Below, piece by piece: positions 1 to 54,879 of a stretch of 54,879 bases of DNA; the stretch's first letter is position 1; each line of letters starts with the position of its first letter. This DNA comes from Celeribacter baekdonensis (GTDB lineage: Bacteria; Pseudomonadota; Alphaproteobacteria; Rhodobacterales; Rhodobacteraceae), in NCBI RefSeq assembly GCF_900102315.1, contig NZ_FNBL01000020.1:1-54879 (forward strand), in the 5' to 3' direction. The translations under genes and the position numbers were made by a program. A model generated the notes under the pieces. That model was not told the DNA's origin. It made no database searches and saw only the letters and a program-made list of their open reading frames with translations.

Positions 1-129
1 GGCATGAAAGACTCCAAAGTCATCGTCGCCATCAACAAGGACGAAGAAGCCCCGATCTTCCAAGTCGCCGACTTCGGCCTCGTCGCGGATCTCTTTGACG
101 CCGTGCCCGAATTGACTGAAAAGCTCTAA
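1..129 (+). CDS. etfA: Electron transfer flavoprotein alpha subunit, C-terminal end (partial)
   Basis: Only the last 42 codons are inside the window; the reading frame is open from base 1 and stops at 129. The visible part contains [18 protein letters not shown] and ends with [10 protein letters not shown], which is the usual carboxyl end of ETF-alpha, where the FAD-binding half of the protein finishes. ETF carries electrons from acyl-CoA dehydrogenases to ETF:ubiquinone oxidoreductase in the membrane. The gene sits 12 bases upstream of an acyl-CoA dehydrogenase on the same strand, which fits a shared beta-oxidation role. The 5-prime part cannot be judged. Confidence 0.9.
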
Positions 130-141
130 AAGGATTGTGCC

Positions 142-1944
142 ATGACCTATCACGCCCCTTTGCGCGAAATTAACTTTATCCTTGAAGATCTGTGCAACCT
201 GTCCGGGCTCTCCGCGCTGGACGGGTTTGAGGATTTCACGCCTGAAACCATCGAGGCCATTCTGCTTGAGGCCGGAAAATTCGCCAATGACGTTCTGGCG
301 CCTTTGAACCATCAGGGCGATGTCGAAGGTCTTGGCTTCAAAGACGGCAAGGTCACCATGCCACGCGGCTGGAAGGAGGCCTACGCCAGCTTGGTTGAGG
401 CGGGTTGGAACAGCCCCGCCGCAGACCCCGAATTTGGCGGTATGGGGCTTCCGGTGTTGGTCAACACCTGCATCCAAGAGCTGTTCAATGGGGCGAATAT
501 CTCGTTTCAGCTCTGCCCCTTGCTGACCCAAGGCGCCATCGAAGCACTGGCCGCCTATGCCAATCCGGCGCTTCAGGCGGTCTATCTTGAAAAGATGGTT
601 TCGGGCGAATGGGCGGGTACGATGAACCTGACCGAACCTCAGGCCGGGTCGGACCTGTCGCAGGTGCGTTCCAAAGCGGTGCCAAAGGGTGATCATTATC
701 TGATCAGCGGCCAGAAGATTTTCATCACCTATGGCGAACACGATATGGTCGACAACATTGTCCATCTCGTCTTGGCGCGTTTGCCCGATGCGCCCGAAGG
801 CACCAAAGGCATTTCCCTGTTCGTGGTGCCAAAATTCTTGCCGGATGCCGAGGGTCAGCCGGGGGTCGCCAATGATCTGCGCTGCGTGTCGATTGAGCAC
901 AAACTCGGCATCCATGCCAGCCCGACCTGCACCATGGCCTATGGCGACAATGAGGGCGCTATCGGCTATTTGGTCGGTGAGCCGAACCGTGGCCTGCAGT
1001 ATATGTTCGCGATGATGAACAACGCGCGGCTGAACGTCGGGCTTCAGGGCATCGGTGTGGCCGAACATGCGTTTCAAACCGCCGCCATGTATGCCTCCGA
1101 GCGCAAACAGGGCGCGGTTGCCCATGGCACTGCGCCCGCGCCGATCATCCAGCACCCCGATGTCAAACGCATGCTGGGCGTGATGAAAGCGCAGACAGAA
1201 GGCGCGCGTATCCTTGCCTTACGCGCCGCTTTGTCCATCGACATGGCCGAACACGCGCCTGACGCGGACATCCGCGCCCGCCACCAACGCCGGGTGGATT
1301 TGCTTATCCCGGTGGTCAAAGCATGGTCGACCGAAATGGCTGTCAGCGTGGCCTCGCAGGCCGTGCAGGTGCATGGCGGCATGGGCTATGTCGAGGAAAC
1401 CGGCGTTGCGCAGTTTTATCGCGATGCCAAAATCACCACGATCTACGAAGGCACGACCGGCATTCAGGCGATGGATCTTGTTGGGCGTAAAATTTTGCGG
1501 GATCAAGGGCTTGCGGTGCGTGAAATCGTGTCGGACATCCGGGCCAGTGCGAATGCTTTGTCGGGTGAGGTGGTGGGGGCGCTTGACGTCAATCTCATGC
1601 GCCGCAGTGCCCATGAGGCCGCTGATCTGATCGAAAAATCCTGTGAATGGTTGCTTGCGGCTCAGGTCACGGATGCTGCCTTGCCGCTGGCTGCCGCGCA
1701 AAGTGTGATGGATGTGTTTGGCATGAGCCTTTCGGCGTGGTGCCTGATCGACAGTGCGGCGGCGGCGTCGCGCCATCTTGCCCTGGGGGATGGTGACGCT
1801 GCGTTCTGGCGCTATCGGATATCCTTGGCCGAATGTTTCATCCATCATATTTTCCCGATGGCACAGGCGCGTCTAACCACCATGCGCAATGGATCGTACA
1901 GTGTGATCGGGCTTGAGCCTGACATGTTGGCCCAGGCAAGCTGA
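142..1944 (+). CDS. Acyl-CoA dehydrogenase, long (about 600 aa) form with C-terminal extension
   Basis: A 600-residue flavoprotein predicted to oxidise acyl-CoA to the trans-2-enoyl-CoA and pass electrons to ETF. Visible family signatures are TEPQAGSDLS (about residues 164-173) and the C-terminal QVHGGMGYVEE followed by YEGTTGIQAMDL (about 412-443), where the catalytic base and adenine contacts of the family lie. At 600 residues it is longer than the classical 380-400 aa enzymes and has the extra C-terminal domain of the group that includes DmdC (3-methylmercaptopropionyl-CoA dehydrogenase). Residue-level substrate assignment is not possible by eye, so dmdC is only one option. AAAGGA lies just before the ATG. 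It follows etfA by 12 bases and precedes a thiolase, so a shared transcript is likely. Confidence 0.9.
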   Translation: MTYHAPLREINFILEDLCNLSGLSALDGFEDFTPETIEAILLEAGKFANDVLAPLNHQGDVEGLGFKDGKVTMPRGWKEAYASLVEAGWNSPAADPEFGGMGLPVLVNTCIQELFNGANISFQLCPLLTQGAIEALAAYANPALQAVYLEKMVSGEWAGTMNLTEPQAGSDLSQVRSKAVPKGDHYLISGQKIFITYGEHDMVDNIVHLVLARLPDAPEGTKGISLFVVPKFLPDAEGQPGVANDLRCVSIEHKLGIHASPTCTMAYGDNEGAIGYLVGEPNRGLQYMFAMMNNARLNVGLQGIGVAEHAFQTAAMYASERKQGAVAHGTAPAPIIQHPDVKRMLGVMKAQTEGARILALRAALSIDMAEHAPDADIRARHQRRVDLLIPVVKAWSTEMAVSVASQAVQVHGGMGYVEETGVAQFYRDAKITTIYEGTTGIQAMDLVGRKILRDQGLAVREIVSDIRASANALSGEVVGALDVNLMRRSAHEAADLIEKSCEWLLAAQVTDAALPLAAAQSVMDVFGMSLSAWCLIDSAAAASRHLALGDGDAAFWRYRISLAECFIHHIFPMAQARLTTMRNGSYSVIGLEPDMLAQAS

Positions 1945-1953
1945 TCGGATTTC

Positions 1954-1981
1954 GGCCCCGCCGCAGCGATGGCGCGGGGCC
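1954..1981 (+). terminator. GC hairpin between acyl-CoA dehydrogenase and thiolase genes
   Basis: GGCCCCGC pairs with GCGGGGCC around a 12-base loop directly after the acyl-CoA dehydrogenase stop. Only a short TTTC follows, so it may act as a weak terminator or an mRNA-stabilising hairpin inside an operon. Confidence 0.5.
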
Positions 1982-2000
1982 TTTCACAAAAGGATAAGAG

Positions 2001-3176
2001 ATGACGGATATTGTAATTCTGGGCGGGGCCCGGACCGCGATTGGCACCTTTGGTGGCGCATTGGCTGGGATGCCGCCGATTTCGCTTGCGGCGCATGTGA
2101 CCAAGGCCGCTTTGGAGCGTTCAGGCACCACGCCGGACCAGATCGGCACCGTGGCCTTTGGCCATGTGTTGAACACCGAACCGCGGGACATGTACCTCAG
2201 CCGCGCCGCCGCGATCGAGGCCGGGATGGCGGTTGAGACCCCGGCGATGAACGTGAACCGACTGTGTGGCTCTGGCATTCAGGCCATCGTGTCCGTGGTG
2301 CAATCCTTGATGCTTGGCGATGCCGAGTTTGGCCTTGCCGGTGGCGCGGAATGCATGAGCCGCGCGCCCTATATCGTTCCCGCGATCCGCTGGGGGCAAA
2401 AGATGGGGGACACAGGTGCGACCGACATGATGCTCGGCGCGCTGACTTGCCCGTTTGGCACCGGACATATGGGCGTGACCGCCGAAAATGTTGCGGCGGA
2501 ACACGGCATCACCCGCGAGGCGCAGGATGCCTTTGCGCTTGAAAGTCAAAACCGCGCCGCTCAGGCGATTGCCGAGGGCCGGTTTGCCAGCCAAATCACC
2601 CCGGTCGAGATCAAGACCCGCAAGGGCGTCACCCTGTTTGACACCGATGAGCACCCCAAACCAAGCTCCATCGAGGCACTGGCCAGCCTGCGCACCGCGT
2701 TCCAAAAAGACGGCACGGTGACGGCGGGCAATGCATCGGGGCTTAATGATGGGGCCGGGGCGATTGTTCTGGCGCGGCGCGGTGCCGCCGAAGCGGCGGG
2801 CCTGACCCCGACATTCCGCATCGTTGGCTATGGCCACGCCGGTGTGCGCCCTGAGGTGATGGGCATAGGTCCGGTGCCCGCCGTGCGCAATTTGATGCAG
2901 AAAACCGGCCTCTCGGCGGGGGCTTTTGATGTGATTGAATCAAACGAGGCCTTTGCGTCTCAGGCGATCGCGGTCAGCACGGAGCTGGGATTTGATCCCG
3001 CACGGGTGAACCCGAATGGCGGTGCCATCGCGCTTGGTCACCCGATTGGGGCCACAGGCGCGATCATCACGCTGAAACTGATGTACGAGCTTGAGCGCAT
3101 TGGCGGCCGCTATGGTTTGGCGACGATGTGCATTGGTGGCGGGCAGGGCATCGCGCTTGCCATTGAGCGGCTGTAA
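2001..3176 (+). CDS. Thiolase family acetyl-CoA C-acyltransferase
   Basis: A 391-residue thiolase, the usual length of the family, which cleaves 3-ketoacyl-CoA with CoA or condenses two acetyl-CoA. Seen in the protein: the nucleophilic cysteine in [11 protein letters not shown] (about residue 88), the [14 protein letters not shown] histidine motif near residue 350, and the second active-site cysteine in MCIGGGQG near residue 380. The ATG follows AAAGGATAAGAG. It lies between an acyl-CoA dehydrogenase and a thioesterase on the same strand, so degradation of a fatty or branched acyl-CoA is more likely than polyhydroxybutyrate synthesis, but motifs alone do not separate these uses. Confidence 0.92.
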
Positions 3177-3182
3177 AACACG

Positions 3183-3217
3183 CGCGGGGCCGGGGATCAA
3201 ACTCCGGCCCCGCGTTT
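3183..3217 (+). terminator. Rho-independent terminator after thiolase
   Basis: CGCGGGGCCGG and CCGGCCCCGCG form an 11-bp perfect stem closed by a 10-base loop and followed by TTTAAA. It starts 6 bases after the thiolase stop codon. Confidence 0.7.
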
Positions 3218-3245
3218 AAACGATCCCTTCGAAAGGCCTTTTGAG

Positions 3246-3665
3246 ATGACCAAAGCAGAGCCCATCGCAGTCGAACAACGTATCGCTTTTGGCGACTGCG
3301 ATATTGTCGGCATCGTCTACACCGGGCGTCTGCTCAACTATGGGGTTGAGGCGATTGACGAATTTTACAAACAGGTGGTCGGGGGCGGGTGGTTCGAATT
3401 TTGTACGGACCACAAACTTGCGACGCCCTTTGTGAATGTGACTGTGGATTTCCGCAAACCGGCAACGCCACGTGACAAGCTGATCTGTCACGTTGCGCCG
3501 ACCCGGCTTGGACGCACCTCGATCGTCTTTTCCGTGGTCGGCAGGCAAAACGATGCGATCTGTTTTGAGGGCAGCTATACCTGTGTGTTCACCTCGATGG
3601 ACACGCTGGAAAAACAGGCCCCGCCCGATTGGCTCGCCGAGGCGATTGCCCCTTGGGTCGGTTAA
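3246..3665 (+). CDS. Acyl-CoA thioesterase, 4-hydroxybenzoyl-CoA thioesterase-like hot-dog fold
   Basis: A 139-residue single-domain hot-dog protein. The N-terminal stretch FGDCDIVGIVYTGRLLNY matches the 4-hydroxybenzoyl-CoA thioesterase signature (D-x-D-x-x-G-x-V-Y-x-x-x-x-x-x-Y), which holds the catalytic acid and the substrate-facing helix. Members hydrolyse acyl-CoA or acyl-ACP thioesters in the cytoplasm. The C-terminal part has the expected beta-sheet core with RLGRTSIVFS. It follows the thiolase by 69 bases, with a terminator between, and ends before a bidirectional terminator shared with the convergent aldehyde dehydrogenase. The substrate is not predictable. Confidence 0.8.
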   Translation: MTKAEPIAVEQRIAFGDCDIVGIVYTGRLLNYGVEAIDEFYKQVVGGGWFEFCTDHKLATPFVNVTVDFRKPATPRDKLICHVAPTRLGRTSIVFSVVGRQNDAICFEGSYTCVFTSMDTLEKQAPPDWLAEAIAPWVG

Positions 3666-3751
3666 ATGTCAGGCAGGGCTGTTTTTAGACGATAATCCGG
3701 TGATGTGGTGGGGCTGCCCGATGTTTGGCTTTGAGCATCCGCGCGTCAACA

Positions 3752-3781
3752 AAAGCCGACCGCAGCAGTGCGGTCGGCTTT
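3752..3781. terminator. Bidirectional terminator between convergent genes
   Basis: AAAGCCGACCGCA pairs perfectly with TGCGGTCGGCTTT around a GCAG loop (13-bp stem). It lies between the thioesterase stop at 3665 and the aldehyde dehydrogenase stop at 3810 and has A-tract and T-tract edges usable on both strands. Confidence 0.85.
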
Positions 3782-3809
3782 ATATGTCTGAGGCGCAATC
3801 GCGTGGGGA

Positions 3810-5234
3810 TCAGTGCGCGACCATCACATGACGCACGACGGAATAATCTTCGAGCGCATAGGACGACATGTCCTTGCCATAGCCGGATTGTTTCATCCCG
3901 CCATGGGGCATCTCGTTGGTCAGCATGAAATGAGTGTTCACCCAAGTGCAGCCATATTGCAGACGGGACGCGATCTGCATGCCGGTGGAGACGTCTTTGG
4001 TCCAAACTGAGGACGCCAGACCGTAGTCGCTGTCATTGGCCCATGTGATCGCCTCCTCCGCATCCGCAAAGCGGGTGACGGAGACGACAGGTCCGAACAC
4101 TTCGCGCCGGACAATTTCGTCCGTTTGCAACGCGCCCGCGACGACGGTCGGTTTGTAAAAGAAGCCGTCGCCATCGGGGATGTCGCCGCCTGTGGTGATC
4201 TCGATGTGATTGGCCTCGCGCGCACGGGCCACGAAACTGGCGACCCGATCCCGTTGGCGCAATGAGATGAGCGGACCCATTTCATTGAGGCTGTCATCCG
4301 GGTTGGCATATTCGATCTGCGAAATGGCATCGGTGAGTTTGCCGACGAAATCATCATAGACCGAGGCCTGTGCATAGATGCGGCAGGCGGCGGTGCAATC
4401 CTGACCCGAGTTGTAGAACCCAAAGGCGCGCAGACCCTCGACCGTGGCGTCAATATCGGCGTCCCCCATCACGATGACCGGGGCTTTGCCGCCGAGTTCG
4501 AGATGGGTGCGTTTGATTGTTTTATTGGCCGCATCCAGAATTTTGCGCCCGGTGGCGATGTCGCCAGTGAGCGAAATCATCGCCACTTTCGGATGGTTGA
4601 TCAAGGCGGAGCCGACGGTTTCACCACGCCCAAGGATGATGTTCACCACACCTTCGGGCAGGACATCGGCAAAGATCTTGGCCATCGCCAGTGCGGTGAG
4701 CGGCGTTTGTTCGGAGGGCTTGAACACCACCGTGTTGCCCGCCGCAATCGCCGGGGCGATTTTCCACGCCATCATCATCAAAGGATAGTTCCACGGCGCG
4801 ATGGAGGCGACGACGCCGATGGGATCGCGGCGGATCATTGAGGTGTGGCCTTCAAGATATTCGCCCGCAACCGGCCCGGTCATGCAGCGCACGGCACCGG
4901 CGAAAAAGCGGAAGCAATCGACAATGGCGGGCAATTCGTCATTGAGCGCCAAAGGCCCCGGCTTGCCACAGTTGAGCGCTTCGAGCCCGGCGAGGGTTTC
5001 GGCCTGCGCCTCGATCCGATCCGCGAGTTTCAACAAATATCCCGAGCGCGCGGCGGGCGTTGTGCGCGACCACTGTGCAAAGGCTTTCTCCGCCGCCGTC
5101 ACTGCCGCTTCGACTTGGGTCAAAGAGGCCTCGGGCAGGGTGGTGATGATCTCACCTGTGCGTGGATTAAAGATGCTTTCTTCGGTTTCGGTGCCGCGGA
5201 CGAGCGTGGCGCCGATCAGCATTTGGGTGTCCAT
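3810..5234 (-). CDS. patD: Gamma-aminobutyraldehyde dehydrogenase (PatD/YdcW-like)
   Basis: A 474-residue NAD-dependent aldehyde dehydrogenase, the same length as E. coli PatD (YdcW), which converts 4-aminobutyraldehyde, made from putrescine, to 4-aminobutyrate. Motifs seen: [13 protein letters not shown] (NAD-binding), the general base in LELGGKAP (about 250), and the catalytic cysteine in [11 protein letters not shown] (about 285). The start ATG is preceded by GGGAG. It is the last gene of a run SBP-ATPase-permease-permease-dehydrogenase that copies E. coli ydcSTUVW, which strengthens the substrate call. A betaine-aldehyde or other amino-aldehyde dehydrogenase remains possible. Confidence 0.85.
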
Positions 5235-5253
5235 GAGAGTCTCCCTGTTTTCG

Positions 5254-6063
5254 TTATTTATCGGAACCGGCGGTATGTTCGCCGTCGCGTGTGAGGTAAT
5301 AGGCGGCCAAAATCGGCAGCACGGTGACGATCACCACCGCCATGGCAACCACATTGGTCACCGGGCGTTGACGGGGGCGGACAAGTTCTTCGAGCATCCA
5401 GATCGGCAGGGTGGTTTGGTTGCCTGCGGTGAATGTGGTGACGATCACCTCATCGAAACTGAGCGCAAAGGCCAACATCCCACCCGCAAGCAAAGCGGTG
5501 GCGATATTGGGCAGGATGACGAGCACAAAGGTCTGAACCCCATCCGCACCCAGATCCATCGCCGCATCAACCAGTGCGCCAGAGGTCCGGCGAAACCGCG
5601 CCACCGCATTGTTGTAGACGATCACGATACAGAAGGTGGCGTGACCCAAAACGATGGTCCATGTCGAAAACGGAATGTCCAAAAGCGAGAAGGCCGAGCG
5701 TAATGAAATCCCGGTGATGATGCCCGGCAAAGCGATGGGCAGGATCACCAAAAGTGAAATCGTTTCACGGCCAAAAAAGCGAGACCGCGCCACGGCAGCG
5801 GCGGTGAGCGTGCCCAGGATCAAGGCCAGCGTGGTGGAAATCGCCGCGACTTTGAGCGACAAAGCCAAAGCCTCCCAGACATCCGCACGCCCTAAGGTGA
5901 CGCCAATCCATTTCGTGGTCAGGCCGGGCGGCGGCCATTGAAAGCTCTTTTCCTCGGTGGTGAAGGCATAGACAAAGATCAGCGCAATCGGGGCCAAGAG
6001 AAAGATCAGCCCGCCGATGGCCGCAAATTTCAGGCCCAATGGGGCGCGGGTGTTAGAGTGCAT
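5254..6063 (-). CDS. Polyamine-type ABC transporter permease (YdcV/PotC-like)
   Basis: A 269-residue inner-membrane permease with about six hydrophobic segments. The cytoplasmic coupling loop reads [17 protein letters not shown], the EAA motif of binding-protein-dependent transport permeases, near residues 175-192. The start overlaps the end of the preceding permease gene by 11 bases, and the stop lies 19 bases before the aldehyde dehydrogenase start, so the set is one transcript. Position and length match YdcV/PotC, the second subunit of a spermidine/putrescine-class importer. Confidence 0.85.
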
Positions 6064-7009
6064 CGAAAGCCCCCATTTTGCGTGCGCCCCAGAGGTAGAT
6101 CCCCATGATGACGATCGGAACGACGGTGAACGCGGCGGCCAGCGGGATGTTCCCGGCGGTGCCTTGTTGGGTGTAAACGGCTTGACCGATAAAGAGCCTT
6201 GAGTTGCCGACGATCTGCGGCACGATGTAATCGCCCAAGGTCAGCGAAAAGGTAAAGATCGACCCGGCAATGATCCCCGGCAGAGCCAGCGGAAACAACA
6301 CCATGCGGAAACTTTGGCGCGGTGTGGCGCCAAGATCAGAGGCCGCTTCCAACAACGCCCCCGGCACGCGTTCAAGTGACGCCTGAACCGGGATGATCAT
6401 GTAGGGCAGCCAAATATAGAGGAACACGAGGAAGGTGCCGGTATAGCTGACCGAGAGGGAATTGCCGCCGATGACGGGCAGGCTGAGCAGGCCGTCCAAC
6501 AGCCATGTCAGATGCAGCTTGGCAAAGAGCCACGTCAGAATGCCCTCTTTCGCCAACACCAATTTCCACGCATAGACCTTGACCAGATAGCTCGACCAAA
6601 GCGGCAACATCACCCCGATGTAAAACAGCGCCTTCCATTTGCCCTTGGCATAGCGTGCCGCGAAATAGGCGATGGGAAAGGCCAGTACGGCGGCGGCGAT
6701 GGTGACCGCAGCGGCCATGGAGACCGTGCGTAAGATGATGTCGAGGTTATAGGGTCGTAGCAATTCGCCGTAGGTCTTGAACGTAAACTCGCGCACGACG
6801 ATGCCGGAGAATTCGTCGATGGAGAAAAAACTTTGGATCAAGAGCGCGATCAGAGCCCCGATATAGACGATGCCAAGCCAAAGCGTGATCGGCAGCACCA
6901 TCAGGAACACGAACATGCGCGGGTGACGGATCACCCAATCGACCGTGCGCGACAGTGGTCCGCTTCTGGGCGTGAAAATCGCCGGTTGCGTGGTGTCAAA
7001 CCCGCTCAT
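6053..7009 (-). CDS. Polyamine-type ABC transporter permease (YdcU/PotB-like)
   Basis: A 318-residue permease with an N-terminal cytoplasmic tail, hydrophobic membrane segments and the EAA loop [18 protein letters not shown] near residues 225-243. It is the first permease of the pair and its start overlaps the ATPase gene by 4 bases. YdcU/PotB proteins are of this size. With the downstream permease it would form the channel of a periplasmic-binding-protein-dependent importer for a polyamine or related cation. Confidence 0.85.
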
Positions 7010-7989
7010 GCCTCATGCTCCATGAGATGCGCGCGCGATGGCTCCCATGACACATGGGTGGTCTCGCCAATCTCGGGGGTGGTTTCATGCGCCGGGATGA
7101 GCGCGGTCAGGCTTTGACCGTTGACATTGAGCGACAGTTTGGTCACGCGCCCGTGGAAAAACTTGCCCGTCACCGTGGCCTCGCGCCCTGATGCATCCAG
7201 GATGATGTCTTCGGGACGTAAAGAGGCCCATTGGCCAGCGGCCCCAACCCCGGCCAGATCGGCGGGCACCACATTGGAGGAGCCAACGAAATCCGCGACG
7301 AACTTTGATGCGGGGCGGCGATAAATATCTTCGGAACTGCCGATCTGTTGGATTTTGCCGCCCGCAAACACCGCCACGCGGTCTGCCATTGAAAGGGCTT
7401 CGTCCTGATCATGGGTCACGAACACAAAGGTCAGACCCAGCGCGCGTTGCAATTTGCGCAGCTCTTCTTGCATCTGTTCGCGCAGCTTGAGATCAAGCGC
7501 ACCCAGAGGTTCGTCCAACAGCACAACCCGAGGTTTGTTGATCAACGCCCGTGCCAAGGCCACGCGTTGACGTTGCCCGCCCGACAATTCGCCCGCCCGA
7601 CGCGCGCCGTAGCCCGCGAGTTCAACCAGCTCAAGCGACTCTTCGGCGGCACGGTGACGTTCGGCGCGTCCCACGCCTTTGACGCGCAGGCCAAAGGCCA
7701 CGTTGTCGAGCACATTCATATGCGGGAACAGGGCGTAGTTTTGGAACACCGTGTTCACATTGCGCAAATACGGCGGCACCCCCTCGGCGCGCTCGCCAAA
7801 AATCTCGATCCGCCCGGCGGTTGGTTGTTCGAACCCCGCAATCAGGCGCAGACAGGTGGTTTTGCCAGAGCCGGATGGGCCAAGCATGGCAAAGAATTCA
7901 CCATCGCGAATGGCCAGATCGACCTCATCTACGGCTTTCACGGTTCCGAAATGGCGCGATACGCCTCGGAAGGTCACTGCATCAGTCAT
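7006..7989 (-). CDS. Polyamine-type ABC transporter ATP-binding protein (YdcT/PotA-like)
   Basis: A 327-residue ABC ATPase. Walker A GPSGSGKT near residue 38, the Q-loop, signature LSGGQRQR near 136, Walker B VVLLDEPLGALD, and a histidine switch VFVTHDQDEA are all present. After about residue 240 there is a TOBE-type C-terminal domain (WASLRPEDIILD), typical of PotA/CysA/MalK-like ATPases that can be regulated allosterically. The stop overlaps the next permease start by 4 bases, and a GC hairpin separates it from the binding-protein gene upstream. Confidence 0.92.
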   Translation of the reverse strand: MTDAVTFRGVSRHFGTVKAVDEVDLAIRDGEFFAMLGPSGSGKTTCLRLIAGFEQPTAGRIEIFGERAEGVPPYLRNVNTVFQNYALFPHMNVLDNVAFGLRVKGVGRAERHRAAEESLELVELAGYGARRAGELSGGQRQRVALARALINKPRVVLLDEPLGALDLKLREQMQEELRKLQRALGLTFVFVTHDQDEALSMADRVAVFAGGKIQQIGSSEDIYRRPASKFVADFVGSSNVVPADLAGVGAAGQWASLRPEDIILDASGREATVTGKFFHGRVTKLSLNVNGQSLTALIPAHETTPEIGETTHVSWEPSRAHLMEHEA

Positions 7990-8026
7990 TGTCCGTCTTT
8001 CAGGGTCAGTCTTCAGGGAGAAAGGT

Positions 8027-8052
8027 CGGGCCGGCCCGAAAAGGCCAGCCCG
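8027..8052 (-). promoter_or_regulatory. Intercistronic hairpin between binding-protein and ATPase genes
   Basis: CGGGCTGGCC and GGCCGGCCCG (read on the minus strand) form a 10-bp stem with one G-U pair. No U-tract follows. Such hairpins after binding-protein genes commonly protect the upstream message, giving more binding protein than transporter; here that is inference from position. Confidence 0.5.
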
Positions 8053-8066
8053 TGGGGGGGGAAGGA

Positions 8067-9230
8067 TCAGCGGCCGCCAATCACACCGATGTAGTCAGAG
8101 ACCCAGCGGTAATACGGCACACAGGTGCCTTGGCTTTCGCAGCTTGAAACCGGAGTTTGCCAGAATTTGATCCGGTCAAAATCGTCCAAACCGTTCTCGG
8201 AACAGCCTTCGGCGGTCTGCATGCCAGAGCCATCGGTACAGGCCTCCGGCACAGACGGCACCGCGCCAAACCAGACGGAGAGATCCGATTGCAGGTTGGA
8301 GTTCAGCGAATGCTCCATGAACTGATAGGCGCAATTCGGGTGCTCGGAGTCCGCGTGCAACATCAACGTGTCGGCCCAACCGCTCGCGCCCTCAGACGGG
8401 ATGGTGGAGGCGACCGGCACTCCGTCGGCTTTCAACAGATTGACCATGAACGGCCAAGACGAGGATGCCACCATGCCTTCGTTTTTGAAATCGTCGATCT
8501 GGATGAATGCATCATGCCAGTAACGCGATACCAAGGTGCGCTGGGTGCGCAACACGTTCAGCGCGGCGGCGTATTGATCCTCATTCAACTCATAGGGGCT
8601 TTCGATGCCAAGCTCCGGCTGATGCGTCATCAAATACATCGCCGCGTCGGCAATATAGATCGGGCCATCATAGGCCTGCACCCGGCCTGTGTTGCTTTCG
8701 CCATCGGGCAGGGTCATTTCTTCGAACACCACATTCCAACTGGTCGGAGCCTCTGGGAAAACCTCGGTGTTGTACATCAACACGTTCGGACCCCACATGA
8801 ATGGCGTGCCATAATGGGTGCCTTTGACCGTGTGCCACGGCGCGTCTTTCAGACGGTCGTCGACGCGCGACCAGCTTGGGATCAGGTCAATATTGATCGG
8901 CTGGACCCGGCCGCCCGCGATCAGACGCAGCGAGGCATCGCCCGATGCGGTCACCAAATCAAAGCCGCCTTCGTTCATCAGCGCGACCATTTCATCCGAG
9001 GTGTTGGCGGTTTTGATCTCGACCTTACAGCTTGTGGCCGCTTCGAATTTGGTCACCCAATCAAAGGCCGCATCGGTTTCACCGCGCTCGATATAGCCCG
9101 GCCATGCGACGATGGAGACGGTGCCTTCGCCCGCGCCAAGTTCGGTCATCATATCGGCGGCAGAAAGCGGCACGGCGGTGGCGGCGACGAGTGCAAGACC
9201 GGAGGCACACCCTTTGAAAATCTTTTTCAT
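8067..9230 (-). CDS. Polyamine-type ABC transporter periplasmic binding protein (YdcS/PotD-like)
   Basis: About 387 residues from the chosen ATG at 9230. The N-terminus MKKIFKGCASGLALVAATAV ending at PLSAA is a clear signal peptide, and AGGGAAA lies upstream of this ATG, so the longer frame starting at 9260 is rejected. The mature protein has the spermidine/putrescine-binding fold signatures SIVAWPGYIE and NEGGFDLVTASGDASLRLI, with a conserved YRWVSDYIGV end. It is the first gene of the transporter-dehydrogenase operon. YdcS of E. coli is of similar length and begins an identical gene order. The actual ligand (putrescine, spermidine, other amine) is not proven. Confidence 0.87.
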   Translation of the reverse strand: MKKIFKGCASGLALVAATAVPLSAADMMTELGAGEGTVSIVAWPGYIERGETDAAFDWVTKFEAATSCKVEIKTANTSDEMVALMNEGGFDLVTASGDASLRLIAGGRVQPINIDLIPSWSRVDDRLKDAPWHTVKGTHYGTPFMWGPNVLMYNTEVFPEAPTSWNVVFEEMTLPDGESNTGRVQAYDGPIYIADAAMYLMTHQPELGIESPYELNEDQYAAALNVLRTQRTLVSRYWHDAFIQIDDFKNEGMVASSSWPFMVNLLKADGVPVASTIPSEGASGWADTLMLHADSEHPNCAYQFMEHSLNSNLQSDLSVWFGAVPSVPEACTDGSGMQTAEGCSENGLDDFDRIKFWQTPVSSCESQGTCVPYYRWVSDYIGVIGGR

Positions 9231-9323
9231 CTTCGGTTTCCCTGTTGCTGCGGGAGTCAAAGCCCCCTTGGGCGACAGGGTGGGAGAACGGGTCCGATTT
9301 CACAAATTCAATTCTCAGGTTTT

Positions 9324-9346
9324 GGGTATCGGAAAAATTGATACCC
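9324..9346. promoter_or_regulatory. Putative LysR-type operator (T-N11-A)
   Basis: GGGTATC and GATACCC are inverted around 9 bases, giving the ATC-N9-GAT form of the LysR-family T-N11-A box. It lies 94-116 bases upstream of the binding-protein ATG and 5 bases after the LysR gene stop, so it is placed to control the transporter operon from a promoter inside the 121-base gap. Confidence 0.5.
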
Positions 9347-9351
9347 ATGAA

Positions 9352-10254
9352 TTACTTCGTGTTTTTATGGGTTTGTGCCGCCAAAACAAATTCACGCGTC
9401 GGACGGGACAGCGGCGAGCCTTTGCGCCAGACGGTTCCAACCTGCACAACGGGGAGGCTTCCCGATACATCGCGCGACACAATCCGGTCACCTTCAAGCG
9501 ACCAGCGACGATACACCATCTCCGGCAAAAGCGCGATTCCCGCACCCGTCGCCACCAAAGAGCGCACCGCCTCCACAGAGCGGGTGCGAAACGCGACACG
9601 CGGGCGGGCGCCAAAGGCCGAGAGCAATTTGCGCGTGGCCTCTTCGATCTCATCAATCCGCAGCATGATCATCGGCTCATCGGTCAGATCCTCGATCGAC
9701 ACCGAGGGCCGGGTGCTCAACTCATGCCCGTTGGGCAGCCAAAGCTGATAGGGGGATGTGTCGATGATTTCTGTCTGAAGCGCCATGCGGTCGCGCAGAT
9801 TGGTGGTCACCATTACCGCCACATCCAACTCTCCGCCGATCAATAGATGCTCAAGATAATCGCCGCTGTCCTCGACCGCGGTCACTTCGACCTTGGGATT
9901 GGCGCGGCGAAACCGGGCCAGAATATCGGACAACACATAGCCCGCGACCAAGGAGGTCACGCCAACATGCAAAGTGCCGGACAGGGTTTCGGCCTCTTGC
10001 GTCAGGGCAAGGCGGGCATCCGAGACACCGGCCAAAATACCGGTCGCATGGCGCAGGAATTGATGGCCTTTGTGGGTGATGTCGAGGCCGCGCGGATGGC
10101 GGTCAAACAGGGACACGCCAAGGTCGGTCTCCAGCTCGCGAATGGCCTCTGTCACCGCCGATTGCGAGATCGCCAGGGCCTGTGCCGCGCCGGACACGGT
10201 GCCGACCTCCGCCACGGCGATGAAATAGCGCAATTGCTTGAGTGTGAACGCCAT
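9352..10254 (-). CDS. LysR family transcriptional regulator
   Basis: A 300-residue regulator of normal LysR length. The first 60 residues (MAFTLKQLRYFIAVAEVGTV, then AAQALAISQSAVTEAIRELE) are the winged helix-turn-helix; the rest is the two-lobed effector-binding domain. GGAAGGGAAACAC precedes the ATG. It is immediately upstream of and co-directional with the polyamine-type transporter operon, and a T-N11-A palindrome sits between them, so regulation of amine uptake and oxidation is the simplest reading. The effector is unknown. Confidence 0.88.
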   Translation of the reverse strand: MAFTLKQLRYFIAVAEVGTVSGAAQALAISQSAVTEAIRELETDLGVSLFDRHPRGLDITHKGHQFLRHATGILAGVSDARLALTQEAETLSGTLHVGVTSLVAGYVLSDILARFRRANPKVEVTAVEDSGDYLEHLLIGGELDVAVMVTTNLRDRMALQTEIIDTSPYQLWLPNGHELSTRPSVSIEDLTDEPMIMLRIDEIEEATRKLLSAFGARPRVAFRTRSVEAVRSLVATGAGIALLPEMVYRRWSLEGDRIVSRDVSGSLPVVQVGTVWRKGSPLSRPTREFVLAAQTHKNTK

Positions 10255-10397
10255 GTGTTTCCCTTCCGCCGGTCCGTTGTGGGACAGAACGCGCCTGTCG
10301 CCGCCCGTGTCACAGGTAGGTTGCAGGCGGCTCGGCTTGTCAAGCGATGAGGTGGCGCTGGGATGTGACGCAGGGGGCGATAGGGGGGGGGCGCGGG

Positions 10398-11156
10398 TTA
10401 CTGCGGCACCACGACAAAGCCCTGACGTTCGAACGCGGCGCGGGCCGGGGCACCGTGCAGGTAATCCAAAAACGCCTGTGTCGCTTCATCGTCGTGCTCG
10501 GCAATCGCGGCGGCGGGATAGACAATCGGCGGGTGGGTTTCGGACGGAAACGTTGCCACAATGTGTACGTCATCTTCGGCCGCCGCATCCGTGGCGTAGA
10601 CGATCCCAAACGGCGTTTCTCCCAAGGCCACAAGCGAGAGCGCGGCGCGGACATTGTCGGTTTGGGCAACAGAGGGGGAAAGTTGATCCCATAGACCAAG
10701 CGTCTCAAGTGCTGCTTTGCCATAGATCCCCGCCGGAACCGCATCGACCAGCGCCATCGCCAGCCGATCCTCGCCAAGCGCCTCTGGCAGATCAGAAATC
10801 GCCACTAGGGTGGAGTCTTGGCCATGGGCGATGAGGACAATCGAATTGTTCAAAAGATCAAAGCGCGAGCCTTTGGAGAGAAGCCCGTCGTTTTCCAAAA
10901 CATCCATCCAGTCGGGATTGGCGGAGATGAACACATCCGCAGGCGCACCCTGTTGAATTTGCCGCGCAAGGGCGGAGGAACCGGCGAGCGAGACGATGAG
11001 GTCATGCCCGGTGTCGGTTTCAAACCCCTGTTCGATGTCGACCATCGCAGTGGTCATGCTGGCGGCGGCAAAGACGATCACCTCTTCGGCGTGGACGGCG
11101 AGCGGGGCGCAGGTGAGGAGGAGGAGGGCGGTGAGGCGGGCAAAGGGCAGGGACAC
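10398..11156 (-). CDS. modA: Molybdate ABC transporter periplasmic binding protein
   Basis: About 252 residues from a GTG at 11156, which has GGAG six bases upstream; a TTG two codons earlier is the alternative. The N-terminus is a signal peptide ending at AVHAEE. The mature part shows the ModA features: VFAAASMTTAMVDIEQGFE near the start, SLAGSSALARQIQQGAPADVFISA, and the C-terminal DYLHGAPARAAFERQGFVV. ModA binds molybdate or tungstate in the periplasm. No modB or modC follows; the next gene is the LysR regulator, so the partner permease and ATPase must be elsewhere or absent. A ModE-type gene lies just upstream. Confidence 0.9.
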   Translation of the reverse strand: MSLPFARLTALLLLTCAPLAVHAEEVIVFAAASMTTAMVDIEQGFETDTGHDLIVSLAGSSALARQIQQGAPADVFISANPDWMDVLENDGLLSKGSRFDLLNNSIVLIAHGQDSTLVAISDLPEALGEDRLAMALVDAVPAGIYGKAALETLGLWDQLSPSVAQTDNVRAALSLVALGETPFGIVYATDAAAEDDVHIVATFPSETHPPIVYPAAAIAEHDDEATQAFLDYLHGAPARAAFERQGFVVVPQ

Positions 11157-11171
11157 AAGCAACTCCGTTCA

Positions 11172-11191
11172 ATATGTTTGTGGAAACATAT
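11172..11191. promoter_or_regulatory. Perfect palindrome upstream of modA, candidate Mo-box
   Basis: ATATGTTT and AAACATAT are exact inverted repeats around GTGG. The site is 15-34 bases upstream of the modA GTG, between modA and the ModE-type gene. Its AT-rich dyad resembles ModE-binding boxes in general form, though it is not the exact published consensus. Confidence 0.5.
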
Positions 11192-11218
11192 CGCAGCCCA
11201 TCACTGATCTGGCAAGCG

Positions 11219-11563
11219 CTATTTCCCTTCGGACATATCGCCAAACAGCGCCGCAATCGCTTCGATCTGCTCAGACCCCGCCGCAAGTGCGCGCTGCTCA
11301 AGCGCACGATACTGGGCCAAAACCGCCTCTCCCGTCTCCGACAGATGCGCCCCACCGCCCTGTGCCCCACCCCGCGACGAAATCACCAGCGGCGCCCCAA
11401 AGGCCGCATTCATGTCTTCGACCAGCGACCAAGCCCGTTTGTAGCTCATCGACATGGCGCGCCCGGCGGCGGAAATCGACCCGGTGTCACGAATGCCCGC
11501 AAGCAAATCGGCCTTGCCGGGGCCAAGCATCAACCTGTCCCCGAAATGCAACCGCAGGCGCAT
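11219..11563 (-). CDS. ModE-type molybdate-responsive regulator, DNA-binding domain only
   Basis: About 114 residues from an ATG at 11563 with AGAGG six bases upstream; a longer frame starts at 11599 without a ribosome site. Residues such as LLAGIRDTGSISAAGRAMSM, then YKRAWSLVEDMN, form the LysR-like winged helix-turn-helix of ModE. The C-terminal molybdate-binding Mop repeats of full ModE are missing, a common short form. It is co-directional with modA, 62 bases upstream of the modA GTG, with a palindrome in the gap. It probably controls modA; how the short form senses molybdate is not visible. Confidence 0.8.
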   Translation of the reverse strand: MRLRLHFGDRLMLGPGKADLLAGIRDTGSISAAGRAMSMSYKRAWSLVEDMNAAFGAPLVISSRGGAQGGGAHLSETGEAVLAQYRALEQRALAAGSEQIEAIAALFGDMSEGK

Positions 11564-11749
11564 CCTGACCTCTGTGATATGGTTTTGCTTTGAATTCATA
11601 ACGTGACTGTGCCGTGTCTGCGGGGCAATCGCAACGCCAACCTACCCGGCGCTCACACCAAAAATCATCCCAACCCCTGCCGTGGCCACCATGGCCAAAT
11701 CGGCTTGGTTCGTATCGGTTTGCGACCACACGGACACATAGTCCCCCGC

Positions 11750-13603
11750 CTACGCGGCGGCACTGAGGCCCTTGGGCGTGATGCGCAAGGCCCGCAGCGC
11801 ATTCAAGATGACGGCGACGTCAATCACCTCTTGCAACAGCGCGCCTTGCACTGGCGTGAGGTATCCAAAGGCCGCCGCGATCATGCCCAAGACCGACAAG
11901 CCGATCCCGGCAATCACGCTTTCAACGGCAATGCGGCGGGCGGCGCGGGCAATCTCGATCCCCGGTCCAAGCCGGTCGATCCGATCCACCAGCAAGACCA
12001 CATCGGCGGCCTCCGCCGAGGCGGCGGCCCCCCGCGCGCCCATGGCAACACCGACATCGGCGGCGGCCAGAGCAGGCGCATCATTCACACCATCGCCGAC
12101 CATCATCACCGGGCCATTTTTGCGCTCGGTCAGAACCAAAAGCACCTTTTGATCCGGCGACAATCCGGCCCGAAGCGCATCAAGACCAAGCCCCTCGGTC
12201 ACCCGTTCGGCCACGTCTGCACGGTCTCCGGTGGCCAACACGATCCGCACAATCCCTTGGGCGCGTAGCCCGGTCAGCATGGCCTTTGTGCCCTCGCGCA
12301 GCGGATCGGCCATGACGAGATGCCCGGCCATTTGCCCATCTATCGCCAAAGCCACAAGCACCGACCCCGCAGACCGCATGGGGTGTGGCGCAGGCCCTGT
12401 CACATGCTGGGCGATCAAATCCGTGCCACCCACGACGACGGCATGACCTTCGACCCTGCCGCTGACGCCTTCGCCGGGTGTTTCAACCACATTGGTGGGC
12501 AGGGGCAGGGACATCCCCTTGGCTTTCGCGGCGGCGACAACCGCCTGTGCGACCGGGTGTTTTGACGCCTGATCAAGTGCTGCGGCGAAGCGCAGGATGT
12601 CGGTGTCGCTGTGCGTGTTTTGACTGTCGATGCGGATGATTTGTGGCCGCCCATCGGTGAGTGTGCCGGTTTTGTCCAGGATCAGCGTGCGACTGCGCGC
12701 CATGGTTTCAAGCGGACCTGCGCCTTTGATCAACACGCCAAAATGCGCCGCACGCGACAGGCCTGCGGTCAGGGCAACGGGCACGGCAAGGATCAGCGGG
12801 CAAGGGGTTGCCACGACCAAAACCGCCACCGCGCGGATCGGATCGCCGGTCAGTCCCCAAGCGGCGCCGGCAATCATCACGGTGACGATCAAAAACCCCA
12901 AAGACCAACGATCCGCCAGCCGCGCCATCGGCGCTTTTGACCGCTGGGCCTCTTCGACCAGGCGGACAATCCCGGCATAGGTGCTGTTTTTGGCGGGCTG
13001 GGTTGCGGTCAGATCAAACGGCGCGCCCGCATTGGTCGAACCGCTCATCGCCTCCGCGCCTTGCGCCAAACGCACCGGAAGCGACTCGCCGGTGAGCGCA
13101 GAGGTATCGACAAAGGCGGTCTCGGAGGCAATCACGCCATCGACGGGCACCACATCGCCTTGACGGATCAGCAAAAGATCACCGGGGAGGATGTCGTCCA
13201 GCGGCACGTCTTCCAGCCCACCATTTTGGTGTCGGGTGGCTGTGCGCGGCACGCGGGACAACAGGTCATGCATCTCACGGCGGGCGCGGCCCTCGGCCAT
13301 GCTTTCAAGAAAGGTGCCACCGGAATACATCACGGCAACAACCGCCGCCGCCATGGTTTCGCCAAAGCCAAGCGCCGCCGACATCGACAGCGCGGCGACA
13401 ATATCAAGCCCGACCTCCCCGGCGCGCAGACTGCGCAGAATTTCGATCAAAAGCGCGATCAATACCGGAAGAACGCCGAAGGCCCAGACGAGGGCCGCGA
13501 GGTCTTTGAGACCCGCGAAAAACAGGCCAAGCCCGATCACAAGCCCGGCAATCGCCAGCCCCAAAAGTCCGGTTTTCATCCGCTCAATCCGCGCAAAGTC
13601 CAT
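11750..13603 (-). CDS. Heavy-metal-translocating P-type ATPase with TPC motif
   Basis: A 617-residue P1B-type ATPase. Two or more N-terminal hydrophobic segments are followed by the actuator motif TGES (in DTSALTGESLPV), the membrane metal-site motif VVATPCPLILAVPVALTAG, the phosphorylation loop DKTGTLTDG and the hinge GDGVNDAPALAAADVG. There is no N-terminal heavy-metal-associated domain. TPC rather than CPC or SPC places it near the P1B-5 group, for which Ni/Fe export has been reported in Sulfitobacter; Mn or Zn cannot be excluded. Its ATG overlaps the apbE stop by one base, making it the last gene of the flavin redox operon. That context suggests iron or another redox metal. Confidence 0.85.
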   Translation of the reverse strand: MDFARIERMKTGLLGLAIAGLVIGLGLFFAGLKDLAALVWAFGVLPVLIALLIEILRSLRAGEVGLDIVAALSMSAALGFGETMAAAVVAVMYSGGTFLESMAEGRARREMHDLLSRVPRTATRHQNGGLEDVPLDDILPGDLLLIRQGDVVPVDGVIASETAFVDTSALTGESLPVRLAQGAEAMSGSTNAGAPFDLTATQPAKNSTYAGIVRLVEEAQRSKAPMARLADRWSLGFLIVTVMIAGAAWGLTGDPIRAVAVLVVATPCPLILAVPVALTAGLSRAAHFGVLIKGAGPLETMARSRTLILDKTGTLTDGRPQIIRIDSQNTHSDTDILRFAAALDQASKHPVAQAVVAAAKAKGMSLPLPTNVVETPGEGVSGRVEGHAVVVGGTDLIAQHVTGPAPHPMRSAGSVLVALAIDGQMAGHLVMADPLREGTKAMLTGLRAQGIVRIVLATGDRADVAERVTEGLGLDALRAGLSPDQKVLLVLTERKNGPVMMVGDGVNDAPALAAADVGVAMGARGAAASAEAADVVLLVDRIDRLGPGIEIARAARRIAVESVIAGIGLSVLGMIAAAFGYLTPVQGALLQEVIDVAVILNALRALRITPKGLSAAA

Positions 13604-14604
13604 TATATGGCTCTCCCTGGGGCATTTGCCGCCGCGTCCTCATCGGCAAACACGCGGCCGACGCCAAGGCTGCGATATTCCGTTTGGCTCACGCGGAGCA
13701 AGAACAAGGCCTCCAAGCCTTGCGCACGGGCAAGGGCCGCGCCCTGTTCCGCGCCGAGCACCATCAATGCGGTGGCCCAAGCGTCGGCTTCGGCACAGGT
13801 TTTGGCCACAACGGTGACGGAGGCGGGTGAGCTCATCAGGGGCGCACCCCGGCGCGGGTCCATGGTGTGCGACAGGTGGCGGCCTTGGACCTCGACCCAA
13901 TGGCGGTAATCGCCAGAGGTGGCCACAGCCGCGTCTTGCAGGGTCAGCACGGAATGGGCGCTGCGGCTTTCCGGGTCGGGGGCCTCGACCGCGATGGACC
14001 ATGGCGCCCCATCGGGACGCAGGCCCATCGCGCGCATTTCGCCGTCAATGCCAACAAGCGCATTCATGATGCCAAAATCGCGCAGGGTCTCGGCCAATCG
14101 GTCCACGCCATAGCCTTTGGCAATGCCGTTGAGGTCCAATGCGATGGGCGCGGTTTTGCGCAGGCGTCCTGCCGCAACGTCCAGGTCAAGCGCATCAGAG
14201 GCGGGCACACGTTTGGTGTTCATCGCGGCTTTGATGCGGTCAGGCGCGGCCTCAGCGGGGCCAAAGCCCCAGGCCGTCACCGCATCACCCATGCCAATGT
14301 CGAACGCCCCCTTTGAGGCGCGCCCGATCTCTAGCCCAAGGGTGATCACGGTCATCAGCGAGGCGGGCACATCGCACCAGTCGCCCAGAGGCGCTGCGTT
14401 GAGGCGCATCAAATCGCTGTTGGCGGACCATGTCGACATTTGTGTGTCGACTTCGGTGACGGCTGACTGAAGCGCGGCTTGGATCACGGCTTGGATCACG
14501 GACGGGTCCACGTCCGGGGCCGTGTGAAATTGGGCCGACCAGCGCGTGCCCATGGTCGGGCCGTTGAGCGCGTGGCGGGTGAGATCAGTAGACATCTTCG
14601 ACAT
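13603..14604 (-). CDS. apbE: FAD:protein FMN transferase (ApbE)
   Basis: About 333 residues from an ATG at 14604 with AAGGG five bases upstream; the start lies inside the end of the preceding gene. ApbE attaches FMN covalently to a Thr or Ser of periplasmic target proteins, using FAD and Mg. Seen: GPTMGTRWSAQF at the N-terminus, SKGAFDIGMGDAVTAWGFGP, the IALDLNGIAKGYGVD motif (about 165-180) and the MDPRRGAPL segment near the Mg/FAD site. No lipobox or clear signal peptide is visible at this start, so export is uncertain. The neighbouring DUF2271 protein carries an ITGAS flavinylation-like motif and is the obvious target. Confidence 0.88.
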   Translation of the reverse strand: MSKMSTDLTRHALNGPTMGTRWSAQFHTAPDVDPSVIQAVIQAALQSAVTEVDTQMSTWSANSDLMRLNAAPLGDWCDVPASLMTVITLGLEIGRASKGAFDIGMGDAVTAWGFGPAEAAPDRIKAAMNTKRVPASDALDLDVAAGRLRKTAPIALDLNGIAKGYGVDRLAETLRDFGIMNALVGIDGEMRAMGLRPDGAPWSIAVEAPDPESRSAHSVLTLQDAAVATSGDYRHWVEVQGRHLSHTMDPRRGAPLMSSPASVTVVAKTCAEADAWATALMVLGAEQGAALARAQGLEALFLLRVSQTEYRSLGVGRVFADEDAAANAPGRAI

Positions 14605-16792
14605 AGCGCCCTTCTGACTTGAGCATGAGCGGGGTAAGCCCGGCAGGAGATAGTATATCCGCCAAGACCTCGGACACGCCTTGCGCCATGTCACGTCCGC
14701 CACAGACCATCACACGGGCACCGTCGCGGATCAATCGGATCACTTCGCTTCGTTCAGTGCGCAGAACATCTTGGACATATTGCGGATGTGCAGTGCGCGA
14801 CACGGCGGTGGTGAGATGCGTCATCTGCCCGGCGTTTTGCCACCCCGGCATATCCGAACCATAAAGAAAATCGCTATCCGGGTGGCGCATCCCGAAGAAC
14901 AGATGCACCGGGCGCTTGTGCGTGTTGCCCCGGATGATCCCGGCCAGCGGGCCGATGCCCGTGCCCGCACCAATCAAGATCAGCGGCGTGCTGTCTTTGT
15001 CCGGGTGAAACACCGTGTTGCGGCGCAAGAATCCGGTGACAGTCTCGCCCAGTTGCAGGTCGATGAGTTGGCCGGAGCACAGCCCGCCGGCATGTTTTTT
15101 GACCACGATTTCGATGAATCCGTCACGGTTCCCAGAGGCCAGCGAGTACAGCCGGGGCACGGCGGAGCCTTTGGGCAGGATGCCGATCAAATCGCCCGCT
15201 TGGAACCGCCCAAATCCGCGCCGCATCAGCCGGTGCATCAGCGAAGCCTTGGGCAAGGCAAAGCGTAGGATCGCAGTCGGGGCCTGGACCTCGGCGCCAT
15301 AATCGCGGCGGCTGATCAAGATCAGGCTTTGTGTCGTGGGTTGGACCGGATGGTGGGCCAGTTCAAGCGGGAGTCCCATCGTTGTGCCAAGCGCGTGACC
15401 CCAACGCGCGAATTCTTGTGCCGATTGCCGGTCCACGGTGTGAAAGGCCAAAAGCTCGGGCCAGCCTTTGGCCCGCGCTGCCTCCGAGACCGCTTGCGCA
15501 TAGGCGCAATAGGCCGGAAAGCTGCGATCGCCCAGGCCAAGCACGGCCAGCGGGACGTTTGGCAAGACCTCAGCGGTGGCGAGCTGATCAAGGAAACCCT
15601 TGGCGGAACTCGGTGCATCGCCATCGCCATAGGTTGCGGCCAAAATGAGGATGCGTTTGGCTTTGCTATAGCGGCTTGGATCAAAGGCGGAGAGGGCGGT
15701 GGCATGGACGGTTTGCCCGGCCTCGGTCAGGGCTTTGTGGAGCGTCGCGGCAAAGCCCCATGTGCTGCCGCCTTCGCTGCCAATGAGGAGGATCGTTTCG
15801 GCGCGACTGGCCGGGGCATTGTGGCGCAAACGCGGTCGACCACGACGCCCAGCCAGCCAGACCAAAACTCCGGTGATCGCCATCGCCGGAATGGCCAGCG
15901 CCATCAGCCCAAGCACCAGCCCCAACAGCGCGGCACCTTGACCGGTGTGCAGCATATAGATGGTCTCAGACAGGATTTGCATGGGGCTCAGATCGGCCCA
16001 GACCAGCATCTTGCCGGTGCCTTGGTCGATAAATCCCATGCCCTGATCGGTCGTCAGGGTGAACACGTCACTGGCATCATCGGGGTAGGGAAAGCTCAAT
16101 TCGCGCAAATCAGACACCGGGGTGCTTGCAAGCCGCTCCATCGCGGCAAAGGCCGCACCCGTTTCGCCGCTGGTTTCAGTGGGGAAGGCGGGGATCACCT
16201 CGCCATCCGGCAAAAGATCAAAGGTCGAAGCGGTCATCCACAGCGCGGTCACGGACGACAGCGCAAGGCCCAGCACCGCGACGCGGGCCAATTCAACGTG
16301 AATGCGTCCCGCAAGGGGCCCGCGCAGAGGCGCAAACCACCGCCGCCAGCCACCCATGCGCCGCACCACCAAAAGCGTGCCAGAGATCGCAAGCACAAGC
16401 ATCGCCAAAGCCCCAACTGCCATGGCAATGCGCCCGCCATCGCCCAAAAACAGCGAGCGGTGCAAATTGGTCAACCAGCGCAGCACCGGGTTTGGATCGG
16501 CGGAGGCGACCGCTTGGCCGGTGAGCGGATCAATGATGTCCGCGCCGGGGGTGCCGTCTTTGAACCAATAGGCGGTGATCCGCCCCGAAGGCGCGCGTTT
16601 GATTTGCTCGACACCGGGGAGGGCGCTTTGGATGCGCGTGGCAAGATCCGCCACGCTTTGATCGCTTACGGTTTGCGGCGCGGACAGATATTCAAGGCTT
16701 GGAAAGATCGACAAAGCCGCGCCACTGAGCGCCAGAAGGGTGACAAGAGCCAGAGCCAAAAGACCCGGCCAACGGTGGAGTTTGCGGATCAT
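14585..16792 (-). CDS. PepSY-membrane / flavodoxin / NADPH-flavin reductase fusion (transmembrane electron carrier)
   Basis: A 735-residue fusion. Residues 1-320 are a PepSY-associated membrane domain: MIRKLHRWPGLLALALVTLL at the start, membrane segments near 130-150, 165-185 and 290-310, with conserved histidines that could bind haem. Residues 335-475 are a flavodoxin-like FMN domain (ATYGDGDAPSSA, LGLGDRSFPAYC). Residues 490-735 are an FAD/NADPH reductase like sulfite reductase flavoprotein: RLYSLASG, GLCSGQL, IGAGTGIGPLAG, CGGRDMA and the C-terminal YVEDVY. Electrons from cytoplasmic NADPH would cross the membrane to a periplasmic acceptor. It lies between the DUF2271 gene and apbE. Confidence 0.85.
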   Translation of the reverse strand: MIRKLHRWPGLLALALVTLLALSGAALSIFPSLEYLSAPQTVSDQSVADLATRIQSALPGVEQIKRAPSGRITAYWFKDGTPGADIIDPLTGQAVASADPNPVLRWLTNLHRSLFLGDGGRIAMAVGALAMLVLAISGTLLVVRRMGGWRRWFAPLRGPLAGRIHVELARVAVLGLALSSVTALWMTASTFDLLPDGEVIPAFPTETSGETGAAFAAMERLASTPVSDLRELSFPYPDDASDVFTLTTDQGMGFIDQGTGKMLVWADLSPMQILSETIYMLHTGQGAALLGLVLGLMALAIPAMAITGVLVWLAGRRGRPRLRHNAPASRAETILLIGSEGGSTWGFAATLHKALTEAGQTVHATALSAFDPSRYSKAKRILILAATYGDGDAPSSAKGFLDQLATAEVLPNVPLAVLGLGDRSFPAYCAYAQAVSEAARAKGWPELLAFHTVDRQSAQEFARWGHALGTTMGLPLELAHHPVQPTTQSLILISRRDYGAEVQAPTAILRFALPKASLMHRLMRRGFGRFQAGDLIGILPKGSAVPRLYSLASGNRDGFIEIVVKKHAGGLCSGQLIDLQLGETVTGFLRRNTVFHPDKDSTPLILIGAGTGIGPLAGIIRGNTHKRPVHLFFGMRHPDSDFLYGSDMPGWQNAGQMTHLTTAVSRTAHPQYVQDVLRTERSEVIRLIRDGARVMVCGGRDMAQGVSEVLADILSPAGLTPLMLKSEGRYVEDVY

Positions 16793-16805
16793 GGCTCTGT
16801 CCCTT

Positions 16806-17276
16806 TTACATGTCGTAGGTGAAATTGGCGATGTAGCCGCGACCCTTCACGGCGGTTCCGGCCCCGTCAGAGGTCAAGGGCACAGAAATTTCGTTCGGGC
16901 TGTCGCGGCGATCTTCGACGGCGGCGTCGATATGAAGCGTATAGCCAGCATCAAACAGCGCATCCGCCAGATCCAGAGAGATTTTCAGTGACCGCCCAGC
17001 GCCCACACTTGCGCCGGTGATGCCATTGATCTGCGCCGTGTCGCCGCCGGTGAACCGATACCAATCGGTCAGGTGTTTGTAATATTTCGACTTTCGACCC
17101 GCCATCCACAGGCTGCCGGCATAGGCACCTTGGGGGTCGGTGACATACACCGCCAGATAGGCCCCATCACCGCCATAGTTTTTGAGCTGTGTTGTGAGGG
17201 TCACGGGGCGCGCCATGGCGAGGCCGGGCAGGGTCAGCGCCGTGGTGAGCGCCAGAGTTGCGAGAACAGATTTCAT
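16806..17276 (-). CDS. DUF2271 periplasmic protein with flavinylation-like motif
   Basis: About 156 residues from the ATG at 17276, where MKSVLATLALTTALTLPGLA followed by MA is a signal peptide; the longer frame to 17345 is rejected. The mature protein has the DUF2271 pattern (LTTQLKNYGGDGAYLAVYVT, WYRFTGG) and the stretch AQINGITGASVGAG. The ITGAS core resembles the Ser/Thr-Gly-Ala-Ser/Thr motif that ApbE modifies with FMN, and DUF2271 proteins are known neighbours of ApbE and PepSY reductases. It probably takes electrons from the membrane reductase encoded 13 bases downstream. The covalent flavin is inferred, not seen. Confidence 0.8.
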   Translation of the reverse strand: MKSVLATLALTTALTLPGLAMARPVTLTTQLKNYGGDGAYLAVYVTDPQGAYAGSLWMAGRKSKYYKHLTDWYRFTGGDTAQINGITGASVGAGRSLKISLDLADALFDAGYTLHIDAAVEDRRDSPNEISVPLTSDGAGTAVKGRGYIANFTYDM

Positions 17277-17345
17277 CTTGGGTATTCCTTTTTTGTCACA
17301 GTTTATACGCGCTGCAGCGGTCGTCCCGGCGCAGCGCGGTGTCAT

Positions 17346-17771
17346 TTAATTCACCTGAACTTGGGGTGGGGTGCCGGTGCCAAAGAGCCCGTTTTGCGGT
17401 GGGGCAACGGTGCCTGCGGGGGCAGGCGTGTCGATGGACCCGCTGCAGTCATCATCGTCGTCATCATCGTCGTCGTCGTATTTGTTTTTACGGCGGTCCT
17501 CCTCGTCCTCGTCCTCGTCCTCGTCATCATCCTCGCACTCGTCATCATCATCATCGTCGTCGTCATCCCCAAGCCAACGCAACCAACCGCGCCCCTCATC
17601 GTCGTCATCACTGACAAACATGAGAGAGGGTGTGTTTGAGGTGTCTGCACCTGCGGACACGGCGTCGAGCGGTATGCCATAAAGCGGAGCAGAGGGGCCG
17701 CTCCATGCGGGCAAGCCGAATGTGGCGGACAGGGCGGTTGAGGCGGCAAGAAGGGTTAAGGTCTTTTTCAT
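17346..17771 (-). CDS. Exported Asp-rich acidic protein of unknown function
   Basis: About 141 residues from the ATG at 17771, with signal peptide MKKTLTLLAASTALSATFG before LPAWSG. The middle of the mature protein is dominated by aspartate and glutamate: a run of four D, then nine D followed by ECE, a D/E block with basic RRKNK, then ten D followed by C. Two cysteines bracket the acidic block. The tail is proline-rich (TPAPAGTVAPPQ). I know no named family. High acidity suggests Ca, Fe or other cation binding. It is the first gene of the redox operon and has the 11-bp-phased sites in front. The repeats are prone to slippage, so length may vary between strains. Confidence 0.7.
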   Translation of the reverse strand: MKKTLTLLAASTALSATFGLPAWSGPSAPLYGIPLDAVSAGADTSNTPSLMFVSDDDDEGRGWLRWLGDDDDDDDDDECEDDDEDEDEDEEDRRKNKYDDDDDDDDDDCSGSIDTPAPAGTVAPPQNGLFGTGTPPQVQVN

Positions 17772-17814
17772 GATACAGGTCCTTGGTTGTTTTGTGACAC
17801 TCTGAGGTGCCAAG

Positions 17815-17863
17815 CTGAGCGTCTCCTGACGCGGAAAAGATTTTTGCTTCAGCTTGCTGTCAG
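17815..17863. promoter_or_regulatory. Paired 11-bp direct repeats, candidate OmpR-type operator before the redox operon
   Basis: CTGAGCG at 17815 and CTGACGC at 17826 are 11 bp apart; GCTTCAG at 17846 and CTGTCAG at 17857 form a second 11-bp pair in the opposite orientation. The same half-site and spacing recur at 18346-18394 between the PepSY gene and the response regulator. Confidence 0.6.
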
Positions 17864-17880
17864 GTGCCAAAATCAGATCC

Positions 17881-17910
17881 AAAAAAGGCCCCGCCGGTCA
17901 GGACGGGGCC
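17881..17910 (-). terminator. Rho-independent terminator of the PepSY gene
   Basis: Read on the minus strand, GGCCCCG and CGGGGCC form a 7-bp stem followed by TTTTTT. It lies 62 bases after the PepSY-domain gene stop and just upstream of the acidic-protein operon promoter region. Confidence 0.75.
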
Positions 17911-17971
17911 AAGGGGGCCGAGGGGACACACGGCATGGGATACAAGGCGTGGGAAAACAGGGCGCTGGCCT

Positions 17972-18295
17972 TCAGTCATCATGACGTTCGTCACGTTCAA
18001 CGTGGTGATGATCGTCGTCCTCCGCCTCGTCTTCATATTCAAATTCAAGCACTTGAAGCGTTGCGGGGTGTACCGTCACTTCAATTGGGCGGCCCTCGGT
18101 ATCGCTGCCGATGATCTCATAACAGCCATCGTCGATCTTGATCCGGCGCACTGTCCAGCCGTTTTCTTGCGCCAGTTGGGCCACCGCTTCGCGCGGTTGC
18201 CAATCGGCCATGGGGACGAAACAATCGTCCTCGGCCAAGGCCATCCCGGCGGGCAAGGCCAGGAGAAAGCTCAGAATTGTCAATGGTGTCTTCAT
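17972..18295 (-). CDS. Small exported PepSY-domain protein with His/Asp-rich tail
   Basis: About 107 residues from the ATG at 18295. MKTPLTILSFLLALPAGMAL plus AEDD is a signal peptide with its cleavage region. The mature part has one PepSY-like repeat (REAVAQLAQENGWTVRRIKI, then DDGCYEIIGSD, then GRPIEVTVHPATLQVLEFE) and two cysteines. The tail is EDEAEDDDHHHVERDERHDD, a probable metal-binding sequence. It is divergent from the response regulator with a shared operator region, so it is probably under its control. Short PepSY proteins next to two-component systems often act as periplasmic inhibitors or sensors; that role is inference. Confidence 0.78.
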   Translation of the reverse strand: MKTPLTILSFLLALPAGMALAEDDCFVPMADWQPREAVAQLAQENGWTVRRIKIDDGCYEIIGSDTEGRPIEVTVHPATLQVLEFEYEDEAEDDDHHHVERDERHDD

Positions 18296-18345
18296 GGGCC
18301 AAACTCCGTTTTGCGGCCATCTTGGGAGGACTGTGCATCCCAAAG

Positions 18346-18394
18346 CTGACGGGAACCTGACGCGGGGCACATCTCTGCGTCAGCTTTGCGTCAG
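18346..18394. promoter_or_regulatory. Divergent operator: two 11-bp-phased repeat pairs in inverted orientation
   Basis: CTGACGG at 18346 and CTGACGC at 18357 are 11 bp apart, as are GCGTCAG at 18377 and GCGTCAG at 18388. Each pair is the direct-repeat layout bound by OmpR/PhoB-type response regulators. They sit between the PepSY gene (minus) and the response regulator (plus). Confidence 0.7.
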
Positions 18395-18438
18395 CCAGAA
18401 AGGTGATAGAAGGTCATCAAGAGATAAAAGGGAAAGCC

Positions 18439-19098
18439 ATGCGACTCCTGTTGATCGAGGATGACACTGTTTTGGGCGCCGCGGTGCGCGACCAGATCGC
18501 GGCGGATGGCCATTCGGTGGATTGGGCCAACCGTCTTGATGCAGCTATGGATGCGATCCATGGCGCGGCGTTTGATCTGATTCTGTTGGATTTGATGCTG
18601 CCTGATGGGCGCGGGATCGGGTTTCTCAAAACCCTGCGTGCGCGGGGCGATGTCACCCCGGTGATCATCTTGACCGCCTTGGATCAGATTTCGGACCGGA
18701 TCGAGGGGCTGAATGCGGGGGCGGATGATTATCTGGTCAAACCGTTCGATTTGGCGGAGCTTTCGGCCCGGATCGGATCAGTCGCCCGGCGTTATTCGGG
18801 CAATCCCAACCCGATCATCAGCCATGCCGGTCTCGACATTGATCTCGCGGCGCGCAGCGTGCATCGCGATGGCAAACAGGTGGCTTTAACCGCCCGCGAA
18901 TGGGCCTTGCTGGAGGCGTTTCTGGCGCGCCCCGGTCAGCTTTTGTCAAAACCGCAGCTCGAAGAAAAGCTCTATGCCTTCTCGTCCGAGGTCGAAAGCA
19001 ACACCATTGAGGTTCACGTCAGCCGCCTGCGCAAGAAACTCGGGGCGGGGGTGATCGAGACGGAGCGTGGCATGGGCTATCGTTTGGGAAAACCATGA
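18439..19098 (+). CDS. OmpR/PhoB-family response regulator
   Basis: About 219 residues from the ATG at 18439 (MRLLLIEDDTVLGAAVRDQI), with GGGAAAG upstream; the longer frame to 18403 is rejected because family members start at this point. Receiver domain residues seen: EDD near 8-10, the phospho-acceptor aspartate in LILLDLMLPDG (about 51), T in IILTALD and K in DDYLVKPFD. The C-terminal winged helix contains LTAREWALLEAFLARPGQLL and the recognition region NTIEVHVSRLRKKL. The stop overlaps the kinase start by 4 bases. Phased repeats upstream and before the acidic-protein gene are its likely sites. Confidence 0.92.
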   Translation: MRLLLIEDDTVLGAAVRDQIAADGHSVDWANRLDAAMDAIHGAAFDLILLDLMLPDGRGIGFLKTLRARGDVTPVIILTALDQISDRIEGLNAGADDYLVKPFDLAELSARIGSVARRYSGNPNPIISHAGLDIDLAARSVHRDGKQVALTAREWALLEAFLARPGQLLSKPQLEEKLYAFSSEVESNTIEVHVSRLRKKLGAGVIETERGMGYRLGKP

Positions 19099-20444
19099 GA
19101 ATGCCGCGCAGTCTTCAGGCCCGGCTGGGACTGTCGCTCGGCGTGTTGTTGACGCTGTTGTGGATTGCGACGGCGTCGGTGACGGCGGTGATTTTGCGCC
19201 AGGAAATGGATGAGGTGTTTGACAGCGCATTGCAAGAAACCGCCCAACGGATTTTGCCACTGGCCGCCGTCGATATTGTCGGGCGCGATGACACCGGCGC
19301 GACCCAAAGGATCGGGGAGGTCCGCGAACACAGCGAGTTTTTCACCTATGTCGTGCGCGACAGCGAAGGCCGCATCCTGTTGCAATCGCACGCCGCTGAT
19401 CCGGCGGTGTTTCCGGTCTATGATGGGCCGGGGTTTCGTCAAACCGCCACGCATCGCCTCTATAATGATGATGTGTTGCAAGGCAGCATCCGCATCACCA
19501 TCGCCGAGCCTTTGGACCACCGCGCACAGGTTGCGCGCGAAATTCAGATGGGGCTTGGCCTGCCGCTTTTGGTGGTGATCCCGGTGGCGCTTTTGGCGAT
19601 TGCTTTGGCGGTGCGGGCGAGTTTTGCTTCGCTGCGCCATTTTCGTGCGCGGCTTGAAACACGCAATGCGCGGGATTTGTCCCCCATTCCGGTGGATCAT
19701 ATGCCTGCCGAAGTCGCCCCGATCGCCGCCACGCTCAATGATCTGTTGCACCGTTTGAACGGCGCGTTTGAGGCCGAACGCAGCTTTGCCGCCAATGCCG
19801 CGCATGAGTTGCGCACGCCTTTGGCCGGGGCCATTGCGCAGGCGCAGCGGTTGCAATCGGAAACCGATGATCCGGCGGCCCGCGCCCGCGCTGGCGAGAT
19901 CGAAGCGACGCTCAAACGCCTCACCCGCCTGTCCGAGCGGCTGATGCAATTGGCCCGCGCCGAAGGCGGGCGGTTGCGGTTGGATCAGGCCTCGGATTTG
20001 CGTGTTGTGGCACGGATCATCGTTGAGGATATTGCGCGCACCACCGCCCCGGATCGCATTGTTTTGACCCTGCCAGAAAGCCCGGTGATGTCTGATCTGG
20101 ACCCGGACGCTTTTGGTATCCTGTGCCGCAATCTGGTTGAAAACGCGCTGCGGCACGGGTCACAAAGCGCGCCGATTTTGGTGGTGCTGACAGCCGATGG
20201 TCAACTGAGCGTGTCCAACGAAGGCCCCGTGGTGCCGCCCGAAACGCTGGCCCGCCTGACCGCCCGTTTTGAACGTGCGGGCACCCAAACCGATGGCAGC
20301 GGGCTTGGCCTCGCCATTGTGGCGGCGATTGCCGAACGGATCGGCAGTCCGCTTGTCTTGACCTCGCCGCGGCTGGGCTCGGCGTCCGGTTTCGAGGCCA
20401 GTGTGCGATTGATCGCGGCGGATTTGGTCACACCTCTGCGCTAG
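19095..20444 (+). CDS. Sensor histidine kinase of the redox/metal operon
   Basis: A 449-residue membrane kinase. Hydrophobic segments near residues 10-35 and 150-180 bracket a periplasmic sensor of about 120 residues. Then come a HAMP-like linker, the H box FAANAAHELRTPLAGA (about 232-247), the N box NLVENALRHGS and the G box GSGLGLAIVAAIAERI. The layout is that of QseC/PmrB-type kinases, which often sense metals or acidity. The start overlaps the response regulator stop (ATGA). With the divergent PepSY protein and the downstream-encoded operon, sensing of a metal or periplasmic redox state is the likely function. Confidence 0.9.
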   Translation: MRMPRSLQARLGLSLGVLLTLLWIATASVTAVILRQEMDEVFDSALQETAQRILPLAAVDIVGRDDTGATQRIGEVREHSEFFTYVVRDSEGRILLQSHAADPAVFPVYDGPGFRQTATHRLYNDDVLQGSIRITIAEPLDHRAQVAREIQMGLGLPLLVVIPVALLAIALAVRASFASLRHFRARLETRNARDLSPIPVDHMPAEVAPIAATLNDLLHRLNGAFEAERSFAANAAHELRTPLAGAIAQAQRLQSETDDPAARARAGEIEATLKRLTRLSERLMQLARAEGGRLRLDQASDLRVVARIIVEDIARTTAPDRIVLTLPESPVMSDLDPDAFGILCRNLVENALRHGSQSAPILVVLTADGQLSVSNEGPVVPPETLARLTARFERAGTQTDGSGLGLAIVAAIAERIGSPLVLTSPRLGSASGFEASVRLIAADLVTPLR

Positions 20445-20633
20445 CTATATGGGCTAAGAGGGTCCACGCTGGCTTTGGGAGTGTTTATGATAGTCCAAGT
20501 GGATGGGAAGAGCCGCATAGATGTTTTCTCGCCTGTGGATCGGCCTTGTGAAAGCCTCGGTGGTTGTCGACCGCAGGGTGCCAGTCCCCGGAGCCAGTCG
20601 CCATACCGGCAAAACCGTTGGGTGTGGCCCACC

Positions 20634-21398
20634 TTATTGCGGACTGAACCGGATATGTGGCCGGTCGGCATCGGACGATCCGCTTACATGCGCCGTGACC
20701 CGGAAGACATCGCGCAGGATTGCCTGTGTCAGCACGGCGTCGGGCGTGCCGCAGGCGCGGACGGCCCCGGCCTCAAGCACCACGATCCGGTCGCAAAACA
20801 TGGCGGCAAGGTTGAGGTCGTGCAGCGCGATGACACTGGTCAGATCGAGATCGCGCACCATGCGCAGAATCTCGATCTGGTGATGAATGTCGAGATGATT
20901 GGTTGGCTCGTCAAGGAACATCACCTGTGGTGTCTGCGCCAGCGCCCGCGCGATATGCACACGCTGACGTTCGCCCCCCGACAGGGTTTGCCAAGGTTGC
21001 GCCCTGCGGGACGTCATGTCCACACGCTCAAGTGCGTGGGCCACCGCGGTCTCGTCGGTCTCGGACCAGCCCGCAAGGGCCGAACGGTGCGGGGTGCGAC
21101 CCAGCCTCACGACATCGCGCACCGTGACATTGGTGTCGGTCGCCGCGCTTTGCTGGACAAAGGCAATCTGTCGCGACAGCGCCTTGCGGGGCACCTGCGC
21201 AATGTCCTGGCCGTTGATTTCGACCCGCCCGGACAATGGGTGCCTCAACCCTGACAGCAACCGCAACAAAGACGACTTGCCCGATCCGTTGGGGCCAATC
21301 AGGCCAAGCGTTTCGCCCGGTGCGACTGTCAGAGATACGTCGGACACGATGGTCTTGCGCTTTACGCCCCATCTCAGGTTTTTCGCAACGACACTCAT
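20634..21398 (-). CDS. Iron-siderophore/cobalamin-class ABC transporter ATP-binding protein
   Basis: A 254-residue FecE/FhuC/BtuD-like ATPase. Walker A GPNGSGKSS near residue 36, signature LSGGERQRVHIARALAQ near 140, Walker B VMFLDEPTNHLDIHHQ and the switch ALHDLNLAA are all present. The start overlaps the permease stop by 4 bases. It is the last of three genes of a binding-protein-dependent importer. The family handles ferric siderophores, haem and vitamin B12, and the sequence alone does not decide which. Confidence 0.92.
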   Translation of the reverse strand: MSVVAKNLRWGVKRKTIVSDVSLTVAPGETLGLIGPNGSGKSSLLRLLSGLRHPLSGRVEINGQDIAQVPRKALSRQIAFVQQSAATDTNVTVRDVVRLGRTPHRSALAGWSETDETAVAHALERVDMTSRRAQPWQTLSGGERQRVHIARALAQTPQVMFLDEPTNHLDIHHQIEILRMVRDLDLTSVIALHDLNLAAMFCDRIVVLEAGAVRACGTPDAVLTQAILRDVFRVTAHVSGSSDADRPHIRFSPQ

Positions 21399-22435
21399 GC
21401 CTGAGGCCTCGCGCGGTAGAGAATGATCGCAAAGAACGGCACGCCGACAAGCGCGGTCACAACCCCGATAGGCACGGTTTGCTGTGTCGCGATCACCCGC
21501 GAGGTAATGTCGGCGATCACCATAAAGACCGCCCCCACGACAGCGCAGGCCGGTAGCAACCGCAGATGCAACGGCCCGACCACATATCGTGCCGCATGGG
21601 GCACGACCAATCCGACAAAGCCGATGGCACCCACCATGCTGACAATGGTCGCGGTCAGCAGGGCGGTCACCCCGAACAACACAAGCCGGATGCGGGCCAC
21701 CGGCACGCCAAGCGCCGCAGCATCCTCGTCACCGAAGGTGAAGGCGTCAAGCGCCCGGCCCATCCAGATGCAGACGCCCAGGCTGACGATCACCACCACC
21801 AAAAGAAGCTGGACATCCGGCCAGCGCACGCCGCCGAAGCTGCCGAGAAGCCAGAACATCACGTCCCGTGCCTGTTGGGCATTGCCGGACGTCGTAACGA
21901 TGTAGGAGGTCAGCGCGTTGAACAGTTGCGACGCCGCCACGCCGGCCAGGATCGTGTGGTTCGGGCCGCTCGTCGCTCCGTTGGACAAAAGCGCCACCAG
22001 CGCAAAGGCGGCGAAGGCCCCGGCGAAAGCTCCCAGTGACAGCGACAGGCCGCCCGCGCCGATGCCCAGCACAATCACGCAGACCGCCCCGGTCGACGCC
22101 CCTGCCGAAACGCCCAGCACGAAAGGCTCAGCTAAAGCGTTGCGCAACAATGCCTGTAGGATCGCGCCGCATATCGCCAGCCCGGCCCCGGCCAATGCGG
22201 CCACCAGCGCGCGGCTCAGGCGCAGGTTCCAGACGACGCTTTGCTCTATCGGTGCGATGTCGGCACCCGTCAAGCCGAGCTCGTTGGTGACCGACAGGAA
22301 CACTGTCCTCAGATTGATATTATAATCACCAATCGCTGTCGCAGTGGCGACGGTGAAGGCAAGAACAATCAATGACAGACACAAAAAGAGGGCAAGGCGG
22401 ACAGCCCCGCCCTCTGGTGCATCAGACGCCATCAT
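21395..22435 (-). CDS. FecCD-family ABC transporter permease
   Basis: A 346-residue inner-membrane permease with about ten hydrophobic segments, normal for FecCD/BtuC. Family signatures seen: RLSRALVAALAGAGLAICGA near residues 53-72, LLRNALAEPFVLGVSAGAS near 76-95, and the C-terminal IGFVGLVVPHAARYVVGP near 268-285, which contains the coupling region. The single permease gene implies a homodimer, as in BtuC. Its start overlaps the binding-protein stop by 4 bases. Confidence 0.92.
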   Translation of the reverse strand: MMASDAPEGGAVRLALFLCLSLIVLAFTVATATAIGDYNINLRTVFLSVTNELGLTGADIAPIEQSVVWNLRLSRALVAALAGAGLAICGAILQALLRNALAEPFVLGVSAGASTGAVCVIVLGIGAGGLSLSLGAFAGAFAAFALVALLSNGATSGPNHTILAGVAASQLFNALTSYIVTTSGNAQQARDVMFWLLGSFGGVRWPDVQLLLVVVIVSLGVCIWMGRALDAFTFGDEDAAALGVPVARIRLVLFGVTALLTATIVSMVGAIGFVGLVVPHAARYVVGPLHLRLLPACAVVGAVFMVIADITSRVIATQQTVPIGVVTALVGVPFFAIILYRARPQA

Positions 22436-23439
22436 GGAAGATCGAGCGCCTTGAGTTGTTCGGCCACCTGCTCGGCGCCGTAGAGCGTGCGAATACTCGG
22501 GTTCATGGCGGCGCCGCTCATGACGACGATCCGTCCGTTGCGAACCGCCTCCATCTGGCTGACGGTTGGATCGGATTCCAGAAAGTCGATCTTGTTGTCT
22601 GCGGTGTCCAGATCCCAGCGGTTGCGGTCGACCTGTGTCACGACAAAAACAGTGGGATCGGCGGCCATAATGCCTTCCCAGCCAACGGCCGGCCAGTCCG
22701 CTTCGGTTGTGATGGCGTTGGAGCCGCCAAGAACATCTGCGATGTAACCCGAAGGCCCGTTGCCCCCGCCAAGATAGGCATCATCGGCGGGTGATGGGCT
22801 GGAGAACCAGAACAGGAAGGTCAGGTCCTTGTTCTCGGAGAATTGCGCGCGCAGGGCGGCCTCGCGCGCCTTGAAATCCTCGATCAACGCCTGTCCGCGT
22901 TCGGCCACGTCGAATATCCGGGACAGATCCTCGATCTCCTTGTAGAGCAGGCCCATGCTCCAGAGCGCGTCGCGCGAGCCATAGGCGTCGCTTGCATCGA
23001 GCGTGGTCGAACAGGCACTCGGCGAAAGATATGTTGGGATCCCAAGGTCTTCGAAATCCGATCGCTTGGCGACCTTGCTGTCAGGGCCGAGCAGCGTCGT
23101 AAGCATTGCCGCCACGAAGTCGGGTTGCTTCGAAAGCACGGATTCCAGCGATGGAAATTCGACGGTGAGGAGATCGATCCCGCTATTGGCTTCCGCCACT
23201 TCGGGCAGCACCGCATTGGGCCAGAAGGCGGTTGCGGCCATCTGATCTGCCAACCCCAGAAGCAGCATGATTTCTGCGCTGTTCTGGCCCAGGGCCACGG
23301 CATTTTGGGGGGCCTGTTCGAAGGTGACGGTCTGGCCGCAGTTTTCGATCGCCAGAGGGTAGTCCGTTTCCGCCTGTGCGGCCACGTTGGAAAACGCCAG
23401 CGCAGCACTTCCCAACGCCAGAATCGACTTGAGTCGCAT
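22432..23439 (-). CDS. Iron-siderophore-class ABC transporter periplasmic binding protein
   Basis: About 335 residues from the ATG at 23439, with AGGAG seven bases upstream; MRLKSILALGSAALAFSNVA then AQA is the signal peptide and the longer frame to 23490 is rejected. The mature protein has the class III binding-protein pattern: NCGQTVTFEQAPQNAVAL, then LGQNSAEIMLLLGLADQMAA, two lobes joined by one long helix, and a C-terminal lobe with GWEGIMAADPTVFVV. It is the first gene of the importer operon. Ferric siderophore is the commonest substrate for such proteins; haem or cobalamin are alternatives. Confidence 0.85.
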   Translation of the reverse strand: MRLKSILALGSAALAFSNVAAQAETDYPLAIENCGQTVTFEQAPQNAVALGQNSAEIMLLLGLADQMAATAFWPNAVLPEVAEANSGIDLLTVEFPSLESVLSKQPDFVAAMLTTLLGPDSKVAKRSDFEDLGIPTYLSPSACSTTLDASDAYGSRDALWSMGLLYKEIEDLSRIFDVAERGQALIEDFKAREAALRAQFSENKDLTFLFWFSSPSPADDAYLGGGNGPSGYIADVLGGSNAITTEADWPAVGWEGIMAADPTVFVVTQVDRNRWDLDTADNKIDFLESDPTVSQMEAVRNGRIVVMSGAAMNPSIRTLYGAEQVAEQLKALDLP

Positions 23440-23708
23440 CAACAGTCTCCTAATTCTTGAGTAGTTTAGTCGGAAATTGAGTAAAGGCATGCGAAACCAA
23501 GTTCAAGAGTGTTTTTGTCAGGAATTCACTGATGGAGGTCACACCGCGTGTTTCTCCTCCCCTCAGCACCCCCGAACGCCTGATGGCCGTCCCCTTTTTC
23601 AGAAAAGAGTGCGGCCGCCAGAATCTGGAGTTGCGCAACCAGAGGGCCTGTATCCCGGAGCCAGCTTTCAATAAAAAATGGCCACTCATGGCGGGTCGCG
23701 CGTTTGAC

Positions 23709-23866
23709 TGGGGAAAGGGCTGCAAAGCGATCAGCACGGCCCAAGGGAGCGGATCACAGCATGGGATTTTCGCAGGGAAAACAGCACCCGTCTGCGCGGC
23801 AGAGGAAAAACCTCTGACGAAAAAGGCAGAAATATCTGGTGCTTTTGAAGGGATGGGAATTGTCAC
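23709..23866 (-). repeat. Right-end-like Tn7 repeat array outside the transposon (relic of another insertion)
   Basis: This 150-base stretch aligns along its length with 38459-38606, at roughly three quarters identity by eye. It shares a GGGCTGCAAAGCGATCA core, an AGCACCC block and a CAGAGG-N5-CCTCTG dyad. Read on the minus strand it holds three TGC-starting repeats beginning at 23828, 23807 and 23786, exactly 21 bp apart, as in the right end of the adjacent element. Orientation and position make it a leftover right end of an earlier element at the same site. The rest of the 23440-23708 gap shows the promoter side of the importer operon and no gene I can support. Confidence 0.6.
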
Positions 23867-23975
23867 GAAGTTCTGCCTCTGCTGGCGGAAATTTCTCTTT
23901 TATTTCAGTACCAAAAAATCTCGATGCTGAACTGAAGCTGCCTTTTTCGTCAGATAAGGTTGCCTCTGAGAAGAC
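23861..23975 (+). repeat. Left-end transposase-binding repeats
   Basis: Three inward-facing copies start at 23874 (TGCCTCTGCTGGCGGA), 23939 (TGCCTTTTTCGTCAGA) and 23961 (TGCCTCTGAGAAGAC). The spacings are 65 and 22 bases, i.e. about three and one repeat lengths. TGTCACGAAG at 23861 is a possible terminal TGT. The 23939 copy is a 17-base perfect inverted match to 23813-23829 in the neighbouring relic array. Confidence 0.65.
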
Positions 23976-23977
23976 AT

Positions 23978-24005
23978 GAAAAAAGCCGACACAGCGGCCG
24001 GCTTT
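23978..24005 (-). terminator. Terminator downstream of the transposition operon
   Basis: On the minus strand AAAGCCG and CGGCTTT form a stem around a 10-base loop and are followed by TTTT. It is about 90 bases after the tniQ stop and just inside the left-end repeats. Confidence 0.7.
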
Positions 24006-24092
24006 CTCAAGGCTTTCGTGTTAGAAGGTGCCGGAGGTGAATTCACAGGCGGCCGCCCTACCAGGCAAGCGGCCCCACCCGCATTCCTGACC

Positions 24093-25904
24093 TCATCTCT
24101 CGTTCACATCACGGCGGCGAAAAATGATCCGGTTCTCGCCGTTGAAAACGAGTGGTTCGACGCCGTTTTTGTAGAGCTCGCGACAGAGATTGGCGGTATC
24201 GCGTCGCAGTTCGCGAGCAAGATCGGCAGCCGAAATATACCGTTCGCCGAAGGTTGTGACGGAGGCCTCGTCGACCACCAGCCAGCGTTCGGAGGACTTT
24301 GCGGTCTTCGGAGCAGCACTCAGATAGCCTGCGTTGACCAGGTTGCGGATTGTTGCGGTATCGACCCCGAGCTTACCGGCAGCTTCCGACATGCTGATCG
24401 CACCAACTGAGCTCTGGCCTATGGCCGTTTTCGCCCGCTCGACAGATATCAGGAAATCGTTGAACCTTGGGTCTGTGCCCGCCGCGCAGCGTAGCGGAAT
24501 GTCGTGTTCGAAAACCAGATGCAGGAGTTCGAGGGTCGAACATTGGCACGCGGGCGTGGCCGCAATGAGCGGGATCTCATCATTGGCGGGTTCCAACTTG
24601 GGGCGTGTTTGGCGGTACAAGCGACCGAGAAAGGCGTCGAGATCTTTCTTCCGAAAATACGGCGCGTTTCGGGCCATCTCTCCGGCTTTCTTAATGAGCC
24701 CTTCCACGACGAAAGTGCGCAGCAGGTGGATGTCCAGCCCGAGATAGTCTGCCGCGTCAAACCCGCGGAGTAGCCCATTCGTTTCTTCGGCGAGTTGCTG
24801 CAGCGTCTCCCGCGAGGGGTAGCGACGATAAGTGATGGCACCGGATTTGCCCGATTTCGAGATGTCGCCACGCTCTAAGAGCTTATGGCGCAGCATCCGT
24901 TCGTCGATGCCGTAGGCCTTCGCGCCTTTTCGAAGGGAATATACCTGTTGCCTGTCGCACCGTAGCCGCAGGACGGTACTACCGACGAGCACGGGATAGG
25001 TCCGCAGGATGTAGTCGAAGACAATCTGGCGGATGTCATTGAAGGCGGCATCATCCTCACGTTGGGACAGCCAGGTCAGGAATGAACCGGCAATCGCACC
25101 GTAGGTGTGACAGCCAGGGCCTGCCTTCATGCGAAGCTCTTCAAGCGTTGCGAACATGTGATCTGGCCCGTTGCGCAGAATGTCGTAGCCAGCGGCACCG
25201 GCCTCAAGCCATTGTCGTTCGGTCGTTTCCGTTCGGCTGGCTTTGGGGCCGTTGGTCAACAACAGGCCGAAGTTCTCGCAGAGCTGCGCCGCGACGTGGA
25301 AATCCAGCGTGTCCAGCCAGCAACCACTGGAGGCGCCTTCCAATCGGCCAATGAGGTAGCGCTCCAAGGATCGCGCTTCCTCTGCAACAGGCTTGACGTC
25401 ACTCAAGTTCATATTGTCGACCATCCGCGCGAAATCATAGCTGTGCTTGTGATGGGTTGGAGGCGGTACCTCGATCAGCATGCAAGAATGCTGGGCGCAG
25501 GTCCGGATTGATGTGAGTTGCCATATCCCGAGGTGAAATGGCCCATGGGCGCCATGTTTGGACCGGGATTCGGCGGCACATTTCGGGCATCCCCTGATCA
25601 AGCTTCGGCTGTAAGCCGTGAACCTCGGTGCTTCCGCTCCCAGTTGATAATTCGTCTTCGACGGGGCGTGGGGCGTCCAGTTGCGGAGTGTGGTGGGATC
25701 GCACCCGGCAAGTGCGGCAACCCGCTCGATCTCGATTGGATCACCGACCTTCAAGGCGCGATATGAAATGCTCATGTCGGCGCAGAAGGACTGAAGGCTT
25801 GCCGTCCCGTTCTTCCGAGCGATGCGGGACGCAAGCGACGTCGCGCTTTCGCCACGCACCGGGCTGACGTAGAGCGGAAGCGGCTTGAGGGGTGACAACA
25901 TCAT
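24093..25904 (-). CDS. tniQ: TniQ/TnsD-like target-selection protein of the Tn7-like element
   Basis: A 603-residue protein. The first 150 residues are a TniQ domain: PLPLYVSPVRGESATSLASR at the start, then a zinc-binding-like region with C-x2-C (RGCPKCAAESR) and a later HLGIWQLTSIRTCAQHSCML. The remaining 450 residues contain several helix-turn-helix-like segments (near 365-385, 415-440, 500-520 and 550-575), so the length is TnsD-like rather than that of the short TniQ of CRISPR-linked elements. TnsD proteins bind a fixed chromosomal site; the neighbouring tRNA-Ala is the natural candidate. ATGATG overlaps the tniB stop, with GGGAGA upstream. Confidence 0.85.
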   Translation of the reverse strand: MMLSPLKPLPLYVSPVRGESATSLASRIARKNGTASLQSFCADMSISYRALKVGDPIEIERVAALAGCDPTTLRNWTPHAPSKTNYQLGAEAPRFTAYSRSLIRGCPKCAAESRSKHGAHGPFHLGIWQLTSIRTCAQHSCMLIEVPPPTHHKHSYDFARMVDNMNLSDVKPVAEEARSLERYLIGRLEGASSGCWLDTLDFHVAAQLCENFGLLLTNGPKASRTETTERQWLEAGAAGYDILRNGPDHMFATLEELRMKAGPGCHTYGAIAGSFLTWLSQREDDAAFNDIRQIVFDYILRTYPVLVGSTVLRLRCDRQQVYSLRKGAKAYGIDERMLRHKLLERGDISKSGKSGAITYRRYPSRETLQQLAEETNGLLRGFDAADYLGLDIHLLRTFVVEGLIKKAGEMARNAPYFRKKDLDAFLGRLYRQTRPKLEPANDEIPLIAATPACQCSTLELLHLVFEHDIPLRCAAGTDPRFNDFLISVERAKTAIGQSSVGAISMSEAAGKLGVDTATIRNLVNAGYLSAAPKTAKSSERWLVVDEASVTTFGERYISAADLARELRRDTANLCRELYKNGVEPLVFNGENRIIFRRRDVNER

Positions 25905-26857
25905 GTGCGGTTCTCCCGAGAAAACACCTGACGGGCGTCGATGCGCATAAAATCCGGCACGACAAACGGATTGAACTCGGCATCGCAGGATGTCCGGCGA
26001 TGATAGGCCCGGATGAAATTGTGCCGGTTCAGTGTCTTCTGACCCTGCAGGTAGGCGTCTTCGATGGCGTCCAGGATCAGGACGATGGCGATGCCGAACT
26101 GATTGGCTGCGGCATGGACAACGCGTTCGCCGTGGGACAATTCCAGCACGTCGTCCTCTGGTTCGAGGTTTGCACGCTCACAGTAGCTGTCCAGGAGGTC
26201 GAGGATTTCATCGCCATATGCAGCGGGGGATAGGCTCTCAAACCGGACGGTCTTCATGCGGCGTGCGAGCTGGTAATCGTGGTTGAGAATGTCCTCCAGT
26301 TCGTTCGTTCCGGAAAGAATGATCCCGACGGGCCACTCCGGATCAGTCATCAGCGTCTTCAACATTGATGTCACTGAATCGAGCTCGTGCTTGGTGCCAC
26401 GCGATGCGAGGTCCTGCGCCTCGTCCAAGTGCACAAACAAGACGCGGCGCTCTCTAAGGTGGTGTTGGACCAGATCCCAAATGTACCACGCGTGACGATC
26501 GGCACCGATGGGGTAGCCGAGCGCCCGCAAGAGCATTTGTCCGACGAACTTCAGCGTTGCGGGTGACGGCACCCGCAAGCTGACGATGGTGGTGTCGCCG
26601 TGCCCATGCTCGGCCAGTCTCTGGCCTTCCATAGCGAGCAGATGGGTGACCGCGGCGCTTTTCCCGGCCCCCGAATGCCCCGACAGGGCCAGCCCTTGGG
26701 CCTCACTGGTTCGTCCGGTCTGGATGTCCACGATGCGCTTTTCGGCGAGAATGGAGAAGCCTTCTGCCAACGGTACGAAGCGTTCGTGGTGGACGAAATG
26801 CCCCTTCAGAGAAGCGATCCGTTGGGCTGCCTGAGTGACCAAATCATTTTTCATCAT
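25901..26857 (-). CDS. tniB: TniB/TnsC-like AAA+ ATPase of transposition
   Basis: About 318 residues from the ATG at 26857 (a second ATG follows at 26854), with GGAGG immediately upstream. Walker A GHSGAGKS near residue 60 and Walker B VLFVHLDEAQDLA near 140 define an AAA+ ATPase; SGTNELED is a sensor-1-like segment. TniB/TnsC polymerises on target DNA, receives the target signal from TniQ and activates the TniA/TnsA transposase. Its start overlaps the tniA stop by 14 bases, and its stop overlaps tniQ by 4 bases. Confidence 0.9.
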   Translation of the reverse strand: MMKNDLVTQAAQRIASLKGHFVHHERFVPLAEGFSILAEKRIVDIQTGRTSEAQGLALSGHSGAGKSAAVTHLLAMEGQRLAEHGHGDTTIVSLRVPSPATLKFVGQMLLRALGYPIGADRHAWYIWDLVQHHLRERRVLFVHLDEAQDLASRGTKHELDSVTSMLKTLMTDPEWPVGIILSGTNELEDILNHDYQLARRMKTVRFESLSPAAYGDEILDLLDSYCERANLEPEDDVLELSHGERVVHAAANQFGIAIVLILDAIEDAYLQGQKTLNRHNFIRAYHRRTSCDAEFNPFVVPDFMRIDARQVFSRENRT

Positions 26858-28991
26858 CAAACCTCCAATGCTTGCGGCGTTCGCGTCTTTCACGGCGTTC
26901 GGGCGGGTTGGTTGTGTCGTTGCTGGGGGCGTCTAGTTTGCCTTTGCCGATGGGCGCAGTGATGGAGATTCCGTTACTAAGTGGGTCATCGCTGGGCTTG
27001 ATGTGTCCCAATCGCATGGAATCGGAGCGGATCGGGTAATGCAGGGCAGCCTCTGAACGTGCCACATCGATATCCGTCATGTGGAATGGCGTCAGTTCGC
27101 GGAGAGCAAAGGCGCGACGGTTTATTTCGGAAATTCGCTGGATTGCTCTCTGGACCTTGGGTGCGTCCAGCAGGGCATCCCGTTTGTGCTTTTGTCGAAT
27201 GGACCGCCTACCTTCACGGAGCTGCTCGAACGTGATGCCATCGAAGCCCGGCTGGTTGGCCAAAGCGGGATACCATGTCGCGCCAACACGGACGGCAACC
27301 CACCCGATGTCGCTTAGGTCAGCCCTAATCTCGGCCTGCCGTGTCGGGGAGTGGAGATAGGCCTCACGCAGCGCCTCGCAGCTATAGCTGAGGCCTGCAA
27401 ACAAGACCCCGTCGCCGCGCAATTTGCGGACCATCGGCCGACCGAACTCCTTGCGCAATGTTAGCCCGTCAGGAACCAAGGGCGTACCATGCTCCACAAC
27501 GAGGCGCTCCCAAGCTGCATTCGGTGTTTCGCCCTTAAGCGACCCATGCGGCTGGTTGTGATAGATGTCGACGATGAAGGTCAGCAGGATCTTGATCAGA
27601 TCGTCGTCGCACAAACAGGCAAGCGTTTCCGAAGGGTAGTCGCCACGTTCCACTGTATCGAAAAACGTACGCCCCGCCAGAAGGGGCATCAATTGATGGC
27701 CGAGCGTACGGAAGAACGACTCGATATGTCCACGTAGCCAGGGCACTCCGGCACTGGGGAGATGAGCCGTCGTTCCAAGCGATGCCACCGTACCTTGAAA
27801 GGCATCCGACGTGAAAGCTGACCCCATGTCTGTGACCAGGGTTCCGATGCCGCCATGGTGATGCCAAGTGCTTTCGCATTCGGCTGCCTGCGCCAACGGC
27901 GTCTTGTCCTCAAAGATCTGACGTAGAGCCCGAATTGCATCATCGGAGTTGGGATTGTCGGCCAAACGCATCGACAGCACGCACTTCGTCGCACAATCGA
28001 TCGCGATGTAGAGCCAGCGCCTACCGGACTCGAATTTCTTCTGGCGCTCTCGTGGCAGGTGGTCCCAGATGCCCGTCAGTGTCAGTAATGAGATCACATC
28101 GAGAAGGTTTTCATCCATCTCGACTCGCTCCATTGGCCGCACGACATCAGGACCGTTGCTGAACAGTGTAAAGTGCTTGGCCGCCGCTGCCGCCCCGTAC
28201 CTTTTTGCATAAAGGTAGAATGGATCCGCCATGCTAAGGCGTCGTCGGATACTTGCCGCCGACGGCACGACAAGAGGAGGCGCCCCCCTTTCAGCACGCC
28301 GACGGTTCTCTTCGTCGAAACGTGCCTGTGTCTCCTTGATCGCCTGAACCTTGGTCGGGCGCTGCGTGTCAGCGTAGATCTCGACAACCTGATTCATCAG
28401 GGCTTCAGAGCGTGGGCACCAAAACCGTTCCCTATTTCCAGAGCGGTAGGTTTCCGGGATGAGTGCAAGCGGTGAACAACTTGCAGACTGATAGGAGCGA
28501 ACCCACTGAAACGCCGTTCGACTTCCAGGGAGATTTCGAACTATGACGTCTTTACCTGGTCGTACCTTCTTGGGAGCCGCGGCACCTTCGCCGACGCGCC
28601 GCTGCGTTTCCGCGGCCAGTCTGGGGCGAGCATGATCATAGCCCTCCTGCGTGCGTCTGATGTCACCAGTTGCCTCCAAGGCAAGGAAAGCGTCGCAGAC
28701 CGCCTTTCGCCAAATGACGAGCCGCCTGATCTGCTCCGGCAACTCGCTGATGAGGTCGACCGGCTTTTTCAGCCGCATCTCTTGGGCGGCGCGGTCGAAA
28801 TACCCGGCAAAGTAGGTTGTGTCCGGCCGGCGCATCATCTCAGCCAGTTCCTGATGGGAGAAAGCTTCCGTGATCCCCGGCTGGCCGACGCGCTCAAAAG
28901 TGCCACCCGCATCGGTGATCTCAATCGGGCGCATGGCGACGCCCGCCGTGGTGATCATGTCAGATTTCGAAAAGCGAAAACGCAGGGTCAT
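26844..28991 (-). CDS. tniA: TniA/TnsB-like DDE transposase
   Basis: A 715-residue DDE recombinase that cuts and joins the 3-prime ends of the element. The retroviral-integrase core lies at about residues 285-490: first aspartate in LYIAIDCATKCVLSM, second in TLVTDMGSAFTSD, glutamate in LRGHIESFFRTLG. The N-terminal 250 residues contain helix-turn-helix regions for end binding, and a mu-transposase-like C-terminal barrel precedes a basic tail (PPERRERRERRKHW) that may contact TniB. The start has GGAGGTG upstream and overlaps the tnsA stop (ATGA). Confidence 0.92.
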   Translation of the reverse strand: MTLRFRFSKSDMITTAGVAMRPIEITDAGGTFERVGQPGITEAFSHQELAEMMRRPDTTYFAGYFDRAAQEMRLKKPVDLISELPEQIRRLVIWRKAVCDAFLALEATGDIRRTQEGYDHARPRLAAETQRRVGEGAAAPKKVRPGKDVIVRNLPGSRTAFQWVRSYQSASCSPLALIPETYRSGNRERFWCPRSEALMNQVVEIYADTQRPTKVQAIKETQARFDEENRRRAERGAPPLVVPSAASIRRRLSMADPFYLYAKRYGAAAAAKHFTLFSNGPDVVRPMERVEMDENLLDVISLLTLTGIWDHLPRERQKKFESGRRWLYIAIDCATKCVLSMRLADNPNSDDAIRALRQIFEDKTPLAQAAECESTWHHHGGIGTLVTDMGSAFTSDAFQGTVASLGTTAHLPSAGVPWLRGHIESFFRTLGHQLMPLLAGRTFFDTVERGDYPSETLACLCDDDLIKILLTFIVDIYHNQPHGSLKGETPNAAWERLVVEHGTPLVPDGLTLRKEFGRPMVRKLRGDGVLFAGLSYSCEALREAYLHSPTRQAEIRADLSDIGWVAVRVGATWYPALANQPGFDGITFEQLREGRRSIRQKHKRDALLDAPKVQRAIQRISEINRRAFALRELTPFHMTDIDVARSEAALHYPIRSDSMRLGHIKPSDDPLSNGISITAPIGKGKLDAPSNDTTNPPERRERRERRKHWRFDDEK

Positions 28992-29488
28992 GCTGCCACC
29001 TCCGTAAGAGAGGGGCGTGACCAGGCCAGCGTCCTCGCCGCTTCGGCGGCTGCTTGCCGATCAATGTGCTGATCAGTGACGAGCAGCACACGGTCCGCAA
29101 AGGACTTGGAGACTGCGACCGACACAGATTCGAGCTCCGAGGCGAAGTTCAGCTTCAGAACACGCTGCATAGGTTTGATGGCCACCGCGATGCGCTCGCC
29201 ATCCTTCTTGGTGACTAGGAAGTCGAAGATATGCCGCGCGGGACGGCCATCGGTACCGACATAAGAGATCGCCGGAGGCTGTTCGCGGATGTGGTGCACG
29301 TCGTCTCGCACCAGCATCAGGCAGAGGAAGGCATATTCGAGCGCACTCTCGAAGTGGATAAGGCGCGGACGCTGGAAACCAGGTAGCATGGCAACCATTG
29401 AGCCGCGCAAACTGCCCTTGGAGCGGCGTGCAGGAATTCGGGTCGCGTGGCTCGGTTCCGGCCCGCGGTAGATCAGATTGTTCTTCAT
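28988..29488 (-). CDS. tnsA: TnsA-like endonuclease of the Tn7-like element
   Basis: About 166 residues from the ATG at 29488; an upstream GTG at 29509 is possible. The core reads FESALEYAFLCLMLVRDDVH, then PARHIFDFLVTKKDGERIAVAIKP, the spaced E...D...xxK pattern of the TnsA PD-(D/E)XK nuclease, which cleaves the 5-prime strands so that transposition is cut-and-paste. It is shorter than E. coli TnsA (273 aa) and seems to lack most of the C-terminal TnsC-contact domain. As first gene of the operon it is coupled to tniA by ATGA. Confidence 0.8.
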   Translation of the reverse strand: MKNNLIYRGPEPSHATRIPARRSKGSLRGSMVAMLPGFQRPRLIHFESALEYAFLCLMLVRDDVHHIREQPPAISYVGTDGRPARHIFDFLVTKKDGERIAVAIKPMQRVLKLNFASELESVSVAVSKSFADRVLLVTDQHIDRQAAAEAARTLAWSRPSLTEVAA

Positions 29489-29582
29489 GTTAATTGGAGC
29501 GCACCTCACCAGCGCACCGAACCAGACGGCTCGGAGCTGGAGAGGGGCGGCATCCCCCTATGTTTGGAATGAGTTGAGCAGC

Positions 29583-29693
29583 CCTGCCGAGAGATGTCTC
29601 GGCAGGTTGACTTTTCTTGAGACTCAGGGGATGAATAAGAAGTCGAGTCGAAACGACACTTATTCAAAAGGCCTTCCTGTTGACGCAGGAGGG
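29583..29693. promoter_or_regulatory. Leader region of tnsA with three dyads, including the regulator terminator
   Basis: Three inverted repeats fill the gap between tnsA and the Ner-like gene. CCTGCCGAGA/TCTCGGCAGG (29583-29606, 10-bp perfect stem) lies in the tnsA leader. GAATAAG/CTTATTC (29633-29665) has an inner GTCG/CGAC. CCTTCCTG/CAGGAGGG (29672-29693) is flanked by T-rich sequence and is a likely terminator of the regulator gene ending at 29712. The first two are candidate operators or attenuators for transposition genes. Confidence 0.45.
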
Positions 29694-29711
29694 TCTTTTC
29701 TTTTCCCGATG

Positions 29712-29972
29712 TCAGGTTTTACTTGCCGCGCTGTCCTCCTCTGCTGAGTATCGGTCAGGGAAAAGCTCTGCCGGTGTCGTTCCGACTGCATTGGCGAGGG
29801 CTTTCTCGATTTTCGAAGACCTGCGCAGGCCTTGGCTGACAAGCGTTACTGTCGAACGCAGCACATCAAGCTCTCGTGCGACTGAAGCAATGGATTTACC
29901 ACGCAACCGTAGTTCCATCTTCAGGCGTTCATGAGCAGGTTTCACTTTGTGGGACATTGACGCTGTAACCAT
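29712..29972 (-). CDS. Small Ner/Nlp-type helix-turn-helix regulator
   Basis: An 86-residue protein; an alternative ATG lies at 29957 and neither start has a strong ribosome site. KPAHERLKMELRLRGKSIAS, then VARELDVLRSTVTLVSQG, then KIEKALANAVGTTPAELFPD follow the pattern of phage Mu Ner and Nlp proteins, lambda-repressor-like DNA-binding domains with the typical PAELFPDRY end. It stands between tnsA and the oppositely oriented cargo, so it could repress transposition, cargo or both. The divergent gap to 30125 holds three AATCAG copies. Confidence 0.8.
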   Translation of the reverse strand: MVTASMSHKVKPAHERLKMELRLRGKSIASVARELDVLRSTVTLVSQGLRRSSKIEKALANAVGTTPAELFPDRYSAEEDSAASKT

Positions 29973-30000
29973 GATTGCTGGGACTTCGTGATCTGGAGAG

Positions 30001-30045
30001 AATCAGCTATGAACGAATCAGTCAAGGATAACTGTTTGAAATCAG
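30001..30045. promoter_or_regulatory. Three AATCAG repeats in the divergent promoter gap
   Basis: AATCAG occurs at 30001, 30016 and 30040 between the Ner-like gene (minus) and the first cargo gene (plus). This may be a repressor site set, but the motif is short and spacings are uneven (15 and 24). Confidence 0.25.
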
Positions 30046-30124
30046 ATGGTTAAAAAATTCGGCGAAATTCTTGGGATATATGTCTGTGGAATTTTGCCGA
30101 AGTTTTTGGCCAGAGGGAGAGCGT

Positions 30125-30730
30125 ATGGGAGCTGCCAGAAATTATCTGGATATCGCGGGCGATACCGTTTTTGTCTTCGCCGACGGAGAGGCAAAAGGCG
30201 TCCATCATTCTGAACTCCTTGATTTAATGAGGCGCAGCCGCTCGTTAGCAGAGGTTCGGAAGCGCTTTATGGCCAGCCGGTCCAATCTAATCGAGACGTT
30301 GGATCACTTCGGATACGACTTCGACACGCTGCTCGAAGAGCAGTTTCGGGAGGGGTATCGCGATGCTGCCTTGGCAAAACTTCATCGCGTTGATCCCAAA
30401 TGGATTGCGGACAAGCGGCAAGCATTGGGCTTCCCGAATGCGCCAGGACGGACGCGTGTCGAGTTTTCAGTGGATGAAATCATGCGCGCTTACGATGCAG
30501 CCGGAAGTTTTGTTGGAGCGGCGGCGCTGCTTGGCATCAACCGGAAGACCTTCAAGAAGTTGTACTTATGGGCCCTTGAAAATGGCCTTCAGATCGAGCA
30601 CCGATCTAGCGCATCGGCCGAACGCCTAGCAGCACTACAAGAGAAGGCAAGGGCACTCGGTATCACTACGACATTGACTGAAGCGGAGCTGAAGGCCTTT
30701 ATGGACGACCAATGGGGCGAGGGCGACTAG
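30125..30730 (+). CDS. Unrecognised cargo protein with a Fis-like helix-turn-helix
   Basis: About 201 residues from the ATG at 30125, which has AGGGAG six bases upstream; a TTG at 30071 and an ATG at 30080 are earlier options. I do not recognise a named family. The protein is soluble and mostly helical. VDEIMRAYDAAGSFVGAAAL followed by LGINRKTFKKLYLW (about residues 118-153) resembles the Fis-type helix-turn-helix, so DNA binding is plausible. It opens the plus-strand cargo and is followed after 55 bases by the first HNH-type gene. Confidence 0.6.
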   Translation: MGAARNYLDIAGDTVFVFADGEAKGVHHSELLDLMRRSRSLAEVRKRFMASRSNLIETLDHFGYDFDTLLEEQFREGYRDAALAKLHRVDPKWIADKRQALGFPNAPGRTRVEFSVDEIMRAYDAAGSFVGAAALLGINRKTFKKLYLWALENGLQIEHRSSASAERLAALQEKARALGITTTLTEAELKAFMDDQWGEGD

Positions 30731-30785
30731 CGCGATCATCGCTACAAGATGCCTCCCGAGAGCGAAGGTAAGAGGGCGACAAATT

Positions 30786-31502
30786 TTGGACCGCATAGAA
30801 GAATTTGTCGACGAGCGACAGCAAGCTTGGTGTATCCATTGCAGCCGTTGGCTAGCGGGTCTTGAGACAAATGAAGATCATGTGCCTACGAAGAGTTTCC
30901 TTTCAAAACCGCGCCCTCACAATCTGCCGAGCGTGACCATTTGCCGTGAGTGCAATAATGGCTTCTCGCGGGACGAGCAGTATGCTGTGATCTTTCTGAG
31001 TTGCGTGCTATCGGGCACTACTGAGCCAGACCGACAACAAAACGCCAGTGCTGCCCGGGCACTGGCAAAAAGTGCTCGGTTTCGGGCCATGATTGACCGG
31101 GCGAAAACAGAGTACCAAACACTGGGTGGAGAAACGAGGGTCGTTTGGCAGCCCGATGTTGAGCGGATCAACCGCGTAATTATCAAGAACGCCCGAGGGC
31201 ATGCGTACTTTGAATATGGGGAACCTTTGATGGAGACGCCTTCCCATGTATGGGCCGCGCCGTTGGGAACGATGTCGGCGAGCGATCACGCTGACTTCGA
31301 AAGTGTCAACAATTGTCAAGAACTTGCCGCTTTGCCCGAGGTCGGAAGTCGGATGATGACGAGGGTCTTTACTGGCCAAGATCTGGACGATGGTTGGGTT
31401 GTCGTGCAAGATGGTGCCTACCGATATGCAGTTCATCAGACTGGCGTGCTTCGCGTGAGGTCGGTCTGGTGGGAGTATCTCGCGACGGAGGTGAAGTGGT
31501 GA
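30786..31502 (+). CDS. HNH-like zinc-finger protein of the cargo
   Basis: A 238-residue protein using a TTG start with GAGGG upstream. The N-terminal 60 residues hold WCIHCSRWL, then NEDHVPTKSFL, then VTICRECNNGFSRDE: two CxxC knuckles around a D-H pair, the arrangement of HNH nucleases that bind zinc. The remaining 170 residues have no motif I recognise. The final histidine-asparagine of a canonical active site is replaced by the CNNGFSRDE stretch, which many HNH_5-like proteins also show. The stop overlaps the next HNH gene start by 4 bases (GTGA), so the two are probably co-produced. Confidence 0.65.
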   Translation: MDRIEEFVDERQQAWCIHCSRWLAGLETNEDHVPTKSFLSKPRPHNLPSVTICRECNNGFSRDEQYAVIFLSCVLSGTTEPDRQQNASAARALAKSARFRAMIDRAKTEYQTLGGETRVVWQPDVERINRVIIKNARGHAYFEYGEPLMETPSHVWAAPLGTMSASDHADFESVNNCQELAALPEVGSRMMTRVFTGQDLDDGWVVVQDGAYRYAVHQTGVLRVRSVWWEYLATEVKW

Positions 31503-32185
31503 CGACAAAATCACCCAGTTCGGTATTGTCCGACGCGAAACGAAGCTCGCTCAATGCGCGGCTCGCTATGCTGCGCAATGCGGTGTCCGCCGAACGATCT
31601 CGTGCAAGTTGTCTTCGACGGTGGAGCGAATTTGTCCGCGAGCGTGACGGATTTCGCTGCGTGGACTGTCACTCGCAAGAGCGGCTATCTGCCCATCATA
31701 TTTGTCGAAAAACGTTCCTCGGTGCTGCGCAATTCGACACGGGGAACGGGATTACACTTTGCCGTACATGCCATCGCGAGGCTCATGCAGGCTTCAATGG
31801 GCGTCCCGACATGTCACTGCCAGTTGACGCTCAGGGGGGCGAGAAGCTCGCCTCGATGGAACGACTATACAGCATACTTTTGGATGACGCGATCGAGCGC
31901 GGAAGAATGTGTGAGGAATACTATTTTCTCAGTGACGAAGTGCTTGGCTTTCTCAAAGTGTTGCAAGGCTTTGATCCGAAAACTTATTTTCCAGGTTCGC
32001 GTCTCGAACGAGCATACCTCATCTTGGCGGAACCTGAACTGCAAATGCGTCAGGCTATTGCTGGGGCGAATGGTTTCAGTTTTGGAGACCAACCTCTTTT
32101 GCCTGGTGGAGTGATGATCGTGTTCGATGACGAGAAAGATCGGTCGCAGAGTTCAATCCTGCAAGCACGCTGGGGCAGATTGTAG
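31499..32185 (+). CDS. HNH endonuclease of the cargo
   Basis: About 228 residues from a GTG at 31499 preceded by GGAGGTGAA; the longer frame starting at 31313 runs inside the previous gene and is rejected. The HNH core reads FVRERDGFRCVDCHSQERLS, then AHHICRKTFL, then GNGITLCRTCHREAH (about residues 46-99), with two CxxC zinc knuckles, the catalytic His of AHH and the second-shell N and H. Such domains nick or cut double-stranded DNA. The C-terminal 130 residues are unrecognised. It lies upstream of the GHKL ATPase and may be the nuclease effector of the system. Confidence 0.75.
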   Translation: MTTKSPSSVLSDAKRSSLNARLAMLRNAVSAERSRASCLRRWSEFVRERDGFRCVDCHSQERLSAHHICRKTFLGAAQFDTGNGITLCRTCHREAHAGFNGRPDMSLPVDAQGGEKLASMERLYSILLDDAIERGRMCEEYYFLSDEVLGFLKVLQGFDPKTYFPGSRLERAYLILAEPELQMRQAIAGANGFSFGDQPLLPGGVMIVFDDEKDRSQSSILQARWGRL

Positions 32186-32390
32186 AAAATTGCGCACAGA
32201 ACAACTCTGAAAGCATTTTCTGCGTCACTGAGTAAGCTGTTATCTGGCCACAAATAGTGATGGTATCGAAGCAACATAATAGATGATGGCATTGGCACAG
32301 GCATAATTCAAAGATAGCCTACCGCATGAAAAAATGCGGATCGAGTTATGCGCGAGTGCCTCGTGTGCACAAAAAAAGGCGGCAACAATA

Positions 32391-35369
32391 GTGGCAAAGT
32401 TTCACATCAGAGCGCGAACCATAGATCTTCTTGGTCGACAGCAAATCGCCAACATATCTACGGCAATAAGTGAGCTTTTCAAGAACGCGCATGACGCTTA
32501 TGCCACTACAGCGGAAGTCGACTACTTTCGGGATGATGGCATGTTTGTCTTGAGAGATGACGGCCTCGGGATGACCAAACAAGATTTCGAAGACCGCTGG
32601 CTCACACTTGGAACTGACAGCAAGGTAGGATCGTTTTCAGGCCTGAAACGCCCCCCAGTGGATAGTGCACAAGACGTCCGTCCCCTTCTTGGGGAAAAGG
32701 GCATAGGGCGGCTAGCAATCGCTGTCATCGGCCGACAAGTACTTGTACTAACCCGCGCAAAAGTCGATGGGCAAACTGAGGATACCATTACGGCCGCTTA
32801 CATCCATTGGGGGTTGTTTGAACTACCTGGGATAGATCTCGACGAAATCGTTATCCCACTTGAAACTTTCAGAGCTGACACCCTGCCGAACCTTGAAGAC
32901 GTGCAAAAGATGGTAGCAAAAGCCCGGGACAGCCTCGAAACCCTATCAAGCCGGATAGACGATAAAACTGCTAAGACTATCCGCGAAGACATGGACGCCT
33001 TTAAAGTCGACCCTCGAGATGCATCAACCTACCTTGGCCAGCCTTCTTTTGATTTGAACGGTTCGGGCACTCATTTCTATATACTGCCTGCCGATGAAAT
33101 CATCCAAGATGATATTGACGATCGGGATGAATCAACCAAGGCGACAAGGTTCGAAAAAAACCTCATTGGCTTCACAAACACTATGACGCCGGATTTCCGG
33201 AAGCCGAAGATCATAACCCGATTTAGAGATCACGTTGATGAAGGGGCGCCGTTGGAGCGAGTTGGGGAGAAAGCTTTCTTTAGCCCTGAAGAGTTCAAGC
33301 AAGTAGATCATCATATACGAGGACGCTTCGATGAATATGGCCAATTCCGAGGCAAGGTCGGTGTGTATCAGACATTGCCTTCGGAGTATGTACTCAATTG
33401 GTCAAACGCAGACAGCAGGCCGACTAGCTGCGGCCCATTTGACTTTTCAATAGCGGTGATTCAACCAACTCCAATGGACTCGTTGGTGGACCCTACAGAG
33501 CACGCCAAAATTCGGCGCAAGCTTGAACGCCATGGTGGTATTTACATCTACAAAGACGGTGTCCGAGTTCAGCCATACGGTGGTCCTGACTTCGATTTCC
33601 TCGATGTTGAACGCAGGCGGAACTTGAGAGCAGCAACGGCCTACTATTCCTTCAGAAACATTATGGGGGCAGTCGAACTGACATCTAGAGATAACCCCAA
33701 CTTGGTCGAAAAAGCAGGGAGGGAAGGTTTCCGTGAGGATAAGGCTTATCGACAGTTTCGAAGTATACTGATCAATTTCTTCATACAATCGGCGGCGGAC
33801 TTCTTTAGGGAAAATGGCGGCAAGTATTCAGAAGAATGGGTTGAAAAGCGTCAAGAACTTCAACACCTTGATAAGGTCCGAAAGACTCGAGAAAAACAGT
33901 CAAGGGGTAAGAAGAACAAGTTCGGTGAGCAGCTAGAGAAATTCTTCAAGGTAATAGACTCAGGACAGCTGCCCGAAACTATATCTGGTACTGTTTCTGA
34001 TTTTGAAGCGAACGTGCTTTCTGAACTCAATAGCACGAAGACTCCACAATCAAAGGCGCTTGCAATTGGTCGTCTGGAGGCTGAAGCAAAGTTGCAATTG
34101 GACCAACTTCGCAAGGAGCATGCTATCTCAAAACCTCGAGGTGTAGGTCTTAACACTGAACTACGAAACAACTGGGAGGCCTACCAAACAGCAATGGGCC
34201 GGATAACGAGCGATCTTGTGTTGCCTGCCGAGAAGACGATCGAGAACATCGTTACAACAACCGTAAAGAACAACAAGCTGAACCTTGAGCCGGGGCTGCG
34301 ACTGAATGCTGCTGTCCAAAAACACACAAAAGAGACCCTTTCATCTATGAAGTCTTTGCGGACGCAGACAGAAGAGACCCTCACCGACCTGACACGAATA
34401 GTAAGGGATACAACAAAAAACAGCTTTCGAAACGTATCGAAAGTCGTCGATGAAGTCCTTGCCGAACTAGAGGCCGTCAAAGGTATGAAGCAGGCAGAGT
34501 TCGATTTCTCAAAACAGCGTGAGGCTTTCGAAACCTTGGTGGCCGACGCCTTCGAAGAAGAGAGTGAAAAACTGCGGAGAATCTACAGTCAGCTCGAAGC
34601 TGTTCTCTCATCAACCCAAAACAGCGGTTCAGATATGGTCGAAGTCACTGAGGCGCTGGAAGAGGAAGTCGTCGCGCTTCGCGAGCGACAGGAGGCCGAT
34701 TTCGAGCTTGCCCAGATTGGGATGGCACTTAACACGATCAATCATGAATTTGGTAAGACTGCTGGCAGCCTGCGAGATGGCCTCAGACGAATGAAGTCCT
34801 GGGCGCATGCCAATCCTGATATGAAGCGCCTCTACGATGACATGCGCGTCAATTTTGATCATCTGGACAGCTACTTGGCCCTATTCAACCCGCTCGACCG
34901 AAAGCTGCAGTCGACTGCTGTCGACATTAGAGGCAGTGACATATTTCGATTTGTGTCTGACTTGTTTGAGAAGCGCCTCAAACGTCACAACGTTCGGCTG
35001 GTCGCCGATGAGGGTTTTAAGGCCCATACTCTTCATGGGTTTCACGCAGACTTCTATCCTGTCTTCGTCAACTTGATTGATAACGCGATCTATTGGGCGT
35101 CTAGCGCTAGAAAAGACGCGGGCATTATTGAACTAATTGAAGACAATGGCGACCTTTGTGTCAGAGACAACGGTCGTGGGGTGAGTAGCATTGACGTCAG
35201 GAACATTTTTGAGCTCAACTTTACCCGCAAGCCGGGTGGTAGAGGTATGGGACTGCATATTTCAAGGCAGGCGCTTGGCCGCCTTGGTTATGAACTGAAC
35301 ATCGATCCACCAACGCCCAATTCTGGTGCCTGTTTCCGTATTTCAAAGATGTCCCAAGAGAAGATTTGA
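32391..35369 (+). CDS. Large ATPase with N-terminal MORC/Hsp90-like and C-terminal histidine-kinase-like GHKL domains
   Basis: About 992 residues from a GTG at 32391 (RARTIDLLGRQQIAN follows); an ATG at 32334 gives an N-terminal extension not expected of the family. The N-terminal GHKL domain shows the N box ISELFKNAHDAYA (about 26-38), DDGLGM (56-61) and GEKGIGRLA (about 98-106). A middle region with long helices and coiled coils follows. Near 785 there is an NTINHEFGKTAG H-box-like motif; near 890-975 a second GHKL domain follows with NLIDNAIYWAS, RDNGRGVSS and GGRGMGLHISRQAL. ATPases of this type occur in restriction-linked loci. It is followed after 4 bases by a receiver-like gene, suggesting phosphotransfer. 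Confidence 0.8.
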   Translation: MAKFHIRARTIDLLGRQQIANISTAISELFKNAHDAYATTAEVDYFRDDGMFVLRDDGLGMTKQDFEDRWLTLGTDSKVGSFSGLKRPPVDSAQDVRPLLGEKGIGRLAIAVIGRQVLVLTRAKVDGQTEDTITAAYIHWGLFELPGIDLDEIVIPLETFRADTLPNLEDVQKMVAKARDSLETLSSRIDDKTAKTIREDMDAFKVDPRDASTYLGQPSFDLNGSGTHFYILPADEIIQDDIDDRDESTKATRFEKNLIGFTNTMTPDFRKPKIITRFRDHVDEGAPLERVGEKAFFSPEEFKQVDHHIRGRFDEYGQFRGKVGVYQTLPSEYVLNWSNADSRPTSCGPFDFSIAVIQPTPMDSLVDPTEHAKIRRKLERHGGIYIYKDGVRVQPYGGPDFDFLDVERRRNLRAATAYYSFRNIMGAVELTSRDNPNLVEKAGREGFREDKAYRQFRSILINFFIQSAADFFRENGGKYSEEWVEKRQELQHLDKVRKTREKQSRGKKNKFGEQLEKFFKVIDSGQLPETISGTVSDFEANVLSELNSTKTPQSKALAIGRLEAEAKLQLDQLRKEHAISKPRGVGLNTELRNNWEAYQTAMGRITSDLVLPAEKTIENIVTTTVKNNKLNLEPGLRLNAAVQKHTKETLSSMKSLRTQTEETLTDLTRIVRDTTKNSFRNVSKVVDEVLAELEAVKGMKQAEFDFSKQREAFETLVADAFEEESEKLRRIYSQLEAVLSSTQNSGSDMVEVTEALEEEVVALRERQEADFELAQIGMALNTINHEFGKTAGSLRDGLRRMKSWAHANPDMKRLYDDMRVNFDHLDSYLALFNPLDRKLQSTAVDIRGSDIFRFVSDLFEKRLKRHNVRLVADEGFKAHTLHGFHADFYPVFVNLIDNAIYWASSARKDAGIIELIEDNGDLCVRDNGRGVSSIDVRNIFELNFTRKPGGRGMGLHISRQALGRLGYELNIDPPTPNSGACFRISKMSQEKI

Positions 35370-35373
35370 TCAG

Positions 35374-37044
35374 ATGAATTTTGCAGATGACCAATACAAC
35401 GCTGCCAGCTCTTTCGCCTATACAATGATCGTAGTTGATGACGAACCTGTAGCTGACCCCATCGAAGCGGCGCCGACCGTTGATGTTAAAACACCCAGTA
35501 GGCGCGATGTTGTAGCCGCTAAAAAGGTTGACGAGAAACCTGAGGCACAACGTTCACATCCGCTAGACGCAAAAGGATTGATAAAAAGTGCCCTAGACTT
35601 GGGGCTTATCTGCTCGGTTGTTAATCCGAGTGGTGATGAAGGTAGTGTAGCAAAAAGTGTCGCTAAAGCCTCCTTGAGAGCTGATATCGTATCCTTAGAC
35701 TGGCACATGGATCACGGTGATGATGGAGAGCTCGCATCCGAGATTATTCAGGAAATTCTTCGTGGAGATGAGGCCATTGGAGGACGCCTGAGATTGATTG
35801 CGATTTACACCGGCAACAAGGATCACGGAGCCATCCTTGAAAAAATCGCTGAAAGGCTCAACGCAGCTGAGGAAATCACTGGCAATGTTACTAAGACAGG
35901 TGATGTGCTTACCAACTCTTCAGGTCTACGTCTAATTTGGCGCGAAAAATCGATGGGCAATGAGAAATTAACTGGTGCCGTTTCCGAGACGCAACTTCCA
36001 AAAGAATTGTTGAAGGCATTCTCGGAGTTATCAAATGGTCTACTTTCGAACGTCGCGCTCGCAACGATTTCCTCGATGAGAGACACGACGCATCATGTTT
36101 TGAGCAAATTTTCATCAGAGCTCGATGGCCCATTCTTTCACCACCGAGCGCTTCTAAAAAATTCATCAGATTCGATGGATTATGCAGTTTCTGTTGTGAT
36201 GAGTGCGTTGAAATCGGAGGTGGACAAGTCAAAAGTCACGTCGAAATATACAACGGTGGACGCAATAAAGCGTCGCTTAAGTCAGATGCCTCAGTGCCCT
36301 GAGAATTTCACACTCCGCTACTCGAAGAAAGATCAAGAAAAAGAGTTTAAGCTGCATGTTGATGATGTCATTTCAATTATGGAGCGTGGGTTCTCCGCTT
36401 GGCCAGAACCAGACAAGAAAGCAGCTCTTGGGAGGCAACAAGACCCGCAAGCCAGCCCAATGCCGTCAAAAGCTGAATTTTCCAAGAATTTTTCTACGCT
36501 GTTCTGCGATACCATTGAGACAGCAAGTTTCTCCATGCGGCAGTTCTCGTTCCTGACTAACTCTCAGTCAAGTGAGCTCAGTATGGTACACCGAAAAGCA
36601 CCACCAAAATTAGGGCTAGGATCAGTCATTTTCTCGGATGCTGGCGGCTACTTTTTGTGCTTACAAGCGACCTGCGATACTGTCCGTGGGGCTGGATTGT
36701 TTTTCTTTGTTCCGCTCGAAATCGTTGATAGTGATACCCCTGATATCGTCGTGCCTCATGGAAAAAATGGGACGCTTATCAACTACGTGGGCCTTTCGGT
36801 TCCGCCAAAGTGTTACACCAAATCCCAGTCTCTTGATTTTGGTGTGATAAACGATGCCATAGGGCATATCCCAATATGCTACGATGAGCAGCGAGAGATT
36901 TACCATGTCCCGGATGCCAACAATACGGACTACCGCTGGCTCGCAAATCTAAAGTACAAGCGGGCACTTAGAATTGCGCAGAATATGAGCCAGGAAATCT
37001 CTAGGATTGGCTTCGATGAATTCGAGCCATTTCGCAAAGGTTAG
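35374..37044 (+). CDS. Response-receiver-like protein partnered with the GHKL ATPase
   Basis: About 556 residues from the ATG at 35374, 4 bases after the ATPase stop. The N-terminal 200 residues look like an atypical receiver domain: MIVVDDEP (18-25) has the acidic pair, IVSLDWHMDHG has a candidate phospho-acceptor aspartate at about 109, and LRLIAIYTGNK has the conserved Thr position. An insertion of about 45 residues with many charged residues follows the first strand, unlike ordinary response regulators. Residues 200-556 match no family I know and contain no helix-turn-helix that I see. The stop overlaps the convergent methyltransferase stop. Confidence 0.65.
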   Translation: MNFADDQYNAASSFAYTMIVVDDEPVADPIEAAPTVDVKTPSRRDVVAAKKVDEKPEAQRSHPLDAKGLIKSALDLGLICSVVNPSGDEGSVAKSVAKASLRADIVSLDWHMDHGDDGELASEIIQEILRGDEAIGGRLRLIAIYTGNKDHGAILEKIAERLNAAEEITGNVTKTGDVLTNSSGLRLIWREKSMGNEKLTGAVSETQLPKELLKAFSELSNGLLSNVALATISSMRDTTHHVLSKFSSELDGPFFHHRALLKNSSDSMDYAVSVVMSALKSEVDKSKVTSKYTTVDAIKRRLSQMPQCPENFTLRYSKKDQEKEFKLHVDDVISIMERGFSAWPEPDKKAALGRQQDPQASPMPSKAEFSKNFSTLFCDTIETASFSMRQFSFLTNSQSSELSMVHRKAPPKLGLGSVIFSDAGGYFLCLQATCDTVRGAGLFFFVPLEIVDSDTPDIVVPHGKNGTLINYVGLSVPPKCYTKSQSLDFGVINDAIGHIPICYDEQREIYHVPDANNTDYRWLANLKYKRALRIAQNMSQEISRIGFDEFEPFRKG

Positions 37045-38150
37045 CACCCCCTGATCTGGGGGCAGCCGTAAGACAACGATTTTGAAATCTGTACCGCGTG
37101 CCGCCTAATAAACTCTGGGGGTAACGCATTACCGATCATTAGAGCGACCTTGCCGCGACCTTCCGTGAGGTCAAACTGATAATCAGCAGGAAACGTTTGA
37201 AACAACGCGGCTTCACGTAGACTTATTGCACGGTCCTCTTCGGGGTGAAGATATCGCCCCTTTGAGGGATTTCCGCAGCCACCAGTCATCGTTGGTGAAA
37301 CCTTGTCCCACGACATTCGTCCATAAACATCTCGAAAACCAGTGTTCTTCTTATGGCATTCCAATACCAAATGGTCGGGCAAGGATGTTCTTGAGCCCCC
37401 GTCCTTTGGTATATTTCGGATGATCTCTGCAACATGAGCTGCCCTGTTAGGAACATGATCATGCAATGGATCCCCTGCTTCACCAACTGGCGCCAGACGA
37501 ACAGCTTCGAGGCATTTGCGGACAGTAATAGCTTCTGATTTTTCAGCTTGCTTGACTTGGCCAGTCTTGGACGCGAGCAAGATCATCCTGTAGCGGCGCT
37601 GAGGTACACCGTATTCCGCAGCGTCCTCCACCCTTACGTTCTTCCGCCCAACCTTGTAGCCAAGAACAGAGATACGCTTCAAGAACGTCTTCATCCGGAT
37701 ATCGTGTGCTAATGCAGGCACATTCTCCATCATGATTGATCGAGGAGAAAGAGCCTCAACTATGCGAAGAAACTCGAACAGAAGATCGTTCCGATCATCT
37801 GCAACCGCATTGGATTTTTTTCTGGTTCGGAGCGTGGAGAAGCCCTGGCAAGGTGGACAACCTGCTAATAAGTCGAGTTCGCCACGTTTTAAGCCAGTTG
37901 CTTTCAAGATCTCAACAGCACCAATTTTGCGTATGTCCTTGTCAAAGCAATGAACATCTGGGTGGTTGAGCTTATAAGTCGCTGCAGGTATTTTTTCAAT
38001 TTCTATGCCAGCCAGCACGCGAAACCCGGCCTGCTTCAAGCCCAGCGTCAGGCCACCTGCGCCGCTAAACAGGTCGATAGCCGTCAGTGTCTTGCACATG
38101 CACGGTTGTGGCTGACTATGCTGATTTGCTTCTGTACTTTCCTCGCTCAA
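37041..38150 (-). CDS. DNA (cytosine-5) methyltransferase, Dcm family
   Basis: About 369 residues from a TTG at 38150 that has AGGTGG seven bases upstream; another TTG at 38198 and an ATG at 38099 are alternatives. Conserved motifs in order: I, AIDLFSGAGGLTLGLKQAGF; IV, GCPPCQGFSTLR with the catalytic cysteine; VI, MMENVPAL; VIII, YGVPQRRYRMIL; X, GNALPPEF. The target-recognition region (about 225-300) is short. It would methylate a fixed sequence and probably protects the host from the HNH nuclease. It is convergent with the receiver-like gene with overlapping stops, so it has its own promoter near the transposon right end. Confidence 0.9.
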   Translation of the reverse strand: MSEESTEANQHSQPQPCMCKTLTAIDLFSGAGGLTLGLKQAGFRVLAGIEIEKIPAATYKLNHPDVHCFDKDIRKIGAVEILKATGLKRGELDLLAGCPPCQGFSTLRTRKKSNAVADDRNDLLFEFLRIVEALSPRSIMMENVPALAHDIRMKTFLKRISVLGYKVGRKNVRVEDAAEYGVPQRRYRMILLASKTGQVKQAEKSEAITVRKCLEAVRLAPVGEAGDPLHDHVPNRAAHVAEIIRNIPKDGGSRTSLPDHLVLECHKKNTGFRDVYGRMSWDKVSPTMTGGCGNPSKGRYLHPEEDRAISLREAALFQTFPADYQFDLTEGRGKVALMIGNALPPEFIRRHAVQISKSLSYGCPQIRGC

Positions 38151-38458
38151 AGTAATGCCACCTAACGTGCTGATAGAAATGCGCAATTTTTGGGGCAATG
38201 ATAGCCTTTTCTAACGCCCTTCTCAAGGCGCTATCTTCGCAATTTGGTGGCGTCGAGAGAACCGGAAAGCACAGTATCCAAGAACTGTTTTTCTGCTCCA
38301 TCTATGGAATGCTTGCGGTATGTACTAAAAAGACCGTTTCTCAGTACGGGTTTGGATTGCGAGTCAATCGCAACGGAGGACTTTGTGCCGCCGTTTGTGA
38401 CCCTCTTCTGGAGGTGTATGGTCTGTTAAATTCGAAGTATCCTCGGCGAAAGGTTCCA

Positions 38459-38606
38459 TGGGGAAGGGCTGCAAAGCGATCAACACGCCAAAAGGCGCGG
38501 ACCGAAGTAGCTTAGATTTCCGTAGGAAAATAAGCACCCATCTTCGCGACAGAGGCAAATCCTCTGGCAAGAAAGGCAGAACTATCTGCCCCTTTTCAAG
38601 GGAATA
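38459..38606 (-). repeat. Right-end transposase-binding repeat array next to tRNA-Ala
   Basis: Read on the minus strand, repeats start at 38578 (TGCCTTTCTTGCCAGA), 38557 (TGCCTCTGTCGCGAAGA) and 38536 (TGCTTATTTTCCTACGGA), 21 bp apart, with a weaker fourth near 38514. The GGCAGA/TCTGCC and CAGAGG/CCTCTG dyads arise from these repeats. The block 38199-38458 between it and the methyltransferase shows only the methyltransferase promoter side and no gene I can support. Confidence 0.65.
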
Positions 38607-38682
38607 TGGTGGAGCCTAGCGGGATCGAACCGCTGACCTCCTGCATGCCATGCAGGCGCTCTCCCAGCTGAGCTAAGGCCCC
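38607..38682 (-). tRNA. tRNA-Ala (anticodon GGC)
   Basis: The 76-base gene folds into a full cloverleaf. The acceptor stem GGGGCCT/AGGCTCC has the G3-U70 wobble pair that specifies alanine. The D-loop region is TAGCTCAGCTGGGAGAGC. The anticodon stem CCTGC/GCAGG holds the loop ATGGCAT with anticodon GGC. The T-arm has GGTTCGATCC, and CCA is encoded. The Tn7-like element ends about 10 bp beyond the 3-prime end, making this gene its probable attachment site. Confidence 0.97.
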
Positions 38683-38774
38683 ATTTGACCGATTTTACCG
38701 CTGTGTCTGGCGGGGTGCGAGGGGCGATTTCCGCCCGCTCGCGCTTCCTAGGGTGTCTCGCTTGGGGTTGCAAG

Positions 38775-38811
38775 CGAAAAAATCCGGCCCCGTGAACTTT
38801 TTTACGAGGCC
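38775..38811 (-). terminator. Rho-independent terminator of the TIGR02300-type gene
   Basis: On the minus strand GGCCTCGT and ACGGGGCC pair (one G-U) around a 10-base loop, followed by GGATTTTTTCG. It begins 12 bases after the gene stop. Confidence 0.75.
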
Positions 38812-38822
38812 ACTTTCAACCC

Positions 38823-39128
38823 TCAATCGTCGTCGTCTGCGGCCACGTCAGCGATGTCGTCGAGCGAGACATTGTCGTCATCGTCATCCACGAGCAGATC
38901 GTCTTCGATATCGACATCTGCATCATCATCAATCAACAGATCTTCATCATCGGCATCGTCGTCAATCGGGGCGGTTTTTTCGGCAATGGCCACGCGCGAC
39001 TTGTTGTTCATGTCAAACGTGACGGTTTCGCCGGTGTAGGGCGACACAATCGGAGTTTTGTTCAGGTCGTAGAACCGTTTGCCGGTGGTTGGGCATACGC
39101 GCTTTACGCCCCATTCCTCATTGGGCAT
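38823..39128 (-). CDS. TIGR02300 family acidic protein
   Basis: About 101 residues from the ATG at 39128, with AAGGGA upstream; the longer frame to 39188 is rejected because family members begin MPNEEWG. The N-terminal half, EEWGVKRVCPTTGKRFYDLN then KTPIVSPYTGE, is the conserved alphaproteobacterial motif with a single cysteine. The C-terminal half is almost all aspartate, with DDD runs broken by I, V and L. The function of the family is unknown; the low-complexity tail is normal for it. It is next to tRNA-Ala, as a host flank rather than transposon cargo. Confidence 0.85.
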   Translation of the reverse strand: MPNEEWGVKRVCPTTGKRFYDLNKTPIVSPYTGETVTFDMNNKSRVAIAEKTAPIDDDADDEDLLIDDDADVDIEDDLLVDDDDDNVSLDDIADVAADDDD

Positions 39129-39291
39129 GATAATCCCTTTCGTCATAACTGGTCCAGGTGCGGAGATTGACGCGCCATGCCATATCACGACGGGGGTGTC
39201 AAAGCCTTTCGCCCTAAACTAGAGTAAACACGGATATGAGGCGGACCCAGAGCTGGTCTGACCCTGCGGTCCTACCGGAGAAAAAGACGTT

Positions 39292-39987
39292 GTGAGCGAA
39301 ACCATTTTGTTAGGCCAGCCGCCTGTACATATCACCCTGCGCCGCTCTGGTCAGGCGCGCAGGCTCTCGCTGCGTGTATCGCGGCTTGATGGTCGAGTGA
39401 CCTTGTCGATGCCCAAGCGGGTGCCAGAACGCGAAGCCATGGCGTTTTTGCGTGAAAAAGAACTTTGGATCAGAAAACATCTTGATGCACGTACGCCCGA
39501 TCGAACGGTGCGCTTTGGGCAGGCGATTCCCTTTTTGGGGCAACAGGTCGAGATCGTCCCCGGACAGGGGCGGGCGGCGCGTCTGATCGAGGGGCAATTG
39601 CATGTGCCGGGCGCAGAGGATCGCGTGGCGGCTCGGGTGCAGGCCTTTCTCAAACTTCAGGCCCAACTGCGCCTCAGAGCCGCCTCTGATCACTATGCTG
39701 CGGCGCTTGGGACCAGCTACGGGCGGATCACCCTGCGCGACACCCGTTCGCGTTGGGGGTCATGTACCAGCGCGGGCAATCTGATGTATTCGTGGCGGCT
39801 GGTGATGGCTCCGGTTGAGGTGCTGGACTATGTCGCGGCGCATGAGGTGGCGCATCGGTTGGAGATGAATCATTCGGACCGGTTTTGGGCGCAGGTTGCC
39901 AAGGTTTGTCCTGATCATGCCCGACATCGCGCCTGGCTGCGTTCAGAAGGTGAAGGATTGCACGCCTGGCGGTTCGAGACGGATTGA
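39292..39987 (+). CDS. YgjP-like zinc metallopeptidase (SprT-like, DUF45)
   Basis: A 231-residue protein with a GTG start. The zinc-protease motif AAHEVAHRLEMNHSDRFW (about residues 182-199) gives HExxH plus a downstream histidine; before it are TRSRWGSCTSAGNLMYSW and the N-terminal beta region RRSGQARRLSLRVSRLDGRV. This is the YgjP/DUF45 pattern, and such genes often sit near restriction or housekeeping loci. It is cytoplasmic with no signal peptide. The substrate is unknown. The next gene, a GntR regulator, starts 32 bases downstream. Confidence 0.82.
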   Translation: MSETILLGQPPVHITLRRSGQARRLSLRVSRLDGRVTLSMPKRVPEREAMAFLREKELWIRKHLDARTPDRTVRFGQAIPFLGQQVEIVPGQGRAARLIEGQLHVPGAEDRVAARVQAFLKLQAQLRLRAASDHYAAALGTSYGRITLRDTRSRWGSCTSAGNLMYSWRLVMAPVEVLDYVAAHEVAHRLEMNHSDRFWAQVAKVCPDHARHRAWLRSEGEGLHAWRFETD

Positions 39988-40000
39988 CCTTGCGACATTT

Positions 40001-40010
40001 TGTGATCACA
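40001..40010. promoter_or_regulatory. TGTGATCACA palindrome before the GntR gene
   Basis: A perfect 10-base palindrome ending 9 bases before the GntR ATG, overlapping the ribosome site region. The identical palindrome occurs twice upstream of sucC (50150 and 50171). Confidence 0.65.
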
Positions 40011-40018
40011 TTGCTCCC

Positions 40019-40672
40019 ATGATCACACCCATCCCACGCCCCTCTGATACGCTCGGTGCCGCCCATGATCGGGTGTACCGCACTTTGCGCACGCGCATCA
40101 TGCATGGCGAATTTCGCCCCGGTGAGGCGCTGACCCTGCGTGGGATTGGCAAGATGTTTGACGTGTCGATGACGCCCGCGCGCGAAGCGGTGCGGCGTTT
40201 GGTGGCCGATGGCGGGCTGAATCTTAGCTCCTCTGGTCGTTTGAGCACGCCGGAACTGAGCAATGAGCGGATCGAAGAATTGGCGTCGATTCGGGCTTTG
40301 ATCGAACCGGAACTGGCCTCTCGGGCTTTGCCGCGGGCGCATATGGCTCTGATCGAACGGCTTCAGACCATCAATGGTTCAATTGCGGAAATGGTCGCAA
40401 AACATGATGATGTTGGGTATATCCGCACCAATCTTGAATTTCACCGCACGCTCTATTTGCGCGCCCAAGCCCCGGCGATGTTGGCGTTGACTGAGACGGT
40501 TTGGCTGCAACTCGGCCCAACGATGCGCGCGCTCTATGCCCGCCTTAATCGCACCGAAGTGCCGCAAAACCACCGGCTGATTGTGGCCGCTTTGCGGGCG
40601 GGGGATGAGCCGGGATTGCGGCTTGCCGTGCGCTCCGATGTAACCCAAGGGCTACGGATGTTGGCGGTCTGA
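40019..40672 (+). CDS. GntR-family (FCD subfamily) regulator, candidate AkgR-like TCA-cycle regulator
   Basis: About 217 residues from the ATG at 40019. The N-terminal winged helix has VYRTLRTRIMHGEFRPGEAL, then GIGKMFDVSMTPAREAVRRL. The FCD all-helical effector domain (about 80-217) contains ELASIRALIEPELASRAL and the histidine-bearing NLEFHRTLYLRA. The palindrome TGTGATCACA directly before its ATG implies autoregulation, and two more copies precede sucC. In Rhodobacter sphaeroides a GntR regulator, AkgR, activates several TCA genes; this protein may be its counterpart, but orthology was not tested. Confidence 0.85.
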   Translation: MITPIPRPSDTLGAAHDRVYRTLRTRIMHGEFRPGEALTLRGIGKMFDVSMTPAREAVRRLVADGGLNLSSSGRLSTPELSNERIEELASIRALIEPELASRALPRAHMALIERLQTINGSIAEMVAKHDDVGYIRTNLEFHRTLYLRAQAPAMLALTETVWLQLGPTMRALYARLNRTEVPQNHRLIVAALRAGDEPGLRLAVRSDVTQGLRMLAV

Positions 40673-40854
40673 GGCGGGGTTTTGCCCAGACTTCGGTCCT
40701 TTTTGAGCCTGCGTAAAAATAGAAAACGTTCAAAAAATTCGTCGGAAATCCTGCGCTGCTGCGTTCCTGAAAGAGGCGTGTCCGATCTTTGGCGTGCTCA
40801 GACACGCGCTCTACGGACTCCGGCCCGAAATCACCCCCCCCGATGATGGGTCGG

Positions 40855-40893
40855 GCAGGAAGGGATCATTTTTGATGAATGATCCCTTCCTGC
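40855..40893. repeat. 16-bp perfect stem hairpin without T-tract
   Basis: GCAGGAAGGGATCATT pairs exactly with AATGATCCCTTCCTGC around a 7-base loop. No U-run follows on either strand, so it is not a simple terminator. It lies in the 291-base gap between the GntR gene and a thioesterase, about 70 bases before the thioesterase ATG. Confidence 0.7.
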
Positions 40894-40963
40894 AATTCCG
40901 CCAATGCTTGACCTTTTCTGCTCTGCAGCGTCTTTTGGTGGGTAGGGTATTGAAGGGATCGCC

Positions 40964-41449
40964 ATGGCACGTTATTTAGAGATGACCGAATTGATGACGC
41001 CGGATATGGCGAATTTTTCCGGCAAGGTGCATGGCGGCGCTTTGCTCAACCATCTTGATCGCGTCGCCTTCTCCTGTGCCTCGCGGTATTCGGGCAAATA
41101 TGCGGTGACGCTGTCCGTCGATCAGGTGACGTTCAAAGAACCGATTGCCGTGGGCGAATTGGTGCATTTTCGTGCGACGGTGAATTACGTGGGTCGCACC
41201 TCGATGGAGATCGGCATCCGGGTCGAGGCCGAAGACATCCGCACCCAAACCGTGCGTCATACCAACTCTTGCTATTTCACCATGGTGGCGGTGGATGACG
41301 ATGGCAAATCGGCCCCTGTGCCGCAATTTGTGCCGGAGACGGAGATGGATCAAAAGCGTTGGAATTCCGCCGAGCTGCGCAAAGTGTTGCGCCGCGAACA
41401 TGCCGCGCGGATGGCCAATATTGCCGCCACGGGCGAAGACAAGAAATGA
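40964..41449 (+). CDS. Acyl-CoA thioesterase, hot-dog (YciA/BFIT-like)
   Basis: A 161-residue cytoplasmic thioesterase. The early part, MARYLEMTELMTPDMANFSG, then KVHGGALLNHLDRVAFSCAS, carries the N/HGG-x-D type active-site region of the YciA/BFIT group; the sheet ends with VGRTSMEIGIRVEAED. The last 30 residues, with several basic residues, are unstructured-looking. AAGGG precedes the ATG. It hydrolyses acyl-CoA to free acid and CoA. It stands alone between a long hairpin upstream and a bidirectional terminator downstream. Confidence 0.85.
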   Translation: MARYLEMTELMTPDMANFSGKVHGGALLNHLDRVAFSCASRYSGKYAVTLSVDQVTFKEPIAVGELVHFRATVNYVGRTSMEIGIRVEAEDIRTQTVRHTNSCYFTMVAVDDDGKSAPVPQFVPETEMDQKRWNSAELRKVLRREHAARMANIAATGEDKK

Positions 41450-41485
41450 AAAAAAGGCGCCGGTTTGAGGCGCCTTTTTTTTTTG
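41450..41485. terminator. Bidirectional terminator between thioesterase and lpd
   Basis: AAAAAGGCGCC and GGCGCCTTTTT form an 11-bp stem around GGTTTGA and are followed by more T residues. It serves the thioesterase (plus) and the sucCDAB-lpd operon (minus). Confidence 0.9.
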
Positions 41486-41498
41486 ATTTTAGAACCGC

Positions 41499-42893
41499 TT
41501 AGGCGTGGATCGGACCGTCACCACAGGCCAAAGCCGCCTCCCGCACCGCTTCCGAATAGGTTGGGTGCGCGTGGCAGGTCAGCGCGATGTCTTGGGCCGA
41601 TCCGCCGTATTCCATCGCCACACAGATCTCGTGGATCATGTCGCCCGCAGCCGGGCCGATGATCGCAGCACCAAGCAAACGGTCGGTGTCCGCATCCGCG
41701 ATGAGTTTGACGAACCCGTCGCCTTGGAACACGGCCTTGGCGCGGGCGTTGCCCATGAAGGAGAACTTGCCGATTTTGACTTTGCGGCCTTCTTCTTTCA
41801 ACTGTGCTTCGGTCTGGCCAACGGTGGCGACCTCGGGCGAAGTGTAGATCACGCCGGGGATCACGCCGTAGTTGACGTGGCCATGTTTGCCGGCAAGCAC
41901 CTCTGCCACGGCCATGCCTTCGTCCTCGGCTTTATGCGCCAACATCGGGCCGACAATGGCGTCACCGATGGCGTAGATGCCTTTGACGTTGGTCGCCCAA
42001 TGGGCGTCTGTTTTGACCTGACCGCGCGGGGTGAATTCGACACCCAGTTCCGCCAATCCAAGACCATCGGTGAAAGGTTTGCGACCCGTGGCGACCAAAA
42101 CGACATCGGCGTCCAGCACATGCTCAGAGTCGTCTTTTTTGAGTTTATAGGTCAGTTTGGCTTTGGTTTTCGAGGCATCTACCCCCTGCACAGCCGCGCC
42201 AAGGATGAAGTTCAGGCCTTGTTTCTCAAGCAGCTTTTTGAAGGTGCGCTGAACGTCTGCGTCCATGCCGGGCGTGATGAAATCCATGTATTCGACCACG
42301 GTCACTTCGGAGCCAAGGCGGGCATAGACCGAGCCGAGTTCCAAGCCGATGACACCCGCGCCAATGACAGCGAGTTTTTTCGGCACTTTCGGCAATTCGA
42401 GCGCGCCGGTGCTGTCGACCACGATACCGCCGTCATTGTTGACCTCAACGCCCGGCAGCGATGTCGGCACAGACCCCGTGGCGATCACGATGTTTTTTGC
42501 CTCATGCACCTCGTCGCCGACTTTGACTTTGCCCGCGGCGGGGATGGTGGCCCAGCCTTTGATCCAATCGATCTTGTTCTTTTTGAACAAGAATTCGATG
42601 CCGCCGGTGTTCTGACCGACCACATCATCTTTGTAGGATTTCATCTGATCCCAATCGACGGACGGGGATTTGCCTTTGAGGCCCATGGCGGCGAAATTAT
42701 GCTCCGCCTCATGCAGATGGTGGGTGGCGTTCAACAGCGCTTTCGAGGGGATACAGCCGACATTGAGGCAGGTCCCGCCCAAGGTGTCGCGGCCTTCGAC
42801 CACGGCGGTTTTCAGGCCCAGTTGGGCACAGCGGATCGCGGACACATAGCCGCCGGGGCCAGCACCGATGATGATTACGTCGTAGGAAGCCAT
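41499..42893 (-). CDS. lpd: Dihydrolipoyl dehydrogenase (E3)
   Basis: A 464-residue FAD-disulfide oxidoreductase that reoxidises dihydrolipoyl groups of the 2-oxoglutarate dehydrogenase complex with NAD. N-terminal [17 protein letters not shown] binds FAD; the redox disulfide is in [16 protein letters not shown] (about 40-55); [19 protein letters not shown] binds NAD; VYAIGD-like [20 protein letters not shown] completes the FAD site; the His-Glu pair is in [15 protein letters not shown] near the end. It is the last gene of the suc operon, 38 bases after a small MAPEG gene. Confidence 0.96.
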
Positions 42894-42930
42894 GGTCTTC
42901 TCCTTGGTCTTGAACTCTATGCGGGGCCGC

Positions 42931-43326
42931 TCAGATCAGAGCGGCAATGAAAAGAACGGCGATGGAGAGCATCGCCACCATCCAGATATAGGACCGCCAC
43001 GGCGCCCATCCGAGGGCATAGGCGGGAATGTAAAGCGCGCGGGCAATGAGATAGGCCCAGGCCGCCGCCACGGTCACGCCGCTCGACTGACCCGTGACAT
43101 GGATCAGGAGCACAGCGGCGGCGAAAAACGGGAACATCTGAATGTGATTGTCATAGGCCCGCAACATCCGCGCCGTGACCTTGCGCATCTCGCGCGACGG
43201 TGCCCGGTCGCGCGGGGAGGTGGTGTAGCCCGGCCCGACATCCTTATTCGCCATGTAAGACGCCACCACGAATTGCGCGATGTGCAAGAGGCCTGCGAGG
43301 GCGAGGGGGATGAGGGTTGGGGTCAT
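42931..43326 (-). CDS. MAPEG family membrane protein
   Basis: About 131 residues from the ATG at 43326; a GTG at 43335 is an alternative. Four hydrophobic segments and the sequence [20 protein letters not shown] followed by FAAAVLLI match the MAPEG family (membrane-associated eicosanoid/glutathione metabolism), whose bacterial members are mostly uncharacterised. It lies between sucB and lpd, an odd place for such a protein but the gene is intact and co-directional. A GC hairpin between sucB and this gene may lower its expression. Confidence 0.8.
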
Positions 43327-43344
43327 TGGAACCACATTAAAGGT

Positions 43345-43365
43345 GGGCGGGCCATTGGCCCGCCC
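43345..43365 (-). promoter_or_regulatory. Intercistronic hairpin after sucB
   Basis: GGGCGGGCC and GGCCCGCCC form a 9-bp perfect stem with a 3-base loop, 9 bases after the sucB stop. Only ACCTTT follows on the minus strand, so partial termination or message stabilisation is more likely than full termination. Confidence 0.55.
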
Positions 43366-43373
43366 TAGTATTT

Positions 43374-44864
43374 TTACAGATCCATCAACAACCGACGCGG
43401 GTCTTCCAGCGCTTCTTTGACGCGCACGAGGAAGGTCACGGCACCTTTGCCGTCGACGATGCGGTGGTCATAGGACAGGGCCAGATACATCATCGGGCGG
43501 ATCACAACTTGGCCGTTGATCGCCATCGGGCGGTCTTGGATTTTGTGCATGCCGAGGATGCCGGATTGTGGCGGGTTGAGGATCGGCGAGGACATCAAGG
43601 ACCCGTACACACCACCGTTGGAGATGGTGAAGGTGCCGCCCTGCATTTCCGCCATGGAGAGTTTGCCATCACGGGCACGACGGCCTTTCTCGGAGATCGC
43701 TTTTTCGATCTCGGCGAAAGACATCGCATCCGCGTCGCGAATGACAGGAACCACGAGGCCCTGCGGCGTGCCCGCCGCGACGCCCATGTTGACGTAGTTT
43801 TTGTAAACCACATCGGTGCCGTCAATCTCGGCGTTCACTTCCGGTACTTCTTTGAGCGCATGGACACAGGCTTTGGTGAAGAAGGACATAAAGCCCAAAC
43901 GTACGCCGTGCTTTTTCTCAAACTCGTCTTTGTACTGATTGCGCAGCGCCATCACCTCGGTCATGTCGACCTCGTTATAGGTGGTGAGCATGGCGGCGGT
44001 GTTTTGCGACTCTTTGAGGCGGCGGGCGATGGTTTGACGCAGCTTGGTCATTTTCACCCGCTCTTCGCGGGCGGCATCCGAGGGCGCAGACGGTGCGCGC
44101 GGCGCGGCGGCGGGTGCCGGTGCGGCTTTCGGCGCGGCCATGGCTTTGAGCACATCGTCTTTCATGATGCGGCCATCTTTGCCGGTGCCGGTCACAGAAG
44201 AGGCATCCACACCGTTTTCGGCCATCATTTTGGTGGCAGAAGGCGCGTTTTCAACGTCTTTGCCAGTGGACGCAGTAGCCGGAGCGGCAGCGGCAGCCGG
44301 GGCAGCAGCGGACGCACCCGCACCCGAGGCGATCACGGCGAGTTTGGCGGAGGCGTCGACGGTGGTGCCTTCGGCGGCGACGATTTCGGTCAACACACCG
44401 GCGGCAGGGGACGGCACTTCGACGGAGACCTTGTCGGTTTCCAACTCGCAGAGCATTTCGTCCTGCGCCACAGTGTCGCCCACGGCTTTGAACCATGTGG
44501 CAACGGTCGCCTCGGTGACGGATTCGCCAAGGGTCGGGACCATGACATCGACAGAGGCACCAGAGGCACCAGAGGCAGCGGCAGCAGGTGCTTCGGCTTT
44601 CGGTGCGGGGGCAGCAGCGGCGCCGTCGCCTGCGTTCAGCGTGGCCAAGAGCGCATCAACACCCACGGTGTCGCCCTCTTTGGCAATGATGTCGCCCAAC
44701 GTGCCCGCCGCAGGCGAGGGGACTTCGACGGTCACCTTGTCGGTTTCCAATTCGCAGAGCATTTCGTCAACGGCAACAGCGTCGCCCGGCTGTTTGAACC
44801 AAGTTGCGACAGTGGCCTCAGTGACGCTTTCGCCAAGGGTGGGGACGCGGATTTCAACGGACAT
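43374..44864 (-). CDS. sucB: 2-oxoglutarate dehydrogenase E2 (dihydrolipoyl succinyltransferase), two lipoyl domains
   Basis: About 496 residues from the ATG at 44864, with AAGGAT upstream; the frame to 44894 is rejected. Two lipoyl domains occupy about 1-77 and 104-180, each with the lipoyl-lysine motif CELETDKV(T/S)VEVPSPAAG. Ala/Pro-rich linkers, a peripheral subunit-binding domain (about 217-252, [12 protein letters not shown]) and the catalytic core with [13 protein letters not shown] and the active-site [13 protein letters not shown] follow. E. coli SucB has one lipoyl domain; two is common in Rhodobacterales. It forms the core of the complex. Confidence 0.95.
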
Positions 44865-44868
44865 GTGA

Positions 44869-47829
44869 TTATCCTTCGATGTTGAGCGCATCATTCACGA
44901 GCGCCGATTGTTGTGCTTTGTGTTGAGATGCGAGACCAGTGGCTGGCGACGCGGAGGCGGCACGACCAGCATAGACCGGACGCGTGTGTGTGGCATTGAT
45001 CCGGGTGAGGACCCATTCGATATTGGGTTCAACAAAGGACCAGCCGCCTTGGTTTTTCGGTTCTTCCTGACACCATACGACCTCAGCCTCTTTAAAGCGC
45101 TCAAGTTCCTTGACCATCGAGAGCGCCGGGAACGGGTAGAATTGCTCAAGGCGCAGGATGTAGGTGTCGTCTTTGCCGGCCGCATCGCGGGCTTCAAGCA
45201 GGTCATAGTAGACCTTGCCCGAACAGATCACGACGCGTTTGATGTCTTTGTCGGCTTTCAGTTTCAGTTCCGATTTCGCGGTCCCGTAGGTGGCATCGGC
45301 ATCATCCCAAAGGACGCGGTGGAAGGAGGAGCCTTCGATAAAATCAGCGGCCACAGAGGTCGCCAATTTGTGACGCAACAAGGATTTTGGCGTCATCAGC
45401 ACCAGCGGTTTGCGATACGAGCGATGCAACTGGCGACGCAGAATGTGGAAGTAGTTCGCAGGCGTCGTACAGTTGGCCACGATCCAGTTGTCCTGACCAC
45501 ACATTTGCAAGAAGCGCTCAAGACGGGCGGAGGAGTGTTCCGGGCCTTGGCCTTCGTAGCCGTGTGGCAAAAGCATCACGAGACCGGACATGCGCAACCA
45601 TTTGCTTTCACCTGAGGAGATGAATTGGTCGAACATGATCTGCGCGCCGTTGGCAAAATCGCCAAACTGCGCCTCCCAAAGCGTCAGAGCATTCGGTTCA
45701 GCCAAGGAATAGCCATATTCAAAACCCAAAACCGCATATTCGGAGAGCATCGAGTCGATGACCTCATAATGGGCCTGACCTTCGCGAATGTGGTTCAGCG
45801 GATAGTAACGATCCTCGGATTTTTGATCAATCAGAGCCGAATGACGCTGAGAGAAGGTGCCGCGCGTGCTGTCCTGACCGGCCAAACGCACCGGATACCC
45901 CTCGGTCAAAAGCGATCCAAAGGCAATCGCTTCGCCGGTGGCCCAGTCAAAACCCTGACCGGTTTCAAACATCTGTGCCTTGGCTTCAAGTTGACGGGCC
46001 ACGGTTTTGTGGATGTTGAAATCAATGGGATGCGAGGTCAGCGACCGGCCGATTTGGGCCATCGTGTCTTGCGAAATCGCGGTTTGACCGCGCTGATACT
46101 CTTCGCCCTCACGGTTGATATGCGACCACCGCCCGTCAAGCCAATCGGCCTTGTTCGGCTTAAAGGTCTTGCCCGCTTCGAACTCGTCATTAAGCTGCGC
46201 CTGAAACGCCGCTTTCATGTCCTCGATCTCGCCCTCGGGGATGAGACCATCGGCCACGAGACGCTCGGTGTAGAGTTGCAGCGTGGTTTTGTGCCGCTTG
46301 ATGTTGGTGTACATCTGCGGGTTGGTGAACATCGGCTCGTCGCCTTCGTTGTGACCAAAGCGGCGGTAGCAGAAAATGTCGATCACCACGTCTTTGTGGA
46401 ACTTTTGACGGAACTCGGTGGCCACTTTGGCCGCGTGCACCACGGCCTCCGGGTCATCGCCGTTGACGTGGAAAATCGGCGCCTCAACGACCAGCGCGTT
46501 GTCGGTCGGGTAGGGCGAAGAGCGCGAAAAATGCGGTGCGGTGGTGAAACCGATCTGGTTGTTCACCACGATATGGATCGTGCCGCCGGTGCGGTGACCG
46601 CGCAGACCGGAGAGGCCAAAACATTCCGCCACAACACCTTGGCCCGCAAAGGCCGCATCGCCGTGCAGCAGGATTGGGATCACCGAGGTGCGGTCTTTGT
46701 CGTTATACTGATCGGTCTTGGCGCGGGCCTTGCCCAGAACCACCGGGTTCACCGCCTCAAGGTGCGAGGGGTTCGCGGTCAGCGACAGGTGGACCTTGTT
46801 GCCGTCAAATTCGCGATCCGAGGAGGCGCCGAGGTGATATTTCACATCGCCCGAGCCATCCACGTCTTCGGGTTTGAACGAGCCGCCTTGGAATTCGTTG
46901 AAAATCGCGCGGTAGGGTTTGGACATCACATTGGCCAAAACCGACAAACGGCCGCGGTGCGGCATGCCGATGACGACCTCTTTGACGCCAAGACTGCCGC
47001 CGCGTTTGATGATTTGCTCCATCGCCGGGATCAGGCTTTCGCCGCCATCAAGACCAAAGCGTTTGGTGCCCATGTATTTGACATGAAGGAATTTTTCAAA
47101 GCCTTCAGCCTCAACCAGTTTGTTGAGAATGGCTTTGCGGCCTTCACGGGTGAACTGGATTTCTTTGCCGTAACCTTCGATCCGCTCTTTCAGCCAACCG
47201 GCCTGTTCGGGATCGGAAATATGCATGTATTGCAGCGCGAAAGTGCCACAATAGGTGCGTTTGACGATGTCCATGATCTGACGCATCGACGCATGTTGCA
47301 GCCCCAAAACATTGTCGATGAAAATCGGGCGATCCATGTCGGCCTCGGCGAAACCGTAGGAGCGCGGATCAAGTTCCGGGTGCTGGGTTTCTTCACGCAT
47401 TTTCAGCGGATCGAGATCGGCGGCCAAATGGCCCCGGATGCGGAAGGCGCGGATGATCATGATCGCGCGGATCGAGTCGAGCACAGCGCGTTTGATTTGA
47501 TCCTCAGAGATCTCAACGCCTTTCTCAACGGCTTTCTCTTTGATCTTTTTCGCGGCAGCGACCGGTTCGGCCCATTGCCCATCCAACGCCTGGGTCAGAT
47601 CGTCATGCGGCACAGGCGGCCAATCGGCGCGCGCCCAAGAGGGCCCTGCGGCCTCGGCGGTGACATCCGATGCGGCATCGCCCAGAGAGTTGAAAAACTC
47701 AGCCCAGGAGGCGTCCACGGAGGAGGGATCTTGGGTGTATTTCGCGTAGACCTGTTCAAGGTACTCGGCGTTGTGCCCCTGCATAAAGGAAGAGGCGTGA
47801 AGGATGTCGTTGGGACTCTGGTCGTTCAT
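44869..47829 (-). CDS. sucA: 2-oxoglutarate dehydrogenase E1 component
   Basis: About 986 residues from the ATG at 47829 ([20 protein letters not shown]); the upstream extension to 48153 runs into sucD and is rejected. E1 decarboxylates 2-oxoglutarate with thiamine diphosphate and succinylates E2. The ThDP-binding segment [16 protein letters not shown] followed by [12 protein letters not shown] is at about 405-440; [14 protein letters not shown] and the C-terminal [19 protein letters not shown] are characteristic. The stop is 4 bases before the sucB ATG. A strong hairpin separates it from sucD. Confidence 0.96.
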
Positions 47830-47894
47830 GTTACTGACCTTCTGAGGGCGTCTGAAATAGGGTCGCTTTGACGTTTGGGCCGTTTTTGCGGCAA

Positions 47895-47928
47895 AGCCTG
47901 CGTCCGATGAGACCACCGGGCGCAGGCT
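47895..47928 (-). promoter_or_regulatory. Intercistronic hairpin between sucD and sucA
   Basis: AGCCTGCG and CGCAGGCT form an 8-bp stem with additional CCGG/CCGG-like pairing inside. The T-run lies on the plus-strand side, so on the operon strand it is more likely an mRNA-processing or stability element than a terminator. Confidence 0.5.
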
Positions 47929-47954
47929 GTTTTTAAGAGCTGAGCGCCGTTGGC

Positions 47955-48842
47955 TTAGCCTTTGTTGATCGCTTCCATCACAGCTTCGCCAAGGGTGGCG
48001 GGGCTGTCGGCGACCACGATACCAGCGGATTTCATCGCTTCGATCTTGGACTCTGCATCGCCTTTGCCGCCTGCCACGATGGCGCCAGCGTGACCCATGC
48101 GACGGCCCGGAGGGGCAGTGCGGCCCGCGATGAAACCAGCGGTCGGTTTCCAACGGCCTTTTTTCTTTTGCTCGGCCAAGAATTCCGCAGCTTCTTCTTC
48201 TGCCGAGCCGCCGATTTCACCGATCATGATGATGGAGGTGGTTTCCGGATCATCCAGGAACATGTCGAGGATATCGAGGTGCTCCGTGCCTTTGATCGGG
48301 TCGCCGCCGATGCCCACAGCCGTGGACTGACCCAAACCGAGGTCGGTGGTCTGTTTCACAGCTTCGTAAGTCAGCGTACCGGAGCGGGAGACCACGCCGA
48401 CGGACCCGCGACGGTGGATATGACCCGGCATAATGCCGATTTTGCAGGCGTCCGGGGTGATCACGCCGGGGCAGTTCGGGCCGATGAGGCGCGAGGTGCT
48501 GTCGATCAGCGCGCGTTTCACCTTCATCATGTCGAGCACCGGGATGCCCTCGGTGATGCAGATGATCAATTCCATTTCGGCGTCGATCGCCTCAAGGATG
48601 GAATCCGCGGCGAAGGGCGGCGGTACATAGATCACGGTGGCGTTGGCTTCGGTCACGGCTTTCGCTTCGTGAACCGAGTTGAACACTGGCAGGTTGAGGT
48701 GGCTGGAGCCGCCTTTTCCGGGCGTCACGCCACCGACCATTTTGGTGCCATACGCGATGGCTTGTTCAGAGTGGAAGGTGCCCTGCGAGCCAGTGAAGCC
48801 CTGACAGATGACCTTGGTGTTTTCGTTTACAAGAATTGCCAT
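47955..48842 (-). CDS. sucD: Succinyl-CoA synthetase alpha subunit
   Basis: A 295-residue subunit that carries the phosphohistidine. CoA-binding segment [20 protein letters not shown] is at about 13-32; the catalytic histidine is in [17 protein letters not shown] near residue 250; [10 protein letters not shown] and [20 protein letters not shown] are characteristic. With the beta subunit it makes ATP or GTP from succinyl-CoA. The ATG is 5 bases after the sucC stop. Confidence 0.97.
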
Positions 48843-48847
48843 GGGTC

Positions 48848-50041
48848 TTAGCCTTTCACCGCTTTAACGATTTTCTGCGCGCCGTCTTTGAGGTTGTCGG
48901 CGGCAATGACGTTCAAGCCAGAGTTTTTGATGATCTCTTTGCCGAGTTCGACGTTGGTGCCTTCGAGGCGCACAACGAGCGGAACGGTCAGGCCGACGTC
49001 TTTCACGGCGGCGATGACGCCCTCAGCAATCACATCACAGCGCATGATGCCGCCGAAGATGTTGACCAAGATGCCTTTGACGTTCGGGTCAGAGGTGATG
49101 ATTTTGAACGCTTCGGTCACTTTCTCTTTGGTCGCGCCGCCGCCCACGTCGAGGAAGTTGGCAGGCTCTGCGCCGTAGAGTTTGATGATGTCCATCGTGG
49201 CCATCGCCAGACCGGCACCGTTCACCATACAGCCGATTTCACCGTCAAGCGCGATGTAGTTCAGGTCATGTTGGGATGCGGCCAGTTCTTTCGGGTCTTC
49301 TTCGGTCTCGTCGCGCAGACCCACGATGTCGGGGTGGCGGTACAGAGCGTTGCCGTCGAAACCGGCTTTACAGTCGAGACATTTGATGTCGCCAGCCGGG
49401 GTCACGATCAGCGGGTTGATTTCCAGCATCTCCATGTCTTTTTCGACGAAGAGGCGGTACAGGTTCTGGATCAGTTGCGAACACTGTTTGATCTGTTTGC
49501 CCTCAAGGCCCAGAGCAAAAGCGACGCGGCGACCGTGAAAGCCCTGAAGGCCGGTCGCGGGATCGACGGAGAAGGACAGGATTTTGTCAGGGGTGTTCTC
49601 AGCCACCTCTTCGATGTCCATGCCGCCCTCGGTGGAGCAGACGATGGACACACGGGACGACTGACGATCCACGAGCAGGGCGAGGTAGAGTTCGCGTGCG
49701 ATGTCGGAGCCATCTTCAATGTAAATGCGGTTGACCTGTTTGCCAGCCGGGCCGGTCTGGTGCGTGACCAGAGTGTGGCCGAGCATTGCATTGGCTTCTT
49801 TCGCGGCTTCCTCAACGGATTTCGCAAGACGCACGCCGCCTTTTTCACCAGCGCCAGCCTCTTTAAAGGTGCCTTTGCCGCGTCCACCTGCGTGGATCTG
49901 CGCTTTGACAACCCAAAGCGGTCCGTCAAGTTCGCCAGCTGCGGTTTTTGCGTCGGCCGCGTTCAAAACGACACGACCGTCGGAAACCGGCGCGCCGTAT
50001 TCCTTGAGGAGGCGTTTGGCCTGATACTCGTGGATATTCAT
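48848..50041 (-). CDS. sucC: Succinyl-CoA synthetase beta subunit
   Basis: A 397-residue ATP-grasp protein from the ATG at 50041 ([20 protein letters not shown]); the longer frame to 50446 covers the promoter region and is rejected. Visible: [13 protein letters not shown] (nucleotide loop), EINPLIVTP (Mg-binding), and [13 protein letters not shown] in the C-terminal flavodoxin-like domain. It opens the operon sucC-sucD-sucA-sucB-MAPEG-lpd. Two TGTGATCACA palindromes and a GTTAGCGATAA element lie 77-139 bases upstream of the ATG. Confidence 0.96.
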
Positions 50042-50117
50042 TAGAGATGTCCTCTCCCTGGTTCGATTGGCCCTGACATGACACACCGCTTGGCGCAAAC
50101 GAAAGGATTTTTCGACC

Positions 50118-50180
50118 GTTAGCGATAAATAGCCGATGTTTTTGAAATTTGTGATCACAGCAATAATTCGTGTGATCACA
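50118..50180. promoter_or_regulatory. Operator cluster upstream of sucC
   Basis: Two identical palindromes TGTGATCACA at 50150-50159 and 50171-50180 are 21 bp apart, i.e. on the same DNA face. GTTAGCGATAAA at 50118-50129 matches GTTAGCGATAAC at 53235-53246 upstream of mdh; this half-palindrome with a central CG is LacI-family-like. The same TGTGATCACA precedes the GntR gene at 40001. Confidence 0.7.
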
Positions 50181-50385
50181 AAACGCATTCCGTGTGGCAA
50201 TGGAGGTCTGAAAAAAGAATCGACGCACTGATGTGTTTGCCTTTCATGTGCAATTGCCTGATGTCGCATGTCAGTGTGGTTTGGGCGCGACGCTTGCGCG
50301 CATCCGCACAGCTTAGGCTCGCGATATATACAGAATATCGTGTATGTAGAGACAAAGAGACTCACTTGCGAAATGAATTGGAAAC

Positions 50386-51051
50386 ATGATGCGCAGCATT
50401 GCACTGAAAGCCACATTGGCCGCAACCGTGGCGACCCTTGCCACACTGTCCGCGGCGCAGGCCGAAAATTTTACCATCTCTGTCTACTCCGGCTACCAAA
50501 CAGCGCCACATAGTGGCGTGTCCGGCAACGATGGTGTGACAGATTTTGATTTCACCACCGGTTGGGATGGCAAGAGCTTTGAAATGCCGCCCTATTACGG
50601 CATCCGTGGCACCTGGTGGGTGCGGGATAATTTCGGCTGGATCGCGGATTTCAACCACACCAAGGTCTATGCTGACGAAGACGACATGGCGGCAAACGGA
50701 TTTTCGACGCTGGAATTCACCGACGGGCTGAACAACCTGACGGTGGGGCCGATCTGGCGTTGGCCGGGGGCGTGGAACAAGCTCACCCCCTATGCGAGCG
50801 TCTCCGCCGGGATCGTCATTCCGCATGTCGAGGTGGTCACCGCCAATACGAACACCATCGAATATCAAATCGCCGGGCCGACCGTCGCCGTTGTGCTGGG
50901 GGCAAGCTATGCGATCAATGACACATGGGATATTTTTGGCGAATACAAAGGCACGTATAGCCAAGTCAAAGCGGACCTGAACGGTGGCGGCACGTTGGAA
51001 ACCGACATCATCACCAATGCGCTCAACTTTGGTGTGGCCTATAATTTCTAA
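50386..51051 (+). CDS. Outer-membrane beta-barrel protein, lipid A oxidase-like
   Basis: A 221-residue exported protein. The signal peptide runs from [20 protein letters not shown] to LSAAQA; the mature chain alternates hydrophobic and polar residues in strands and ends with LNFGVAYNF, a C-terminal aromatic typical of barrels inserted by the BAM complex. [19 protein letters not shown] and [13 protein letters not shown] resemble proteins often labelled lipid A oxidase (LpxQ-like) in this bacterial group. No catalytic residue can be confirmed, so structural porin-like roles remain open. It is divergent from sucC. Confidence 0.75.
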
Positions 51052-51074
51052 ACGATCCTTGGATCAATGTCCTA

Positions 51075-51103
51075 AGCCGGGTCCGAAAGGGCTCGGCTTT
51101 TGC
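51075..51103 (+). terminator. Rho-independent terminator of the barrel-protein gene
   Basis: AGCCGGGTCC and GGGCTCGGCT pair with two G-U pairs around a GAAA tetraloop, followed by TTTTGCTTT. It starts 23 bases after the stop codon at 51051. Confidence 0.8.
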
Positions 51104-51109
51104 TTTGGG

Positions 51110-52099
51110 CTAAAGCTTTAACCCGGCTGTGGCGATCAGCGACGCTTCACGCTCACGCAGCATGGCGTTGAACGTGGCGGGTGACAGGTCCAGATCGGCG
51201 CAGGCTTTGGGCACAAAAGGCACCTCGTGCAACACACCCAAAATGCCAAGGATCGTCGTCTGATGCTCGGTCAGGCTTTGTACCCCGCGCACCAGTTGGA
51301 AGAGCGCGTTTGGATCACTGGCGTGATCGCGGATAAAGCGAAATTGCGCCGTGCGTTCTTGGCCGATTTTCCGTTTTGGCCCCGCGTAGTTCTCAAAGGC
51401 TTTTCGAAGCAATTTCAAAGCGTAATGCAGCTCCGTCAGCCCGTCGAAATGCAGCAAAAGTCGGGAGTCGGATTTGACCAGTTTGCTTTGATCAAATCCA
51501 TTGGGGGTGTGAATCCCCATGGTCCAATCGCGCCCTGTGCGCACGATGGTTTTGCCGACACGATGGCCGGTCAGACCAAAGTTGAGAAACGTGGCAAACC
51601 GCCCAAAAAGCGCCTTGGCGTCTGTTTCGGTGAACCCGATTGGGCCGCGAAATGCGCCCTCGAAAATATGTACTCCGGGTTCTGAGGCACGGTGAACGCG
51701 CTCAAGATTGCCCAAGACGATGCCCTCTGCGCTCTGCTCGTGGGCCAACAGTGCCGATAAAGCTGCGCCATCCGAGATGAATTCATCAACGTCGCAATGC
51801 AAAAGCCAGTCACAGCCAGTGGTGCGATAGGCGCGGGTGGCATTGAATTTTTGCCGCCCGAGGTGACGACCGGGGCGGCGACCGTGATTGACCCTCTCCC
51901 AGTAGACCTGATCACAGAGGGTCAGGATGCACCCCTCAAGACCGTTGAGCAACGCTTCGGCTTCGGGATTGGGGCGATCGAGGAAAATATGCACTTCGCG
52001 CGCGCCAATGGCCAGGTGGTGCCGGACAAAAGCGGCGATCAGCGGCGCGGGTTCGTCGGCCAGCGCGGCGATTGCCCAAGACGGTCCATCCTGTGTCAC
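51110..52099 (-). CDS. Family 2-like glycosyltransferase (Glyco_tranf_2_4 type)
   Basis: A 329-residue cytoplasmic protein without signal peptide. SWAIAALADEPAPLIAAFVR near the start, AREVHIFLDRPN (residues about 33-44) and the DxD motif in CDWLLHCDVDEFIS (about 96-109) fit a GT-A glycosyltransferase that uses a nucleotide sugar and a divalent metal. Related proteins decorate surface polysaccharide. It lies between the barrel-protein gene (convergent) and mdh, with a terminator in between, so it has its own promoter in the 22-base gap or reads through from mdh at low level. Confidence 0.75.
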   Translation of the reverse strand: MTQDGPSWAIAALADEPAPLIAAFVRHHLAIGAREVHIFLDRPNPEAEALLNGLEGCILTLCDQVYWERVNHGRRPGRHLGRQKFNATRAYRTTGCDWLLHCDVDEFISDGAALSALLAHEQSAEGIVLGNLERVHRASEPGVHIFEGAFRGPIGFTETDAKALFGRFATFLNFGLTGHRVGKTIVRTGRDWTMGIHTPNGFDQSKLVKSDSRLLLHFDGLTELHYALKLLRKAFENYAGPKRKIGQERTAQFRFIRDHASDPNALFQLVRGVQSLTEHQTTILGILGVLHEVPFVPKACADLDLSPATFNAMLREREASLIATAGLKL

Positions 52100-52114
52100 A
52101 GGTTTGAAACTCCA

Positions 52115-52149
52115 ACAAAAAACCCCGCGCCTCGGGGAGGCACGGGGTC
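52115..52149 (-). terminator. Rho-independent terminator of mdh
   Basis: On the minus strand ACCCCGTGCCTC and GAGGCGCGGGGT form a 12-bp stem with one mismatch, followed by TTTTTTG. It starts 23 bases after the mdh stop. Confidence 0.88.
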
Positions 52150-52171
52150 CATTTAGTAAGCTCTCAAAGCA

Positions 52172-54044
<1,873 letters not shown>

Positions 54045-54048
<4 letters not shown>

Positions 54049-54503
54049 GGGTCATCCGGTCTGCGACGGTGGATGATTTTGAGGTCTGCCATGTGCTTTA
54101 CAAGGCGCTTGTGGGGGAAGTCGACGTGCCCGAGGGACCGTCTGGCCGCCAGCGGTTTGCCGAGGTCATCACCCATCCGGGCACCACTGTCTTTGTGGCC
54201 GACGTGGACGGGGTGGCGGTGTCTATGGCGACGCTCCACCTGTTGCCAAACATGACCTATGGCGGGCGCCCTTACGCCATGGTGGAGAATGTCGTGACCT
54301 TAAAAAGCCACCGAGGGCAAGGTACTGCACGCGCCGTTATGAACCATATTGCGGACGTCGTTTGGGCGGCAGATGGGTATAAAATCATGCTGTTGACGGG
54401 GCGGACCTATGGGGCTCGCGGGTTTTATGAGGCGCTGGGCTATACGGCTGAGGACAAATTCGGCATGGTCCTGCGCCGTGTGCCGTCGCGAAAGCCCTCC
54501 TAA
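54045..54503 (+). CDS. GNAT family N-acetyltransferase
   Basis: About 152 residues from the ATG at 54045, overlapping the TSUP stop (ATGA). RVIRSATVDDFEVCHVLYKA at the N-terminus, the acetyl-CoA binding loop SHRGQGTARAVMNHIADVVW (about 90-110) and the late YGARGFYEALGYTAE strand-helix are the standard GNAT signatures. It transfers acetyl from acetyl-CoA to an amine of a small molecule or protein. The substrate is unknown. An IS110-family element begins shortly after its stop. Confidence 0.87.
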
Positions 54504-54552
54504 AGCATTACGCGTCGTCGCCTTTGGCCTGTGCTACCTCGGCGGATGAGGT

Positions 54553-54626
54553 GGGTGGCTCCTGCTCCACCGGCATCGAATGTGCCAAAGTGCAGTTATC
54601 AATGACTGCTAGGAAAGGAGCCACCC
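54553..54626 (+). repeat. Inverted repeat at the IS110 left side that covers the transposase ribosome site
   Basis: GGGTGGCTCCT (54553-54563) is exactly complementary to AGGAGCCACCC (54616-54626), with 52 bases between. The second arm contains the AGGAG ribosome-binding site of the IS110 transposase, whose ATG is at 54628. In RNA the stem would hide the start site. Confidence 0.7.
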
Positions 54627-54627
54627 A

Positions 54628-54879
54628 ATGACAGTTAAGACAGTAGGCCTTGATCTGGCCAAGGATGTTTTTCAGGTTCACGGCATTTCGGAGAATGGTC
54701 GGGTCATCTTCAATAGGGCCATAAAGCGGGCGAAGCTGCTTGCCTTCTTTGAGACGCTGCCGCCCTGTTTGGTCGGCATGGAGGCGTGTGGATCGTCCCA
54801 CCATTGGGGTCGCCAGCTGCGCAAATTGGGACACGAGGTGAAACTCATGCCCGCCGGATACGTCAAACCCTACGTGAAG
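54628..54879 (+). CDS. IS110-family transposase, N-terminal part (cut by window end)
   Basis: The reading frame opens at ATG 54628 and remains open to the last base (84 codons). MTVKTVGLDLAKDVFQVHGI carries the first aspartate of the DEDD RuvC-like catalytic domain, and CLVGMEACGSSHHWGRQL, then GHEVKLMPAGYVKPYVK matches the IS110/IS1111 group. These transposases work with a structured bridge RNA encoded in a non-coding end. The element starts between the GNAT stop (54503) and here; its right end is outside the window. Confidence 0.88.
   Translation, partial: MTVKTVGLDLAKDVFQVHGISENGRVIFNRAIKRAKLLAFFETLPPCLVGMEACGSSHHWGRQLRKLGHEVKLMPAGYVKPYVK

Follow-up and report, generated by a model that had tools for sequence, protein, structure and literature searches.

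The window, a stretch of 54,879 nucleotides from Celeribacter baekdonensis, contains a dual-GHKL kinase, a receiver protein and a C5 cytosine DNA methyltransferase that form a widely conserved core, and we propose that this core is a mobile three-gene defence module, guarded by methylation and gated by a phosphorelay, a reading that we put at slightly less than even odds (about 45%). The original prediction had been of one candidate new system at 30125–38150, in which two HNH proteins joined these three genes. ORF coordinates and Pfam place all of the claimed genes roughly where they were said to be (Table 1), but the single system has to be given up, as comparison with relatives divides these genes among three modules; the mobile element that carries them is made up of transposon genes with two small ORFs, an HNH–HNH pair, and the kinase–receiver–methyltransferase core. 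The one-system reading is not confirmed because of this split, because the methyltransferase lies on the opposite strand, and because ~205 bases separate the HNH2 and kinase genes. The HNH genes overlap each other, the kinase and receiver genes are 4 bases apart, and the convergent methyltransferase gene overlaps the 3' end of the receiver gene.

What is new here is the dissection into modules, together with two features of the receiver: a weak MazF/PemK-like fold match of its output domain without a sequence relationship, and, within that output, a stretch that evolves fast (residues ~300–400). The question is narrowed to three genes, with the HNH pair put aside and the output domain and fast-evolving segment singled out.

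Table 1. Features of the Tn7-like element and its insertion site in the window
Feature	Coordinates	Strand	Evidence or remark
Left copy of ~150-bp imperfect direct repeat	23702..23853		flanks insertion
TniQ-family target selector	24093..25904	-	Pfam TniQ E 3.3e-17
TniB/TnsC-type AAA ATPase	25901..26893	-	Pfam TniB E 4.1e-17, AAA_22 6.3e-14
TnsB-type transposase (rve core)	26844..28991	-	rve E 2e-06, slightly under Pfam cut-off
TnsA-like endonuclease	28988..29509	-	Tn7_TnsA-like_N E 1.4e-06
Small HTH-like ORF, transposon-gene companion	29712..29972	-	HTH judged by eye
ORF, transposon-gene companion	30125..30730	+	ATG at 30125; 219 aa if TTG 30071 is the start
HNH1, HNH_5-like, accessory module	30786..31502	+	HNH_5 E 8.1e-05, under Pfam cut-off
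HNH2, pair partner of HNH1	31499..32185	+	HNH E 0.0023, under Pfam cut-off
Dual-GHKL kinase	32391..35369	+	MORC-type GHKL + S5, coiled coil, HEF_HK (His804), HATPase_c
Response_reg_2 receiver protein	35374..37044	+	Response_reg_2 E 6.6e-39
C5 cytosine DNA methyltransferase	37041..38102 (start approximate)	-	DNA_methylase E 1.7e-53
Right copy of ~150-bp repeat	38459..38603		directly abuts tRNA-Ala
tRNA-Ala (GGC), insertion site	38607..38682	-	ARAGORN

The Tn7-like element and the HNH pair

The element occupies about 23.85–38.46 kb and adjoins tRNA-Ala, and a relative (G396) has an empty site with a single copy of the ~150-bp repeat; because this imperfect repeat flanks the insertion, the exact ends of the element, and with them any short target-site duplication, are blurred. 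Its set of TnsA, TnsB, TnsC/TniB and TniQ is complete, as it is in locus L023 and in genome G405, where an 80% identical TnsB homologue is flanked by homologues of TnsA and TnsC. Homologues of both small ORFs sit next to TnsABC-TniQ in G405 and L023. The smaller has zero PADLOC family matches, and the 219-aa ORF matches no family above cut-off. Tn7-like transposons with defence cargo have been described (PMC8649781), with the same four transposition proteins, tRNA-adjacent insertion and restriction-type cargo; the terms GHKL, HATPase and response regulator, however, occur 0 times in the main text of that paper.

HNH-type CxxC...H...CxxC motifs can be recognised by eye in both HNH1 and HNH2, as had been predicted, although neither protein reaches the Pfam cut-off; the probable GTG start of HNH2, at 31499, overlaps the HNH1 stop. 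Could these be the nucleases of one system driven by the kinase, receiver and methyltransferase, as originally supposed? In both the window and L023 their genes immediately precede the kinase gene in the same orientation, and a receiver is followed by an HNH1 homologue in L097 and by an HNH_2 protein in E. coli (L143). However, HNH1 is present in 2 of 80 kinase relatives and HNH2 in 1 (L023, likewise the single relative in which the transposon genes and the 219-aa ORF were found), counts that come from single-sequence searches, so that remote HNH relatives could be overlooked. When the count is confined to loci whose core is flanked by 3 kb or more on each side (41 of 80), HNH1 occurs in 1 and HNH2 in 0, and we rejected a conserved five-gene system with HNH effectors. 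The pair is also absent from L024, L025 and L026. In L139, adjoining HNH1 and HNH2 homologues are found 2.6–6 kb from a different Vsr/methyltransferase/GHKL cluster, within a 17-kb stretch free of kinase or receiver matches, and the genome concerned (G334) gave no PF19192 match in a survey of 385 genomes of the class. HNH1 homologues occur in 9 plasmid records, 5 of whose regions were inspected. We consider it improbable that the HNH proteins are the nucleases of such a system; as far as gene content and neighbourhood tell, the pair appears to be a separate passenger, with no part in the core mechanism.

Conservation of the three-gene core

The view that signalling and restriction parts form one unit survives in a reduced form. 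Across the same 80 relatives, the gene-neighbourhood analysis that had been suggested found the receiver retained in 78 and the methyltransferase adjacent in 75, with 1 more at 1.5 kb and 4 loci cut by contig ends; it is the HNH genes that fall away. The closest relatives have the core alone in common with the window, except for one near-copy of the element. A Vsr homologue is carried by 46 of the 80 kinase loci, and for this reason the core may lack self-sufficiency at some of them. Set against type II restriction–modification, the core has a methyltransferase, with no nuclease family constant beside it among the 80 relatives.

The catalytic residues of the core are likewise conserved. The kinase matches HATPase_c_3 (E 1.6e-17), HEF_HK (2.9e-26) and HATPase_c (2.3e-16), all above the Pfam cut-off, and its N-terminal half has the predicted GHKL-S5 fold, with matches to SMCHD1, MORC3 and MutL. 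The N-terminal GHKL residues E47, N51, D75, G120 and G125 are kept in 64/64 kinases, and in the C-terminal G1 box Asp945 is replaced by Asn in 27/64 (residue numbering counts from 32334; the probable GTG start is at 32391). The receiver, whose gene begins 4 bases past that of the kinase, retains the conserved acidic pair, Asp, Thr and Lys (D22, D23, D109, T146 and K192). In the methyltransferase we found the motifs FSGAGG, PCQ, ENV, QRRYR and GNA, and its PADLOC matches are to MTase_II, DruM, DrmMII or orphan MTase models (among the 25 of 64 listed). The proposed PADLOC profile check left the rest of the cargo largely unmatched, with 0 families at E ≤ 1 for the receiver, HNH1 and the 219-aa ORF, and 5 weak matches for the kinase, the strongest of which (2.3e-09) is to a type II restriction enzyme.

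By record titles, relatives of the core are spread across many bacterial phyla and archaea. A Pantoea kinase-gene query gave partial DNA matches in 212 of 5426 complete E. coli genomes, spanning 7–13% of the query in the best 15 of the 212, and the core was present in both E. coli regions inspected (2 of 212). Copies of the core ride on the Tn7-like transposon and on plasmids, lie within prophage regions, and occur in E. coli on an element adjoining tRNA-Leu, and linkage to the methyltransferase is near-total. Such contexts would also suit a selfish or epigenetic module, in which the methyltransferase, together with its partner genes, would secure the maintenance of mobile elements through post-segregational killing, or would keep out competing elements and not phages. 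Yet the core also lies in an ordinary-looking chromosome stretch (L031), and this explanation, to which we give little credence, is compatible with defence. We compared the surroundings of 28 of the 80 loci, those flanked by 6.5 kb or more on each side and with an unsplit kinase (L023, L045 and L101 being excluded by hand): at a PADLOC threshold of 1e-10, 112 near neighbour genes matched 267 families and 87 far ones matched 63, these being counts of families, not genes, with generic ATPases and defence matches in both sets, from which we conclude no defence-island enrichment.

The receiver and its output domain

The receiver protein consists of a receiver domain with the putative phospho-Asp109, a helical linker, the segment at ~300–400, which evolves far faster than the kinase and methyltransferase, and a C-terminal predicted MazF/PemK-like barrel with invariant C429 and C434 in the motif C-x4-C-D-x2-R. 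In Foldseek the receiver model ranks MazF first (E 9.5e-3, TM (target) 0.56, a score given without an aligned residue range); of the best 50 rows, 13 bear MazF in the title and another 7 are toxin or toxin-antitoxin structures, none below E 0.001, and PemK-like entries stand at ranks 4 and 12 in a viral structure library. Membership of the output in the MazF/PemK family was rejected, as Pfam and hhalign give no sequence relationship to match this weak fold hint. PemK_toxin is missing from the Pfam families listed (25 of 34) for 74 receivers at E ≤ 1, where Response_reg_2 is the sole recurrent family, and hhalign of the output against 26 PemK-family sequences gave a probability of 0.3%, which does not stand out from the controls at 0.3% (receiver-domain part) and 0.1% (middle part) and so carries no information either way. 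The receivers of the window and of L025 go with the same kinase type but have different output alleles. MazF/PemK toxins have catalytic Arg/Thr residues and RNase activity; the invariant motif of the output is a distinct one. A PDB sequence search with the receiver returned 2 weak, unrelated matches, and no receiver homologue was found in a phage collection at 1e-5.

Perhaps the kinase and receiver are no effector and serve only to control how far the linked methyltransferase, or a restriction system close by, is expressed or active. This is the regulatory two-component reading of an earlier study (PMC8011034, in the part available), and it fits the ordinary receiver fold returned by VIA-align, whose best 50 rows are receiver-domain matches that say nothing on the output domain. 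However, a known DNA-binding output family was not seen in the receivers, by the Pfam families listed or the PDB sequence search, the output evolves far faster at residues 300–400 than the core's other proteins, and no constantly present nuclease is available to be regulated. We regard simple regulation as unlikely, albeit less so than the HNH or selfish alternatives.

Proposed mechanism and known systems

For the defence module that we favour, the data show gene content, linkage, conserved catalytic residues, predicted folds and mobility, while DNA sensing, phosphotransfer, effector activity and defence itself are what we infer. The MORC/MutL-like GHKL-S5 half of the kinase would form a dimeric clamp, powered by ATP, that samples DNA and engages DNA lacking the C5 methyltransferase mark, such as incoming phage DNA, the readout of missing methylation being a guess. 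From there the signal would run along the long coiled coil into the HEF_HK/HATPase_c half, whose His804 would be autophosphorylated and hand its phosphate on to receiver Asp109. Once phosphorylated, the receiver would free its output (helical linker, fast-evolving domain and MazF/PemK-like barrel) to damage the phage or the cell; the output might itself be an RNase-like or novel nucleolytic effector, or it might bring in an accessory nuclease such as Vsr or HNH at loci that have one. The methyltransferase would guard the host, and the HNH pair and transposon genes would be co-travellers outside this mechanism. Weighing against this reading are the weakness of the MazF-like match, Asn in place of Asp945 in 27/64 kinases, Vsr at 46 of the 80 loci and the lack of a receiver homologue in the phage collection at 1e-5. 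If the phosphorelay does gate an effector, two-component signalling would be joined to methylation-based discrimination of self from non-self. More doubtful is the bolder idea that the core represents a new mechanistic class of immunity, in which a MORC-type clamp–kinase senses unmethylated or foreign DNA and a His-to-Asp relay arms a MazF-like, fast-evolving effector output; were it true, this would be restriction–modification with the 'endonuclease' swapped for a signalling relay and a toxin-like output.

Detocs, with its DtcABC components, is an analogue. No Dtc-named match occurs in the 5 PADLOC rows of the kinase, and the receiver has none, in a library that may not contain Dtc models. 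The original prediction held that the exact set has no name: the full set indeed matches no catalogued system in the PADLOC-DB copy used, but a 2021 paper had already described the core as a putative two-component system tied to restriction–modification (PMC8011034, Bellieny-Rabelo et al.). As far as the available part of that paper goes, its elements share the same Pfam domains, the group 1 kinase architecture (HATPase_c_3+HEF_HK+HATPase_c), an adjacent receiver, the conserved His/Asp, a linked C5 methyltransferase and, at times, HNH or Vsr, and the window core has the kinase architecture, adjacent receiver and linked methyltransferase of that module. It differs in riding a Tn7-like element, in its convergent methyltransferase and in the co-travelling HNH pair; the output fold and fast-evolving segment were not found in the available text. 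A literature search, mostly judged by title and with most subscription papers outside it, yielded no functional study of the HEF_HK/Response_reg_2 module.

Other systems share single parts with the core. VcSduA (Shedu; PMC12137116) is a phage-protective protein whose GHKL ATPase domain is thought to govern its nuclease, but it is a single protein with a C-terminal PD-(D/E)xK nuclease, and a kinase half, receiver and methyltransferase are not described in the available part of that source. The HgiDII/BbrUII-type restriction enzyme model NF050001 matches kinase residues 23–148 (E 1.9e-16), although its 59.7 bits fall below the curated cut-off (550), and the match covers only the N-terminal ATPase domain. 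MORC/paraMORC ATPases (PMC2292703, Iyer et al. 2008), in an account whose main text uses the word 'receiver' 0 times, have an N-terminal GHKL and S5 with C5 methyltransferases, Vsr and HNH nearby, to which the window kinase adds a histidine-kinase half and a receiver partner.

Gene content and insertion site

Every gene that the original prediction named at this locus is present in the window.

Features of the element and its right-hand border
Feature	Position	Strand	Remarks
TniQ, TniB/TnsC, TnsB, TnsA	24.09–29.51 kb	-	left-to-right order as named
Small HTH-like ORF			between TnsA and 219-aa ORF
219-aa ORF			between small HTH-like ORF and HNH1
HNH1, HNH_5-like protein	30786..31502	+	Pfam E 8.1e-05, below cut-off
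HNH2, second HNH protein	31499..32185	+	probable GTG start overlaps HNH1 stop; Pfam E 0.0023, below cut-off
Dual-GHKL kinase	32391..35369	+	between HNH2 and receiver
Response_reg_2 receiver protein	35374..37044	+	4-base gap after kinase
C5 cytosine methyltransferase	37041..38102	-	convergent to receiver
tRNA-Ala gene	38607–38682		right of methyltransferase

An empty version of the site exists in G396, a genome of the same genus, where window positions 23108–23849 and 38459–38855 match one 1-kb stretch (L158) that lacks the insert. Both insertion edges carry a ~150-bp imperfect direct repeat (23702–23853 and 38459–38603, with 80–86% identity in two aligned blocks), which is present in two copies in the window versus one at the empty site. 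A near-copy of the element occurs in Pseudosulfitobacter pseudonitzschiae (L023), matching window 24106–36881 at 92%, where its contig ends, and 23854–24006 at 80%. Together, the empty site and the near-copy place the whole gene set inside a ~14.6-kb insertion beside tRNA-Ala. Counting TnsB itself, the genome from which the window comes has five matches to this protein.

The left flank (11750–23490) contains iron/haem-uptake-like genes (periplasmic binding protein, FecCD, ABC ATPase), ApbE, PepSY and an E1-E2 ATPase; as G396 has the binding-protein gene at the corresponding position, this side is chromosomal. A 17-bp stretch of the left repeat copy recurs as an exact inverted copy at 23938–23954, inside the left end of the element. 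A possibly spurious 105-aa ORF with no Pfam family (38198–38515, forward strand) sits between the repeat and the start of the methyltransferase gene.

Three modules within the insertion

The gene set splits into three modules: the transposon genes, the HNH pair and a kinase-receiver-methyltransferase core. A search of the genome collection, seeded with four aligned kinases, gave at least 591 pattern matches, with 289 relatives among the matches listed; the best 80 loci were kept, and their ORFs were scored by phmmer with the window proteins and a Vsr from L018 as queries. A receiver homologue accompanies the kinase in 78 of these best 80 loci, both misses being at a contig end, and a C5 methyltransferase lies within 600 bp in 75/80 - upstream on the same strand in 67 (including L067, with overlapping ORFs) and downstream and convergent in eight. 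In L098 it lies ~1.5 kb away, beyond the 600-bp count, and in the four loci without a match the sequence stops 77 (L023), 257 (L043), 2 (L072) and 35 (L093) bases downstream of the core. A Vsr homologue was found in 46 of the 80.

In contrast, HNH1 has a homologue in only two of the 80 loci (L023, L097), and HNH2, the 219-aa ORF and all the transposon genes are matched in one locus alone (L023); these counts come from single-sequence searches that remote relatives can escape. Many loci are cut short: 60 extend 3 kb or more upstream of the core, 54 do so downstream and 41 on both sides; these 41 contain HNH1 once and HNH2 never. Of the five genes originally proposed as one defence system, the kinase, receiver and methyltransferase hold together across these best 80 loci, and the HNH pair appears to be a separate module. 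Besides L023, the closest relatives among the best 80 loci are L026, L025 and L024 (kinase identity 93, 91 and 87%), whose blastn matches are confined to window 32389–38088, the core itself; L024 and L025 are surrounded by phage portal, terminase, protease, tail or integrase genes.

In G334 (L139), HNH1 and HNH2 homologues sit side by side, and a Vsr, a single-GHKL protein and a C5 methyltransferase are encoded 2.6–6 kb away; neither kinase nor receiver is matched anywhere in this 17-kb stretch. Among 385 genomes of the class, HNH2 occurs in three (the window's own, G135, G334) and PF19192 in five (the window's own, G083, G116, G160, G348), the two coinciding in the window's genome only. HNH1 homologues also appear in nine plasmid records; of five regions inspected, three (L106, L107, L108) have a DNA cytosine methyltransferase near HNH1, and L109 and L110 have none nearby among the features shown. 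In G405, the 219-aa ORF and the small HTH ORF accompany the transposon genes.

Related architectures and a fast-evolving receiver output

Two conjugative plasmids, from Campylobacter (L020, 5992–10442) and Allorhizobium (L022, 6793–11479), encode shorter dual-GHKL kinases of 731 and 756 aa, neither matching HEF_HK at 0.001, beside a partner and a methyltransferase, which is convergent in L020. The L020 partner has a receiver match below cut-off and the L022 partner no Pfam match; a six-sequence alignment shows a CD motif retained in the C-terminal part of both. The kinase query matches 43 Campylobacter plasmid records. In E. coli the core runs methyltransferase-kinase-receiver (two regions inspected), and an HNH_2 protein, with the annotation phosphorothioated-DNA-binding endonuclease, comes next in L143 (13681–20873); the L143 region has a MobH relaxase and an integrase, and adjoins tRNA-Leu. 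In L071, L076, L092 and L056, an AAA-type ATPase ORF lies at most ~25 bases from the receiver end, directly after or facing it (596–603 aa in L056, L071 and L076, short in L092; only the L076 ORF is a confirmed AAA_15/AAA_21 match), and is possibly another accessory.

Identity was compared by bin in 134 pairs from 60 sequences (kinase identity 55–95%), pairs that share sequences and are not independent. Mean receiver identity is 0.29–0.31 at residues 301–375 versus 0.59–0.64 at 201–275, with kinase bins at 0.46–0.84; further low receiver bins are 151–175 (0.30), 26–50 (0.28), 51–75 (0.36) and 451–475 (0.35). With the first 75 residues excluded, the lowest bin falls within 301–375 in 74 of these non-independent pairs and at 151–175 in 33. 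Relative to L024, the window has a nonsynonymous difference of 0.50 at receiver residues 301–350 and 0.38 at 351–400, compared with 0.02–0.10 throughout the kinase. Against L025, receiver synonymous difference is 0.18–0.38 over the first 150 residues and 0.65 and above, near saturation, over the remainder, a jump at residue ~150 that indicates allele replacement; this suggests that the whole output region was exchanged, the kinase and methyltransferase staying close. Kinase, methyltransferase and receiver identities to the window are 91, 89 and only 67% for L025, and 87, 87 and only 61% for L024. As the receivers diverge while the methyltransferases remain close, the output does not simply track the methylated site.

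Proposed working and published context

Linkage, conserved residues, predicted folds and mobility are established for the core. We infer that the MORC half of the kinase senses DNA and that phosphotransfer runs from kinase to receiver, whose output would act as effector, presumably against phage.

Published work describes MORC/paraMORC ATPases in restriction–modification loci (PMC2292703), reports that the defence cargo of Tn7-like elements most often consists of restriction–modification modules (PMC8649781), and demonstrates phage protection by a GHKL-containing Shedu protein (PMC12137116). The window core belongs to a known but uncharacterised kind, presented in PMC8011034 as a putative two-component system with links to restriction–modification, and no functional study of the module was found in the literature searched. 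To this we add the module dissection, a hint at the predicted output fold, and the variable segment. A Pseudomonas syringae plasmid (L016, 4924–8729) holds a decayed core copy, its kinase gene in pieces with an IS5 transposase and its receiver short, and a methyltransferase match is absent from the 16.7-kb stretch; anecdotally, this decay without a methyltransferase favours a guarded, harmful output.
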